Below, in pieces: positions 1-53,858 of a stretch of 53,858 bases of DNA. Within the stretch, counting starts at the first letter, position 1. Each line of letters begins with the position of its first letter. The translations under genes were made by a program, and so were the position numbers. Source of the stretch: Sedimentisphaerales bacterium (GTDB lineage: Bacteria > Planctomycetota > Phycisphaerae > Sedimentisphaerales > Anaerobacaceae); NCBI GenBank assembly GCA_030611315.1, contig JAUWPZ010000006.1, forward strand, positions 1-53,858. The letters run 5' to 3'. The notes beneath the pieces were generated by a model, which worked only from the letters and a program-made list of their open reading frames with translations, was not told where the DNA came from and did not search any database.

Positions 1-190
1 TAACCCTATTCATAGTAATGTCTTACACTCATTTGTCATTCTGAGCGACAGCGAAAAATCTGACTTGCGAACTGAGAGTTTCCTTTGTTCGGTCAGTAAC
101 ATCTCATTCTATGGCCAGATGCTTCGCTTCGCCTTGCTGCGATCAGCATGACATGAGGGAGTTTGCTTGCCAGAAAATAATTTCACACCC
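1..190 (-). repeat. MITE-like element A, copy 1 (cut by the window edge)
   Basis: This is the reverse complement of the element at 53484-53700. Bases 91-190 match 53583-53484 with one mismatch in 100, and similarity continues at a lower level to base 1, so the element runs off the left edge. Its visible end reads TTTCACACCC, the same terminus as the other copy. It contains the common TGTCATGCTGA..GCGAAGC type of inner sequence and no open reading frame. It is probably a non-autonomous mobile repeat. Confidence 0.75.
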
Positions 191-288
191 CTAATTACTT
201 CCAAGCTCAGGTTGTTCTTCACAAAATGCCACGAATCGTTTTATAATTAACGTCTGTGTTGATTTTGATATAAGGTGCGCAGGTAATA

Positions 289-1461
289 ATGCTCTCAATA
301 TTTCGTGCACGACGAATAAGGGTGGTTTTGGTGCTGTGGCTGGCAGTCCTGCCGCACCTGGGCGGGACCCGTCTCTATGCCGTAGAGGATTTTGTTCTCG
401 ACGGCGTGTACGAGGCGGCCATTGACTTGCCGAGGATTTATTTTTTACTCACACGCCGTCCGACCGAGCCGCCCTTGAGACATAAAGGGCGCTTTGAATT
501 AAACTACGCCTTTCTTGACACCGGGGCATCCGGAATAGTCGTCTCTCGCGAGACCGTCGAGCTTATGGGCTTGCGGGTCCACTCGAAGGCGAAGTATGTT
601 GACGTCGGTATTGGCGGAGAAGAATATTTCGATGTTACCGAGCCCCTTTATATCGGCTTGACCGGTTACGAATCGAAGGACCCATACAATCCGCGTCTTT
701 ACAGCGTGATTGGGCCGGGACGTTTTCAGGTCAAAAAAAGTCGAGCGTTACTGCTCTTAGAACCGCTTGATGTTGTCGGTATGCCGGTAATGGCCGGGCA
801 AATTGTCATTCTAAATTCCGCCGCGACAAATTCCCTCGAGTATTTCGCCGCCGACATCAAATCCCCGTCCGACCCCGGCATACCGAGGGTTGATTTTAAT
901 ATAGCTCTGAGGTTCGAAAAATTCTTCCATTCAAGGAACCCCAAAAATATTCCGCCTTTACCTTCGATGGCCTTTAACCCGGTCATTGATAAGATTACGA
1001 TTCATAACAATGGTAAGAGTTCGCGCGGCAATTGGCTGCTCGATACGGGCGCGACAATCAGCCTTATCTCCGTGGCACAGGCGGCGAGATTAGGTCTTAC
1101 GGATAGAAACGGAAAGCCGTTGGTCAGACCGGATTTTTCACTCCCTCTCGGCGGTATCGGAAAAATGATTAATGTCCCCGGCTTTGAAGTGGATGCACTC
1201 GTGCTCCCCACCCTCTCCAGGTTCGACCTTGTTTTTACAAATGCCCGCCTGGGCGTTCATGATATCAGGTATTTTGACGAAGATAAGGGAAAGTTCGCCG
1301 TTCTTGACGGAGTCTTCGCCTCCAACTTCTTATGCGCCTCGGCAAAGATGGAAGGCCTTTTTCCTGTGGATATCAGCGAAACGGTATTTGACAAAGTTGT
1401 AATCGATATGCGAAAAGGACTGCTGGGCTTTGTCGTTAGTGATAATTACAACCGGCCTTGA
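289..1461 (+). CDS. Exported two-lobed aspartic-protease-like protein (retropepsin/pepsin fold)
   Basis: The N-terminus has a basic start and a hydrophobic stretch (about residues 10-30), so the protein is probably exported. Two aspartic-protease active-site motifs are visible. FLDTGASGIVVS has its Asp at about residue 77, and WLLDTGATISLIS has its Asp at about residue 252. Two DTG(A) motifs in one 390-residue chain give the two-lobe arrangement of pepsins, whereas most bacterial retropepsin-like proteins carry one motif and dimerise. It is the only plus-strand gene in the first 19 kb and has no obvious operon partner. A weak AGG precedes the ATG. Substrate is unknown. The protease fold is fairly safe; proteolytic activity is an inference. 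Confidence 0.7.
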   Translation: MLSIFRARRIRVVLVLWLAVLPHLGGTRLYAVEDFVLDGVYEAAIDLPRIYFLLTRRPTEPPLRHKGRFELNYAFLDTGASGIVVSRETVELMGLRVHSKAKYVDVGIGGEEYFDVTEPLYIGLTGYESKDPYNPRLYSVIGPGRFQVKKSRALLLLEPLDVVGMPVMAGQIVILNSAATNSLEYFAADIKSPSDPGIPRVDFNIALRFEKFFHSRNPKNIPPLPSMAFNPVIDKITIHNNGKSSRGNWLLDTGATISLISVAQAARLGLTDRNGKPLVRPDFSLPLGGIGKMINVPGFEVDALVLPTLSRFDLVFTNARLGVHDIRYFDEDKGKFAVLDGVFASNFLCASAKMEGLFPVDISETVFDKVVIDMRKGLLGFVVSDNYNRP

Positions 1462-1704
1462 TGCCGAAGCTCAAACCAACCGGCCCCAACTTGTGAATTT
1501 GTGAATTGTTAAAACTCGACTTTTGCACTTTTGACTATAGCTGACTACGTAAGTTGTTGTGCTGAAAGAAGTTACGGCTAATCACGTCGGCACAAAACCG
1601 ACTGCCGTAAGTACTGTAACTACAACAGGTTATGACAAAATGGCAAAAGTTGAGCTAAGCACAAAACAACAAGCGCGAGTATTGCAAATCGATTAGACTT
1701 TTCG

Positions 1705-2598
1705 TTAGTTCAGGCCTTTTACGCGCATTTTGACCGAGTATAGCGATGTTCGGGCAGTGATAAAGAGCGTTTGTTTGTCTTTTCCGCCGAAGGTGACGTT
1801 GGCCGGCCTTTCGGGGATTTCGATGGATTCGAGCTTTTGGCCTTTCTTGTTGTAAACGGCGACAACGTCGGTGGTAAGATAAATATTGCCTTCGTTGTCA
1901 ATTGTCATTCCGTCCGAAGGTTCCGGTGCGAAGAGCTTTTTATTCGAGAGGGCAGCATCCTTGTTGATGGTGTATGAGTAGGTTTTTTTGTCGCCATGGT
2001 CGGCGACGTAAAGAGTTTTGCCGTCGGCGGCGCCGATTATACCGTTGGGGCGGACCATGTCGTCGATGACGCGGATAATCTTCTTGCGGTCCGGGGAGAG
2101 GTAATACACATGCTCGCCATCCTGCTCCATGTCATCTTTGTTTCGACCGTAGCGTGGGTCGGTGAAATAGATGCCGCCTTTGGGGTCGAGCCATAGGTCG
2201 TTTAGGTTGTTGAATCGTTTGTTCTCGTACTTATCAGCCAACACCGTCGAGACCGTTCCCTTGCCCTTTTTATTGATGGAGACCAGACGGCGTCCGCCTC
2301 CCTGGCAGGCGAGCAGATTTCCTTTTTTGTCGAAGTAAAGTCCGTTGGCGCCTTGAGAGTTCTCGAAGAAGGTTGTGAGCCTGCCTTTGAGCGAGAATTT
2401 GTGGATTCGATTGTTCGGGATGTCCGAGAAGAATATATTTCCCTTTTTGTCTGCGGCGGGCCCTTCGGTAAATTTGAATCCGCCAGCGAGCTTCTCGACC
2501 CTGGCATCTGTTGCGACAACGCTTTGCTGTTTTTCGCTGTAAGCGGTTGACGAAACTATGAGAAATAATGCTATCGATACAAGATATTTTGCGTTCAT
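1705..2598 (-). CDS. Exported SMP-30/gluconolactonase/LRE family protein
   Basis: This is a six-bladed propeller of the SMP-30/gluconolactonase type. Family signatures occur in order: FTEGPAADKKGN with the metal-binding Glu near the N-terminus, NDLWLDPKGGIYFTDP, PNGIIGAADGKTLYVADHGD and SDGMTIDNEGNIYLTT. The first about 23 residues form a signal peptide ending near STAYS. The ATG at 2598 is preferred because AGGAG lies 6 bases upstream; the in-frame TTG at 2604 overlaps that site. Such enzymes hydrolyse sugar lactones or related esters in the cell envelope; the substrate is not known here. A close relative forms the C-terminal part of the broken gene at 6023-8467. The two copies bracket the pectate-lyase-like gene, which fits a role in sugar-acid breakdown. 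Confidence 0.85.
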   Translation of the reverse strand: MNAKYLVSIALFLIVSSTAYSEKQQSVVATDARVEKLAGGFKFTEGPAADKKGNIFFSDIPNNRIHKFSLKGRLTTFFENSQGANGLYFDKKGNLLACQGGGRRLVSINKKGKGTVSTVLADKYENKRFNNLNDLWLDPKGGIYFTDPRYGRNKDDMEQDGEHVYYLSPDRKKIIRVIDDMVRPNGIIGAADGKTLYVADHGDKKTYSYTINKDAALSNKKLFAPEPSDGMTIDNEGNIYLTTDVVAVYNKKGQKLESIEIPERPANVTFGGKDKQTLFITARTSLYSVKMRVKGLN

Positions 2599-2665
2599 TT
2601 TCAACTCCTTTTTAGCTTTAGAACTATAAAGTTTTTCTCATTGACAGTTCATGTTCCGATTGGGC

Positions 2666-3379
2666 TTAATAAGTATATCGACCGATGGAAATGATTTTGT
2701 CGCATATATCTGATGCTGAAGTCTTGAATATGTCAAATTCCGAAATATTTTTGTCGGTGATACCTATTTGGTACTCAATCCCTCCCCTGTGCTGATGACT
2801 CAAATATTTGTTTGATTTCGCTTCGTCCCTTGAGAGTATCCAGTAAATAATACTGTCAACCCAGACACCAATGAATACAAATGCATCACAAGCATCAGGC
2901 TTCAACTGTTGAAAGTTCATCCAGAATGGTTTCGTAGATTTATATCTTAATGCTTTTTCAGCCAAGTTGCCTCGCTTTTTCGTGTGGATTGCACGAGCAG
3001 CTTTGACTTCAATTTTTACGCCTTCAGCCCAGAGGTCATATTCTCCTTCGTAATTGGCGTCTATAGACCGGTCTGGCTTCTTGAATCTCGTATCTAAATC
3101 CATTAGGTGTTTCTCACCCCAGATTTGTCCAAATATGCGCGGTGCTAGGCCATACAATTTTAGATATTTGTTTGATGAGACATAATTTTCGCGCAACTTT
3201 TCATACTCACTAAACTGAATTACATTATTGTCGAGGAGATACATTAAGATATATTCATATTCGTTGAAAGGGAATGCAGAGACAAGGCTTTCCAAACGTG
3301 CTGTCAACATTGTCCCGTTCTCTTTGCTTAGCCTCGATATTAGCTCATCGAGATAATTTCTTAGTTCTTGTTGATTCAT
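2666..3379 (-). CDS. Probable type II restriction endonuclease (PD-(D/E)XK fold)
   Basis: A 237-aa protein without signal peptide. It contains EYDLW (Asp about 115) followed eight residues later by IEVKAARA (Glu124, Lys126), the D..ExK arrangement of PD-(D/E)XK nucleases. The start codon overlaps the stop of the upstream methyltransferase in an ATGA arrangement (3376-3379), so the two are translationally coupled. It should cut unmethylated DNA at the site protected by the partner. I cannot name the recognition sequence. The gene is visibly more AT-rich than its neighbours, consistent with horizontal transfer. The nuclease call rests on the motif plus the partnership with the methyltransferase. 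Confidence 0.75.
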   Translation of the reverse strand: MNQQELRNYLDELISRLSKENGTMLTARLESLVSAFPFNEYEYILMYLLDNNVIQFSEYEKLRENYVSSNKYLKLYGLAPRIFGQIWGEKHLMDLDTRFKKPDRSIDANYEGEYDLWAEGVKIEVKAARAIHTKKRGNLAEKALRYKSTKPFWMNFQQLKPDACDAFVFIGVWVDSIIYWILSRDEAKSNKYLSHQHRGGIEYQIGITDKNISEFDIFKTSASDICDKIISIGRYTY

Positions 3380-4392
3380 CGTGTCTGCCTTGTTTCCAGT
3401 TCGCAGAAGGGATTATGCCATTGCCAGCCAGTTCTACCGGTATCTCGGAAGTTCTCAAGCCTTCTTATCGTAAGCTCAGCAAATACAGGATCATTGTCCA
3501 TTGTATAGACTCTTCGATTCGTCCTTTCGCCTGCGATTAGCGTGGTTCCGGAGTGAGCAAATAGATCGAGTATCAAGTCATCTTGTTTGCTACTTGTTAG
3601 GGTAATTCTTTCAATTGCTTTGAGGGGTTTTTGTGCATAGCAGCCAGGTACGTTTTCTTCCATGCGATAGAAAACTTGTTGAATATCAACCCAGACATTG
3701 CCGGGGCGGATAGTGTTAGATTTCCCCCGTTCAAGGTTTTCCGTCTTTTTCCCGTTCACAACTTTGTAGTATCCCCTCAAAATTTTAGGGATGTCAGTGT
3801 ATACGACTTGGAATCCAGGTTTTCCACGGGTATAGTGAAGTAGTTCTTGGCGAACCCACATCCAGTTGTGTTGGGTTCCGAAACCTCTTTGATTTCGCAT
3901 AGTAATGAAGTTTCGGGTTTGTAGTTCGATGAAATCTCGCATCATTAGCATGAAATCCGGAAGGGGTTGAAAATTGTCTTTGTAGTCAGCTCCAATCCAA
4001 ATATACAAATGAGAATGTTCTTGCATTACGTTAAGAGTATTCATGACCCATTGTTTTGAGAAGGTAATATAATCTTTGATTGATATCTTTGAAAGATTTC
4101 GGGTGTTGGCGTTTCCCACTTTTACATTGTATGGTGGGTCATTTATGACGAGATTGGCCTTCTCGCTGCGTAAAAGTATATGCACGTCATCGCCTTTTGT
4201 GGCATCAAGAACACCGACTCTGTGGCCTTTGACAGGATCTTCCCAAACATCCCCATAATCCAGTCGACAATATTGAACTATTTCTTTTCTTCGTTTCCCA
4301 ATATCTAATCTTTTGAGTTTCTCAGTCGTTTGACCTTGTTTCTTTAACGGAGCTTCTAAAAGTGGGAAGTATAGTTGTTTTGTGTCGCTCAT
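3376..4392 (-). CDS. Beta-class DNA methyltransferase (N6-adenine or N4-cytosine) of a restriction-modification system
   Basis: A 338-aa protein with the catalytic motif NDPPYN (motif IV, DPPY at residues 85-88) placed before the SAM-binding motif DLFAHSGTT (motif I, about residues 276-284). This order defines the beta class. Motif I has His where FAGSGTT is usual. DPPY in this class usually means exocyclic amino methylation of adenine, less often of cytosine. The gene directly precedes and overlaps the endonuclease gene by four bases (ATGA), giving a two-gene module. The region is AT-rich compared with flanking genes and interrupts a set of sugar-related minus-strand genes, so it looks like an acquired cassette. 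Confidence 0.88.
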   Translation of the reverse strand: MSDTKQLYFPLLEAPLKKQGQTTEKLKRLDIGKRRKEIVQYCRLDYGDVWEDPVKGHRVGVLDATKGDDVHILLRSEKANLVINDPPYNVKVGNANTRNLSKISIKDYITFSKQWVMNTLNVMQEHSHLYIWIGADYKDNFQPLPDFMLMMRDFIELQTRNFITMRNQRGFGTQHNWMWVRQELLHYTRGKPGFQVVYTDIPKILRGYYKVVNGKKTENLERGKSNTIRPGNVWVDIQQVFYRMEENVPGCYAQKPLKAIERITLTSSKQDDLILDLFAHSGTTLIAGERTNRRVYTMDNDPVFAELTIRRLENFRDTGRTGWQWHNPFCELETRQTR

Positions 4393-4767
4393 AATTATTC
4401 CATGCCTAATGTACTATTTATAAGTCCATTTCTTATATTGTAACTGAGTTAAGAAATAAGTCAAATCAAAGATTTCTGTTATTGCAAGTGCGTTTGACGC
4501 GCTATTATACAACCGACCGATGAGTGATGGCAAGAAATCATGAAGAAGAAATTCGGCCTTTTAAGGTACTTGCAATAAGCTCTTAGACAATCAGATTGTT
4601 GCCTCCATCGCTATAAGAATAGATTCCTGCTCCCCGATCGCAGTCGAGGACAAGCTTCGCAGGAATGACAAATGTTGTTTTTGCGGGAATGACAAATGCT
4701 GTTTTCGCAGGAATGACATCACGGTTTACAGAGGTTTTTCTTTGTCTAAAAACTTTGTAACACCAGC
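4393..4767. other. Intergenic region with short palindromic repeats, no gene seen
   Basis: 375 bases between the methyltransferase start and the pectate-lyase-like gene end. The first part is AT-rich and unremarkable. Bases 4622-4718 hold the tandem 24-base repeat described separately. I see no coding sequence or RNA gene. Confidence 0.6.
4622..4718 (+). repeat. Tandem 24-base GGGAATGACA-type repeats, left copy
   Basis: Units of about 24 bases (AATGCTGTTTTCGCAGGAATGACA-like, here with small variants) are repeated after a split palindrome GATTCCTGC..GCAGGAATGAC. The loop of that palindrome holds an insertion of about 25 bases. The same array, in the same orientation, lies at 5890-5967 on the other side of the pectate-lyase-like gene. 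A single-copy perfect hairpin of this family is at 24444-24463. These resemble the widespread ATTCCC-N8-GGGAAT dispersed repeats. Confidence 0.8.
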
Positions 4768-5856
4768 TTAATCCTTTATCGTTCGCCTGGCGGTGTACTG
4801 ATTGCGGCTTATGTTCATATTGCCGGCGGCGTTGGTTTGGGCGACGGCTTTTTCGGGGTCGGCGTGCAGAAACCAGTTGTGATGTATCTCGACGCTTTTA
4901 GTAGGGCGGCCTCGAATTACGACAGCCCTGACGGATGTTGCCCGAAAGGTATTATGGTGAATTTTTATCAGGTCGCCGGCGATATCAGTACCGTCCTTCC
5001 GGTCGCGTCCGCCGTGCATATCGAAGCTGTGGCCATTGGCGTTGGGGAGGACGAGATTATAACAGGCTTCGTAACTCGTGCCGGGCCTTCCGGTGCCGGC
5101 GATGTGATGGCGGCAGAAGTCGAAGAGATTGGCCTGGATGAGGGCGTCGGACTGGTCGAGGCAGACGCCGTAACCCAGGCCGCTGCGCTGGTTGTGGTGC
5201 ATGTAGTTGTGGTGAATGAGTGCTTTCGAGGCGCCTCGTTTGAGGAAGACGGCTGCGTGGCTGAAGCCGAAGAGTTCGCAGTTGTCCACCTCCAGGTGAG
5301 GATGCGAGCAGATTATGCCGTCGGAGTTGGGTATGCTGTAGTATCGTCCTTCCTTGTGGAGCTTTCTCATCTGTTCTGTCCTTCGCTGCCGGTCCGGGCC
5401 TCTGAGGCGGAGCCCGGTGAGGCGTACTTTTGGCCCGCCTGCCAGGAACATTGGTGATGTCGCGAGGTCATTGCTATACAGAAGGGCACCGGGGGAATTA
5501 TTTTTGCCGCGACCACTTGCCAGGATTACTCCGCCGGGGATGACGATTTTTTTGGTAGCTGTGAGGTCTATCTCGGCTTTGTCGGATATGTACACAATCT
5601 CGCCGGCGTGAGCTTTTTTCAGGGCGGAGAGTAATTCTTCGGCGGTATTGACTTTATAATCGCCCTTCGAGACCAATCGCCGGTATCCTTTGCCTCCACC
5701 GATGGGATTGCCCGTGGGGTTTGATTCGGCTCCGAAGGTCTGGTCATCGGCGGATGATTGCCGGAGATTTGGGTCATTAACAGAGACGGCGCCAAAGGCT
5801 GACGATGCTCCAATCAGAAACATGAAAATCAAAGCAGCCCGGGACAAGTATTTAGA
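4768..5856 (-). CDS. Exported pectate-lyase-like right-handed beta-helix protein
   Basis: Characteristic Pel-like sequence: VNTAEELLSALKKA and EIVYISDKAEIDL near the N-terminus, then repeated helix rungs with asparagine and aromatic ladders (CELFGFSHAAVFLKR, LIHHNYMHHNQRSG, IHHNTFRA, IEIHHNWF-like strings). It should bind or cleave pectin-like or other uronate polymers outside the cytoplasm. The open frame extends upstream to 5994, but that extension (SFPRKQHLSF-type sequence) is translated dispersed repeat. The real start is probably a TTG near 5856 leading into SRAALIFMFLIGASSAFG, a signal peptide. No Shine-Dalgarno site marks it, so the exact start is uncertain. Neighbouring SMP-30-like genes fit a role in uronate use. 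Confidence 0.75.
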   Translation of the reverse strand, partial: SKYLSRAALIFMFLIGASSAFGAVSVNDPNLRQSSADDQTFGAESNPTGNPIGGGKGYRRLVSKGDYKVNTAEELLSALKKAHAGEIVYISDKAEIDLTATKKIVIPGGVILASGRGKNNSPGALLYSNDLATSPMFLAGGPKVRLTGLRLRGPDRQRRTEQMRKLHKEGRYYSIPNSDGIICSHPHLEVDNCELFGFSHAAVFLKRGASKALIHHNYMHHNQRSGLGYGVCLDQSDALIQANLFDFCRHHIAGTGRPGTSYEACYNLVLPNANGHSFDMHGGRDRKDGTDIAGDLIKIHHNTFRATSVRAVVIRGRPTKSVEIHHNWFLHADPEKAVAQTNAAGNMNISRNQYTARRTIKD

Positions 5857-5889
5857 TAATAGAATTACAATCTTTGTTGCTGAAAGACT

Positions 5890-5967
5890 GGATTCCTGCT
5901 TTCGCAGGAATGACAAATGCTGTTTTTGCGGGAATGACAAATGCTGTTTTCGCGGGAATGACATTAG
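5890..5967 (+). repeat. Tandem 24-base GGGAATGACA-type repeats, right copy
   Basis: This is a GATTCCTGCTTTCGCAGGAATGACA palindromic unit (split here to describe: GATTCCTGC, TTTC, GCAGGAAT) followed by two further about 24-base units. It is the same family and orientation as 4622-4718. It covers the 5' end of the open frame of the pectate-lyase-like gene and accounts for the odd N-terminal residues there. Confidence 0.8.
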
Positions 5968-6022
5968 AGTCTTTGACATTTGTTGATTATCCAAGAACTT
6001 TCTCAGGGTAGTACAGGTTTTC

Positions 6023-6502
6023 TCACTGGACGCCTTTTACTCGCATTTTCAGGGCAAAGAGGGACTTTTGGGCGGTTATAAAGAGAGTGTGCCTGTCGGC
6101 GCCGCCGAAACATACATTTGCGGTCCAGCCGGCGTCGATATCGATGTGCTCGATTTTTTCGCCGGCGGAATTAAATACTGTAACGCCTTTTCCGGTCAGG
6201 TAAACATTTCCCTCGTTATCGATAGTCATCCCATCTGAGCCCATCGAGCAGAAGAGTTTTTTGTTTGACAGTGCGGCATCTTCGTTGATTTTATAACGGT
6301 AAGTTTTTTTGTCGCCGAGGTCGGCAACGTAAAGCAGTTTGCCGTCGGGGGCGCCGATTATTCCGTTGGGCGTAACGAGGTCGTGAGTGACGCGGGTGAG
6401 TTCTTTGCGGTCGGGCGAGAGATAGTACACGTGCTTGCCATCCTGCTCCATCGGGCCCCTGTTCCAGTAGGGCCTTTTATAGAAGGGGTCGGTGAAATAG
6501 AT
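6023..6502 (-). pseudogene. C-terminal remainder of the broken DUF362/SMP-30 fusion
   Basis: This stretch continues, in the same frame, the SMP-30 propeller that stops at the TGA at 6503-6505. It begins IYFTDPFYKRPYWNRGP and goes on with MEQDGKHVYYLSPDRKEL, PNGIIGAPDGKLLYVADLGD and SDGMTIDNEGNVYLTG to the end of the fold. The paralogue at 1705-2598 reads DPKGGIYFTDP across the same point, so one glycine codon (GGA) has become TGA here. There is an in-frame ATG at 6451, but no clear ribosome-binding site, and a protein starting there would be half a propeller. It is either a decayed 3' part, a sequencing error, or a read-through product. Confidence 0.75.
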
Positions 6503-8467
6503 TCATCCTTTTGGGTACAGCCAGAGGTCGTTGGGGCCGTTTAGCTTCTTGCCTTTGTATCCCTTGACGAGCACGGTGACTTTGCCCTTCATGTCGATTA
6601 ACCACAGCTCGTTATCAAGGTCTGCACAGGCGAGGAGGCTGCCTTTTTTGTCGAAATACAGTCCGTTGGCGCGTCCGGGGCTTTCGTGGAAGACCGATAG
6701 TTTGCCGTCGATGGACCACTTGAGGATTTTGTTGTTAGGCTGGTCGGTGAAGAAGACGCTGCCTTTAGCGTCCACAGCTGGGCCTTCGGTGAACTTGAAG
6801 CCATCGGCGAGTTTGACTACTTTTGCGCCGGGAGCAATAATACCTTGTTTGCTTTTTGGCGTTATTTTGACGAGCTCGATGCCTTTGCCGACGCCCAGGT
6901 TGCGGGAGTACTTCTTTTCCTGCGGATTGTTCCAATGCTCGTGGACGCCGAGACTTCTGAGGCGTTTTTTATTTCCTTCGTGGTCGGGGTCGTAAAACGT
7001 TCCGGAAGGGGGGCTGTCCGCCATTGCCGCCTCGTGGAGATAATCGTCAACTCCGAGCTTGCGCGGGTAGTCTTCCCACTCGGTGCGGATAAAGTCGAAT
7101 CCGACCGAATCGATGGCTACGGGGTCCTGTGAGGCAAGCAGGGATGAAGTCCAGTCGCCGTTAAAGGGGAAAGACTTCCACTTCCTGGGGGCCTTGTCTA
7201 TTGGGTGCTTGCCGGAGTACAATCCGTCGAGCAGATAGAGGATGGTCTTTCCGCCGAGGTGGGCGTGTCCCATGAGGTCAACGAGGGGCCGATATTTTCC
7301 GGTCTCTTTGGCGAATGCGTTTTTGTGCATATCGTAATAGCCCTTCTGGAAAGGAACCCTGATGAGCGAGCCGTAGTGGTTCTTTGCGCAGAGAGTGACA
7401 CCGGCGCCGGTATGGGCCTTGAGATTGGCCAAATTGATAAGGTACTCGGCCTGGGCGAAGCTAACAGGGACATAGTCCTGAAGGGTGTCTTTCGGATTAC
7501 AGCTCCAGTAGAGGGGGACTCTGGATTGCTTCATCTTGATTCGGCCGAATTTGCCGGCATGGTCCAGATAGCGAACGAGCGGGAACTCTTTGTGAAAGAT
7601 GTCGTAGTATTCGTTGGCGATGTAAGCGAGGCTGTCGCAGAGGGAGATATCGGATTGTTCGACGCCGACGGTATTTACAAGCCGGCGGAGCAGGGCGATA
7701 ATCATCTGTGGCGAAGTGTTCATATAATCCCGCCAGCTTTCCAGGTTGTAATTTTCAGGATTGACGCCGCCGTGCGTGTGGATAAAGCCGACGAAGTTTA
7801 CCTTGATGACGATTTTTTCGCCGGGTTTGTAACCGACATCACCCTTGCCATGCTGTTTGTTGAAGTATCGAAAGAGTTTGTCCCATGCGGCTGTGTCGCT
7901 GTTTTGGCTGGTGAGCTTCCGGATTGCGTCAGAAAGCATTTTGCCGACTTCTTTTTGATTAGTGTGCTCGCTTTGCCACCAGTGTCCGTGGCCGGGTCCC
8001 TGCCAATCAGTCGCATCGGGGTTGTGTACCCAGACGACGCGTCCGGGATGTATTCCTTTTGCGCGACCAATTGGCGAGAGCTGCTTTGGTTCATCGGCCA
8101 CAGCTTCTTTTTGGGGCATGTTGAGAAATACGATTGAGCCGGTTACCACGGCGACAGCAAGACAGATACAAGCGAGTTTTACGCGGGACTGTTTTAACAA
8201 TCGCTTTGCCTTGCCGAATGCGGCGACAGACGCGGCCAGGGCCAAAATCCAGGCCACAAAACCCGATGCCAAGGGAAAGGCCAGACGCTGGCAGGGATAG
8301 GTCGCCCGGGAAGGCTTGGGCAGGACCCTGATGAGGAACCAAACGAGCGACACAAGGCCGGTAATGGGAAGGAGCCACTTGAACCAGCGATATTTCATTT
8401 TTCGCCGGGAATGGTTAGTTGTATTCGGGTACTTTGACGAGGTGAGTCTTTTTCTTGAGAACAACAT
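6503..8467 (-). CDS. DUF362 domain protein fused to SMP-30-like propeller, truncated by an in-frame TGA
   Basis: The ATG at 8467 has GGAGG seven bases upstream (GGAGGCAAACAAATG), so I prefer it over the longer open frame to 8575. The N-terminal part has three hydrophobic segments (about KWLLPITGLVSLVWFLI, then LASGFVAWILALAASVAAF, then LACICLAVAVVTGSIVF). A DUF362 domain follows (EKIVIKVNFVGF, DISLCDSLAYIANEYYDIF, LINLANLKAHTGAGVTLCAK, LLASQDPVAIDSVGFDFI). The last about 100 residues begin an SMP-30 propeller (FKFTEGPAVDAKG, GLYFDKKGSLLACAD, NGPNDLWLYPKG) that stops mid-fold. DUF362 proteins are of unknown biochemical role; a few are linked to Fe-S or cofactor handling. The frame resumes immediately at 6502. 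Confidence 0.75.
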   Translation of the reverse strand: MLFSRKRLTSSKYPNTTNHSRRKMKYRWFKWLLPITGLVSLVWFLIRVLPKPSRATYPCQRLAFPLASGFVAWILALAASVAAFGKAKRLLKQSRVKLACICLAVAVVTGSIVFLNMPQKEAVADEPKQLSPIGRAKGIHPGRVVWVHNPDATDWQGPGHGHWWQSEHTNQKEVGKMLSDAIRKLTSQNSDTAAWDKLFRYFNKQHGKGDVGYKPGEKIVIKVNFVGFIHTHGGVNPENYNLESWRDYMNTSPQMIIALLRRLVNTVGVEQSDISLCDSLAYIANEYYDIFHKEFPLVRYLDHAGKFGRIKMKQSRVPLYWSCNPKDTLQDYVPVSFAQAEYLINLANLKAHTGAGVTLCAKNHYGSLIRVPFQKGYYDMHKNAFAKETGKYRPLVDLMGHAHLGGKTILYLLDGLYSGKHPIDKAPRKWKSFPFNGDWTSSLLASQDPVAIDSVGFDFIRTEWEDYPRKLGVDDYLHEAAMADSPPSGTFYDPDHEGNKKRLRSLGVHEHWNNPQEKKYSRNLGVGKGIELVKITPKSKQGIIAPGAKVVKLADGFKFTEGPAVDAKGSVFFTDQPNNKILKWSIDGKLSVFHESPGRANGLYFDKKGSLLACADLDNELWLIDMKGKVTVLVKGYKGKKLNGPNDLWLYPKG

Positions 8468-8618
8468 TTGTTTGCCTCCAAAATAGTAAACCTTAGACCA
8501 CTTCGTAGATATAGCCGGTGCATCCAAAGATTTCAATAGAAAAAGTACCATCGCTCGGCCTCGCAGGATTGTCATCCTGGGCCAATACGAGTTGTTTTTA
8601 CCCCAAGGCAGGCAGATT

Positions 8619-9911
8619 TCAGAAACTATATCGCAGGCCTATATAGATATTTGTGTTATCCTGGAATTGTCCGAAGAAGGTGTTTTGGTGGTCTCCGAAG
8701 AATATATTTGCGCCGAGTTCCAGCGCCAGGCTGTCACTGGCCTTGTAATTTAAGTTCGGGCGCAGATGAACGTCCTTGTCCGTGGGGGAATAATACGTGA
8801 ACAGAGAAGATTTCAGATTCTGATTCATTGAAAGCTTCGTCAGTCGCACGGATGTCAGATGTCTATCCCTGTCACGAGCGGGACCGGATGTTAAATTCCT
8901 TTCATACCGACTGTGATCGAGCATGTGCTCAATATAATACTGTAGTCCCATAGTCAAATCTTTAGCGATTTCCTGCGTATAGCCGAGGAGGTATCGCATT
9001 TCGGAATTGTTGATAAGGGGATTTTTGCCGTTGAGGTCGTCTGCTGATTCGTAGTAGCCGATTTCGAGATTGCCGATGCCTTTGCCGACCGCTCCCCTGA
9101 TGCTGGTCCCATAGACGTTCAAGTCGGGAAAGATTGAGCGGGTCATTGCGGCATTTTGTCCGCCGGGAGTTTTCCAGTATCCTCGATAGCCGTAAAGAGC
9201 AAGCTCGTAATTGTTGATATTCTTATATAGTCGGACTGCGATTTCGTCGTCTCGGAACCAACGATTCGGCCTGTTGGTGCGGATAATCGCGTCCCGGCCG
9301 GCTATTCTTCCGAGGTTGGAGTTCCAATATGAAAGTCGTTCTCCGTTTATGAAACGGTCCGGGTCAAATTGTGGCGTATAGACGATATCAAGGTTGGCCC
9401 AGTCTCCAAACAGACTTACCTTCGCTGCGTCGGAGGGCGCTTTCAGATATTCGTCATCCCTGCCGATAAAGAAAGACTGCCAGTCCTTGGGAAACAAATC
9501 GTTTATGAATACAAGGTCTCCAGTGCCCCAGGTGAGGATTTGCCTTCCGATTTTCATATCCATAAAATCCAAGGGTCGGGTGAATATATTGGCCTCTCGC
9601 AGGTCAAAGCAGGCATGTTCCTCCACCATATCACCGATGATATCTCCCTTTGCCCTTATGTCGCCCCAATCAAAATATGAAGACAAATCAATCTGGAAAC
9701 GATTTTCCATAATCGACATATCTTTTTCATACTTGTTTTTTCTGAGCCGATATCCCGACCTCATCTCATAAAAGCCGTGCATCTCTATTGGCAGATTAGA
9801 AAAGAATGCACTATCCGCATTTTTATTATTGTCTGCATCTTCGGCGTACAAAGAAGAAACCGCAGCGAGCCAAATGACCAATAAGGTGGTTGCAGTTCCG
9901 GGCCGAATCAT
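8619..9911 (-). CDS. Outer-membrane beta-barrel protein (porin-like) of an RND/MMPL exporter cassette
   Basis: A 430-aa protein with a signal peptide (TTLLVIWLAAVSSLYA) and alternating aromatic/hydrophobic strands typical of a barrel, for example MEMRSG-type strands, IGRQILTWGTGDLVFIND and the C-terminal strand NIYIGLRYSF ending in Phe, a standard outer-membrane insertion signal. Its start overlaps the stop of the LolA-like gene (ATGA, 9908-9911), so it belongs to the same operon. MMPL exporter, lipoprotein-sorting protein and barrel are often found together in Gram-negative bacteria, and the set is thought to move lipids or other hydrophobic molecules to or across the outer membrane. The cargo is unknown. 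The barrel most resembles the DUF1302/alginate-export-like porins in general character. Confidence 0.75.
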   Translation of the reverse strand: MIRPGTATTLLVIWLAAVSSLYAEDADNNKNADSAFFSNLPIEMHGFYEMRSGYRLRKNKYEKDMSIMENRFQIDLSSYFDWGDIRAKGDIIGDMVEEHACFDLREANIFTRPLDFMDMKIGRQILTWGTGDLVFINDLFPKDWQSFFIGRDDEYLKAPSDAAKVSLFGDWANLDIVYTPQFDPDRFINGERLSYWNSNLGRIAGRDAIIRTNRPNRWFRDDEIAVRLYKNINNYELALYGYRGYWKTPGGQNAAMTRSIFPDLNVYGTSIRGAVGKGIGNLEIGYYESADDLNGKNPLINNSEMRYLLGYTQEIAKDLTMGLQYYIEHMLDHSRYERNLTSGPARDRDRHLTSVRLTKLSMNQNLKSSLFTYYSPTDKDVHLRPNLNYKASDSLALELGANIFFGDHQNTFFGQFQDNTNIYIGLRYSF

Positions 9912-10720
9912 CTGATTGCCTCTCGCGGCGGTCTGTCAAGGTATCTTTCCGTGAAAATATTGTCCTTCAGGCCGATGTCGTACTTTATGCCGCTAAATTC
10001 CATTTCGGTTTTGCTGCCGGTATTGAGATTGGAAACAACCGATTTGACAACGGTGGGAAATCCCTGGATTTTTTCGACCTTTTTGGATTCGATTATTCGA
10101 TAGAGTTTGTTCTTCTTGTCGTAGTATTCCATTTTCATCGGGATATAGCTCTTGCGGTCGATAGAGACGTTGTAATAGCCGAACTCCACGGTATCGGGCA
10201 TCTTCGGTATGTTTTTGACGACGAACAGCTTGTCGGTGGTTTCGATAAGCTCGTGAGTGTCCTCTTCGAGGCTTCTACCTGAAACATCCTCATATAAGAA
10301 GTCCGAGCCGACGAAACTGGTACGTTTATCGCCTGCGGCGATTCGCCTCACGAGAGAGAGGGCAGGCAGATACAACCACCTGTCATCGTCCTTTTTCAAG
10401 TCGGCGTGTTTATGTACCATAAAGACCATTTTGCGGATGTCAGCGGGTTTTTGGAAATAAACAAAATATTTCTGGTCACCGCCGTCCTTGACGTCCTTTC
10501 TCAGAATGGTGAATTCACGGTTTCGCTTTTGTCCTTTCTTGTCCGTTATTGTCATCTTGACATTTGCCCTGCCATCAGCGGCCTGATAATAAGCGGCGAG
10601 GTTGGCCTTTTTGACTATTGTTTGAATATCAGGAGTTTGTCTGGTTGAATTTGGTTCACTACCGGCAAAAAGCGGTAATGAATATCCAAGGGCCAACGTT
10701 ACGAACCATATTACTCTCAT
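9908..10720 (-). CDS. LolA-like outer membrane lipoprotein-sorting protein
   Basis: An exported protein of about 270 aa (signal MRVIWFVTLALGYSLPLFA). Family hallmarks are KMTITDKKGQKRNREFTI, WLYLPALSLVRRIAAGDK and the conserved SFVGSDFLYEDVSGR, as in LolA-like proteins encoded beside MMPL exporters. The ATG at 10720 has GAGG upstream; an earlier ATG at 10738 directly abuts the MMPL stop codon (TGAATG). It overlaps the downstream barrel gene by four bases. By analogy it carries a lipid or lipophilic substrate through the periplasm between the RND pump and the outer-membrane barrel. It is not the essential LolA itself. Confidence 0.85.
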   Translation of the reverse strand: MRVIWFVTLALGYSLPLFAGSEPNSTRQTPDIQTIVKKANLAAYYQAADGRANVKMTITDKKGQKRNREFTILRKDVKDGGDQKYFVYFQKPADIRKMVFMVHKHADLKKDDDRWLYLPALSLVRRIAAGDKRTSFVGSDFLYEDVSGRSLEEDTHELIETTDKLFVVKNIPKMPDTVEFGYYNVSIDRKSYIPMKMEYYDKKNKLYRIIESKKVEKIQGFPTVVKSVVSNLNTGSKTEMEFSGIKYDIGLKDNIFTERYLDRPPREAIR

Positions 10721-10738
10721 TTTACACCTCGCTTTCAT

Positions 10739-13594
10739 TCAGTCCTTTGTGGAATCGGCGCTTCCAGACTTTTGCGCTTCGCTGGTTTTACAAGCCTGTC
10801 TGCGCGACATTATCCCGCAAATAAGCGCCATTACCGGTATCGCTATTATACTAAGCCAGGCCAGTTTACTCCAGCCTGCCATCGTATATTGATGGACGTT
10901 CAGGGTGATGAGCAATACCGCTGCGACCGAAATCGCAGCGCAGAGAGCGCAATTACAGCTTGCCGATTTTGGCTTATTAGTGTCCCTGAAGAGCGTTTTC
11001 TCGGCAACCTTTATAATCGCCGGCAAGACAAGGAGTGTAACAGCCCCGGAGAGCGCCATAATCGCACATAAGAATATTCCCACAGTTTTGTAAGGTACCA
11101 ACGAAGCCGCGAGCAACGGCAAGAATCCAATCGCAATGACAAATACGTTTCTGCTGATTGCCTTAGCCGGCTCACCGAACATCACAGATGTGCTAATTTT
11201 CCACGAGCGGCTCTTTGCGTAACTTGCCCGTGCGCGTTCGAGGAAATGTATGGCGAAGTCAACCGCTATACCGAGCGTCAAGGCGCTGAGCACCGCAACG
11301 GGCATATCATAATCCTTTCCCACAAGCCCGATTACTCCGTAGATAACGGCTATTGTTATCAAGAGTGGTATCATACAGACGATACCCCACAGTGGCGAGC
11401 GAAAGAGTATGGCCATCATAATAAAGACGATGATGAAACTGCCCATAAACGAGCGGAGCATTCCCCAGACCATTTTGTTCTGCCAGACGGTGTTTATGTA
11501 GGTGAGCCCGGCCCAGTTGTGCGTGATGTCCGGTCGTGGGTTCTCTTTGAAAAACCGGTTCACGGCCTCAACAAGCTTCTCCATATCCTTATTGTCGCCG
11601 CTGGCAAGCTGCATCCAGATATTGGCATGCATATAATCCTGTGTTACCAGGTGCCACAAATCGTCGGGCTTGTGGCTGCTCTGGAACTGCATCAGGCACT
11701 GAGCGACGGCGGCGGAGGAATCGGGGATTTTATAGTTTTCGGGTTTTCCGTCAATGAGCTCCTGATGGACTTTTTTGACAACGTCTGCGACGGAGTTACT
11801 TTTTCCCACAAGACCGGACTTTTCAAGGCGTCTCTGGAGACCTTCGATGTAGCGGAGCACATCCGGCTGTTTGAACGGTTTTAAGCGTTCTTTTTCCAAT
11901 TCGAAGAAATCAGCAAGCTCATACCAAAGGTCAACATCATTATCATCGACAGTGTCAAGTTTTTCGCCGGCAAAAGCGTTTATCTTGTCGAGCAGCTCAT
12001 CCTTGCTTTTTACCGCCAAAGCCTGCTCCGAGAGGGTATTTTCGACTTCAGGAATAATTTTGTCGAAACCCGGCAATTCCTGTTTCAATTCGAGCGTTTT
12101 TTTCGAAAGGCGTTTGCGCAGCTCATTAGTGTATTCGGTTGAAAGGCCCTTATCCTCCGCAGGGCCGAGGACCAGATAGGCCATATAAGTTCCGCCGAAG
12201 TGCTTGTTTAGTTCGATGTCGGCCTTTCGGATAGGATGTCTTTTAGAAAACCACTTAACGGGATTGTCGTTTATCTGAATTCGTGTGATGCCGAATACAG
12301 CGGCCGCTGTAATTATCGACATAATAAAAAGTATTGGCTTTGCTTTTGCGTAAGTGAGCCGGCCGCCGGCACTTAGCAGCCTTCCGAGCGGGCTTTGTTT
12401 TACGGTGTGCGTGTTTGCCGAGCCGAAATTGTCCAGGGAATTGGCCTTTATCATCATTATGTATGCAGGTATAAAAGTAATTGTGCAAACCCATGCTAAC
12501 ATAATTCCGACGGCAACAAAGATGCCGAATACCTGCACAGGGGGGATAGGGGTAAGCGCAAGTGAAGCAAAGCCGGCCGCCGATGTCAGCGAAGTGTAGA
12601 GCATCGGCATAAACAGATTGCTCATAACCTCAAGAATGGTGTTTTTTCTTCCCTTTTCCTTAGTATAGAGGTCGAAGAACTCAGAAAGGATGTGGACCGA
12701 ATCGACGACTGCTATCGGCATAAGGAAGATAGGTATCATCGAACTCATAATGTGTACGGGATAGCCCAGTCCGATTAAAAGCCCCATTGTGGAGATCACT
12801 GAAACGACGGCTACAATCATCGGCGAGATAACCAGTACGAGCTTGCGGAAGAACAGCAGCATGAGTACGAAGACGACGAGCATTGCCAGCGGCGCCGAAA
12901 CGGCCATTTGAATAAACATTTCGACGCCAAAAGTGTCTTCAGCCACTGGCAGGCCGGTAATATGGTATTCTTCATCTCCTTGAAATTTGGCAATTTCATT
13001 GTTGAGCGCCTGGTATACTCTGTGACTCAAATCCTTGCCGGTCAGCGGCAAATAGAGACACATCGCGAGTCCATCCCTGCTGACGAGAGTATCCTTGAGC
13101 AGAGGATTGGACATTGCCTTATTCCTGATATCAAGGGCTTCGGCCTGTGTAGTCGGCGGTTTTTTCATTAGCCATTCGAATTTGACCACGCCCGGTCCTC
13201 CCTGGCCGATGTGGTCCACCGTGGAAGGTGCGAGTATATCGACTTCAACAACGCCGATTTGCTTATTGGGGTCTTCTTCATCAGGCCAACGGAGCGATTT
13301 TGCAAATTCGGTCAACTGATAGATTTTGGCAAGCGAGTCAGGATTAAAGACGCCGTCCGGGTGTTTGTTGTTAACGATGCCTACCACGACAATGTCGCTC
13401 AAGGCGAAGCGTTCTTTGGCCTGGTTGTGAAATATTCTTACCGGCTCATCGGCTGCAAGCATATTTTCGGGGTCTGTATCCACCTTGATAAGAGGTAACA
13501 GCGCTCCGAGCGCAAGGGTAAAGGCTACCATTATTATTGCAACCAACTTATAGCGCTTTAGAGAATAGTTTGTTATTCTTTGCTTGAAGTCCAT
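10739..13594 (-). CDS. RND superfamily exporter, MMPL family
   Basis: A 951-aa membrane protein with the RND/MMPL plan. There is one N-terminal helix (about 17-37), a large periplasmic loop starting VDTDPENMLA, and a block of helices with the SSD-like string IPIFLMPIAVVDSVHILSEF (about 285-305). A second loop (about 450-715) and a second helix block with LSALTLGIAVDFAIHFLERA follow. Two extra hydrophobic segments lie near the C-terminus. Acidic residues inside the helix blocks (IAVVDS, GIAVDFAIH) are the expected proton-relay positions. Its ATG overlaps the TAA of the dehydroquinate synthase II gene (TAATG), and the next gene follows immediately. Proposed role: proton-driven export of a lipid or hydrophobic compound. 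No periplasmic adaptor (MFP) gene is present, as is usual for MMPL proteins. Confidence 0.9.
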   Translation of the reverse strand: MDFKQRITNYSLKRYKLVAIIMVAFTLALGALLPLIKVDTDPENMLAADEPVRIFHNQAKERFALSDIVVVGIVNNKHPDGVFNPDSLAKIYQLTEFAKSLRWPDEEDPNKQIGVVEVDILAPSTVDHIGQGGPGVVKFEWLMKKPPTTQAEALDIRNKAMSNPLLKDTLVSRDGLAMCLYLPLTGKDLSHRVYQALNNEIAKFQGDEEYHITGLPVAEDTFGVEMFIQMAVSAPLAMLVVFVLMLLFFRKLVLVISPMIVAVVSVISTMGLLIGLGYPVHIMSSMIPIFLMPIAVVDSVHILSEFFDLYTKEKGRKNTILEVMSNLFMPMLYTSLTSAAGFASLALTPIPPVQVFGIFVAVGIMLAWVCTITFIPAYIMMIKANSLDNFGSANTHTVKQSPLGRLLSAGGRLTYAKAKPILFIMSIITAAAVFGITRIQINDNPVKWFSKRHPIRKADIELNKHFGGTYMAYLVLGPAEDKGLSTEYTNELRKRLSKKTLELKQELPGFDKIIPEVENTLSEQALAVKSKDELLDKINAFAGEKLDTVDDNDVDLWYELADFFELEKERLKPFKQPDVLRYIEGLQRRLEKSGLVGKSNSVADVVKKVHQELIDGKPENYKIPDSSAAVAQCLMQFQSSHKPDDLWHLVTQDYMHANIWMQLASGDNKDMEKLVEAVNRFFKENPRPDITHNWAGLTYINTVWQNKMVWGMLRSFMGSFIIVFIMMAILFRSPLWGIVCMIPLLITIAVIYGVIGLVGKDYDMPVAVLSALTLGIAVDFAIHFLERARASYAKSRSWKISTSVMFGEPAKAISRNVFVIAIGFLPLLAASLVPYKTVGIFLCAIMALSGAVTLLVLPAIIKVAEKTLFRDTNKPKSASCNCALCAAISVAAVLLITLNVHQYTMAGWSKLAWLSIIAIPVMALICGIMSRRQACKTSEAQKSGSADSTKD

Positions 13595-14589
13595 TATCTT
13601 TCTATGAGGGTTTCATCGACCTGCATTCCGAAGTGCCTGCCGGCCTTTTCGAGATGGACGAGGACTTTGTCGCCCGGGGCCAAAGTAGTGGCGGAGATTG
13701 CCTTGCCTTCGGGACTGACCAGTCGAATCGTCTCGGCGTTCTGGAGGACGAGGCTGATAGGTTGACCTTCGGCTTCGGCTTCGACGAGCATCATAGGTCT
13801 CTTTTCGATTTTGTTTCTGCCGAGGTAGGCGGTCTGGGTTTTGCCTTGGAAATCGACGAGCAGGACTTCGTCGCCGGCCTTGAGGTCGGCGAGGTACTTG
13901 GTCTTCGAGCCGGGGGCGAGTGTGTAGGCATGCACGGCCCCGGCGTTGACGCGGAAAGGTCGAGAAGCAACATAAGGATTGTCGATTGACTCCGAATGGA
14001 CCAGGAAGAAGCCCGAAGCCGTATTGCCGACGAGCATGCCCTGGCCGAGGGTCATCTGGGTGCAGGTGTCGAGGCAGGCACGGTCGCCCATTCCGAGCTG
14101 CTTAGTGGCGGTGATGGTTGCGGTGAGGAGGGGGATTTTTCCACTAATGCCCCGGATGATTTCGGCGCATTTTTTTATTTCGTTGATGTCGGTGGTGTTG
14201 AGCAGAACGCCATCGACGCCTTTTTCAAGTATCTCGACCATAAGCCTGGCCTGGTCGGAGTTTTCGACCTGGACGATGATATTTTTTCCTCTGCGGGCGA
14301 GGAGGTTTTCGATGGGGATAATCGTCCAGTCGAGCATTTTCAGGACGAGAGTTTTATTCGCGGGTACGGCGGCGGCTTTATCTTCATCCTGTTTGCCGGC
14401 AATATCAATGAACTCGACATGGACGCCGGGTTTAATATCGCCGTTTTTTTCGACAGTTTTTATTTTTCCAAACTGCCGGACCTTTTCGCTTTGGCCATCG
14501 GGCAGGACGAGGGCATGGGCTCCGCTTTCGAGCGCAGCTATGGCGATTTCTTTATCATACGGAATGAGGTTTACCCATAATTGTTTCAT
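13594..14589 (-). CDS. 3-dehydroquinate synthase II (archaeal-type AroB')
   Basis: A 331-aa protein that matches the archaeal-type enzyme throughout: WVNLIPYDKE at the start, the central LLNTTDINEIKK, GMGDRACLDTCTQMTLGQGMLVGNT (shortened here to GMGDRACLDT and GQGMLVGNTASGFFLVHSE), PYVASRPFRVNAGAVHAYTL and the C-terminal GRHFGMQVDETLIER. It converts 2-amino-3,7-dideoxy-D-threo-hept-6-ulosonate to 3-dehydroquinate by NAD-dependent deamination and cyclisation. The upstream neighbour is the matching aldolase, and the next shikimate steps are encoded by the AroD-AroE fusion at 19.8 kb. Its stop overlaps the MMPL start by one base. Bacteria normally use DAHP synthase and AroB, so this is the alternative pathway. 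Confidence 0.88.
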   Translation of the reverse strand: MKQLWVNLIPYDKEIAIAALESGAHALVLPDGQSEKVRQFGKIKTVEKNGDIKPGVHVEFIDIAGKQDEDKAAAVPANKTLVLKMLDWTIIPIENLLARRGKNIIVQVENSDQARLMVEILEKGVDGVLLNTTDINEIKKCAEIIRGISGKIPLLTATITATKQLGMGDRACLDTCTQMTLGQGMLVGNTASGFFLVHSESIDNPYVASRPFRVNAGAVHAYTLAPGSKTKYLADLKAGDEVLLVDFQGKTQTAYLGRNKIEKRPMMLVEAEAEGQPISLVLQNAETIRLVSPEGKAISATTLAPGDKVLVHLEKAGRHFGMQVDETLIER

Positions 14590-14629
14590 TGAACTTATCC
14601 CTTAGTGGTCGCGGGGGCGACGAAAAGTT

Positions 14630-15424
14630 TTAGCCCTGCAGGACCTTTGCGGCCTCTTCGACAGAAGCTCCATTGTGGACCATTTTGCAGAGCGCCTTTA
14701 TCATTTTTGTCGGGTTTTCGTGCTGGAAGGCGTTTCTTCCGATGGAGATTCCAGCGGCGCCGGCTTCGAGTGCGCCTTCGACCATTTTGAAGATGTCTTC
14801 ATCGCTTTCCATTTTGGGGCCGCCTGCAATGACCACAGGTACGGGGCAGCCCTGAACGACTTCGGCGAATGTATCGACGCTGCCGGTATAGACGACCTTT
14901 ACGATATCGGCGCCGAGCTCTGCGCCTACCCTCGCGGCGAGCTTGACGTTGTCGGGTTCGTATTCATCCTTGATTTTCGGGCCTCGTGCGTACATCATCG
15001 TAACGAGCGGCATCTGCCATTCGGAACATTTCTCGCCGACGCGGCCTAATTGCAGGAGCATATATTTGTCTGTCTCGGCGCCGAGATTTATGTGGACAGA
15101 GACTGCGTCGGCGCCGAGCTTGACTGCCTCTTCGACGGAACAAACGAGTACTTTCGCGTTCGGGTCGGGACTTATTGCCGTTCCGGCGGAGAGGTGGACG
15201 ATGAGGCCGACGTCTTTTCCGGCGCCTCTGTGGCCGACCCGGACGATGCCTTTGTGCATCAGGATAGCGTTGGCTCCACCGGCGACAACTTTGCTGATAG
15301 TTGTTCGCATGTCCGCGAGGCCTTCAATAGGCCCGACCGTAACGCCGTGGTCCATTGGGATGATTACCGTTTTGCGGGAATTTCGGTCGATTATTCTCTC
15401 GAGTCTTATCTTTTTGCCAATCAT
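14630..15424 (-). CDS. 2-amino-3,7-dideoxy-D-threo-hept-6-ulosonate synthase / class I FBA-type aldolase (AroA')
   Basis: About 264 aa with the DhnA/LacD-type class I aldolase signature. Seen are [16 protein letters not shown] near the N-terminus, [34 protein letters not shown], the Schiff-base strand [11 protein letters not shown] (Lys) and [18 protein letters not shown] 15424 is chosen because GGAG precedes it and because the longer frame runs into the repeat at 15443-15648. Alone it could be a fructose-bisphosphate aldolase, but the next gene is dehydroquinate synthase II. The pair then makes dehydroquinate from aspartate semialdehyde and a deoxy-keto-hexose phosphate. A promoter-like sequence sits in the adjoining repeat. 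Confidence 0.85.
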
Positions 15425-15442
15425 TGTCAAATCTCCAATTAA

Positions 15443-15648
15443 TTCAGCTTGACTGGTTTTTGCATAAGTATAGCTTTGACAAGAGCATACGCAACTTGTC
15501 ATTCCTTCGCTTCGCTCAAGGACAGGTCTGAGCGCAACGAAGAATCTCACATTCGCAACAGGGCAAAAACCTTATTCTAAGGCCAGATGCTTCCTCTTCG
15601 CTACGCTCAGAGTCAGCATGACAGCTTAAAAGTCAGTCAAGTTGAGTA
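15443..15648. repeat. MITE-like element B, copy 1
   Basis: About 206 bases with imperfect terminal inverted repeats: TTCAGCTTGACTGGTTTTTG on the left, and on the right the complement of CTCAACTTGACTGACTTTTA. The same termini bound the 110-base copy at 49133-49242, which is internally shorter. Some 60 bases of the left end are nearly identical, in opposite orientation, to 49180-49242. The interior contains a TGTCATTCC..GCGAAGAATCTC type segment also found in other repeats here. There is no coding capacity. Confidence 0.7.
15467..15494 (-). promoter_or_regulatory. Sigma-70-like promoter inside repeat B, facing the shikimate/MMPL operon
   Basis: Read on the minus strand: TTGCGT (15494-15489), a 16-base spacer, then TATACT (15472-15467). 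Transcription would start near 15460, about 36 bases before the ATG at 15424. The same hexamers with the same spacer are preserved in the other copy (49189-49216). The promoter is inferred from sequence only. Confidence 0.45.
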
Positions 15649-15822
15649 AAGTAGAGTCTATCTGAAATAGACGAAAAGGCAAGAAAAATTTCCAGACTCA
15701 AGACTTAAGACGCCAGACCCAAGACAGAGAGGAGAAATATCGAATGTCGAACAAGGAATGTCGAATATCGAAGTTAGCGGATGTGGCGTTTTTTAGCAGC
15801 TTAGTCGAGTGATTCGGACAGG

Positions 15823-18800
15823 CTATTGGTTATGCGGCAGCCAGTTTTCAACAAAAACAGCAAGGTCCAGCATATTGATGATGTTGTCAGTTGGCGTGGC
15901 AATGTTACAGTTTTGATTCCACCTGGGATTTTCAGGTACGCTTAACCATGCCAATGCAAAGGCAGCATAGTCGGCCATGTTGACGACGCAGTCGCGGTTT
16001 ATATCGCTGATATACGGTTGGGGACACAACAGGGCGGCCAGCTCATCGGTCTGGAGTGCGTAGTTGTAGATGCGTACTTCGTCGATGAGGCCATCCCAGC
16101 GGCGTTGGGTCAGTTCGGCATTTTCGCCGATACAGACATTGTAATCGTTTGTGCTTATTTGTCCGCTGTATGCGACGGGGCCTGCCGGGTCCTCTTGGCC
16201 GTCTATATATAAACGGATATCGTTTCCGTCATAGGTTCCACAGACGTGATGCCATTCATAAGGTGGTATCTGAATGTCTCCACTGACGGCTTGTGGGGAA
16301 GGTCCGGCGGTGACGGCGAAATAGATTCTTCTCTGGCTTGCGATGGTTGAGAGCCTCCAGGCGGAGTCGCCCTTTGTGACAATGGCCTGGTAATTGGTGC
16401 CGACGTCGTTTATATTTATCCAGGCTGCGATTGTTGCGGCGCCGGTCAAATCGAAGTTCGATTCGTTCGGAACCCAGACGTAGTCATCGTTGCCGTCGAA
16501 CAGAAGGGCGCCGTCGAAAATTCCACTTAGAGGCTGCCAGACGGGGTCGCCATAGAGGGAGCCGTCGTTCGTGCCTTCCGAATCTTCGGCCTTGCTTCCG
16601 GCGGATTCGTCGAGCTTCCAGTGTGCTATGAAGGAAGCGAACTCATGCGCGCCCATATCGACGATTGGCGGTCCCGACTCGCCGGGATTTCCGGTATCGA
16701 CGGTCAAAGGGACATCGAGGAGACGTGAGAGACCCCGGAAGTCGTAAGGTATCATCTCGATTGTGTCGCCGTCGTCATCGAGGTCTGCGGTGTCAGGGGG
16801 GACGGTGGTGTTATCGCCGGCGTCGATGCAGGGCGATGCGGGCGAAAGGCGGAGGTCGCCGAAGTCGTCGTTGGCACCAATACCCCATCCATCTCCGCCA
16901 TCGTCAGGATTGCGTACGAAGTTGGGGTCGGAGCCGATATTGCCGATTCCGCCGAGAATTCCTGTCCATCCCTGTATGCAACTATGTTTTATAATCGGTT
17001 TGCCGTCGTAAATTTGTGCCGATTCGCCAATGCCTGTCTTATCGCTATTTTCCCAGAGGATAGAGTTGTTAATGACGACTACAGTGCTGATATTGCTGTT
17101 GAATATTGCTCCGGCGGTGTCGTCGGCCGAATTTGCGCTCAAGGTGCAGTTTGCTATGATGGGGCTGCAGAAGTCCTTATTGTAGATTGCACCGCCGTCG
17201 TCGCCTGCGAGATTTGCGATGAGGATGCAGTTGGCCAGGGTTGGACTGCTCAAGTCGTTGTACAGTGCGCCGCCTTTGTTTGCTGCTGAGTTCGCGGTGA
17301 ATGTGCAATTTACCAGGGCGGGACTGCTTTGAGTATTGTACATTGCGCCGCCGTTGTTGCCCGAGTTGTTGGTGATTGTGCAGTAGCTGATTGTTGGGCT
17401 GCTCTGGCAGCAGAAAATTGCGCCGCCATTTGGGGCGTCGCCGTTAGTGATTGTGAACCCGGTCATTAAACAGGCGGTATCTTCACCCTGGTCGAAGGTT
17501 ACAACGGGGCCGAGCAGACCGCCATCAATAACAGTCGAAGCCACAACATCAGGGTCGATAGGAGTCAAACTTGTCAGGGTGATGTTGTTACCCGTGAATT
17601 GAATGATTTCGGGATAAGTTCCCTGTTTGACGATGACGGCGTCGCCTGGTGTTGCGGCGTCGATTCCCTTTTGAATGCCGCCGAAGGGGTATTCGGCGGT
17701 GCCGTTTTCGATGTTTGTTGTAAATCCTCCGATATCGACGATGATTGTCGCCGGATTGGTGACCTCGAAGTATTTTCCAGAGCTGAGGTCGAGAGCGGCC
17801 GTGCGAACTTGAATATCGCCGCTTGTCGCATCTCCGGGCGCACGGCAGTAGATGACGGTATCAGACCACTGGAGCTCTTCGCCCAGTTTGCCGCCTGGGA
17901 ACAGGACCTCGCCGGTGGTGCTTCCGAAATTCTGTCCCTGGATTTTCATATATGTTCCCGGTGGGCCTGATGCAGGTGTAATAGTTGAGATTTCAAGAAT
18001 CTGGCCGTCGAAATCAACGCCCCAGATGTTGCCGGATACGGAAGACCTGTCTCTTGACCTTTTGGTCGTAATAATCCGTGGGGAGAAAACATATCCTTCG
18101 GCCGAGGGATTGAGTGTATATAAGGTGTTGGAATTCAGGAGGTCAAAGGCATATATCCCCTTGGCATCAGAGGCCTCTTCGAAGGTGGAGGACGAGCCGG
18201 TAGCTGAGATTAGGGCGTTGGGTAAGGGGTCGCCATTCTGGTCGAGGAGTCTGCCGCTAATTATCTCGCCGTTGCCGGTTGCGCTGATTCGGATGTTGTA
18301 AACACATTTATAGACCGAGGAGTATAAGTAAGTGGCGTCAATTGTAGGGAGATTATACCAGGCATTATCCGTACCGGACCATCCCATATTCAGATGGTGG
18401 TACGGAGTAAAAGAGTTGTATCCGTATCCGTCGCATATAACGGCGTGCCCGCCGGACGAACCTTTGATACCGATGATGACAGGGTCTTTGGCGTCGAGAT
18501 TTGGATTGAGCATTGTGGTTAATCCCGGGCCGATATTATTACTGTTGTTGTATCCCGTGATTGCATTGCCATATTTGAAGGTATTTATCAGGGCGTTTTT
18601 GGATTTCAGCGTGTCAGCCTCGGAGCTGCTGCTGCCAAAGTTTATGTTAATTGAAATGGCGGCGTCGTAGCAAAGGGCCCCGATGGCCTTTCGCTGCATA
18701 TTGGTTATGCTGCAGGTGGGGACCAGAACCATCTGGGACCAATCGTACGGACCGCCGGCTTCGTCTCCGCCAAGTGTGTATACCGAGTAGGGCGTGCCGC

Positions 18801-19500
18801 TGTTTTTTTGGATTGAGAACGATTTAACTCCTATTGCCATTGAGGGATGCTGATGATAGCGCATAAGCTGGGCCATCGCTGTTGCGACACAACCGGTGTA
18901 ATAGTTTTCCGGCGTGTAGTAGTTATAACAGGGACTGGAGCAGATATTGTGCTGGCTCCACTTGCTTTGCAACAAGGGGTGGACGCGGATATCGGAAACC
19001 GAGGTAATGCCCATGAAGCCAACATTACCATCGGAGGCTTCTGCAAGGGCGGTGAATCGGTCCCACTTGTCTCGATGGTAAGGGGCTTTTTGTCTGTGGG
19101 CCTTGAATTGGGGCAATTGAGAGGACCGAACCGCTATGATGCGCGCTTTGAGGTCGTTGGTGACCAATGCTCCGAGCGGGTTTTCGAGGGATGGGTCGAA
19201 GGTTCCATCGTCGGCGAATCCGATAATGGGCTCGAGCGAATCGTCAGGCGAGACGATTACAAATCCTGACGGCCTTAGATAGACGATGTAATAAGCCGGT
19301 TGGCCTTGGTCGTCGTTGAAGGTCTGTACGTTGAGCGCTCGCCTTGCAAATGGTGTGCGGAAGGGCCTTGCATCGGCTCGAAGCCAGCCAGCCACCACCT
19401 TTTTTGCCCGTTGTGAGGCGACAGGGCGCGCCCACAGGCTGCCACAGCAGAAATGCGGCAACAGCAGAATGGCTACAGAAATTATGCTCCTTCGTTTTAT
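15823..19500 (-). CDS. Exported C10-family (streptopain-like) cysteine peptidase with IPT, beta-helix, LamG and dockerin parts
   Basis: A large secreted protein. Coordinates below count from the open-frame Met at 19593. Signal-like SIISVAILLLPHFCCG lies at about 36-51. A C10 propeptide-like region includes AYYIVYLRPSGFVIVSPDD. The peptidase has its catalytic Cys in YTGCVATAMAQLMRYH (about 235) and His in GGHAVICDGYGY (about 383), plus LNMGWSG. A carboxypeptidase-like repeat follows, then an IPT/TIG domain (about 535-615). Parallel beta-helix rungs run about 630-880 (SPTISYCTITNNSG, SPALVNCTFTANSA). A LamG/concanavalin domain (IAHWKLDESAG, FDGNDDYVWVPN) and a C-terminal dockerin-like pair (DINRDCVVNMADYAAFA, DNIINMLDLAVFV) complete the chain. 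There is no ATG next to the good GGAGG at about 19508; the codon at the right distance is ATA (19500). An ATG exists only at 19593, without a ribosome-binding site. Confidence 0.8.
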   Translation of the reverse strand: MKRRSIISVAILLLPHFCCGSLWARPVASQRAKKVVAGWLRADARPFRTPFARRALNVQTFNDDQGQPAYYIVYLRPSGFVIVSPDDSLEPIIGFADDGTFDPSLENPLGALVTNDLKARIIAVRSSQLPQFKAHRQKAPYHRDKWDRFTALAEASDGNVGFMGITSVSDIRVHPLLQSKWSQHNICSSPCYNYYTPENYYTGCVATAMAQLMRYHQHPSMAIGVKSFSIQKNSGTPYSVYTLGGDEAGGPYDWSQMVLVPTCSITNMQRKAIGALCYDAAISININFGSSSSEADTLKSKNALINTFKYGNAITGYNNSNNIGPGLTTMLNPNLDAKDPVIIGIKGSSGGHAVICDGYGYNSFTPYHHLNMGWSGTDNAWYNLPTIDATYLYSSVYKCVYNIRISATGNGEIISGRLLDQNGDPLPNALISATGSSSTFEEASDAKGIYAFDLLNSNTLYTLNPSAEGYVFSPRIITTKRSRDRSSVSGNIWGVDFDGQILEISTITPASGPPGTYMKIQGQNFGSTTGEVLFPGGKLGEELQWSDTVIYCRAPGDATSGDIQVRTAALDLSSGKYFEVTNPATIIVDIGGFTTNIENGTAEYPFGGIQKGIDAATPGDAVIVKQGTYPEIIQFTGNNITLTSLTPIDPDVVASTVIDGGLLGPVVTFDQGEDTACLMTGFTITNGDAPNGGAIFCCQSSPTISYCTITNNSGNNGGAMYNTQSSPALVNCTFTANSAANKGGALYNDLSSPTLANCILIANLAGDDGGAIYNKDFCSPIIANCTLSANSADDTAGAIFNSNISTVVVINNSILWENSDKTGIGESAQIYDGKPIIKHSCIQGWTGILGGIGNIGSDPNFVRNPDDGGDGWGIGANDDFGDLRLSPASPCIDAGDNTTVPPDTADLDDDGDTIEMIPYDFRGLSRLLDVPLTVDTGNPGESGPPIVDMGAHEFASFIAHWKLDESAGSKAEDSEGTNDGSLYGDPVWQPLSGIFDGALLFDGNDDYVWVPNESNFDLTGAATIAAWININDVGTNYQAIVTKGDSAWRLSTIASQRRIYFAVTAGPSPQAVSGDIQIPPYEWHHVCGTYDGNDIRLYIDGQEDPAGPVAYSGQISTNDYNVCIGENAELTQRRWDGLIDEVRIYNYALQTDELAALLCPQPYISDINRDCVVNMADYAAFALAWLSVPENPRWNQNCNIATPTDNIINMLDLAVFVENWLPHNQ

Positions 19501-19593
19501 TTGCTCCTCCTTATGAAAAAGCGATTTGTACGCACCTGGTATCCGGTATGAAAGAATCCCCCTTACGAGCAAAAGAAATTCAAACAAGGCCAA

Positions 19594-19707
19594 TTATACC
19601 CTTCAGGGTAGTAAATTCCCGCGAGTAAGATTGTAACTTATTGTTCTAAAGCCACTTGCCCGCGAACCCGCCGCGGCGGGGGAAATTTCAATCGTGAGCG
19701 CTATACA
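19594..19707 (+). repeat. Dispersed repeat C, copy 1
   Basis: Begins with the palindrome TTATACCCTTCAGGGTA and continues TAAATTCCCGCGA, then TTGCCCGCGAAC, then GGGAAATTTCAATCGTGAGC. It is nearly the same as 23773-23877 in the same orientation. A shorter relative (palindrome plus start of the body) lies inverted near 48490-48525. This copy sits between the divergent peptidase and aroDE genes. The internal complementary arms (AAATTCCCG and CGGGAAATTT) suggest a folded RNA or a terminator-like structure. Confidence 0.7.
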
Positions 19708-19861
19708 TATAAACTCCACCTTTCATTGTTTTGAGAACGTCTCAAACAAGTTTATTATACATTTTTTTCTGCTTTGGGTCAAGGACAATCGCAGGCGAAC
19801 TGGGCTTTAAGGTGTGGAAAGTTGGCTTTTTGCCCTTGCATTTGATGTTATCGGCTGCTAT

Positions 19862-21439
19862 ATGTTGAGAACTATGACATATTTGGCCGTACCAATAGCA
19901 GCAAAGAATTTAGACCTGGCGAAGCAGCAAATCGAAGCAGCACTGGCCGCGGGCGCCGAGATGCTCGAGCTGCGAACCGACTACATCGAAAATCTCAGTG
20001 CGGATATGGTCAAAGGGCTGGTTGGCGAGGTAAAAACGGCCGACAAGCCGGTGCCTTTAATCGTGACGTGTCGGGACAAGCGGCAGGGCGGGGCGATTGG
20101 GTATCCGCGGCATTTGCGAGTCGATGTGCTTACCGGCGCGCTGAAGGCCGGGGCGGAGTTTATCGACTTCGAGTATGAAAATTTTCACAGTATTGAAAAC
20201 CAGGAGAAGCTAAGGCGGGCGCTGTCGCAGAGCCTGAAAGGGCGGCTGGTTTTGTCGGCCCATAATTTCAAGGGGAAATTTGCGAATATCACCAAACAGT
20301 ATCGACATATTATGACCGTATGTCCTGAGGCGATACCGAAGCTTGTCTATACTGCGAACCATATCAACGATTGTTTCGAGGGCTTCGACCTGCTGCATCA
20401 AACGAGCGGCGAGCGGATTGTGTTGTGTATGGGGCAGGGCGGTCTGAGCAGCAGAATCCTTGCGAAGAAGCTGAACAGCTTCGTAACTTTTGCGAGCGTG
20501 GACGAGAGCAGCGCAACTGCGCCGGGACAGTTGATAATCGGGCAATTAAAGGGGCTGTACCGCTATGATTCTATCGACTGCGATACGGAACTTTACGGCG
20601 TGATTGCCGAGCCGGTAGGCCATTCTCTTAGTCCGGCGATTCACAATGCGTGCTTTGCCGAGAAGGATATGAATAAATTGTATCTGCCGCTGCTTGTCGA
20701 AGGGGGCAAGAGCGAATTCGACCGGTTCCTGCGTAATGTCCTGCTGAGAAAATGGCTGGGCTTCAAGGGCTTTAGCGTAACAATTCCGCATAAGCAAAGC
20801 GCCCTGGCATACGTTAAATCCGGCGGCGGCGATGTGGAGCGATTGGCTGAGAAGATAGGAGCGGTTAATACATTGGTCATCAGCGGAGACGACAGACTCA
20901 AGGGCTATAATACAGATTATGCCGGGGCGCTGGATGCTATTACTTCGGGTATGGGTATAACACGAAAGGAGTTGAAGGGGCTTTCTGTGGCGGTGGTCGG
21001 GGCAGGGGGCGTTTCGAGGGCGATAGTTGCAGGGCTGAGCGATGTGGGTGCGAAAGTGAAGATTTATAACCGAACCGTCGAAAGGGGGGAAAGACTCGCG
21101 GCGGAATTCGCTTGTGACTACGCAGGATTGGATGATTTGCCGAACATGGACGCGAAGCTGGTAATAAACTGCACGAGTGTGGGGATGTATCCGAATGTGG
21201 ATGAGACACCGGCGCCGAAAGGATGCCTGAAAAAGGGTATGGCTGTTTTCGATACCGTTTATAATCCCGCGGAGACTTTACTGCTCAAGCAGAGCAAAGA
21301 GGCCAGCGCAAAAACAATCGACGGCATCTCGATGTTTGTCAATCAGGCCGTCGCCCAGTTCAAACTTTTCACCGGCACAAAAGCCAAGGCGGAAATCATG
21401 CGAAAAACGGTTATGGAAAGCTTTAGTAAAAAAGCGTAG
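19862..21439 (+). CDS. aroDE: Bifunctional 3-dehydroquinate dehydratase (type I) / shikimate dehydrogenase
   Basis: The N-terminal half is type I dehydroquinase: MLELRTDYIEN (shortened family signature), VPLIVTCRDKRQGG, active-site His in LVLSAHNFKG and the Schiff-base Lys in IPKLVYTANH. The C-terminal half is shikimate dehydrogenase: GVIAEPVGHSLSPAIHNACF, FSVTIPHKQ, NTDYAGALDA, the NADP-binding VAVVGAGGVSRAIVAGL and LVINCTSVGMYP. It performs steps 3 and 4 of the shikimate pathway in the cytoplasm. The open frame starts at 19814, but Met at 19862 or 19874 (MTYLAVPIAAK) fits the family better. No Shine-Dalgarno site decides between them. It pairs functionally with the archaeal-type genes at 13.6-15.4 kb, 4.4 kb away on the other strand. 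The fusion is known from plants and some bacteria. Confidence 0.92.
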   Translation: MLRTMTYLAVPIAAKNLDLAKQQIEAALAAGAEMLELRTDYIENLSADMVKGLVGEVKTADKPVPLIVTCRDKRQGGAIGYPRHLRVDVLTGALKAGAEFIDFEYENFHSIENQEKLRRALSQSLKGRLVLSAHNFKGKFANITKQYRHIMTVCPEAIPKLVYTANHINDCFEGFDLLHQTSGERIVLCMGQGGLSSRILAKKLNSFVTFASVDESSATAPGQLIIGQLKGLYRYDSIDCDTELYGVIAEPVGHSLSPAIHNACFAEKDMNKLYLPLLVEGGKSEFDRFLRNVLLRKWLGFKGFSVTIPHKQSALAYVKSGGGDVERLAEKIGAVNTLVISGDDRLKGYNTDYAGALDAITSGMGITRKELKGLSVAVVGAGGVSRAIVAGLSDVGAKVKIYNRTVERGERLAAEFACDYAGLDDLPNMDAKLVINCTSVGMYPNVDETPAPKGCLKKGMAVFDTVYNPAETLLLKQSKEASAKTIDGISMFVNQAVAQFKLFTGTKAKAEIMRKTVMESFSKKA

Positions 21440-21610
21440 AGACGAATTTAAAAACGCATTGGCATTATTGACATTGTTCGATTTAATTGTTGCTTTGGGG
21501 CGGAGATGTTTGGTATACTCAACAATGAACGGATACGATTGCTCACAAGACAACAATCAGGATATTGGTTTTCGTAGATAAGATTTATGAAAGGGCTTTG
21601 CTGATTTTCA

Positions 21611-21871
21611 ATGGACGTTAAAAGGCAGATAGATTATTGGAGCCAAAGCGGCGATGAGGACTTTTCGGCTGCTCAATCGTTACTGGATAGAGGCCATCTG
21701 CGACATTGCCTTTTCTTTGCGCACCTTGCCGTCGAAAAGATGCTCAAAGCCCATGTAACCAGACAGACAGAGGACCTTCCACCGCGTATACATAGTCTTG
21801 TTCGGCTTGCTGAAATAGTTGAGTTGTCCCTGAGTACGGAGCATATGAGTTTTCTGAGCAGCTTTGGCTGA
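21611..21871 (+). CDS. Truncated HEPN-domain protein (half of a HEPN/MNT pair)
   Basis: 86 aa beginning MDVKRQIDYWSQSGDEDF, with AQSLLDRGHLRHCLFFAHLA and AVEKMLKAHVTRQT, then LPPRIHSLVRLAEI. This is the N-terminal two thirds of a HEPN domain, which is normally about 120-130 residues. The protein stops after MSFLSSFG, where intact HEPN proteins continue through a helix that usually carries the R-x4-6-H ribonuclease motif. Twelve bases later the MNT partner begins, and the sequence after the stop does not encode the missing helix. A deletion probably removed the HEPN end. If translated, the product is likely inactive as an RNase toxin. Confidence 0.6.
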   Translation: MDVKRQIDYWSQSGDEDFSAAQSLLDRGHLRHCLFFAHLAVEKMLKAHVTRQTEDLPPRIHSLVRLAEIVELSLSTEHMSFLSSFG

Positions 21872-21883
21872 GGATATACTGAA

Positions 21884-22207
21884 ATGGTTAAGAGCACAAT
21901 TATGACCGTAATACAGCGGTATATCGCAGCGCTTAGCACCGTTGGTATCCATGCCCGCAGGCTTGTACTCTTTGGCTCCTTTGCGCGAGGCGATTCCACT
22001 GAATTCAGCGATATTGACCTGATAGTAATTGCTCCTGAATTCGATGGGCCGCGTGAAATTGCTCTGGTCGAAAAACTCTGGCAGGCAACCGCTTTAGCTG
22101 ACAGCCGTATCGAGCCTATACCTTGTGGCGAAGAAGAGTGGGAGACCGACCAGGGCCGTCCTATCATCGAAATTGCGCGGCGAGAAGGCGTGGTTATCGC
22201 TACATGA
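21884..22207 (+). CDS. MNT-type nucleotidyltransferase (antitoxin partner of HEPN)
   Basis: 107 aa with the minimal nucleotidyltransferase signature GSFARGDSTEFSDIDLIVI (GSF..G and the Asp pair DID), following RRLVLF. MNT proteins paired with HEPN proteins act as antitoxins, in studied cases by AMP-adding to the HEPN toxin. It starts 12 bases after the shortened HEPN gene, so the two form one unit. An alternative Met (21902, MTVIQRY) is possible. The domain looks complete even though its partner is not. Confidence 0.75.
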   Translation: MVKSTIMTVIQRYIAALSTVGIHARRLVLFGSFARGDSTEFSDIDLIVIAPEFDGPREIALVEKLWQATALADSRIEPIPCGEEEWETDQGRPIIEIARREGVVIAT

Positions 22208-22497
22208 AAAGTGATGACTTGAGTCATTGAGCCGCTTGTGCCGCCTGATACACCGCCGATGGTGGAAGATTGACACACAGCTAAATTCCTTCCTTTTCTT
22301 TTTGTTTTGATTGTTTTTGCGGCGAATTTTCTGTATAATCCGGCTTTGCCGTGAAGTGTTTTCGAGCCGAGGAAAGGTGTTATATGAAGCCGGGAGAGTA
22401 TGAAAGAACGATTTTATGTTGATGCAGATTGAAACCTGCGGTAAAACCGCAGGCTAAATATAGATTTCTTATGTTGGCCCCGTTGAGGGTAAGTTCG

Positions 22498-23736
22498 ATG
22501 GCTAAGAGTAAAAGCAAAGCTGAGAAAGTGGTGTTGGCGTATAGCGGCGGTCTGGATACGAGCGTGATTCTGCCGTGGCTGAAGGAGACTTACGGGTACG
22601 AGGTAATCGCCTTTGCGGTGGAATTGGGGCAGGGCGATGAATTAGCCGGCATTAAGCGCAAGGCGCTGAAGAGCGGGGCGGTCAAGTGCGTGGTCAAGGA
22701 CCTGCGTAAAGAGTTTGTTGAAGATTACCTCTGGCCTGTGCTCAAGGCCGGGGCTATCTATGAAAAAAAGTATTTGTTAGGCACCAGTATTGCGCGTCCT
22801 TTGATAGCGAAGCATCAGGTTGAAGTCGCCCACGCCGAGGGCGCGACAGCGGTGGCCCACGGGGCGACCGGCAAGGGCAACGACAAGGTGCGGTTCGCGC
22901 TGACTTATATGGCGCTGGACCCGTCGCTGAAGATTGTGGCGCCCTGGAAGGACCCGAACTTTACTCTGAGAAGCCGCGAGGCGGCGGTTGACTACGCGAA
23001 GAAACACAAGATTCCTATCGAGCAGACGAAGAAAAAGATATATTCTCGGGACCGTAATCTCTGGCACATCAGCCACGAAGGGGCCGAGCTGGAAGACCCT
23101 GCCAATGAGCCGAAAGACGATGTGTTCGTTATTTCGCGGCCGATATCGAAGGCCCCGAAGAAAGCGGATTACGTCAAAATCGGTTTCAACAAGGGGGCGC
23201 CGGTGAAACTTGACGGCAAGAAGATAAGCGGAGTGAAGCTGCTCGAGAAGCTGAACCGGCTGGGCGGCAAACATGGTGTCGGGCAGACGGACTTAGTCGA
23301 AAACCGGCTGGTCGGGATAAAATCGCGTGGTGTTTACGAGACACCGGGCGGTGCGATATTGATGGCCGCTCACGATTGCCTCGAAAGCCTGACGCTTGAC
23401 CGGGAAACCCTGCACTATAAACAGCAGGTTGCCCTGAAATACGCCGAGATGGTTTATTACGGTCTGTGGTTTTGCCGGCTGCGGGAGGCGCTCGACGGAT
23501 TTGTGGATGTTACGCAGCGAAATGTTACGGGGGAAGTGAAAATGAAATTGTTCAAGGGCCGCTGTACGCCGGCCGGTATAAAAAGCCCAAACAGCCTTTA
23601 CCGGACCGACCTGGCGAGTTTTAAGATGGGGGACGAATATGACTCGACCGATGCGACCGGATTTATACGTCTGTTCGGCCTGCCGATGAAAGTGGCAGGG
23701 GTGGTCGATAAGAAAACGACAGGTAAAGCGGATTAG
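22498..23736 (+). CDS. argG: Argininosuccinate synthase
   Basis: About 412 aa from the ATG at 22498; the open frame extends 23 codons upstream, but family alignment supports [20 protein letters not shown] as the N-terminus. Signatures are the ATP-binding [57 protein letters not shown] and [13 protein letters not shown]. It joins citrulline and aspartate at the expense of ATP in arginine synthesis, in the cytoplasm. No other arg genes are in the window. Repeat C copy 2 follows the stop within 40 bases and may serve as its transcript end. Confidence 0.96.
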
Positions 23737-23772
23737 AGAATTAGAGATTGGCCGGCTAAAAACGGTTCTTTG

Positions 23773-23877
23773 TTATACCCTTAAGGGTAATAAATTCCCG
23801 CGATTAGGATTGTAAATTATTGTTCTAAGCTTACTTGCCCGCGAACAAACGGGAAATTTCAATCGTGAGCACTATAG
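23773..23877 (+). repeat. Dispersed repeat C, copy 2
   Basis: Starts TTATACCCTTAAGGGTAATA and ends near GGGAAATTTCAATCGTGAGC. It aligns with 19594-19707 over its whole length with scattered changes and a small deletion. It lies just after argG and before the hicBA pair. Confidence 0.7.
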
Positions 23878-23964
23878 ATGTGGATAAACACTGATTGAAA
23901 TAGCAGGGCCATGTGTTATGATATTATCATAAGTTAAACCGTCAGAATAACGGGAGCAACGGCT

Positions 23965-24156
23965 ATGAAAACAAAAATGACCATGATTTACTGGAAGGGT
24001 GAGAAATATTGGCTGGGAAAGCTTCTTGAGCATCCGGAAATTATGACTCAGGGAGAAACTCTCGGGGAATTAGAGGAGAATATTAAGGATGCGTATCTAT
24101 TGATGGCTATGGATGAGGTGCCTGAAGAACACGAGATGAAAGAAATTGCAATATGA
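23965..24156 (+). CDS. hicB: HicB-like antitoxin
   Basis: A 63-aa protein starting MKTKMTMIYWKGEKYWLG with the HicB core HPEIMTQGETLGELEENIKD. HicB proteins have a degenerate RNase H-like fold that neutralises HicA. The gene overlaps the hicA start by four bases (ATATGA), the usual translational coupling. Upstream, CGGGAGCAACGGCT gives a GGGAG ribosome-binding site. No extra DNA-binding domain is present, so this is the short HicB type. Confidence 0.8.
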   Translation: MKTKMTMIYWKGEKYWLGKLLEHPEIMTQGETLGELEENIKDAYLLMAMDEVPEEHEMKEIAI

Positions 24157-24332
24157 AGCGAAAGGAGTTCGTTCGCCGGCTCACCAAAAAGGGGTGCGTT
24201 TTATTAAGGAGCGGCGCAAGGCACGACATCTACATAAACCCATCTACAGACAAGAAACAGCCCGTTCCGAGGCACATCGAGATCGACAACCACTTAGCAA
24301 GGCATATCAGAAAATATTTAGGCTTGAAATAG
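24153..24332 (+). CDS. hicA: HicA-like mRNA interferase toxin
   Basis: A 59-aa frame, MKRKEFVRRLTKKGCVLLRS followed by GARHDIYINP, QPVPRHIEIDNHLARHI and KYLGLK. The dsRBD-like HicA fold is recognisable from the start (K..F.R.L.KKG), the catalytic-type His in ARHDIY and PVPRH-EI. It should cleave mRNA when free of HicB. It overlaps hicB by four bases (ATGA). The second antisense-size frame in this stretch (24146-24358) is a shadow of this gene. Confidence 0.82.
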   Translation: MKRKEFVRRLTKKGCVLLRSGARHDIYINPSTDKKQPVPRHIEIDNHLARHIRKYLGLK

Positions 24333-24436
24333 TTGGCTTGGATGCTCGATGGTCGTAAGTGGGTGTCGGGCGTGTTCTTGTAACTTTAACTTATCTTTAG
24401 AAACTTTAACAAAATGAATTTCCAAATTACTCAACA

Positions 24437-24470
<34 letters not shown>

Positions 24471-24523
24471 AAAACGCAATCTTTTTGTTAGATGCTCTTA
24501 GGCATTTTTGCAAAGGAGGCATA

Positions 24524-25714
24524 GTGGCAGTGCCGGATTGGATTTGGTTTGCGTTTATCTTCGCATTGGGCTGCTGTATAGGCAGCTTCCTGAACGTTGT
24601 GGTTTATCGTATGCCTCGTGACAAATCTTTAGTAACTCCTCCTTCATCCTGTCCGGGCTGCGGGAAACACATTCGGTTTTATGATAATATACCGCTGGTC
24701 TCGTGGCTTGTTTTGGGCCGGAAGTGCAGATATTGCAAGATTGCGATTTCGCCGCGTTATTTTTGTATCGAGCTGCTGAGCGGGCTGGTTTTCCTCGGTC
24801 TTTTCATTTGTTATTTTTACAGCACTTTGGGGCCAAGGGTCAGGCCGATTATGGAGGGCGGCTGGCTTATTTATCTTCTTCACATTATTTTGTTAGCAGC
24901 TTTCATCGCGGCTTCGGCCATTGACCTGGAGTATTGGGTCATTCCGCTGTCGATTTGCTGGTTTGTTACGTTAATCGGCTTTGTAGGGTCAGCAGTGGGG
25001 GGGTATGTAATCGAGCCGGTCTTCATTAGCGCAGATAAGCTTCTTCCAAGCGCATCTGCAGGGACTGGGGCTCTGGCCATTGGGGCGGTGATAGGGCTGG
25101 GTGTATCGTTTTTGCTTCTTGTAATCGGTTTGGTGAAAAGAAGTTACGAGGCAGAGAACGGAGGGCAGAGGACGGAGGAGAGGGAACAGAAATCAGAAGA
25201 CAGAGGACAGAAGACAGAAGAATCGGCTGAGCCGCAGTTTAATCATCGGCTGGAGGCTTGCAGGGAGGTGCTTTTTTTGCTGCCGATAATCATTTTCTCA
25301 GCAGGCGCCTTTTGGGTCAGCAGGGAGGTGGAGTCGGTACGCCTCTGGTGGGCGAATTTTTCGCAATATCCTGTCGTTGCGGGACTTCTGGGCAGCGTTT
25401 GGGGTTACTTTGTGGGCTGCGGGGTTGTCTGGGCCGTTCGTATCCTGGGTACTCTGGGGTTCGGAAAAGAGGCGATGGGGCTCGGCGATGTGCACCTGAT
25501 GGGAGCGGCAGGGGCGGTGGTTGGGCCGCTTTTTGTCGTTTTGGCCTTTTTCATCGCACCATTTTTCGGTTTGGGCTGGGCGCTTTTTCAGATGTTTTTT
25601 AAAAAAATTCGCCAAATTCCCTATGGTCCCTTCTTGTCAATGGGAGTATTTGTTGTTATGATTCTACACGATTGGATTTTGAACTATATAGAAGAGTTGT
25701 TTTTTTACCGTTAG
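24524..25714 (+). CDS. Prepilin peptidase (A24 family, leader peptidase/N-methyltransferase)
   Basis: Polytopic membrane protein of about 396 aa. GTG 24524 is chosen because GGAGG (24515-24519) precedes it; a second GTG lies at 24530. Seen are the methyltransferase-type N-terminus GCCIGSFLNVVVYRMPRD, two zinc-binding CxxC pairs (CPGCGKHI, CRYCK), the first catalytic Asp in AASAIDLEYWVIP and the second in GLGDVHLMGAAG. It cleaves and N-methylates type IV pilin or type II secretion pseudopilins. Between helices (about residues 209-233) there is a low-complexity insertion of repeated AGAGGACAGAAGACAG-type DNA giving Glu/Gln/Arg-rich residues. This is unlike the family and is discussed under findings. 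Confidence 0.92.
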   Translation: MAVPDWIWFAFIFALGCCIGSFLNVVVYRMPRDKSLVTPPSSCPGCGKHIRFYDNIPLVSWLVLGRKCRYCKIAISPRYFCIELLSGLVFLGLFICYFYSTLGPRVRPIMEGGWLIYLLHIILLAAFIAASAIDLEYWVIPLSICWFVTLIGFVGSAVGGYVIEPVFISADKLLPSASAGTGALAIGAVIGLGVSFLLLVIGLVKRSYEAENGGQRTEEREQKSEDRGQKTEESAEPQFNHRLEACREVLFLLPIIIFSAGAFWVSREVESVRLWWANFSQYPVVAGLLGSVWGYFVGCGVVWAVRILGTLGFGKEAMGLGDVHLMGAAGAVVGPLFVVLAFFIAPFFGLGWALFQMFFKKIRQIPYGPFLSMGVFVVMILHDWILNYIEELFFYR

Positions 25715-25754
25715 AAAAGGGACATTACATTTCATCATTATAAGGAGATATAAA

Positions 25755-26414
25755 ATGCGAACCGCCAACAAAAAGTCAATCGCCCTTCTAATTTGTCTTG
25801 CAGCATCTACTCTTTTGCCCGGCTGTACGAATTGGAAGAAGAAATATGAAAATCTGAATGTGGCACATAAGAATTTGGAAGGGCAGTTGGAGTTCGAGCA
25901 GTCCCAAAAAGGAGAGCTTGCCAAACAGATTTCCCAGGACCAGCAGACCATCGAAGAGCTCCAGAAACAAATTCAGGAACGTAACAAGACTCCGGGCGAG
26001 GCATCAGGTTTTGGAAGTGACTACGATGTTGCCTTTGACCCTTCGAAGGGGACGATTACCGTAACGCTTAAGAACTCGATATTGTTTGATTCGGGGCAAG
26101 CTACACTCAAGACAGGGACGATTACCGAGCTTGACCATATTCGGTCGGTTCTTCGTGATAGATACCCCGGTAAACAAATAGATGTTGTGGGACATACCGA
26201 TTCGGAGCCAATCAAGAAATCGAATTGGAAAGATAACTGGGAACTTTCGGCACAACGCGCGCTTTCCGTGGTTAGATACCTGATTAAGCGGGGGATTCCC
26301 GACGAGAAGATTCGAGCGGTAGGGCGTGGAGAAAGCCAGCCTGTAGCATCGAATGCGAGCGCCAGCGGGAAAGCACAGAACCGCCGAGTTGAAATTATTG
26401 TTTATATACGGTGA
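25755..26414 (+). CDS. OmpA/MotB-domain peptidoglycan-binding lipoprotein
   Basis: 219 aa with AAGGAG seven bases before the ATG. Lipoprotein signal peptide with lipobox LLPGC (Cys about 25), then a coiled-coil-like segment (about 30-80, KYENLNVAHKNLEGQ, EELQKQIQERN). The OmpA domain follows: ILFDSGQATLKTG, IDVVGHTDSEPIK, WELSAQRALSVVRYLI, GIPDEKIRAVGRGESQP and NRRVEIIVY. It anchors the outer membrane to peptidoglycan or forms part of a Pal-like envelope link. It follows the prepilin peptidase by 40 bases on the same strand and may be co-transcribed. Confidence 0.9.
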   Translation: MRTANKKSIALLICLAASTLLPGCTNWKKKYENLNVAHKNLEGQLEFEQSQKGELAKQISQDQQTIEELQKQIQERNKTPGEASGFGSDYDVAFDPSKGTITVTLKNSILFDSGQATLKTGTITELDHIRSVLRDRYPGKQIDVVGHTDSEPIKKSNWKDNWELSAQRALSVVRYLIKRGIPDEKIRAVGRGESQPVASNASASGKAQNRRVEIIVYIR

Positions 26415-26882
26415 TTCCGACAGGCACTTAGTATTCTGTCAAAATTGTATCTGTTAGTAACGCAATTAAGCTGTCATGCTGTCCGTAAGGACTCCATAGG
26501 AGAGCGGAGCGAAGCATCCGGCTTTAGCAATACAACTACTTTCAATGTGCAATTGAGATTCTTCACTTCGTTCAGAATGACAAGCTACATATTCAATCAT
26601 GACAGACTACTAGGTACCTTCGAATAATGCCAACCGTTTTGCTGCTTTCATATTTTGGACTTTGTCTATTCCATTCCGCATTCGGCCTTGGTAAGCCTGT
26701 TGAGATTGCCGTAAGTGAAGTCGGCACAGGGGTCCTCAAGACTTGTGCGATGGTCGCGAATAAAATATGGAATAGGCGACTGCATTTACCTTGGTTGCTT
26801 TTTCAGCCTGTAACGGCTAACAGGTGAATGTGTTTAGGCCCGCAGCCGTATTTTGTAAAGTCGTAAATTACAAGGACTTGGC
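26415..26882. other. Intergenic region, repeat-bearing, no convincing gene
   Basis: 470 bases between the convergent OmpA-type gene and the Pro/Glu-repeat gene. The first part (26470-26586) is a dispersed repeat. The rest has a 66-codon frame (26627-26827) with no ribosome-binding site or recognisable domain, which I do not call a gene. Confidence 0.5.
26470..26586. repeat. Dispersed TGTCATGCTG..CAGAATGACA repeat
   Basis: Bounded by roughly complementary ends (AGCTGTCATGCTG and CAGAATGACAAGCT). The inside holds GGAGCGAAGCATCCGGCTTT and GAGATTCTTCACTTCGTTC, the same vocabulary as the interior of elements A and B. It probably belongs to the same pool of non-coding mobile repeats. Confidence 0.6.
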
Positions 26883-28250
26883 TCACTTTTTCTTTTTGGG
26901 CTTTTTGGGCTTTTTGGGCTTTTTCACTTTCTTGGGTATCTTGGCCTTTTTCGGTTTTTTTGCAGCATCCGAAGCATCTTTACCCAGCGTAAAAGCTGCT
27001 CCAACCACTCCTAACGCCACCACGGTAAGCCCAATCACGACATACCATATCTTGCCCTGCACCGCCGAAACAGCCGAAGACGCTACTCCTCGCAAACCCG
27101 ACACAGCCGCAATTGCGGTGTAAAGCAAAATCAATATCGGCAGGAACAACAATCCTCCCAGGATGTTGCTCTGCTTATCCGGCGGCACTTCGAACGTCGC
27201 TCCGGCTAATGCCATATCCAGACCGGGCTGCGGAGCGGCAAAATCCTCTGCAATCTGGTCGGCTTCGGCCACCACTTCCTCTACCGTACCGGCTTCGGCC
27301 GGCTCCTCCTCTTCGCTTTCGTCAGCCGTGTAAATCTCATCAAGAATGCCGCCCAGCGAAGTGTCGTCAGCCTGCAGCGAAAGGTCCAACAGGCCCGAGC
27401 CGCTGCCGAAACTATCCAGATTGACATCGCTTTCAATCTCTTCCAATGATGCTTCAGACGATGATGCTGAGCCCGCTGTACCTGTCGCGCCTGTCGCACC
27501 CGTCCCACCTACGGTCTCAGCCATTGTGTCATCGGTGACATCGTAATCGCGGTCGGTCTCTCCAAGAACATTGATCCCTTCGCCGGTTAAAGCGGTATCG
27601 GCATCGGTCAACTCACTCGGCACCGCCGGTATCCCGGTTCCAGGCGCCAAGAGAATTTCATCCATATCTGACGGCTCCGTGCCTTCTGATACCGGCACTT
27701 CCGGTTCCGGTATTTCCGCGGCCGGTTCTTCCGGAGTCGGCGCTTCCGGTTCGGGAATTTCCAACTCAGGCGCTTCTGCTTCAAGGCCCTCCGGTTCCAG
27801 TATCTCCGCTCCAAGTCCTTCCGGTGTTGGCTGCTGGGGTATCTCGAGTTCGGGAATGTCCAATTGGGGGGGCTCCGGCTCAGGTATTTCCGCGGCCGGC
27901 TCTTCCGACGCTGGCACTTCGAGTTCCGGCGTTTCGAGTTCGGGAGTCTCCAACTCAAGTGCCTCCGGCTCGGCAATCTCCGCGGCTGCTTCTTCCGGTG
28001 TTGGTGCTTCGATTTCGGGAATCTCCAATTCTGGGGGCTCCGGCTGTAGAATCTCCGGTGCGGGAGCTTCCTCGGACGGCACAACGGCTATCTCAGGCAT
28101 CAGCGCTTCGACTTCATCAATCTTGAACAGCAAATTTGGACCATCGCGAAACTCGCGCAGCTTACCGTCTTTGACTATCTGCTGCAATTCTTCCTCAGTT
28201 TTGTTAAGTCTCTCGGCAGCTTCCTGTAAGGAATAGAACATACCAGCCAT
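26883..28250 (-). CDS. Pro/Glu-repeat membrane protein with N-terminal helix-turn-helix-like domain
   Basis: ATG 28250 has AGGAGG about 10 bases upstream. The N-terminus MAGMFYSLQEAAERLNKTEE, with IVKDGKLREFRDGPNLLFKI and DEVEALM, is an excisionase/MerR-like DNA-binding-type fold. Residues about 60-200 are irregular repeats of PELEIPE, APTPEEPAAEIPEPE and similar, very rich in Pro, Glu and Ala. An acidic region follows, then two hydrophobic segments (LLFLPILILLYTAIAAVSG and IWYVVIGLTVVALGVVGAAF). The end is a Lys/Pro tail with repeated KKPK units. A DNA-binding-like head on a membrane-anchored acidic stalk suggests a structural or localisation role; function is unknown. Confidence 0.7.
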   Translation of the reverse strand: MAGMFYSLQEAAERLNKTEEELQQIVKDGKLREFRDGPNLLFKIDEVEALMPEIAVVPSEEAPAPEILQPEPPELEIPEIEAPTPEEAAAEIAEPEALELETPELETPELEVPASEEPAAEIPEPEPPQLDIPELEIPQQPTPEGLGAEILEPEGLEAEAPELEIPEPEAPTPEEPAAEIPEPEVPVSEGTEPSDMDEILLAPGTGIPAVPSELTDADTALTGEGINVLGETDRDYDVTDDTMAETVGGTGATGATGTAGSASSSEASLEEIESDVNLDSFGSGSGLLDLSLQADDTSLGGILDEIYTADESEEEEPAEAGTVEEVVAEADQIAEDFAAPQPGLDMALAGATFEVPPDKQSNILGGLLFLPILILLYTAIAAVSGLRGVASSAVSAVQGKIWYVVIGLTVVALGVVGAAFTLGKDASDAAKKPKKAKIPKKVKKPKKPKKPKKKK

Positions 28251-28496
28251 GATAATATACCTCCTACAAACCAACGGGGCAGTTTACTACACCATTTTAG
28301 CTCTCTCAAAAAACTACTTCACATATAACAATTGTATCCTAAGCGGTGTGGATATGCAAATCTTTTTTTGGCGAAAAATCCATAAACCGATGGCCCAAAA
28401 GCAGTTTCGCAAAACCGGGTGAAAATACGAGGCTATTGCAATATCGAGTCGCTTTGAGTAGAATGGTTTTTCAGATGGGCATTATCTAAGCTTTTT

Positions 28497-28571
28497 CGGG
28501 GTGTAGCTCAGCTTGGCTAGAGCGCCTGCTTTGGGAGCAGGAGGCCGTAGGTTCGAATCCTATCACCCCGA
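28497..28571 (+). tRNA. tRNA-Pro (anticodon UGG)
   Basis: Complete cloverleaf: acceptor CGGGGTG/CACCCCG, D arm GCTC/GAGC, anticodon stem CCTGC/GCAGG with loop TTTGGGA (anticodon TGG at 28532-28534), T arm GTAGG-TTCGAAT-CCTAT with one G-U pair, discriminator A. No CCA is encoded. The following bases differ from any 3' tRNA duplicate that I can see in the window. Confidence 0.97.
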
Positions 28572-29345
28572 TTCATAAGAACTGCATTTATAGGTAGTTA
28601 CAGCATTCTTGCCTGTTTTCCATTTCTTGCATTTTTCATTTTGTGGCAGTTCTTGTGGCAGACTACGCGAATTCTGAGTGACATTTCCTCTTCGAGCCAC
28701 TGAAAAACTCTGATATTGGGCGAAGAACGCAGATACTTCACTCATTTCTGCGAGTTCCTGCGGATTTGGCAGGAGGTCACCTGTTGACATCAGAGTTCTT
28801 GTTCATAAGGTCATTCAAACCTCCTCCAAGGCATGTGCACACTCTATTTGTGGATGTGATTGTAGCACAAAACGGACGAAAGTGCGACTGAGAAGTCCAG
28901 GGAGGTAAATGCTTGTATTTCAATAGGATAGATCAGATGTCATGACGGTCCCATTGGCCCTTGACAACCACAGTAGGTTCTGTGAAATTGGGCGAACACA
29001 AGGAACTGACGCGAATACCGAATAACGATTCAACTTTTTGGTCTTGACAAGTGGGAGTACCTCAAATAACCTGAAAATTCCTCCAAACTCCGTCAACTTC
29101 AAGGACTTTGGGTTCATCGTCTTACACTGGCTCGGCGATTATTAGCGGCACAGCGGAAGCCAACAAAACCACGAATCTTTATTGGCTGTCAGGTGAGCCA
29201 TAAAAGTCGGTTGAAGACCGCCGGATTTTGGTGTAAGATTGACGAGGCCGGTAAAGAAAGAACTCAGCGGCGCCGGCGGCCTGTGTAAAGAAGGATTACA
29301 GCTCCCGGGCACTAATAGACTTTTGCAAGGTAAGGATGAAAGACC
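28572..29345. other. Non-coding or decayed region after tRNA-Pro
   Basis: About 770 bases with no convincing gene. Minus-strand frames at 28563-28790 (75 codons, containing NEKCKKWKTGKN) and 28920-29117 (65 codons) have no ribosome-binding sites. The first runs straight into the tRNA 3' end, as the last part of an integrase gene would, so this may be the remains of an integrated element. The final 100 bases hold the leader of the next gene. Confidence 0.4.
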
Positions 29346-32300
29346 ATGAGGAAAAGAACTCAATCGGACATTTGGTCAACATACGCTCTGACGGTACTGA
29401 CAATACTGTCTTCTTCTACCTACGCCCGACCGACTACCAAACAACAGGCCGGGAAAATCCTGCAACAGTGTAACATCAAAGGTGGTCTTATCGTCCAGGT
29501 CGGATGCGGCAACGGCAGGCTGACGGCGGCGCTGGGAGCAGATGAACGCTATCTTGTTCACGGCCTGGAGCGTGATGCGGCCAAGGTGACAGAAGCTCGC
29601 CGGTACATCCGGGAGCTGGGTTTATACGGCAGGGTATCGGTTACTACATGGTCGGGCACGCATCTGCCCTATGCGGAGAACCTGGTGAACCTGCTTGTTG
29701 CCGAGGAAGCGCTGCCCGTATCGACCGAGGAGGTGATGCGCGTATTGGCGCCGCGCGGTGTGGCGTATGTCAAGCAGCATGGTAAGTGGTCGAAGACGGT
29801 CAAACCGTGGCCGAAAGAAATCGACGAGTGGACGCACTGGCTGCACGACGCCAGCGGTAACGCCGTCGCCAGAGACCAGGTCGTCGGCCCGCCGCGGACT
29901 CTTCAATGGGCCGCCAAACCGCTCTGGCAGAGACATCACGATACGGTACCGAGCACGACTGCTATGGTTTCCGCCAACGGTCGGTTATTCTACACGTCCG
30001 ACGAAGCGCCCGCCGGCCTCGACGGGAGCGTTCCGGATAAATGGTTTCTCGTGGCGCGTGACGCATTCAACGGGACGTTACTGTGGAAGCGTGCAATTGC
30101 CGAGTGGGGCTGGAGCCAGTGGAGCGCCGACTGGAAAGGCCGTTTCAACGAACCTCCCCATTTGCCGAAAAGGCTCGTCGCCGCGGGCAACCGAGTCTAT
30201 GTAACGTTGAACTTCAATGCTCCACTGACGGCACTGGACGCGGCCACAGGCAAGATTCTTCGGGTCTATAAAGGTACGGAGAACACCGACGAAATACTTT
30301 ACAAGGATGGACTACTTGTACTTTCACTGAACCACAAGGCGCAGCGGCCGGAAAATGAGAAAATGCCGCCGGTGAATAAAAGCGTCTGCGTGCTCAAGGC
30401 CGACACCGGAGAAATGCTCTGGAAAAAGTGGAGTTTTTCCGGGCTTCGCGGCAAATTCAATTCGGCCGAGCCCTTCGGCCGACTGGAGCTTGCTCTCGGC
30501 GGCGGGCAGATATTTCTTGTTGACCACGACGCTATCATCAGCCTCGACCTTACATCGGGCGAGCAGCGGTGGAAAATCGCAAGACCTGAGATTGCAGAGC
30601 ACCTGGTAATGTACGGTATCAGAATGAGCGATATGTGCGTTCTGCTTTACCAGGATGGCGTTGTTTTGTTTGCCCAGCCACAAATGGTAAAAAAGAGGTC
30701 GTGGCATACCCTTCCCGGAACCTTGTACGCCTACCGTGCCGAAGATGGCGAGCTGTTATGGAAACACCGTTACGGCGGCTGGTCTCACAACTGGCAGCCG
30801 GATGTCTTTGTAATCGATGGGCTTGTATGGGTGCATGAACATCAGGACGTCAAAATGAAAGGCCATGATATCCCCGATAAGGATGCAGTTGACTACGCCG
30901 TAATTGGGCTCGATTTAACGACCGGAGAAATCAAACGCAGATTCTCCACAAAAGAAACGTTCAACGTCGGTCATCATCATCGCTGCTACAGGGGCAAGGC
31001 AACAGAACGTTTCCTGCTGGCGTCTCGGCGTGGAGTGGAGTTCATAGACCTGGCATCCGGGGAAAACGACCTGAACCATTGGGCCCGCGGTGCATGTCTG
31101 CACGGCATTGTCCCCTGCAACGGGCTGCTTTATCTGACTCCACACCCGTGTGACTGCTACATTGAAACGAAGCTCAACGGCTATTTCGCCCTGGCCCCGA
31201 AGAGCAGCTCGAAGAATCGAAGAGCAGAAACGTCAAAGGGCCAGGTTGAATCGCAGCTTGAGAAAGGCCCGGCCTACGGACAAATCGCCGTTCGCCAATC
31301 GAAAATCGGGAATCCATACGACTGGCCCACATTTCGCCGCGACCCGCTGCGGAGCGGCTCGACTACGACCGTAGTTCCTGCGGATATCGGCATATCCTGG
31401 CGTGCGGCAGTTGGCGGTCGGCTCAGTCCCCCCGTTATTGCGGACGATAAACTCTTCGTAGCATCGATCGACCGGCATCAAGTTGCCGCTTTCGATGTGG
31501 TTGACGGCAAAGTGATATGGAACTTCACGGCCGGCGGGCGAGTGGACACGCCGCCTACCATTTACAAAGGTCTCGTTCTTTTCGGTTCGGCGGACGGCTG
31601 GGTTTATTGCCTGCGGGCGGCGGACGGACAGCTTGTCTGGCGCCGGCGAGCGGCGCCGCGCCAGAGGCTTGTGGGCGCCTTCGGCCAGCTCGAATCAGCC
31701 TGGCCGGTTCACGGCAGTATTTTGGCGATGGATGATGTCATCTATTTGGCCGCGGGCCGGTCGTCCTACCTCGATGGTGGAATATATTTTTATTCCTTAG
31801 ACCCGGTAACCGGCAAAGTTCTCAGCGAAAAGACACTATACAGTCCCGATTCCGAGACGGACAAAATGCCGGCCGGAGACGCACGAACTCTCCCGGGCGT
31901 CCTGGCTGACATCTTGGTTAGTGACGGCTCATCCATTTTTATGCGGCAGGAAAAGGTGTTAGACCGAAGTACAAAGGACGAAAATCACCTCTTAGTCACC
32001 GCCGGATTCCGCGACAATAGCTGGTTTAATCGGACGCGATGGGCGGTAGGCGCGGTTACACACGCACAACTTCTCGTCTTTGACGAGCATACGGCCTACG
32101 GAATCCAGGCATACCCCGGCACCGCACGTTGGGGTTTCTTCAATCCCGGAAACAAAGGATATCTGCTTTTTGCCGGACAATTGAAAGCGCAACCGATCCA
32201 CGATAAAAAGCTCAAGCGGCTCTGGGAGCGGCGCGTGCCGGTGCGTGTAACCGCTATGGTATTGGCGAAAGGAGTCCTCTTTGTCGCCGGGAGCGCCGAC

Positions 32301-32495
32301 GTGGTTCCGGATGACGACCCTTACGCGGCCTTCGAGGGCCGCAAGGGCGCCAAACTCTGGGCCGTCTCAGCGGCCGACGGCAGCAAACTTGCGGAATACG
32401 AACTCAAATATGAGCCGGTCTATGACGGAATGGCCGCCGCGGGCGGCAAGCTGTACATAGCCGCTGCTAACGGCGAGGTTTTGTGCCTCGATTAA
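29346..32495 (+). CDS. Exported methyltransferase-like/PQQ beta-propeller fusion, paralogue 1
   Basis: 1,049 aa, ATG preceded by AAGGA. A short hydrophobic N-terminus (about 10-27, STYALTVLTILSSSTYA) suggests export. Residues about 37-150 form a class I SAM-methyltransferase-like Rossmann domain (GGLIVQVGCGNGRLTAAL, VHGLERDAAKV, EEVMRVLAPRGVAYV). After the linker IDEWTHWLHDASGN come two runs of PQQ_2/quinoprotein-type propeller blades (LDAATGKIL, ALDAATG-like and DGWVYCLRAADGQLVWRRR strings). PQQ-coordinating residues are not obvious, so the blades may be structural. The next gene is a clear tandem paralogue. Function is unknown. Confidence 0.8.
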   Translation: MRKRTQSDIWSTYALTVLTILSSSTYARPTTKQQAGKILQQCNIKGGLIVQVGCGNGRLTAALGADERYLVHGLERDAAKVTEARRYIRELGLYGRVSVTTWSGTHLPYAENLVNLLVAEEALPVSTEEVMRVLAPRGVAYVKQHGKWSKTVKPWPKEIDEWTHWLHDASGNAVARDQVVGPPRTLQWAAKPLWQRHHDTVPSTTAMVSANGRLFYTSDEAPAGLDGSVPDKWFLVARDAFNGTLLWKRAIAEWGWSQWSADWKGRFNEPPHLPKRLVAAGNRVYVTLNFNAPLTALDAATGKILRVYKGTENTDEILYKDGLLVLSLNHKAQRPENEKMPPVNKSVCVLKADTGEMLWKKWSFSGLRGKFNSAEPFGRLELALGGGQIFLVDHDAIISLDLTSGEQRWKIARPEIAEHLVMYGIRMSDMCVLLYQDGVVLFAQPQMVKKRSWHTLPGTLYAYRAEDGELLWKHRYGGWSHNWQPDVFVIDGLVWVHEHQDVKMKGHDIPDKDAVDYAVIGLDLTTGEIKRRFSTKETFNVGHHHRCYRGKATERFLLASRRGVEFIDLASGENDLNHWARGACLHGIVPCNGLLYLTPHPCDCYIETKLNGYFALAPKSSSKNRRAETSKGQVESQLEKGPAYGQIAVRQSKIGNPYDWPTFRRDPLRSGSTTTVVPADIGISWRAAVGGRLSPPVIADDKLFVASIDRHQVAAFDVVDGKVIWNFTAGGRVDTPPTIYKGLVLFGSADGWVYCLRAADGQLVWRRRAAPRQRLVGAFGQLESAWPVHGSILAMDDVIYLAAGRSSYLDGGIYFYSLDPVTGKVLSEKTLYSPDSETDKMPAGDARTLPGVLADILVSDGSSIFMRQEKVLDRSTKDENHLLVTAGFRDNSWFNRTRWAVGAVTHAQLLVFDEHTAYGIQAYPGTARWGFFNPGNKGYLLFAGQLKAQPIHDKKLKRLWERRVPVRVTAMVLAKGVLFVAGSADVVPDDDPYAAFEGRKGAKLWAVSAADGSKLAEYELKYEPVYDGMAAAGGKLYIAAANGEVLCLD

Positions 32496-32674
32496 GCCAT
32501 AGTGAATCTTAATGTCGGTATGCCCGGTTCCGAAGAGAACGCTTTTGCTTGCAGCGTGAACATCTGGTATAATCCCGCCATGTTGTCGTACCGCCAAATA
32601 TCGAAACGGCCTGCTGTCAGGGCGTTCATCTTGAACAAACAATAAGATGTGCTGAACTGGAAAGGATAAATCCC

Positions 32675-35600
32675 ATGCGAAACAGAAAACTCTTGTCCAT
32701 TACCATTGTCGGTCTGCTGGTAGTATCGTGCGTTTTGTCAGGCGCAAAAGCCCAAAGCTCAAACCAGAAAGAAGAAGCCCGAAGAATCCTGGACGCAGCA
32801 GGCGTCAAGGGCGGTCTTGTAGTTCATATTGGCTGTGGAGACGGAAAGCTCACTGCCGCCCTGCGCGCAAATGATAGTTTCGTAGTCCAGGGACTCGACG
32901 CGGATGCGAAAAATGTGAAGGCCGCACGCGAGCATATCGAATCGCTAAACTGCTACGGTAAAGTAACCGTTGACGGCCTGCGAGGCAGCCGCCTGCCCTA
33001 CATTGATAATCTCGTCAGCCTTGTCGTCTCGGACAACCTCGGCAAGGTATCGAGAGATGAGGTTATGCGTGTACTGGCGCCGAAGGGTGTGGCTTATATT
33101 AAGCGCGGCGGGAAGTGGACGAATACCGTCAAGCCTCGACCCGGCGAGATAGACGAGTGGACGCATTACCTGCACGACCCGCAGGGAACCATGGTAGGTC
33201 AGGACCGGATTGTCGGGCCACCGCGGAGACTTCAATGGATAGGCGGTCCGAAATGGCTGCGAAACCATGACTTCATGTCGAGCCTCAACGGCCTGGTGTC
33301 ATCAAATGGAAGGATTCTTTACATCATCGACGAAGGGCTGAGGTATCATATCTATCTGCCCGGACGATGGACGGTGGTGGCACGCGACGCTTTTAACGGG
33401 GCGATACTGTGGAAGCGAAGTTTCGACCAATGGTTTCCACATACGTGGCCTTTCAAAAGCGGGCCCGGTTACCACCCCCGGCGAATTGTAGCTCTCGGCG
33501 ATAGAGTCTATGTAACGCTGGGTATCAACGCGCCGGTTAGCGTTCTGGACGCGGCTACCGGGAAAACAATCCGCTCATACGACCAAACGAAAGGTACGGC
33601 GGAGATAGTTCTGTCCGACGGCGTGTTGTATCTTGTTGTAGAACCGGATAAAGAGCCTTTTGTCTATAAGCATGCCTCACCAAATCGAGGCAAAGAGCGG
33701 GACCGGGTGAACAGGGATTTCGGCTGGTCGAAGGACAATCCGGCGAGTCTCGTGACGGCAGTATCAGCCGATAGCGGCAAAACGCTCTGGAAGCACAGAA
33801 ATCGAGTCGCTCCTTTGACCTTGGCGGTTGCCGGGCAAATGGTTTTCTTTCACGATGGTGAGCACGTGGCGGCCCTGGACCGCAAGGACGGCAGCGAAAA
33901 GTGGGTTTCAGAAAAGGCCGGCGATTGGGCCATACCTGCAACCGGATACGCACCGAGGCTTATCGCAGGCGACGGCGTGGTAATACTATCGACAAAAAGA
34001 GGCTTCAAAGGCGGACGTCTGGTGGGGCTGTCGGTGAAAACCGGAGAAATTTTGTGGAAATCGGAGCAGCTCGGGTCAGGCCACTTCTCGCCGGAGGATG
34101 TGTTCCTGATTGACGGGCTGGTATGGACGGCGGCAACCGGTAAAATCCAGGAAAAAGGCACTCACTTTCTGGCGGTAGATGCCAGGACCGGCCGGACAAA
34201 GCACGACTTTGTGTCCAAGCAGATAGAGGCCTTCTTCATGCACCAGCGCTGCTATCCGGGCCGAGCCACAGAGCGATATATTATGACATCCGGCACAGGG
34301 ACCGAGTTTCTCGAAGTAGGCACCGAGCGATGCGATATACATCACTGGCTGCGGGGCAGCTGCATCTACGGGATTATGCCCTGTAACGGATTGTTGTACA
34401 AGCCGCCTGACAGTTGCGCCTGTTTCTATCAGTCGAAGCTGCCTCATTTTTGTGCGCTGGCGCCGGCGAGCGATGATTCCAGGGCTGAGATATCGAAAGC
34501 AGCTCGCCTCGAAAAAGGTCCGGTTTACGGCTATATCGACAACGCCAAGCGTAAAGACGCCAGAAAAAAATACGATTCCTGGCCGACGTATCGGCATGAC
34601 AACGAGCGCAGCGGCGCGACCGAAACGGGAGTATCGGCAAAGTTGAAAAAGAGCTGGCAGACGGACCTCGGCGGGAAGTTGAGCACGATGACTGCTGCTG
34701 ATTGGAAGCTGTTTGTCTCGTCAATCGACCAACATAAGGTCTATGCCCTGGATAACGCTACAGGCAAAACGATATGGTCTTACTCGACCGGCGGCAGGGT
34801 CGATAGTCCCCCGACGATTTTTAGAGGACTGGCTATATTCGGCTGTGCAGACGGCTGGGTGTATTGCCTGAGGGCGGCCGACGGAGAACTCGCCTGGCGT
34901 TTTCGCGCTGCGCCCGGAGATGACAAGCTGCTAAGCTATCAGCAAGTCGAATCCGTCTGGCCGCTTCACGGAAGCGTCCTTGTGCGTGACGGCGTAGCAT
35001 ATTGTCTGGCTGGACGAAATGCGTTCTTAGATGGAGGAATGCGCCTGGTCCGCCTGGAGTGCGCCACGGGAAAGCTGCTCTCCGAAACAGTACTCAATGA
35101 TAAAGACCCGCGTACGGGGAAAAACCTCCAAACACTAATGGCGGGTAAATCAATCCCCGTAGCAAACGCAGACATATTCTCCTCTGATGGGAGTCATATC
35201 TACATGAGGGCGCAGAAATTTGACCTGCAGGGCAAACGCCTTGACCTCGATATTGCCGCGGGCAAAGAAAGAGTTCAAACCGGCCCGGGCCGACATCTGT
35301 TCTGTCCCACCGGTTTCCTGGATGAGGCGTGGTTCCACCGTTCATACTGGATGTACGGAAAGAATGCCGGCGAAGGTCACGGGGAATATACGGTGCCGAG
35401 GAATTTTACGCCGACCGGCCGAATCATGGTGTTTGACAAGTCCAGAGTTTACCTACTCTTTGCTCACAATGTCGGTAATAACATCAACCCTCGAACATAC
35501 TACAGCTTATACGCAGCCAACAAGGATGGGTCTGTGGCAACAGCGGCAGTAGCGGCCGCAGAGAAAGGCAATGGAGGCCGCAGAAGGAAGGGGAAACAAA

Positions 35601-35974
35601 AAGCCGCACAACCGCAAAAAAAGGTCAGCTATATATGGGAGCTGGCCAGGCCCGAGCTTCTGGCAAACGCCATGGTTTTGGCCGACAGGAATCTGTTCTT
35701 AGCCGGCGCTCCCGATGTTGCCGACGAGGAAAAAACTTTCGAGTATGTCTTCGGAGCCAACGACGAAATCAATCGGCAGATGCGCCGGCAGGAACAAGCA
35801 TGGCTCGGCAAAGAAGGGGCTTTGCTCAATGTTGTCTCTGTGGATACGGGCCAAAAACTGTCGGGATACAAGCTTCCTGCAATTCCTGTCTGGGACGGCA
35901 TGATTGCAGCGGATGGACGGCTGTATCTGGCGTTGAGAAATGGTACCATCCTGTGCATGGGCCCGGACCGCTGA
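32675..35974 (+). CDS. Exported methyltransferase-like/PQQ beta-propeller fusion, paralogue 2
   Basis: 1,099 aa with AAGGA upstream of the ATG. Signal peptide ITIVGLLVVSCVLSGAKA. Rossmann part with GGLVVHIGCGDGKLTAAL, VQGLDADAKNV, LVVSD and DEVMRVLAPKGVAYIKRGGK. The linker IDEWTHYLHDPQG and blades such as VLDAATGKTI and DGWVYCLRAADGELAWRFRA follow. It shares its architecture and many exact strings with the preceding gene, 180 bases away, so the two arose by tandem duplication. A basic Gly/Lys/Arg-rich insertion (about residues 965-990, GNGGRRRKGKQKAAQPQKK) distinguishes it. Location is presumably periplasmic or surface, which is puzzling for a SAM-binding fold. Confidence 0.82.
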   Translation: MRNRKLLSITIVGLLVVSCVLSGAKAQSSNQKEEARRILDAAGVKGGLVVHIGCGDGKLTAALRANDSFVVQGLDADAKNVKAAREHIESLNCYGKVTVDGLRGSRLPYIDNLVSLVVSDNLGKVSRDEVMRVLAPKGVAYIKRGGKWTNTVKPRPGEIDEWTHYLHDPQGTMVGQDRIVGPPRRLQWIGGPKWLRNHDFMSSLNGLVSSNGRILYIIDEGLRYHIYLPGRWTVVARDAFNGAILWKRSFDQWFPHTWPFKSGPGYHPRRIVALGDRVYVTLGINAPVSVLDAATGKTIRSYDQTKGTAEIVLSDGVLYLVVEPDKEPFVYKHASPNRGKERDRVNRDFGWSKDNPASLVTAVSADSGKTLWKHRNRVAPLTLAVAGQMVFFHDGEHVAALDRKDGSEKWVSEKAGDWAIPATGYAPRLIAGDGVVILSTKRGFKGGRLVGLSVKTGEILWKSEQLGSGHFSPEDVFLIDGLVWTAATGKIQEKGTHFLAVDARTGRTKHDFVSKQIEAFFMHQRCYPGRATERYIMTSGTGTEFLEVGTERCDIHHWLRGSCIYGIMPCNGLLYKPPDSCACFYQSKLPHFCALAPASDDSRAEISKAARLEKGPVYGYIDNAKRKDARKKYDSWPTYRHDNERSGATETGVSAKLKKSWQTDLGGKLSTMTAADWKLFVSSIDQHKVYALDNATGKTIWSYSTGGRVDSPPTIFRGLAIFGCADGWVYCLRAADGELAWRFRAAPGDDKLLSYQQVESVWPLHGSVLVRDGVAYCLAGRNAFLDGGMRLVRLECATGKLLSETVLNDKDPRTGKNLQTLMAGKSIPVANADIFSSDGSHIYMRAQKFDLQGKRLDLDIAAGKERVQTGPGRHLFCPTGFLDEAWFHRSYWMYGKNAGEGHGEYTVPRNFTPTGRIMVFDKSRVYLLFAHNVGNNINPRTYYSLYAANKDGSVATAAVAAAEKGNGGRRRKGKQKAAQPQKKVSYIWELARPELLANAMVLADRNLFLAGAPDVADEEKTFEYVFGANDEINRQMRRQEQAWLGKEGALLNVVSVDTGQKLSGYKLPAIPVWDGMIAADGRLYLALRNGTILCMGPDR

Positions 35975-36028
35975 AATAACAGAAGTACGCACAAAGATTG
36001 CACGAAATCAGAGGAAAGCTGTAAACAA

Positions 36029-36514
36029 TTAGCTGAGATGCTCGCGGGCGAGCATCTCGGCAGCGGCTTCTACGGCTTCTCTGACAGGTTCCGAAAGTCC
36101 CGGGCTCACGCTATCGGGTATATGCGCCACTTGACAGGCAGTTACGATGACTTCTATGCCATAAAGGTCTCGAAGCTCACGGAGCAGGTTCGATGTTGGT
36201 GCCTGGTGCAAGGAAAAGTCGTCTATCTTAATCTTGGGGAGAGAATCAACGTCCAGGGAGAAGAGCTCGCCCGGCTTTCGGCTGCAATCCAACGCATCTA
36301 CGATGATTATTTTCGACGGTTTCTTGTCGGAAAGTATGGTGTCAAAGAGGATTTCCCGAACTGATGTCCCTGCGTCGAGCACGTAGATGTCGCCGGGAAT
36401 CGTGAAATTGCGCCGAAGGCGTTGAGCCACAGCCGGCCCAAACCCGTCATCTCCAAACAGGATGTTGCCACATCCCAGGATAAGAACGGATTTGTCGTAC
36501 CAATCGGGTCCCAT
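36029..36514 (-). CDS. [NiFe]-hydrogenase maturation protease
   Basis: 161 aa of the HyaD/HycI/FrcD type: VLILGCGNILFGDDGFGPAV at the N-terminus (Glu replaced by Asp at the first Ni-sensing position, as in FrhD-like members), VLDAGTSVREI, IIIVDALDCSRKPGEL and a C-terminal VIVTACQVAHIPD with the conserved His nearby. It removes the C-terminal peptide of the large subunit after Ni insertion. Its likely substrate is MvhA at 36841-38280, whose product has 25 residues after the DPCLSCATH motif. The gene is on the same strand, about 330 bases further on. Confidence 0.92.
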   Translation of the reverse strand: MGPDWYDKSVLILGCGNILFGDDGFGPAVAQRLRRNFTIPGDIYVLDAGTSVREILFDTILSDKKPSKIIIVDALDCSRKPGELFSLDVDSLPKIKIDDFSLHQAPTSNLLRELRDLYGIEVIVTACQVAHIPDSVSPGLSEPVREAVEAAAEMLAREHLS

Positions 36515-36840
36515 TCAGCGTAAGCCTAATTGAATATCGTTAATTTCGTTTGAGCTTCGTAAAAGCCATACCCGGGTTTTGCCGTAAGTCATGTAGAATA
36601 CAACTCTCGGGGAAAGCTCAAGTGCTTTTCGTATTCTACCGGGGCCCACAGGAAGGTTCGCGCGCAGACCGAAATTCCCGACGAGATTTCAGACCATAAC
36701 CGTGCGCCTTATCACAGCATAATCAGACTCCTTCGTCAAGTCAACGTACATTCAGCCGCAGGGGAATCGCCGTCTTCCCAGCGAACCGCACCAATGCTGT
36801 CAGCTCCCCGGGTGAATAGAAATCTACATCCGGTGGTTTC
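36515..36840 (-). other. Spacer between mvhA and the maturation protease; possible decayed coding sequence
   Basis: 326 bases. On the minus strand, two frames read like protein without a usable start: PPDVDFYSPGELTALVRFAG just after mvhA, and LPVGPGRIRKALELSPRVVF continuing to NDIQLGLR immediately before the protease ATG. They are in different frames and separated by stops, so this may be a small gene broken by frameshifts. I see no domain. Confidence 0.35.
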
Positions 36841-38280
36841 TCAATTGGCTATAGTGTCGATTACTTTCCCACAAGCATCCCGAATCTCAACCTTCACAGG
36901 TATTGTGCCGTCCAGCTTATGCGTTGCACAGGACAGGCACGGGTCGTAAGCGCGTATGGCCATCTCGACCCGGTTGAGGATGCCCTGGTCGTAATTGCCG
37001 TCCTTGATGAGGGTTTTTGCCGCCTGCTTGACGGACATATTGATTGGCGCCATATTGTGGGTTGTACCCACAATAATATTGACATCGGTAATAAGCCCGT
37101 TTTCGTCCGTCTCATAGTCGTGTATCAAGGTGCCTCTGGGGGCCTCAACGCAGCCCACGCCTCTCGCTGCGCGCGGCGTGACGGGGACGCGCGTTTCTTT
37201 CCCGGTTATCTCCGGGTCGTTCAGGAGCTCGACAACGTGCTCAGCATTATAGACCAGCTCTATCAACCTCGCGTAGTGGTAGAGCAGCGTCTGCTGGGCG
37301 GGCCGACCAAACTTCTCTCGGAACTCTTCGAGTTCCGCCTGCGCCAACGGCGTCGCCATCCTGTCACACACATTGATACGAGCAAGCGTGTTCGTGCGGT
37401 AGATACCCGATGGATTATCCAAGTCCATCGAGAATTCACCCCATTTTTTGGCATAAGGGAACTTCACATAGGACCAGGGCTCGATATGTTCGCCGATATA
37501 TTCGGTGTATTGGTCGTACGGGAATTCTTCGTAAGAACCGTCAGGTTTCATCAAACGGGCCTTGCCGTCGTATACGTTCAGGGTTCCGTCGTCGGTCACA
37601 GTCCCAAGGAAGCCGGTCTCTATCACACCCAGGATATTTATAGTGTCGAGGTACTTGGGGAAGATGTCCTCCTTGGCGAAGCGGATGGCGAACTTGGCAA
37701 ACTCCAGGACCTCATTCGCCATTGGCAGGAGCTTGTCCCGTTCGGCCTCCGTAAGCGGCTTCGAGAAGCCGCCGGGTACGGCTGTCACGGGGTGGATGGA
37801 CTTGCCCGACGCGATGCCCAGCATCTGCGTGCCGAGTTGCCGGGCGTGCACGACCTTCTTGCCGAGATCCGGGTTTGACTGCACGATACCAAAAACATTG
37901 CGGACGGAGTAGTCCGCGTCGGGGCCCATCACGAAGTCCGGGCCGGCCAGGAAGAAAAAGTGGAGTATCTTGTCTGAGCAGAAGGCGATGCTCTGGCAGA
38001 GGTCCCTGAGCTTTATGCCCGTAGGCGGCGGTGTTACACCGAATACCGCGTCGTTGGCCTTGGCCGACGCCAGGTGATGGTGCCACGGGCACACCCCGCA
38101 GATACTCGTTACGATGCGCGGCAGCTCTTCGACCGGTCTGCCGATGCAGAACTTCTCAAAGCCGCGAAGCTCCACAACATTGACGAACGTATCTGCAACG
38201 TTGCCGCTGTCATCAAGGTTTATGGTTACCTTGGCATGGCCCTCTATTCTGGTTACTGGAGCAATTGTGATTGTTTTCAT
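36841..38280 (-). CDS. mvhA: [NiFe]-hydrogenase large subunit, MvhA type (group 3c)
   Basis: 479 aa from ATG 38280, which has AGGAG ten bases upstream; the longer frame from 38343 overlaps mvhG and is unlikely. Nickel-site motif L1 is SICGVCPWHHHLA (Cys61, Cys64) and L2 is DPCLSCATH (Cys448, Cys451, His454). Other family strings are TIAPVTRIEGHAKVTI and RGFEKFCIGRPVEELPRI. The 25 residues after His454 should be removed by the maturation protease. It is the H2-activating subunit of the soluble Mvh module and passes electrons through MvhG and MvhD to HdrA. The second L2 Cys is normal Cys, not selenocysteine. Confidence 0.95.
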   Translation of the reverse strand: MKTITIAPVTRIEGHAKVTINLDDSGNVADTFVNVVELRGFEKFCIGRPVEELPRIVTSICGVCPWHHHLASAKANDAVFGVTPPPTGIKLRDLCQSIAFCSDKILHFFFLAGPDFVMGPDADYSVRNVFGIVQSNPDLGKKVVHARQLGTQMLGIASGKSIHPVTAVPGGFSKPLTEAERDKLLPMANEVLEFAKFAIRFAKEDIFPKYLDTINILGVIETGFLGTVTDDGTLNVYDGKARLMKPDGSYEEFPYDQYTEYIGEHIEPWSYVKFPYAKKWGEFSMDLDNPSGIYRTNTLARINVCDRMATPLAQAELEEFREKFGRPAQQTLLYHYARLIELVYNAEHVVELLNDPEITGKETRVPVTPRAARGVGCVEAPRGTLIHDYETDENGLITDVNIIVGTTHNMAPINMSVKQAAKTLIKDGNYDQGILNRVEMAIRAYDPCLSCATHKLDGTIPVKVEIRDACGKVIDTIAN

Positions 38281-38296
38281 ATGTATAATCTCCTTA

Positions 38297-39253
38297 CTAT
38301 TTTGGGCGGACCGGCAACGGCCTGAGTCGATTTTGACCGCCAATGTACCTGTTCAATAGTGCGCGTCTGTCCGGCACTTGTTTTACGTCCAGCCCTATGG
38401 ACGAAATCGCTGTCATCATATCAACCAAAGGACTGGCGCCCTTACGGATTGGGCCGAAGCATCCACGGCATGGCATATACCCCTTGATGCAGCGAGGGAC
38501 AGTAACTTCTTCACCATTACTGTTTTCTTTGTTGCCACAGCCTGCCAGCGTGACAGGTCCCAGACACAAATAGCCCTGTTCCATAAAACACCTGGTATTA
38601 TCCCAGGGCCGGCTTTGGTCGAATTCCATTGACTCAAGTGTTCTTTTAATCTCGCCGCCTGCAGCCTTCTTTTCACGTTTCAAAGGACACTCGTCACAAA
38701 CACTGCGCTCGGGGATTTCAAAAGGTTCGCCTTTCAAGAGTGCAGTGAGGGCCTTGACAATCAGAGCAGGGTTTGTAGGACAGCCCGGAATACGGATGTC
38801 CACATCCACAACCTCGTCCAAAGCATACACCCTGTCCAATAGAGGGGGGAGATTCTCCTGAGGCGTATCTGCTGCATCCGTAGTCTTGGATTCCCTATAT
38901 ACTTTTTGGTACAGGGCCTCAAGAGGAAACATATTTGCCATAGCGGGAATCCCGCCAAAGCAAGCACATGAACCCAGAGCGATGAGGGTTTTACACTTTT
39001 TCCTCATTTCTTCGGCAACCTGCTTCTCCTTTTCGTTCCGCACACCTCCTGAGACTATCCCCACATCCGCTTCGGGGATTTCCATCTGGTCTTTTTCTCC
39101 CGTTTGGCCAAAATACTTATGGTCCATCAACACGGGCATGTGGACAAAATCAAGCTCGCCCAGCAGGTCAAGAAGCGGCTCGCCTATGTCCAGTATTGTA
39201 ACCTCACATCCGCCACAGATGTTCAGCCATTCTTCAGCTACTTTAACTGCCAC
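38297..39253 (-). CDS. mvhG: [NiFe]-hydrogenase small subunit, MvhG type
   Basis: 318 aa, GTG start with AAAGGAGG seven bases upstream. Fe-S ligands are WLNICGGCEVTILD near the N-terminus (proximal cluster), ALGSCACFGGIPA, RIPGCPTNP and the C-terminal Cys set PRCIKGYMPCRGCFGP. There is no twin-arginine signal, so the enzyme is cytoplasmic. It lies 16 bases before mvhA. It relays electrons from the Ni-Fe site towards MvhD. Confidence 0.94.
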   Translation of the reverse strand: MAVKVAEEWLNICGGCEVTILDIGEPLLDLLGELDFVHMPVLMDHKYFGQTGEKDQMEIPEADVGIVSGGVRNEKEKQVAEEMRKKCKTLIALGSCACFGGIPAMANMFPLEALYQKVYRESKTTDAADTPQENLPPLLDRVYALDEVVDVDIRIPGCPTNPALIVKALTALLKGEPFEIPERSVCDECPLKREKKAAGGEIKRTLESMEFDQSRPWDNTRCFMEQGYLCLGPVTLAGCGNKENSNGEEVTVPRCIKGYMPCRGCFGPIRKGASPLVDMMTAISSIGLDVKQVPDRRALLNRYIGGQNRLRPLPVRPK

Positions 39254-39351
39254 AGTACTACCTCCTTTCTAAGGAATTTTGATATTCTCTACAACCTTTC
39301 ATTATCTCATACGTTAGTGCCTCGCCGTCTTCTCCGGAAGACAACGGGCGC

Positions 39352-39774
39352 TTAATCTTCTCCACAACCCTGGCCGCTGCTTTTCCTGGCAAGAAGCTGC
39401 TCAATCTTTTCCAGAAGAACATGCGGTTCGACGCCTTTCTCGATATAGTCGTCAACGGGCAGAAACCTGGAGTGTATGCGCTCGCCGGGGAAATCAAACC
39501 CGGTTTGTTCCCGCATGGATGTCAGCATCAGTATAGGCATCTCGGCAAAACGCGGGTCTTTCCTTATCTTTCTTGCAAAAACAAATCCTTCAGCGCCTTT
39601 TCCCATCATAACGTCGAGGATGAGCGCATCGGGGGATTCTTCCTCCAACTTGGCGAGTCCCTCGTCCGGGTCGTAGGCGAACTGTACTTTGTATTGTTTT
39701 GTCTCGAGTATCACCTTTGCTATCGCCACGAAATCCGGGTCATCATCGATTATCAGTATGGTTGGAGCGCTCAT
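39352..39774 (-). CDS. Single-domain response regulator receiver inside the hydrogenase operon
   Basis: 140 aa, essentially one receiver domain: ILIIDDDPDFVAIAKVIL (acidic pocket), phosphorylation Asp54 in ALILDVMMGKGAEGF, then PILMLTSMREQ with Thr/Ser and the Lys in DDYIEKGVEPHVLL. No output domain follows. ATG has GGAG five bases upstream and lies just after the stop of the 65-aa gene. A receiver between hydrogenase subunits could control complex activity or feed the PAS kinase/NtrC system at 50.5-53.4 kb. Confidence 0.88.
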   Translation of the reverse strand: MSAPTILIIDDDPDFVAIAKVILETKQYKVQFAYDPDEGLAKLEEESPDALILDVMMGKGAEGFVFARKIRKDPRFAEMPILMLTSMREQTGFDFPGERIHSRFLPVDDYIEKGVEPHVLLEKIEQLLARKSSGQGCGED

Positions 39775-39783
39775 TTCTTCTCC

Positions 39784-39981
39784 TTAGTTCTGCTCTACCT
39801 CTATCTCGGTAACAACGCGCCGTGTGTAGAGAAATACTTTTCCATCCTCACGACACGAGCGAACTTCGAAGCCCTTTTCGCTGTACTGCTTCTCTACCGA
39901 GCTTGCCTTTTCTTCGTTGTCGTACTCTACTCCGTCCCACATGAACTTCTTGCCTTCAAATGAAAGAGTTATCTCTGCCAT
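39784..39981 (-). CDS. Small conserved-looking protein of the Hdr-Mvh operon, unknown
   Basis: 65 aa: MAEITLSFEGKKFMWDGVEY, then a Glu/Lys-rich middle and FLYTRRVVTEIEVEQN. One Cys only, no known motif. It sits between mvhD and the receiver gene with tight spacing on both sides (9 bases to the receiver start), so it is probably translated with them. I do not recognise it. It could be a small accessory or assembly protein of the complex. Confidence 0.6.
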   Translation of the reverse strand: MAEITLSFEGKKFMWDGVEYDNEEKASSVEKQYSEKGFEVRSCREDGKVFLYTRRVVTEIEVEQN

Positions 39982-40008
39982 ATCTCAAAGTCCTCTATCT
40001 GATTCGTC

Positions 40009-40425
40009 TCAAGTCTTGTACATGCTGGGGCCCAGTGCCCGGACAGCCTCGGTCATCTCACGGACTACCTCGGCGAACCTGGGGCCCTCGGACGCCGATA
40101 CCCATTCGAGCCTGAACCGTTCGGGCTCTATACCGAAATCTTCCAACAGGAGCTCTATCGCCTCTTTTCGGTTCTCGGCTTTGAGATTGCCGTCAATGTA
40201 GTGACAGTCTCCGGGATGGCAGCCGCACACAAGAACTCCATCAGCGCCTTTGGTCAGCGCGTCGATGACCAGGTTCGGGTGCACCATCCCGGAACACATA
40301 ACGCGGACAATCCGAAGGTTCGGAGGATACTGCTGCCGGGAAACACCGGCCAGGTCCGCCCCTGCGTACGAGCACCAGTTACAACAGAAACCGATAATGA
40401 CCGGTTCGAAATCTTCATCTGCCAT
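40009..40425 (-). CDS. mvhD: MvhD-type hydrogenase delta subunit ([2Fe-2S] connector)
   Basis: About 138 aa from ATG 40425 (GAGGAG nine bases upstream). It has the MvhD/FrhD-like signatures IIGFCCNWCSYAGADLAG, VRVMCSGMVHPNLVIDAL, DGVLVCGCHPGDCHYIDGN and PERFRLEWVSASEGPRFAEV. MvhD carries a [2Fe-2S] cluster and docks the hydrogenase to HdrA. It follows the HdrA fusion gene on the same strand. The spacer between the two has short ACAGAAG repeats (40445-40482). Confidence 0.95.
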   Translation of the reverse strand: MADEDFEPVIIGFCCNWCSYAGADLAGVSRQQYPPNLRIVRVMCSGMVHPNLVIDALTKGADGVLVCGCHPGDCHYIDGNLKAENRKEAIELLLEDFGIEPERFRLEWVSASEGPRFAEVVREMTEAVRALGPSMYKT

Positions 40426-40479
40426 ATTAAACAAACTCCTCAAATTAGACCACAGACGACCATCTTCTGTCTTCTGTTT

Positions 40480-43400
40480 TTAGGTTTCTCCCAACGCGGC
40501 TTCTACCATAGCGCCCAACTGCTCAAGCTTGAAACTGCGAATGAATATTCCCTTTTTCGGGCACGTGGCCTGGCAAACTCCACAACCTTTACACAATGCT
40601 CCGTCTCTTTCAACCGTTTTCTTGATGTCGCCTTCGTACATATATTCAATCAGCGTCAAAGCGCTGTACGGGCATGGGTCGATGCAATACGCACATCCAT
40701 CACAATTCTCGTCCACCACTACTGATATGGTCGCTTCCATTTCGATTTCGTCTTTAGAAAGAATAGTGGCCGCCCGGGCTGCTGCTGCATCTGCCTGGAC
40801 AATGCTTTCTTCAACGGATTTGGGACAGTGGGCCAGACCGCACATGAACACGCCATCGGTAGCAAAATCAACGGGTCTAAGCTTCATGTGTGCCTCGAGG
40901 AAAAACCTGTCCTGATTAAGGGATATCTTGAACAGTTTGCTCACTTCGTCAACATCCTCATTGGGGATGATAGCGGGAGCAAGCACCACCATATCACAAT
41001 TTATACGGACAGGAAGGTTCAGAATGGGGTCAACACAGGAAACTTCCAACCTGTTACCTTTGACGGAAACCTCCGGTTTCTGGTCCTCCTCGTAACGGAT
41101 GAAACGCACGCCTTTCTCTCTTGCCTCTCTATAGTGTTCTTCCAGCAAACCGTATGTTCTCATGTCACGGTAGAGTATATAGACATCGGTCTCGGGATGG
41201 ATGTTCTTTACGGCGATCGCGTTTTTCACCGCCTGCGAACAACAGACTCGGCTGCAATACGGCCTCGCTTCCTCTCTTGAACCAACACACTGAATCATTA
41301 CGACAGACTTGGCGTTCTGGAGTTCAGGTTTGTCCTCGGCGAGCCATTCTTCCAGATAGCGCTGCGTGAGAATACGCTTATCTTGACCGTAAAGGTATTC
41401 GGTCGGTTCATATTCGCCGGCTCCGGTTGCGACAATAGCAATACCGTGCGACACTTCTTTTTCAGTGCTGTCGTGCCGTATAGTGGACTTGAAATTGCCC
41501 ACAGAACCTTCAACGGCAGAAACCTCGCTTTGAAGGTACACGTCTATCATAGGATGAGAGTTAATCCTCTCAATAATGCCGGCCAGCTTCTTCTGGGGGT
41601 CGTCGCCACTGAGCAGGGTGTGTATATGTCTGAAGTTGCCTCCCAACTGCTGCTCTTTTTCAACGAGATGTACCTGGAATCCCTGGTCGGCTAAGTTGAG
41701 CGCGGCTGTCATTCCCGCCAGACCGCCGCCCATTACGAGAGCTTCATTATTCACCTTGAGGGTGCCCTTATACAAAGGTTCCAGCAGCCTGGCCTTGGCC
41801 ACCGCCATCCTCACAAGGTCTTTGGATTTTCGTGTGGCCTTTTCAGGCTCATGCATATGCACCCAACTACACTGGTCTCGGATATTGGCCATCTCGAAGA
41901 GGTACTCGTTGAGGCCGGCCTCGCGGCAAGTGTTACGGAAAAGCGGCTCATGGGTCCTCGGAGTGCATGACGCCACCACTACGCGGTTGAGGTCGTGCTC
42001 GGCTATCATCTCCTTAATATTCTCCTGCGTGTCGGTGGAGCAGGTATAAAGATTATCCTCTGCATAGACAACGTTGGGCAGGGTCTTGGCATATTCGACA
42101 ACACCCGGCACATCGACAAAGCCGCCGATGTTCCTGCCGCAGTGGCAGACAAATACGCCGATGCGGGGTTCCTGGCCGCTTACATCTTTTTCAGGCGGAT
42201 ACTCCTTATGTGTTATCAATGTGCCTCGCTCGTCCTTCAAAAGCACCATCGCCCTGGCAGCTCCCGCAGACGCCTCCATCACCGTTTCGGGAATGTCCTT
42301 CGGCCCGGAAAAGGGCCCGCAGGCATAAACCCCGGGCCTTGAAGTCTCGACCGGAGCGAAACTCTGCGTGTCGGCAAAACCATGCTTATCAAGCTCGATA
42401 TCAAATTTCTCCGCCAACTGTCGCACTTCTTTAGGTGGTCGGATACCCGTAGAAAGAACCACTATATCAAACTCTTCGGTCGTGATATCTCCGTCGTCTT
42501 TTTGGTAAGTAATTCTCAGGTCCTTCGTACCGGGAACCTCCTTGACCGAAGATGGGTAACAGCGAATGTACCGTACGCCGAGTTCCTTGGCGCGTTCGTA
42601 ATAGGCATCGAACCCCTTCCCAAAAGCACGCATGTCGATGAAGAAAATCGTGCAATCGAGGTTGGGGGCGTGTTCCTTGGCCATAATCGCTTCCTTGGTA
42701 GCATACATACAGCAGACCGAGGAGCAATAGTTTCTCTCCACTTCTCGCGACCCGACGCACTGAATCCACGCGATTTTCTTGGGATGTTTCTGGTCGGACA
42801 GCCGAAGTATTTCGCCCATATAGGGGCCGCTGGCTGAAAGAAGACGCTCGAATTGCAGACTCGAGACGACATTAGGATACCTGCCGTAGCCGAGCTCCTT
42901 CTTAAGGTCGGGGTTGAACTGCTCAAATCCGGGCGACAGGACCACGGCGCCGACGTCCACCTCCTCGAATTCATCCTGCTGCTCATAGTCAATGGCGCCG
43001 GCCTCGCAAAAATTCTCGCAGGACTTGCACGCATCCTTAAGAAAGTGCATACAAGTATCACGGTCAATCACGGCTACCTTGGGTATTGCTTGAGGGAAGG
43101 GTATATAGATGGAAGACCGTGGAGAAAGGCCCATATCATATTCAGACATGATAGGCCTGGGTTCGTTCAACGAAATCTCGGATAAAAGCCCTGCATCCAT
43201 CGGGCAGACAACCTTGCAGGCGCCGCAGGTGATACAGATAGGAGAGTGTTTGTCGTAGGGAGCAGAGACCTTCCGTTCCGAACCGCGATTGGCAAAACTG
43301 ATGGCGCCTACGCCCATCCTTTCCTCGCATACCCTTGTACAAAGTCCGCAGAGGATGCAGTCATCATTTTTCTTGGGGAAACGCGGCTCTCCGACGCCCA

Positions 43401-43725
43401 TCTCCGCCGCCATTTCCTTTAGCCGCACCGAATCCGGACAGCGAGCCAATAACAATTCGAGCATAATCCGACGGTTCTTCAAAACCCTTTCCGTGTCAGT
43501 TTTGACAACCAGCCCTTCCTGGGCGGGATAGACACAGGAGGCCTGAATGACTGAACCGCGAGATGAGGCCAGTTCGACCAGGCAGAGACGACACGCACCG
43601 TAGGGCTCCAGCGACTTATGGTAGCAGAGCGTAGGAATATGGATACCAAGTTTTTCCGCCGCCTCCAGGACGGTCGAACCCTCCTCAACCTCAACCTTTT
43701 TGCCGTCTATCGTCAAAGCAATCAT
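40480..43725 (-). CDS. hdrA: HndD/NuoG-like ferredoxin domain + HdrA C-half + full HdrA fusion
   Basis: ATG 43725 is preferred (MIALTIDGKKVEVEEGSTVL). Residue numbers count from the frame Met at 43746, seven codons earlier. Residues 8-80: plant-type [2Fe-2S] (CYHKSLEPYGACRLC, Cys71). Residues 130-182: two [4Fe-4S] (CILCGLCTRVC, CITCGACKVVC), as in HndD/HydA and NuoG; the His-Cys3 motif between them is not visible. Residues 196-510 match the C-terminal two thirds of HdrA from YIPFPQAIP on (CVGSRE, YCSSVCC) but lack the first FAD-binding GxGxxG. Residues 525-1000 are a second, complete HdrA (FVCHCGRNIGG, VMGGGLAGMTAAL, CVGSREEARPYCSRVCC). The C-terminus has two [4Fe-4S] (CDGCAYCIDPC, CKGCGVCQATC). 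The missing FAD-binding half is encoded at 45968-46849. Confidence 0.9.
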   Translation of the reverse strand: MIALTIDGKKVEVEEGSTVLEAAEKLGIHIPTLCYHKSLEPYGACRLCLVELASSRGSVIQASCVYPAQEGLVVKTDTERVLKNRRIMLELLLARCPDSVRLKEMAAEMGVGEPRFPKKNDDCILCGLCTRVCEERMGVGAISFANRGSERKVSAPYDKHSPICITCGACKVVCPMDAGLLSEISLNEPRPIMSEYDMGLSPRSSIYIPFPQAIPKVAVIDRDTCMHFLKDACKSCENFCEAGAIDYEQQDEFEEVDVGAVVLSPGFEQFNPDLKKELGYGRYPNVVSSLQFERLLSASGPYMGEILRLSDQKHPKKIAWIQCVGSREVERNYCSSVCCMYATKEAIMAKEHAPNLDCTIFFIDMRAFGKGFDAYYERAKELGVRYIRCYPSSVKEVPGTKDLRITYQKDDGDITTEEFDIVVLSTGIRPPKEVRQLAEKFDIELDKHGFADTQSFAPVETSRPGVYACGPFSGPKDIPETVMEASAGAARAMVLLKDERGTLITHKEYPPEKDVSGQEPRIGVFVCHCGRNIGGFVDVPGVVEYAKTLPNVVYAEDNLYTCSTDTQENIKEMIAEHDLNRVVVASCTPRTHEPLFRNTCREAGLNEYLFEMANIRDQCSWVHMHEPEKATRKSKDLVRMAVAKARLLEPLYKGTLKVNNEALVMGGGLAGMTAALNLADQGFQVHLVEKEQQLGGNFRHIHTLLSGDDPQKKLAGIIERINSHPMIDVYLQSEVSAVEGSVGNFKSTIRHDSTEKEVSHGIAIVATGAGEYEPTEYLYGQDKRILTQRYLEEWLAEDKPELQNAKSVVMIQCVGSREEARPYCSRVCCSQAVKNAIAVKNIHPETDVYILYRDMRTYGLLEEHYREAREKGVRFIRYEEDQKPEVSVKGNRLEVSCVDPILNLPVRINCDMVVLAPAIIPNEDVDEVSKLFKISLNQDRFFLEAHMKLRPVDFATDGVFMCGLAHCPKSVEESIVQADAAAARAATILSKDEIEMEATISVVVDENCDGCAYCIDPCPYSALTLIEYMYEGDIKKTVERDGALCKGCGVCQATCPKKGIFIRSFKLEQLGAMVEAALGET

Positions 43726-43750
43726 TTTATTCTCTGTCTCTCTCATATAG

Positions 43751-45544
43751 TTATGTTACCGACACCGCGTCAAACTTGCATACATCGAAACAAACACCGC
43801 ATTTGATACACTTGTCTTGCTCAATTGTATGGGGCATTTTCACTTCGCCGGTGATAGCCTCCTGAGGGCAATTCTTGGCGCACAATCGGCATCCCTTACA
43901 TTTCTCTTCGTTAATAACATAGGTGATTAACGCCTTGCACACTCCGGCCGGACAGCTCTTGTCATTGATGTGGGCTTCGTATTCGTCGCGGAAATAGCGG
44001 ATAGTGCTGATAACCGGATTCGGCGCGGTTCTTCCCAAAGCACAAAGAGAAGAGTCTTTAACGGCCTCGGATAATTCCTCGAGCATTTCAATATCACCTT
44101 CTTTACCGTTTCCTTCGCAGATACGGACGAGAATGCCATGCATCACATCGATACCTTCGCGGCAGGCTGTGCATTTGCCGCAGGATTCGTCCTTCAAAAA
44201 CTCGAGGAAGTACCTGGCTACATCTACCATGCAGGTGTCCTCGTCCATTACTATCAGCCCTCCGGAACCCATGATGGAGCCCACCTCTGCGAGTTTCTCA
44301 TAATCTATAGGCAGGTCCAGCAGCGACTGAGGTATGCAGCCGCCGGAAGGTCCGCCTGTTTGAACCGCTTTGAATTCCTTGTCGCCGGGTATCCCGCCTC
44401 CTATGTCGTACACTATCTCCCGCAGCGTAATACCCATCGGGACCTCGACAAGGCCGGTATTTTTGACTTTCCCTACTACCGAAAAGACCTTGGTACCCTT
44501 GCTGGTTTCGGTTCCGATGGCGGAGAACCACTTCGCACCTCTATTGATTATATCGGGAACATTAGCCCAGGTCTCCACGTTGTTTATGTTGGTGGGCGCA
44601 TCCCAAATTCCGGATTCCACAGGGAATGGGGGCCTGATTCTCGGCTCGGGAGCTCTGCCTTCGAGAGAAGCTATCAGTGATGTCTCCTCACCACAGACAA
44701 AGGCTCCTGCTCCTCTGTGGATAGAGACATCAAGGTCAAAGCCGGTGCCGAATATATCTTTGCCCAACAAACCGTAATCTGTGGCTTGTTTTATCGCCTT
44801 TATCAACCTTTCTCGGGCCAGAGGATATTCGTTCCTGATATAAACATGACCATAAGAAGCCCCAATCGCTCTTGCGCCAATTATCATCCCTTCCAGAACG
44901 GAATGCGGGTCGGACTCGATTATGCTTCGGTCCATGAACGCACCCGGGTCTCCTTCATCGGCATTGCATACTATGTGTTTGGTCTCGCCTTTCGCCGCCC
45001 GTGCTAACTCCCACTTCCTGCCTGTTGGGAAACCGGCGCCGCCCCTCCCCCGCAATCCCGAGAGTTTTATCTCCTCTATAACTTGCTCAGGCGTCATCTC
45101 GTTTAGCGCTTTAGCCAGCGCCGTGTACCCGTCTCGAGCGATGTATTCATCAATCTGCTCAGGGTCAATCATCCCCCTGTTACGCAATGCAATCAGTCTC
45201 TGTTTGTTGAAGAAGCCGATGTCGCTCATCTTCGGGACAGGGAGTTCTTCGGCAGGTGGAGTATACATTAATTTCTGCACCGGCCTGCCCTTGAGGAAAT
45301 GCTCCTCCACGAGGTGAGTAATATCATCGTCTGTTAGCAATTGATAAAAGATGTCGTCCGGTTTGACGACCATAACCGGTCCCTGGGCACAAAAACCGTT
45401 GCAGCCGGTCATCACTACTGCCACTTCATTTTGAAGATTATGCTTCTTGAGTTCCCGTTCAAGCGTCTCCTTTATTCTGAAAGAGCCGTTTGAAACACAA
45501 CCGGTCCCCGCACAGAGCATGACATGCGTTCGATAGGGTTCCAT
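43751..45544 (-). CDS. HndC/NuoF-like NAD(P)H-oxidising flavoprotein with extra ferredoxin domains
   Basis: 597 aa. Residues 8-85 are a thioredoxin-like [2Fe-2S] domain (CAGTGCVSNG, GCNGFCAQGP). FMN/NAD binding of NuoF follows: GLRGRGGAGFPTGRKWE at 163-179, CNADEGDPGAFMDRS at 193-207 and GAGAFVCGEETSLI at 278-291. An SLBB domain and the NuoF [4Fe-4S] site SCGKCTACREG at 454-464 come next. Two C-terminal [4Fe-4S] motifs (CKGCRLCAKNC, CIKCGVCFDVC) end the protein. It should exchange electrons between NAD(P)H and the Fe-S chain. The long form with N- and C-terminal ferredoxin parts is the HndC/HydB type of bifurcating enzymes and not that of respiratory complex I. Confidence 0.93.
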   Translation of the reverse strand: MEPYRTHVMLCAGTGCVSNGSFRIKETLERELKKHNLQNEVAVVMTGCNGFCAQGPVMVVKPDDIFYQLLTDDDITHLVEEHFLKGRPVQKLMYTPPAEELPVPKMSDIGFFNKQRLIALRNRGMIDPEQIDEYIARDGYTALAKALNEMTPEQVIEEIKLSGLRGRGGAGFPTGRKWELARAAKGETKHIVCNADEGDPGAFMDRSIIESDPHSVLEGMIIGARAIGASYGHVYIRNEYPLARERLIKAIKQATDYGLLGKDIFGTGFDLDVSIHRGAGAFVCGEETSLIASLEGRAPEPRIRPPFPVESGIWDAPTNINNVETWANVPDIINRGAKWFSAIGTETSKGTKVFSVVGKVKNTGLVEVPMGITLREIVYDIGGGIPGDKEFKAVQTGGPSGGCIPQSLLDLPIDYEKLAEVGSIMGSGGLIVMDEDTCMVDVARYFLEFLKDESCGKCTACREGIDVMHGILVRICEGNGKEGDIEMLEELSEAVKDSSLCALGRTAPNPVISTIRYFRDEYEAHINDKSCPAGVCKALITYVINEEKCKGCRLCAKNCPQEAITGEVKMPHTIEQDKCIKCGVCFDVCKFDAVSVT

Positions 45545-45571
45545 TCATTCATCTCCAACGTGCATAAGTCT

Positions 45572-45955
45572 TCATCCCAAGCGTTCACTACCCATGGCCA
45601 GGGCATATTCCTCGACCACTGTCCCGGACAAAACATGGTCCGAGAAGATTTTCTTGGTCTTCTCTTCATCCAGCTCAACATACTTGACGGGGGCTTGTCC
45701 CTTGAGTTCCACCGTTATCATAGGTTCGCGGCTGCAAAGTCCGGCACAACCTGAAGCGGTGAGAATAATATCTTTTGCCTGTTCCTCCTCTGTCAAAGCC
45801 AAAAGCGTACTCATTATTGTTCTTGCGCCGGCGGCAATACCGCACGTTCCCATGTGGACCGTTATCTTCGCCCGGGCGTCTCCGTCACGCAGACTCATTG
45901 TCCTGGACATTTGTTCCCTGATTTTCTTCAGGTCTTCAGGTTTAATCTTGGGCAT
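45572..45955 (-). CDS. HndB-like thioredoxin-fold [2Fe-2S] protein
   Basis: 127 aa with the HndB signature KITVHMGTCGIAAGARTIM and ILTASGCAGLCSREPMITVE (Cys38, Cys70, Cys74 visible). In Desulfovibrio-type HndABCD the B subunit accompanies the NuoE-like and NuoF-like subunits of an NADP-linked [FeFe]-hydrogenase. Here it sits between the HdrA-N/NuoE fusion and the HndC-like gene, keeping the hnd order but with no [FeFe]-hydrogenase domain nearby. It is cytoplasmic and probably an electron relay. Confidence 0.85.
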   Translation of the reverse strand: MPKIKPEDLKKIREQMSRTMSLRDGDARAKITVHMGTCGIAAGARTIMSTLLALTEEEQAKDIILTASGCAGLCSREPMITVELKGQAPVKYVELDEEKTKKIFSDHVLSGTVVEEYALAMGSERLG

Positions 45956-45967
45956 AGTAATCCTCTT

Positions 45968-46849
45968 TCAATCCTGATATTTGTCAAGAATTGCAGCAGC
46001 CTCAACCGGGTTCACTTTGCCGTAGAGGTCGTCACCTATGGTTATTACCGGAGACAGACCGCAGCAGCCTATGCAGCGGACCGATTCGAGCGTAAACCGC
46101 ATGTCGGAAGTTGTTTCTCCGGTCTTTATGCCTAATTCACGCTCAAGCCTGTCCATAATTCTCGGCGCCCCTTTGACATGACAGGCGGTACCCATGCAGA
46201 CTGTAACAATGTGTTTGCCCCGGGGCTTAAGACTAAAGGCCTTATAAAACGTGGCAATCCTCAAGATGTGTTCCAGGGGTATTTGCTTTTCCTGGGAAAC
46301 CCTCATCAGAACATCGGGAGGCAGCCAGTTGAATTCGTCGGTGATATCTTGAAGGATTGGCACCACGGTTTCCCTGTCACCATCATATCTGCCAATGATT
46401 CGGTCCGCCTTGGTCCGCACGCTCTCTTCTATCTGAACCGGCGCACGTCCCGGCTGGTCCAGATAGACGATGTTCTTGACCAGACAGTGTTCGACGCACT
46501 CGCCGCAGCCGGTACACTTGTCCGGGTCCACCGAGCGTGCCTTCTTCCTGATGCGAACGCTGAAGTTGCCCGCTGTTCCTTCGATGGATTCAATCTCGGA
46601 ATAGGTCAGTTTCTCGATATTCAGGTGACCGCCGCAATCAACCATGCGGGGAGCAAGAGTGCACATCGCGCAGTCGTTGGTCGGGAACGTCTTATCCAGT
46701 TGCGCCATCACGCCGCCGATAGACGGCCCTCTTTCAACAAGATAAACCTTATACCCCGCCTCCGCTAAATCGAGCGAAGCCTGCATACCTCCAACGCCGC
46801 CTCCAACTACCAAGACGGCGCCGACTTTTTGACCGTTTCCCTGATTCAT
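45968..46849 (-). CDS. HdrA N-terminal FAD half fused to a NuoE/HndA [2Fe-2S] domain
   Basis: 293 aa. Residues 11-105 match the flavin-binding entry of HdrA: VLVVGGGVGGMQASLDLAEA, GPSIGGVMAQLDKTFPTND and CAMCTLAPRMV, then LNIEKLTYSEIE. A single [4Fe-4S] motif CTGCGECVEHC follows at 112-122. Canonical HdrA would go on with the string YIPFPQ and the rest of its flavodomain. Here the chain turns instead into NuoE/HndA: VVPILQDITDEFNWLPPDVL, ILRIATFYKAF, and [2Fe-2S] ligands VCMGTACHV (Cys218, Cys223) and CIGCCG (Cys259, Cys263). The missing HdrA part begins at residue 196 of the 40480-43725 product. Both halves lie in one operon, so the flavodomain may be rebuilt between two chains. Confidence 0.9.
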   Translation of the reverse strand: MNQGNGQKVGAVLVVGGGVGGMQASLDLAEAGYKVYLVERGPSIGGVMAQLDKTFPTNDCAMCTLAPRMVDCGGHLNIEKLTYSEIESIEGTAGNFSVRIRKKARSVDPDKCTGCGECVEHCLVKNIVYLDQPGRAPVQIEESVRTKADRIIGRYDGDRETVVPILQDITDEFNWLPPDVLMRVSQEKQIPLEHILRIATFYKAFSLKPRGKHIVTVCMGTACHVKGAPRIMDRLERELGIKTGETTSDMRFTLESVRCIGCCGLSPVITIGDDLYGKVNPVEAAAILDKYQD

Positions 46850-46882
46850 TTACGTTCCACCTTGTATCTATCGCGAGACCAA

Positions 46883-47752
46883 CTATCCTTTGCGCATACC
46901 CGACAGTAATTCGTCCGCGCTGACAAAATGTCTGTGTAATCCTAATTTATCGGAAGGTATTCCGAATGCCAGGCCCATAAGCTGAGTAAAGTAGAATATT
47001 GGCAGGCCGAAACTGCTGCCGTATTTCTTTTCAATCCCTGCCTGGCGCGTATCAAGATTCGTATGGCACAGTGGACAGGCAACGGCAACGGCATTTGCTC
47101 CAACCGCCCTGGCCTCCTCTAATATATCATGCGTCAGCTTGAGAACGATATCGGTCTCCGTCGCCGAGATGCCTCCTCCGCAGCACTCCGTCTTGTACGA
47201 CCAGTCGAGCGTTTCAATGCCCAACGAGCGAATAATCCTGTCCATGCTCATCGGATACTCACATTCGTCGAACTGCATCATTTTGGGCGGTCTTGTCAGG
47301 AGACAGCCGTAGTAGCATACCACCTTCAGCCCGGGCAGCTCGGTCGTAACCGCGCTTGCAAGGTCTATCCCTTTCGAGAATATCTCGAGGGGACTGAGAA
47401 CATTCATTGATTTCGGCAGCGGTTCATCAAGGATGCTGCTGATCTGCTCCTTTACTTCGGGATGCTCGGCTGTTTCGTGAATCGCCGCCTTCAATCGGGA
47501 AAAACAGGCGGCGCATGGGGCGACAACTTCCGTCATCCCCATCTTCTCTGCCAGGCACAGATTCTGCATGGGAAGTGCAAGAGACAAAAGCTTCGAGGTA
47601 CAATGCGCAGGGGTCGTGCCGCAGCATATCCAGCCTTCTATCTCTCGCATCTCAATACCAAGCTTATCACAGACGGCCCTGAACGATATGTCGTATTCAG
47701 CGGCCATAGAGTGAAGAGAACATCCCGGATAGTAAGCGTATTCCAAGGTCAT
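46883..47752 (-). CDS. hdrB: Heterodisulfide reductase subunit B-like protein
   Basis: 289 aa with two CCG domains: EGWICCGTTPAHC with APCAACFSRL, and KTECCGGGISATE with VACPLCHTNLD. These bind the two non-cubane [4Fe-4S] clusters that form the disulfide-reducing site in HdrB. GGAGG lies ten bases upstream of the ATG, and a 29-codon frame ends on it (ATGA overlap at 47749-47752). The organism has no visible methanogenesis genes here, so the substrate is probably not CoM-S-S-CoB. The usual HdrABC-MvhADG partnership is complete in this operon. Confidence 0.93.
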   Translation of the reverse strand: MTLEYAYYPGCSLHSMAAEYDISFRAVCDKLGIEMREIEGWICCGTTPAHCTSKLLSLALPMQNLCLAEKMGMTEVVAPCAACFSRLKAAIHETAEHPEVKEQISSILDEPLPKSMNVLSPLEIFSKGIDLASAVTTELPGLKVVCYYGCLLTRPPKMMQFDECEYPMSMDRIIRSLGIETLDWSYKTECCGGGISATETDIVLKLTHDILEEARAVGANAVAVACPLCHTNLDTRQAGIEKKYGSSFGLPIFYFTQLMGLAFGIPSDKLGLHRHFVSADELLSGMRKG

Positions 47753-47838
47753 TGCCTGTTAACCTCCACGAGTGTGCCGGCAGAAGAAACTCGTTCCTTC
47801 AAGTATACGTTGGTAATGTCGCTGAAAAGCTGTTTCAT
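47749..47838 (-). CDS. Putative 29-aa micro-ORF between hdrC and hdrB
   Basis: MKQLFSDITNVYLKERVSSA then GTLVEVNRQ. The ATG lies one base after the hdrC stop (TGACATG), with GGAG eight bases upstream inside hdrC. Its TGA overlaps the hdrB ATG (ATGA). Such exact spacing is what translated operon genes show, but the frame is short and I know no relative. It could be a coupling leader or a tiny subunit. Confidence 0.4.
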   Translation of the reverse strand: MKQLFSDITNVYLKERVSSAGTLVEVNRQ

Positions 47839-47839
47839 G

Positions 47840-48412
47840 TCAGGCGCTCCGATTCCCCTTCTCGATGCGCTTTACACGGCGAAAGATTCTCCAGGTGGTA
47901 CGCGCACCCTTGAAGCTGGGAATTATCTTGAGCTTGCCTTTTCGGAACATCTTCATTCCCAGGCCAACGTCTTTGAAGAACTCGAAAGTCCTCAGTTTTA
48001 AACTTATCATCATCCCGACCTCGAACATTCGTCCACATTTCTTGACGTTGGCAAGAACCGCTTTGTGAAAGGAGGAGACTCGCGGAATAGTGGGTTTTAT
48101 GCCTCGTCTGAGAGTTATGATTTTAACGGCATCCATTACCTTCGCGACATCGACTTCCTGCGGACATCTGGTGGTGCATGTCTCACATGATGAGCACAGC
48201 CAGACTGTCTTGCTGTTAAAAACGATATCATCCATTCCGAGACGGATGGCATGTATCAGTTGGGCGGGCTTATAGTCCATGGCGTACGATATCGGACAGC
48301 CCGCTGCGCACTTTCTGCATTGATAGCAGAGATTTACTTCCTGTCCGCTTTCTCTCAAAACCTCTTCGGCCAATTGCGACCGCGATGTAATCGTTAGGTC
48401 AGGTTCTATCAT
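47840..48412 (-). CDS. hdrC: Heterodisulfide reductase subunit C-like protein
   Basis: 190 aa with two [4Fe-4S] motifs: NLCYQCRKCAAGCPIS (Cys29, 32, 35, 39) and WLCSSCETCTTRCPQEVD (Cys73, 76, 79, 83), followed by the HdrC-type helical region (VMDAVKIITLRRGIKP) and a basic C-terminus. It passes electrons from HdrA to HdrB. It is the first gene of the operon; the 1.1 kb upstream is non-coding. No membrane anchor is present, so the complex is soluble. Confidence 0.93.
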   Translation of the reverse strand: MIEPDLTITSRSQLAEEVLRESGQEVNLCYQCRKCAAGCPISYAMDYKPAQLIHAIRLGMDDIVFNSKTVWLCSSCETCTTRCPQEVDVAKVMDAVKIITLRRGIKPTIPRVSSFHKAVLANVKKCGRMFEVGMMISLKLRTFEFFKDVGLGMKMFRKGKLKIIPSFKGARTTWRIFRRVKRIEKGNRSA

Positions 48413-48482
48413 TTATACTCATCTCAATTGAATTTTCCCGTTCATCCGCGGGTAAATAACTTAAAAATAACCAGTTACGGTT

Positions 48483-48525
48483 TTATTCGCGGACATTTAC
48501 TACCCTTTAAGGGTATAGTACTCTT
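48483..48525 (-). repeat. Partial copy of dispersed repeat C, inverted
   Basis: On the minus strand it reads TATACCCTTAAAGGGTAGTA, then AATGTCCGCGAATAA. This matches the first about 35 bases of the copies at 19594 and 23773 (TATACCCTT.AGGGTAGTAAATTCCCGCGA, given in parts). The rest of the repeat is absent. It lies about 75-110 bases upstream of the hdrC start. Confidence 0.55.
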
Positions 48526-49132
48526 TCTCCTTTGATAGGAAACCACATTGTCGGCACAAAATAGATGTCGATATCATCTTTTATCTTTACGCTAACAATA
48601 ACAGAAAGTGTGAAACATAATCTCACAATATCCTGTCGTTCCTTGGCACAATCCGACTGTTCTCGATTTTAGGTTTCCCGAGGATGAGACAGGATAGCCC
48701 AAGTACGGTGAGGTCGGAATTGAGAACTCAACGATTATATATCTGTCCCTTTCAAATTTCACCGTCATCTGTGGTCTGCCTTTGAGATTGCCGCCGGGTA
48801 CCAGACCTGCTGCGAATTACCCGATTTTCAGATATGATATTGAGAGTATCTGAAAAGTTCGAAGCAGGATAGAAACCGGCATATCGTCGGCAGTTGTTTT
48901 AAGTGAATCCTTAACCATCAGCTTCTTTGCTGGGCCCAGAAGCACTCGAACCTTTAGGACTTCAGTAAAATATTCGAAGTCATAAAGTCATCTTTTACAT
49001 ACAACTATCGATAAAATCCACAGATAACACCTGAATTTCGCGTCATTTTCTAATTATTGAGGAAGAAAGCAAGCAAAAACTTTCCCGTTACTTAAAAAAA
49101 TAGCGATAGTTTGCCGCAATCTTTGCCAAGTT

Positions 49133-49242
49133 CTCAACTTGACTGACTTTTAAACAGTCCTGCCGAGCAACAGCGAAGGATTGACAAGTTGCGTATACTC
49201 TTGTCAAAACTATACTTATGTAAAAACCAGTCAAATTGAGTA
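49133..49242. repeat. MITE-like element B, copy 2 (short form)
   Basis: Bounded by CTCAACTTGACTGACTTTTA on the left and the complement of ACTCAATTTGACTGGTTTTT on the right, imperfect terminal inverted repeats. The right 60 bases match, inverted, the end of copy 1 at 15443-15505. It is about 95 bases shorter inside than copy 1. It also keeps the TTGCGT-N16-TATACT string (49189-49216, plus strand), pointing away from hdrC. Confidence 0.7.
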
Positions 49243-49512
49243 AGTTGATGTTTACATAAGTCCTGCATATCATCTTCGTGGGGGGCACATGCATAGTCGG
49301 GCTATATGATATCGACCGCGACCCGTGATTTGTTCAGGATCAGCCTGGATATGCAAGTCGTACAACAAAGAACAACCTGGGCCATTAAAGACAGCTTTTT
49401 GACGTTTCGTTCTTTAATGGTGAATGTCAGTGACCGGAATCGAGCCACGAATATCTGTTGTAAGCCCACATTGTCAAAAGACAATTAGAAAGAAATTACT
49501 CGTATATATACT

Positions 49513-50283
49513 TTAGGACATCTCTTTCATTTTAGCTTTTTGGCGAGCAGCCTTAATGGCAAGCTGACCATCTACTTCGTCCTGGCATATCTGGTGAAAC
49601 TCACACTTTTCGCAGAGATAAAGATTCGGACAGATACGAGATGAGATGTCTCCACTCATTGTGTACCGGCACTGATTTTTTCCCGGAAGAGCATTGAGTT
49701 TTTCGAGAAAAGGTGCTATCCTCGGGTCACTGTTGTACTTCTCTTTCTTCATCATACCTGCATGAAAGACGCACCCGGAATTACACTGGTATCCAAGAGT
49801 ACACATACGTTTCTTGACTATTTCCGCCTGATACCAGATGCAGGGGGAGGCTACCTCTTCTTCGACCGGGGGGACTTCAACAGGTATAGGCATTTCAACA
49901 GGCGGAGCCGTGGCCAACTGAATATCGCGTGCCCTTACTATCGAAGTATCGAGCCGCTCCAGCTCAAAAGGCTTTGCCAAGTAGTCAACAGCGCCTCTAC
50001 GCATTGCCTCCACCGCAGTGTCAATCGAGGGGTATGCGGTGATGATTATGACTTTTACTTTGGGATTCTTCACCCTGACTTCGCTCAATACCGACAGTCC
50101 ATCGCGGCCCGGCAGCTTGAGGTCAACTATCATGACGTCATAATCTTCCAGATTGAAACCTTCCAGCTCCTTATCACCATCACTTGCGGCAGCAACCTTA
50201 TGGTCTTCGCTTGAAAACCAATCAACTAATGAGTCCCGCATGATGTCTTCATCTTCTACTACCAAAATCGATTCTTTTTTCAT
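49513..50283 (-). CDS. Response regulator with Cys-rich C-terminal domain
   Basis: 256 aa. Receiver domain 1-120: ESILVVEDEDIMRDSLVDWF, phosphorylation Asp54 in DVMIVDLKLPGRDG, IIITAYPSIDTAVEAMRRGA and YLAKPFELERLD. A Pro/Val/Glu linker (125-145) follows. The tail has nine Cys (148, 161, 167, 171, 205, 218, 224, 227, 233), including CTLGYQCNSGC, ICPNLYLCEKC and FHQIC, enough for one or two metal or Fe-S sites. No DNA-binding domain is visible. It lies between the NtrC-type activator and the Hdr operon on the same strand, behind a sigma-54 promoter, so it may report redox or metal state to the operon. Confidence 0.85.
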   Translation of the reverse strand: MKKESILVVEDEDIMRDSLVDWFSSEDHKVAAASDGDKELEGFNLEDYDVMIVDLKLPGRDGLSVLSEVRVKNPKVKVIIITAYPSIDTAVEAMRRGAVDYLAKPFELERLDTSIVRARDIQLATAPPVEMPIPVEVPPVEEEVASPCIWYQAEIVKKRMCTLGYQCNSGCVFHAGMMKKEKYNSDPRIAPFLEKLNALPGKNQCRYTMSGDISSRICPNLYLCEKCEFHQICQDEVDGQLAIKAARQKAKMKEMS

Positions 50284-50387
50284 GACTTAAAATCTCCAAT
50301 CTTTGTCTTTGTACTCAGTTACACAAGAGCGATTCGGACAATAAGAATCAATCCTGTGTGAATCAGCAACCTACTTGACTTGTTATA

Positions 50388-50405
50388 TCGCAAGAGCTGT
50401 GCCGA
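50388..50405 (-). promoter_or_regulatory. Sigma-54 (-24/-12) promoter for the Cys-rich response regulator
   Basis: The minus strand reads TCGGCACAGCTCTTGCGA (50405-50388). GG (-25/-24) and GC (-13/-12) are separated by exactly ten bases, as required, within a close match to TGGCAC-N5-TTGC. Transcription should start near 50378, leaving a leader of about 95 bases before the ATG at 50283. The adjoining gene at 50530-51882 encodes a sigma-54 activator, which supports the call. Confidence 0.7.
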
Positions 50406-50529
50406 AAAGAGTACGACTTAAAGTTTGTTCTAAGAATTTCGCTAAAGGCAGTATATTAAATGGTTTATGATGGGCGGAAAAAACTTTTTGTGAATGTGAA
50501 AAATGGTGAAAGTACTAATAAATGCGACA

Positions 50530-51882
50530 TTAGGCGCCTAATGTATTGACATCGATGCTGTACTTCTTCAGCTTGTTGTAGAGGGTCATGCGGTGAATAC
50601 CAAGTATCTTCGCGGTCCTCGCTATGTTGCCGTCCGTCTCCTCAAGCACCTTGAGAATATGGTTTCTCTCCAGCGCCTCGAGGGTTCTTCCTTCCACTCG
50701 TTCCGGGCCGGTCAGGTCCTGTGGAAATTCAGCCAGTGTGATGACCTTATCCTTTGACAGAATTACACCGCGTTCGACCATGTTTTCCAGCTCTCTCACA
50801 TTACCGCGCCAGTGGTAATTCAGCATGAATTCCACCACTTCAACAGAAAAACTTCCGACAGGTCTGTTATTCTCTTTGGCATACTTCTTGAGGAAACACT
50901 CAGCCAGCGGCAAGATATCCTCTTGTCTGTTCCTGATGGGAGGCAAGTCGATAGTCACTACGTTCAACCGGTAATACAAATCTTCTCTGAATTGACCCTG
51001 TTCGACCATGGTCCTAAGGTTACGATTTGTAGCGGCAATAATGCGTACATCGGCTTCAGTTTCTTCGTTGCCGCCAACCCTGGTAATCTTCTTTTCTTCG
51101 AGCGCCCTGAGCAGGTGGACCTGTGTATTGGCGTCTATCTCACCTATTTCATCAAGGAAAAGAGTACCTTTGTCTGCAGCCTCAAACTTGCCCTTTCTCC
51201 TTTCCACAGCACCCGTAAAGGAGCCTTTTTCATAACCGAAAAGCTCACTTTCCAGCAGAGTCTCTGGAAGGGCTGCACAGCTTGTTACAATGAATGCTTT
51301 GTTGTGACGTTGACTTTGGCGATGAATAGCACGGGCGACAACTTCCTTGCCGGTACCGCTTTCTCCGGTAATCAATACAGTAGCACTGGTTGGCGCAACC
51401 GTTTTGATAAGTTCAAATATCTTTATCATCTTGGGGCTTTTAGCAATAATGCCCTCGAAACTGTACCTGTCCTCAATCTTCCGGCGGAGTGTGATGTTTT
51501 CCTCAACCAGATTGTGATGCTCCACCAAATTTCTTATAAGAAGTTCGACCTTTTCCGGACAAAACGGTTTTTCGATGTAGTCGTAAGCACCTTCTCTTAT
51601 GGCCACAATTGCTGTTTGAATCGTGCCGTGAGCAGTAAAAATAACCGTTGATATCGTAGGGACTATAGTTCTTGCCTTCTTCATCAATTCAATGCCATTC
51701 ATGCCCGGCATGATGAGGTCGGCAATCATAATCTTGACCTTCTTCTGTTTTATTATCCTGAGCGCCTCCTCTCCACATTTGGCAGTTAGTACCTGGTAAC
51801 CTAAGGAGCTCAACCAATCGAAGAGAGATTCTCTGACTATGTCTTCATCGTCCACAACGAGCAATCTAGTTTTTTTCTTCAT
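50530..51882 (-). CDS. NtrC-type sigma-54-dependent response regulator
   Basis: 450 aa in three parts. The receiver has phosphorylation Asp55 in MIADLIMPGMNG. The AAA+ sigma-54 activation domain has Walker A GESGTGKEVVARAIH, the sigma-54-contacting loop GSFTGAVERRKG, Walker B GTLFLDEIGEI and the arginine-finger region FREDLYYRLNV. The C-terminal Fis-type helix-turn-helix reads GNIARTAKILGIHRMTLYNK. It overlaps the upstream kinase gene by 17 bases, forming a two-component pair. It is the probable activator at the sigma-54 promoter at 50388-50405 and perhaps of the Hdr-Mvh genes. Confidence 0.95.
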   Translation of the reverse strand: MKKKTRLLVVDDEDIVRESLFDWLSSLGYQVLTAKCGEEALRIIKQKKVKIMIADLIMPGMNGIELMKKARTIVPTISTVIFTAHGTIQTAIVAIREGAYDYIEKPFCPEKVELLIRNLVEHHNLVEENITLRRKIEDRYSFEGIIAKSPKMIKIFELIKTVAPTSATVLITGESGTGKEVVARAIHRQSQRHNKAFIVTSCAALPETLLESELFGYEKGSFTGAVERRKGKFEAADKGTLFLDEIGEIDANTQVHLLRALEEKKITRVGGNEETEADVRIIAATNRNLRTMVEQGQFREDLYYRLNVVTIDLPPIRNRQEDILPLAECFLKKYAKENNRPVGSFSVEVVEFMLNYHWRGNVRELENMVERGVILSKDKVITLAEFPQDLTGPERVEGRTLEALERNHILKVLEETDGNIARTAKILGIHRMTLYNKLKKYSIDVNTLGA

Positions 51883-53371
51883 CTACGACCCCCAGATATA
51901 TCGAAAATGTTGTACCGGCGCCGGGATTACTCTTCAATTCTATTTTGCCGTGGTGTCGGTCGATGATCCCGTGAACAACGGACAGTCCAAGCCCTACCCC
52001 TTTGCCCTTTTCTTTGGTAGAGAAGAATGGCGTGAAAAGCTTGTCCAAATTCTCCTTGGGGATGCCCATTCCTGTATCGCTGATGTCAATTCTAACAGCA
52101 TCCTTGCTTGAGCCGCCGATTTTGACACCCTTGGCAGCTGACGTGATTATTGTCAGGTCGCCGCCATTGGGCATCGCCTGAGTTGCATTAAGCATAATAT
52201 TCATCAGCGCCTGCTGGATTTGGTCGAAGTCTATATTGATAAGAGGAAGTGACGAGCACAATTTCTTCTCGGTTCTGATGTTTTCAAGACTGATATGATG
52301 GCCGATTATCGAGAACGTTGCTTCTACCACTTTATTTATATCGACCGGTCTTAGGGCCGCTTCTGATTGACGCGAGAAGTCAAGAAGGTTCTTGATTATG
52401 CGGGAACACCTTTCCATTTCTTTTCCAATCTTTTCAAGCTGTTTTTCTGTCTCTTCAGTCTGCAGTTTGTTTTGTTTGTACTTCTTTAGAAGAAGCTTTA
52501 TGTAGACCAGAATACCGGCCAATGGATTATTGACTTCGTGAGCAACCCCTGCGGCTAACTGACCTAAGGATGCCAGCTTTTCCGACCTGAGCAATTCCGC
52601 TTCCGTTCGCTTACGCTCGGTGATGTCTTCTCCTGAACTAAGAGTGCCAACGATACGGCCCGCTTTGTCTCTGAGCGTAGTATTGTGCCACGCGATAATT
52701 CTTTCCTCGCCGTCCCTGTTCAAGATTGAATTTTCATAATATTCAGCCACCTTGAATTCTCCGGCCATCAATTTCCGGAAGACTTTTTTTACTTCCTCCC
52801 TCATTTTTTCCGGGACACAGAAATCGAACCAGTTATTCCCAATAATTTCTTCTTCTTTGTAACCCAGGACCTCGCAGCCCTTTTTGTTTATAAGAGTAAT
52901 TTCTCCATCGCTATTAAGAGCTACGATTACAACCCGGGCTACACTTAGGTACTGTTGCGCCTTGTCTCTTTCCTCTCGCAGGCTCTCCCATAACCGCTTA
53001 CGCTCGGTTAAATCCCTGAAGATTTCTAAAGCGCCGATTATCTCATTATCACTGGACCTCAGAGGCGAGGTCGTTATGTTCACAGGAATTTCCTTCCCTG
53101 CTTTATTCTTCAAAGTTGCCTCATAGTTGAACATTGATTCCCCTGTTTCTAATGTCTTTTTTAAACGACATTTACTCTTACAGAGATTACTCCTGAGAAC
53201 AGTGTAACACTTCTTATTCAACACTTCTTCTTTCTTGAAACCTGTAATCTTTTCGGCGGCACGATTGAAAGTGGTAATCCTGGCATCTTTGTCTATAGTA
53301 AAGAGTTCTCCTTGCATACTTGCCAGGATGTTGTTCAAGAACTCCTTTGCCGCTTCATCTTCGATTTTCAC
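51866..53371 (-). CDS. PAS-PAS histidine kinase, partner of the NtrC-type regulator
   Basis: 501 aa, GTG start with AAAGGAG eight bases upstream. There is no membrane segment, so it is a cytoplasmic sensor. PAS1 (about 10-110) has three Cys (CYTVLRSNLCKSKC, positions 55, 64, 68), a pattern that could bind a metal or report redox state. PAS2 (about 145-255) ends in TLSSGEDITERKR. The phospho-acceptor box is LASLGQLAAGVAHEVNNPLA (His278). ATPase motifs are LMNIMLNATQAMP (N box), DISDTGMGIPKENL and GKGVGLGLSVVHGIID. It overlaps the response regulator gene. The intracellular signal is unknown; the cysteines and the neighbourhood suggest redox or H2-linked control. Confidence 0.94.
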   Translation of the reverse strand: MKIEDEAAKEFLNNILASMQGELFTIDKDARITTFNRAAEKITGFKKEEVLNKKCYTVLRSNLCKSKCRLKKTLETGESMFNYEATLKNKAGKEIPVNITTSPLRSSDNEIIGALEIFRDLTERKRLWESLREERDKAQQYLSVARVVIVALNSDGEITLINKKGCEVLGYKEEEIIGNNWFDFCVPEKMREEVKKVFRKLMAGEFKVAEYYENSILNRDGEERIIAWHNTTLRDKAGRIVGTLSSGEDITERKRTEAELLRSEKLASLGQLAAGVAHEVNNPLAGILVYIKLLLKKYKQNKLQTEETEKQLEKIGKEMERCSRIIKNLLDFSRQSEAALRPVDINKVVEATFSIIGHHISLENIRTEKKLCSSLPLINIDFDQIQQALMNIMLNATQAMPNGGDLTIITSAAKGVKIGGSSKDAVRIDISDTGMGIPKENLDKLFTPFFSTKEKGKGVGLGLSVVHGIIDRHHGKIELKSNPGAGTTFSIYLGVVDEEKN

Positions 53372-53483
53372 GCCGACATCTCCTTTGCAGAAAAAATTGA
53401 TCCTCGACCAAAAACTCTCAGTCTCAACAGCTTACTGTTTTTCCCTGGCGTGGTCAGTTCTTTTTTATTCACTGAGATTTACC

Positions 53484-53700
53484 GGGTGTGAAATTATTTT
53501 CTGGCAAGCAAACTCCCTCATGTCATGCTGAGCGCAGCAAGGCGAAGCGAAGCATCTGGCCATAGAATGAGATGTTACTGACCAAGCGAAGGAGCCTCTC
53601 AGTCCGAAAGCCGGATGCTTCACTTTGTTCAGCATGACAAGCCGGCGCAATACATTACTATCATTAAGGTTACAGTGTGCCGGAAAAATTTGTCACACCC
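53484..53700 (+). repeat. MITE-like element A, copy 2 (complete)
   Basis: 217 bases with imperfect terminal inverted repeats: GGGTGTGAAATTATTTTCTG on the left, and the complement of GGGTGTGACAAATTTTTCCG on the right. The interior has two TGTCATGCTG/CAGCATGACA arms and no reading frame. Copy 1 at the start of the window lies in opposite orientation and shares 99 of 100 bases with 53484-53583. A clear target-site duplication is not visible. Confidence 0.75.
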
Positions 53701-53858
53701 AGATACCAAACGCTGTCATGATTCGCTCACCAGGATGGCCGAAGCCGATACTTCATCATTCAAAATTCGACATTCCCGCATCCACGCTTCACGAACCCCG
53801 AGCGACAAACAATGAACTAATCTCTAATTCACTATTTCTCTCTGCTTTTTCGTCCATC

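Follow-up and report, generated by a model that had tools for sequence, protein, structure and literature searches.

Does an operon that holds Hdr, Mvh and Hnd-type genes encode one enzyme or two? The question is raised by 11 genes on the minus strand, at positions 36841-48412 of the window (the whole 53,858-nucleotide stretch of DNA that was analysed). The genes run from HdrC to MvhA, and a maturation protease lies just beyond. The initial annotation counted 11 or 12 minus-strand genes here and proposed that their products form a single complex; the genes are present in the order that it gave. Our reading, to which we assign a probability of about 0.7, is that an HdrA has been cut within the inserted ferredoxin domain, that a HydABC-like Bfu gene set, made of NuoE, HndB, NuoF and NuoG-head relatives, is fused to both ends, and that the hydrogenase, Hdr flavin and NAD(H) sites likely belong to one complex, predicted to bifurcate electrons from H2.

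Layout of the operon and its hydrogenase

The genes are listed below in the order of transcription.

47840..48412, minus strand: HdrC-like protein, 190 aa, with two CxxCxxCxxxC motifs
46883..47752, minus strand: HdrB-like protein, 289 aa, with two CCG stretches; top PDB relative 8rvu_b, residues 3-285
45968..46849, minus strand: gene 3, 293 aa, an N-terminal HdrA piece and a NuoE/HydC/BfuC part, the NuoE part also supported by fold
45572..45955, minus strand: HndB-like protein, 127 aa; Pfam and NCBIfam matches weak, position kept in the operons of relatives
43751..45544, minus strand: HndC/HydB/BfuB protein, 597 aa, aligned end to end with 7t2r_B
40480..43746, minus strand: gene 6, 1088 aa, a NuoG/HndD/BfuA head, the rest of the split HdrA and a second HdrA
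40009..40443, minus strand: MvhD/FlpD subunit, 144 aa, from profile matches
39784..39981, minus strand: 65-aa ORF without a Pfam match
39352..39774, minus strand: single-domain response regulator, within the operon
38297..39253, minus strand: MvhG, the [NiFe]-hydrogenase small subunit
36841..38343, minus strand: MvhA, the group 3c [NiFe]-hydrogenase large subunit, with ICGVCPWHH and AYDPCLSCATH
36029..36514, minus strand: hydrogenase maturation protease

The intergenic gaps from HdrB to MvhG measure 4-98 bases, the HdrC-HdrB gap is 87 bases, and 326 bases separate MvhA from the protease. The called frames of MvhG and MvhA share 47 bases; an internal ATG at 38283 is the more likely start of MvhA. 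Promoter and terminator scans were no better than chance, and the sigma-54 pattern also stood at chance level (12 found against 14.6 expected), so spacing alone points to a single transcript. Homologues of the 65-aa ORF follow MvhD in four relatives, in the split locus L024 and in the uncut operons L076 and L038.

The L1 and L2 motifs of MvhA (ICGxCxxxH and AYDPCxxCATH) fit group 3c as its motifs are defined in an excerpt of PMC6085437, and this bears out the group first suggested for the hydrogenase. PF02906, the catalytic domain of [FeFe]-hydrogenases, gave no match in the genome, in an assembly that is 93% complete, in keeping with the proposal that a [NiFe]-hydrogenase stands in its place. 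Matches to CdhC/AcsB, FTHFS, a CO dehydrogenase-family protein and MetF represent genes of the acetyl-CoA pathway.

The HdrB-like protein contains two CCG domains. Of the complete HdrABC set described initially, HdrB and HdrC stand, but one of the two HdrA modules lacks a whole hdrA: it spans genes 3 and 6 and is not a single chain as in HdrABC-MvhADG, where one HdrA carries the N-terminal, thioredoxin-reductase, inserted and C-terminal ferredoxin domains. The NuoE, HndB and HndC modules are all present, but NuoE is part of an HdrA-NuoE fusion and not a stand-alone gene. The split and the duplication of HdrA, the probable origin of the arrangement inside hdrA and its spread over many phyla had been overlooked, as had the precedents of Bam-Bfu, NiFe-Bfu and GltD-HdrA.

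The HdrA and Bfu parts of genes 3 to 6

Genes 3 and 6 cover complementary parts of the NCBIfam HdrA2 model, positions 141-256 and 254-562 respectively. The HdrA part of gene 3 corresponds to residues ~146-258 in 5odc numbering, with matching positions on the solved HdrA. It carries the Rossmann GGGVGG, the sequence TNDCAMC, whose C63 aligns at Cys197 of 5odc, and the first [4Fe-4S] motif of the inserted ferredoxin domain. Gene 6 comprises its head (about 1-190), the remainder of the split HdrA (about 195-508) and the second HdrA (520-1088). The latter has the N-terminal domain and the C-terminal ferredoxin motifs, and no inserted ferredoxin motifs were seen in it by eye.

The cut in HdrA lies between the two [4Fe-4S] motifs of the inserted ferredoxin domain, which an excerpt of PMC9012536 describes as the low-potential exit in known Hdr enzymes. 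In the alignment, the last [4Fe-4S] motif of the gene 6 head is in register with the first ferredoxin motif of HdrA. Glu356 and Lys409, whose roles at the bifurcating FAD are given in an excerpt of PMC12054007, have their equivalents in E300 and K351 of gene 6. Both residues are invariant across 23 aligned rows, made up of the window itself, all complete gene-6-type frames of L020-L099 but L031 (14 of 15) and eight uncut HdrAs, seven of them picked by hand from 22 complete ones.

In four comparisons, dN/dS was 0.04-0.06 for HdrA-N and 0.04-0.12 for HdrA-C, with 3 of 20 values not computable because of saturation and some dS values above 1. A further alignment was built from 10 of the 12 complete fusions, 11 of 120 listed proteins and the window. 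Seven split loci have an in-frame TGA at the Cys197 position, read as selenocysteine; in L033 the read-through frame extends into NuoE, so the end of the N-terminal piece cannot be delimited there. We rejected a broken HdrA remnant in gene 3, against which stand the low dN/dS, cysteines that do not vary, the Sec/Cys position and conservation of the seam, and also a sequencing or assembly artefact, in view of the recurrence of the arrangement in other genomes and loci.

We infer that the HdrA parts of genes 3 and 6 fold together into one HdrA, whose ferredoxin domain would then be linked to both NuoE and the NuoG head. Single-chain models have pLDDT below 50 at residues 41-64 and 104-133 of gene 3 and 147-166 and 175-211 of gene 6. 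These low values fall exactly on the seam and count against this joint fold.

The BfuB relative consists of a thioredoxin-like [2Fe-2S] part, a NuoF core and two C-terminal [4Fe-4S] motifs. Its residues 3-595 align to 7t2r_B, and 18 cysteines in five motifs were matched by eye, among them the presumed cluster ligands. With the five-cluster ligands of BfuB and a NuoE-type BfuC partner in gene 3, which matches 7t2r_C, the Bfu core is present. The gene 6 head contributes C41, C52, C55 and C71 together with two four-cysteine motifs (130-140 and 171-181). [FeFe]-hydrogenase models match gene 6 over their initial part only, and no A3-type His/Cys set was seen in the head by eye. Profile matches and the alignment support the proposed fusion of an HndD-like head to HdrA.

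Occurrence in relatives and probable origin

The initial annotation had suggested a search for the same gene order in planctomycete genomes, and the arrangement was found in related genomes. The N-end fusion is present in 10 of 61 related genomes. These 10 also have the C-end fusion, which none of the other 51 shows; the p value of this co-occurrence, 1.2e-10, is nominal because the genomes counted are related. Among the 51, G035 has an N end cut by its contig, and its C end was not found. The two fused ends lie on different contigs in G007. In G017 its single contig carries both ends, but 2.7 Mb apart, and gene 6 stops at 655 aa, so this copy has undergone a rearrangement or a break, or the assembly is at fault. 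A fuller split operon, with MvhD, MvhG and MvhA, occurs in four relatives, three of them cut by the ends of contigs or fetched stretches. The single complex first proposed is now much more likely, because each end of the Bfu set is fused to a different part of the same HdrA and these ends co-occur.

One or both fusions were found in at least 23 of 80 loci (the 80 listed of 582 matches), a lower bound with at most eight candidates scored per genome. They fall in about a dozen phyla, which are the NCBI names of MAG records, Myxococcota being read from records whose titles say just Deltaproteobacteria. At other split loci, Flx-like genes or MetF occupy the place of MvhAG, so the core is not hydrogenase-specific. 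In the split locus L048, for example, MvhD is followed by genes similar to Flx.

Uncut operons are also found. L076 has a 1051-aa double HdrA, MvhD, the 65-aa ORF, MvhG, MvhA and the protease without Bfu, and no CCG domain was found with Pfam in its HdrC-type gene. L043 has a different order, with a double HdrA, MvhD, HdrC, HdrB, MvhG, MvhA and the protease. The split arrangement likely originated when a Bfu gene set was placed inside hdrA of an Hdr-Mvh operon such as these.

A quick tree of HdrA-C rejected a single split-HdrA clade. It held 94 of 117 segments, without 12 that were cut by contig ends and 11 whose type was unclear, and the one-clade test used 92 (without L124 and L031). The BfuB tree had 77 rows, with duplicate loci left out, 14 of them listed by hand; its FREE labels come partly from short stretches, and L168, with an HdrA-N gene close by, is possibly SPLIT. 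An appearance of repeated insertion could also result from gene conversion downstream of the seam. In G036 the NuoE-HndB-NuoF stretch appears to have been exchanged while the HdrA flanks were retained.

A broader proposal, which we put forward tentatively and at slightly less than even odds, is that the inserted ferredoxin domain acts as an evolutionary socket. Bfu sets would have been inserted repeatedly at the same point of hdrA, placing two bifurcating sites (the HdrA FAD and the BfuBC FMN) in series. The cassette would be exchangeable, giving a family, built on a split flavoprotein, over about a dozen phyla that links H2, NAD(H), ferredoxin and disulfide.

Known systems and the predicted electron flow

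The methanogen HdrABC-MvhADG complex (5odc) shares HdrB, HdrC, MvhA, MvhG, MvhD, the flavin-site residues and the Cys197 position with the window. In contrast, HdrA is duplicated here, with one copy over two genes and Bfu fused at the split, and the host is likely a planctomycete. Bam-Bfu also has an HdrA-type module, an MvhD-type subunit and BfuABC relatives as one set, but its HdrA is whole and its BfuA, B and C genes are separate. In the window the relatives of NuoE and BfuA form fusions with HdrA parts, and the set includes a [NiFe]-hydrogenase instead. Profile matches found no tungstopterin reductase like that of Bam-Bfu among the twelve operon proteins. L070 has a tungsten aldehyde-oxidoreductase-type gene (Pfam), a whole HdrA and separate NuoE, BfuB and BfuA genes; this gene order recurs in L073 and L081, whose HdrA is whole provided a TGA is read through.

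The NiFe-Bfu HydABCSL of Acetomicrobium mobile (7t2r) likewise combines a [NiFe]-hydrogenase with BfuBC, and its BfuB is the top solved relative. According to an excerpt of PMC9304861, its hydrogenase subunits feed BfuA. It has no Hdr, whereas here MvhD and HdrA stand in between and HdrA is fused to BfuA and BfuC relatives. Excerpts on Type III HdrA with GltD (PMC12054007) and on HdrA 9-11 with an NfnB-like insertion (PMC9012536) place an NAD(P)H-type module between the same two ferredoxin motifs. Those insertions lie in one chain and start some residues later, whereas the present one involves several genes and a two-chain HdrA. Pfam found no Fer4_20/GltD stretch in genes 3 and 6. It placed GltD stretches in BfuB of L113, L117 and L024 and in HdrA of L038 and C75, the last being a paralogue in the same genome with the stretch inserted at residues 157-551. 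The HndABCD/HydABC [FeFe]-hydrogenases share NuoE, HndB, HndC and the HndD head, but here the H-cluster domain is missing and the head runs on into HdrA. FlxABCD-HdrABC also joins Hdr to an NADH-type dehydrogenase and an MvhD-type subunit; unlike it, the window operon is without Flx-type genes.

In the predicted bifurcating complex, electrons from H2 would pass through MvhAG and MvhD to the C-terminal ferredoxin domain of gene 6 and then to the HdrA FAD. One branch would lead from the FAD through HdrC/HdrB to a putative disulfide-type acceptor. The low-potential branch would run through the split ferredoxin domain to BfuA and BfuBC, and from there to NAD+ and ferredoxin. C63 of gene 3 would also serve as a ligand to the cluster at the N terminus of gene 6's second HdrA, a role already suggested in other tandem HdrAs. 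The whole path may be reversible, with H2 produced from NADH and ferredoxin.

The same complex might instead confurcate, electrons of NADH and ferredoxin passing from Bfu to HdrA and on to a putative HdrB acceptor and/or protons. The HdrA, Bfu and MvhD parts fit such a proposal for Bam-Bfu (excerpt of PMC9304861), and the A3-type ligand set not seen by eye in the head invites comparison with Type 2 Bfu, whose BfuA lacks the A3 and A5 clusters. We regard confurcation as rather unlikely, since a complete group 3c hydrogenase suits H2 as a substrate in either direction and H2 uptake would be useful given the acetyl-CoA-pathway matches. A complex without bifurcation at HdrA, its split ferredoxin domain a plain wire and HdrA passing electrons among H2, NAD(H) and HdrB at one potential, is distinctly improbable: cutting the domain could shift its potentials, and certain NuoF-type enzymes are non-bifurcating (excerpt of PMC5861303), but the Glu356/Lys409 equivalents and the BfuB cysteine motifs are retained. 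Least probable is that two enzymes share the operon, an Hdr-Mvh complex beside an independent Bfu dehydrogenase, with incidental fusions, since, despite the free Bfu sets in the same genome (C162 and C100) and the Hdr-Mvh operons without Bfu, neither HdrA part is a whole flavin domain by comparison with the solved HdrA, and each is fused to an opposite, co-occurring end of the Bfu set.

A single bifurcating complex remains the preferred reading. No description of a split HdrA was found in the open-access PMC full texts searched, subscription literature lying outside the scope. In the Hdr-Mvh enzymes known so far, a free ferredoxin takes up the low-potential electrons. In this operon the exit domain is itself interrupted and linked covalently to another module from a bifurcating family. 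One soluble particle would balance H2, NAD(H), ferredoxin and the Hdr substrate with fewer diffusing carriers, and it offers a direct test of whether two bifurcation sites can work in series, a point unsettled for the Bam complex. If true, the repeated use of a single insertion point would be an uncommon way for an enzyme to be assembled. For the uncultured, likely planctomycete genome, with its acetyl-CoA-pathway genes and no [FeFe]-hydrogenase match, the complex is a likely gateway for H2.

Gene content and neighborhood of the operon

The gene set that the initial annotation had read from motifs, a complete HdrABC and MvhADG together with NuoE, HndB and HndC/NuoF-like modules, was confirmed with Pfam and NCBIfam, except that one HdrA is divided over two genes. 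In an assembly of 3.70 Mb and 221 contigs, the twelve genes lie all on one strand. Intergenic gaps are tight across most of the operon, and four bases separate BfuB from gene 6. The protein relatives point to Planctomycetota, probably Sedimentisphaerales (L020, 82% identity).

36029-48412, minus strand, the operon, in gene order:
HdrC, then HdrB
gene 3, an HdrA piece fused to NuoE
HndB-like protein
HndC/NuoF protein (BfuB), [2Fe-2S] part N-terminal and ferredoxin part C-terminal
gene 6, 1088 aa, a NuoG/HndD-type head (BfuA) with HdrA behind it
MvhD
39784-39981, minus strand, 65-aa ORF without a Pfam match
39352-39774, minus strand, single-domain response regulator
MvhG, MvhA and a hydrogenase maturation protease

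Homologues of the 65-aa ORF occur behind MvhD in split operons and in the Hdr-Mvh operons L076 and L038, and homologues of the response regulator occupy the same position, between MvhD and MvhG, in relatives. Upstream of the operon, 49513-53371 encodes a response regulator, an NtrC-type sigma-54 activator and a PAS histidine kinase; a pattern scan found no sigma-54 site beyond chance level. On the opposite strand, 32675-35974 adjoins the operon; its 1099-aa product combines a methyltransferase domain with PQQ-type propeller repeats.

The divided HdrA and its two fused ends

In known Hdr enzymes, electrons pass from MvhAG through MvhD to the C-terminal ferredoxin domain and on to FAD, and the inserted ferredoxin domain of HdrA is the low-potential exit. 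That exit is cut here, between its two [4Fe-4S] motifs, and joined to Bfu. Because of this junction, electrons from H2 would divide at HdrA, and the low-potential branch would be hard-wired into Bfu. PMC9304861 proposes that the Bfu module handles NAD(H) and ferredoxin jointly. A single complex of the operon products, which the initial annotation had suggested, is likely, for a reason that had escaped it. The layout combines two known kinds, Hdr and Bfu; no description of it was found in the parts of the searched papers that were read.

The two fused ends occur together. Among 61 genomes (the window's own and 60 relatives), the N-end fusion of gene 3 is present in ten (G000, G007, G009, G012, G013, G017, G026, G033, G036 and G057), and the C-end fusion of gene 6 is present in the identical ten and no others, the G009 match being truncated by a contig end. 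G035 is probably an eleventh genome with the N end, since the first ferredoxin motif still precedes a NuoE frame that runs off the contig; no C-end fusion was found in G035. At least 5 of 294 genomes drawn from the phylum, the window's own counted, have the full-length N-end fusion.

The cofactor ligands are retained on both sides of the cut. All 22 rows of gene 3 keep C60, C63 and the first ferredoxin motif's four cysteines. The second motif (C232, C240, C243, C247), E300 and K351 are invariant in 23 rows of gene 6 and uncut HdrAs. E300 and K351 correspond to Glu356 and Lys409, described as key for the flavin in PMC12054007. At seven split loci (L032, L033, L039, L042, L046, L047, L124), the HdrA N-piece has an in-frame TGA where Cys197 would stand, and many unsplit HdrAs have one at the same position. 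It is probably read as selenocysteine; selenocysteine HdrA is known from sulfate reducers, according to PMC2702500 and PMC5109826. dN/dS was 0.04-0.13 in 17 of 20 comparisons, those where it was computable.

Origin and history of the split

Uncut Hdr-Mvh relatives of the operon were found. In the elusimicrobial L076, an HdrC-type gene is accompanied by a 1051-aa double HdrA, MvhD, the 65-aa ORF, MvhG, MvhA and the protease; the locus has no Bfu genes, and Pfam detects no CCG domain in its 417-aa HdrC-type protein. The bathyarchaeotal L043 has a double HdrA, MvhD, HdrC, HdrB, MvhG, MvhA and a protease. In four related genomes (G013, G012, G033, G036), the split operon carries an extra gene set between BfuB and the BfuA-HdrA gene, consisting of a pair of related short proteins followed in the list by a CBS-ATPase, a PHP protein and an ATPase; the PHP and ATPase parts are joined in one ORF in G013. 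Homologues of all five proteins occur in a free Bfu gene set of the window's own genome (contig C162), and none was found in the window. Most simply read, an entire free-standing Bfu gene set was inserted into hdrA, and the window's lineage lost the regulators later.

A genome scan found one or both fusions at 23 loci among the best 80 of 582, and both at 12. Thirteen NCBI phylum names are represented among the 23 loci, that of Myxococcota being doubtful; two of the loci have no phylum name. At L048, L080 and L049 the HdrA N-part is a stand-alone protein that ends soon after the first ferredoxin motif, and it is likewise separate in the TGA-containing frames of L032, L039, L042 and L047. These N-parts thus mark the same cut site without NuoE fusion. 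In GltD-inserted HdrAs, the insert likewise lies between these two [4Fe-4S] motifs, a position also given in PMC12054007 and PMC9012536; one such HdrA is at the actinomycete locus L038, which has the gene order of the window. On an HdrA-C tree of 94 rows, the split double form requires 9 changes, at least 7 of them forced by well supported branches, and a single clade for the split form is rejected (p 5e-76, 92 rows). Free and split forms are intermixed on a BfuB tree of 77 rows, where at least 4 of the 15 changes are forced. For the HdrA-C part, gene conversion is a conceivable alternative source of the pattern. The natural reading is that insertion or exchange happened repeatedly at one point.

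Exchange also appears to have affected the middle of the gene set. In G036 the middle seems to have been replaced and the flanks kept, because identity differs between them and pN is 0.38 in the NuoE part of its fusion versus 0.06 in the HdrA-N part. G033 is intermediate (91% for HdrA-N, 74, 72, 78 and 71 across the middle, and 76 and 81 beyond it). The first piece of G017 has a pattern like that of G036; the G017 copy is broken up over two places and has a short gene 6.

Identity (%) of the window to two related genomes
Segment, G036, G012
HdrA-N, 92, 92
NuoE, 42, 77
HndB, 62, 81
BfuB thioredoxin part, 52, 79
BfuB core, 72, 92
BfuA, 80, 78
HdrA-C, 85, 84
Second HdrA, 85, 80
MvhD, 93, 85

In G012, G013, G036 and the split locus L024, BfuB has a Fer4_20 and Pyr_redox_2 (GltD-type) part in place of its C-terminal ferredoxin part, possibly a switch of pyridine nucleotide or ferredoxin partner. 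These GltD-type BfuBs (L112, L113 and L117 of relatives G013, G012 and G036, and L024) are 1023-1110 aa long.

Electron partners and genome setting

At other split loci, Flx-like genes (L048) or MetF (L029) stand behind the split HdrA-Bfu core in the place of MvhAG, so this core seems to work with more than one partner. The window's own genome has further sets of related parts. On contig C100, L137 (14000-27568) encodes NuoE, BfuB and BfuA, followed by a gene of the CO dehydrogenase family and by an AcsB frame (CdhC/AcsB, 26904-27368), a Codh-Bfu-like set outside Firmicutes. On contig C75, L129 (5000-21314) encodes in one run a GltD-inserted 1487-aa double HdrA, MvhD, HdrC, HdrB, MetV and MetF, with a NuoF lacking the ferredoxin part, an Hdr-linked methylene-THF reductase set. 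A second [NiFe]-hydrogenase (L128, contig C221), with Fer4_22 and NAD-binding/DHODB-type neighbors, presumably resembles group 3b. No PF02906 match was found in this genome, whose assembly is 93% complete. The genome has matches for CdhC/AcsB and FTHFS; an acetyl-CoA pathway fits these matches and the sets on C100 and C75, and the complex encoded in the window may be a main H2 gateway.
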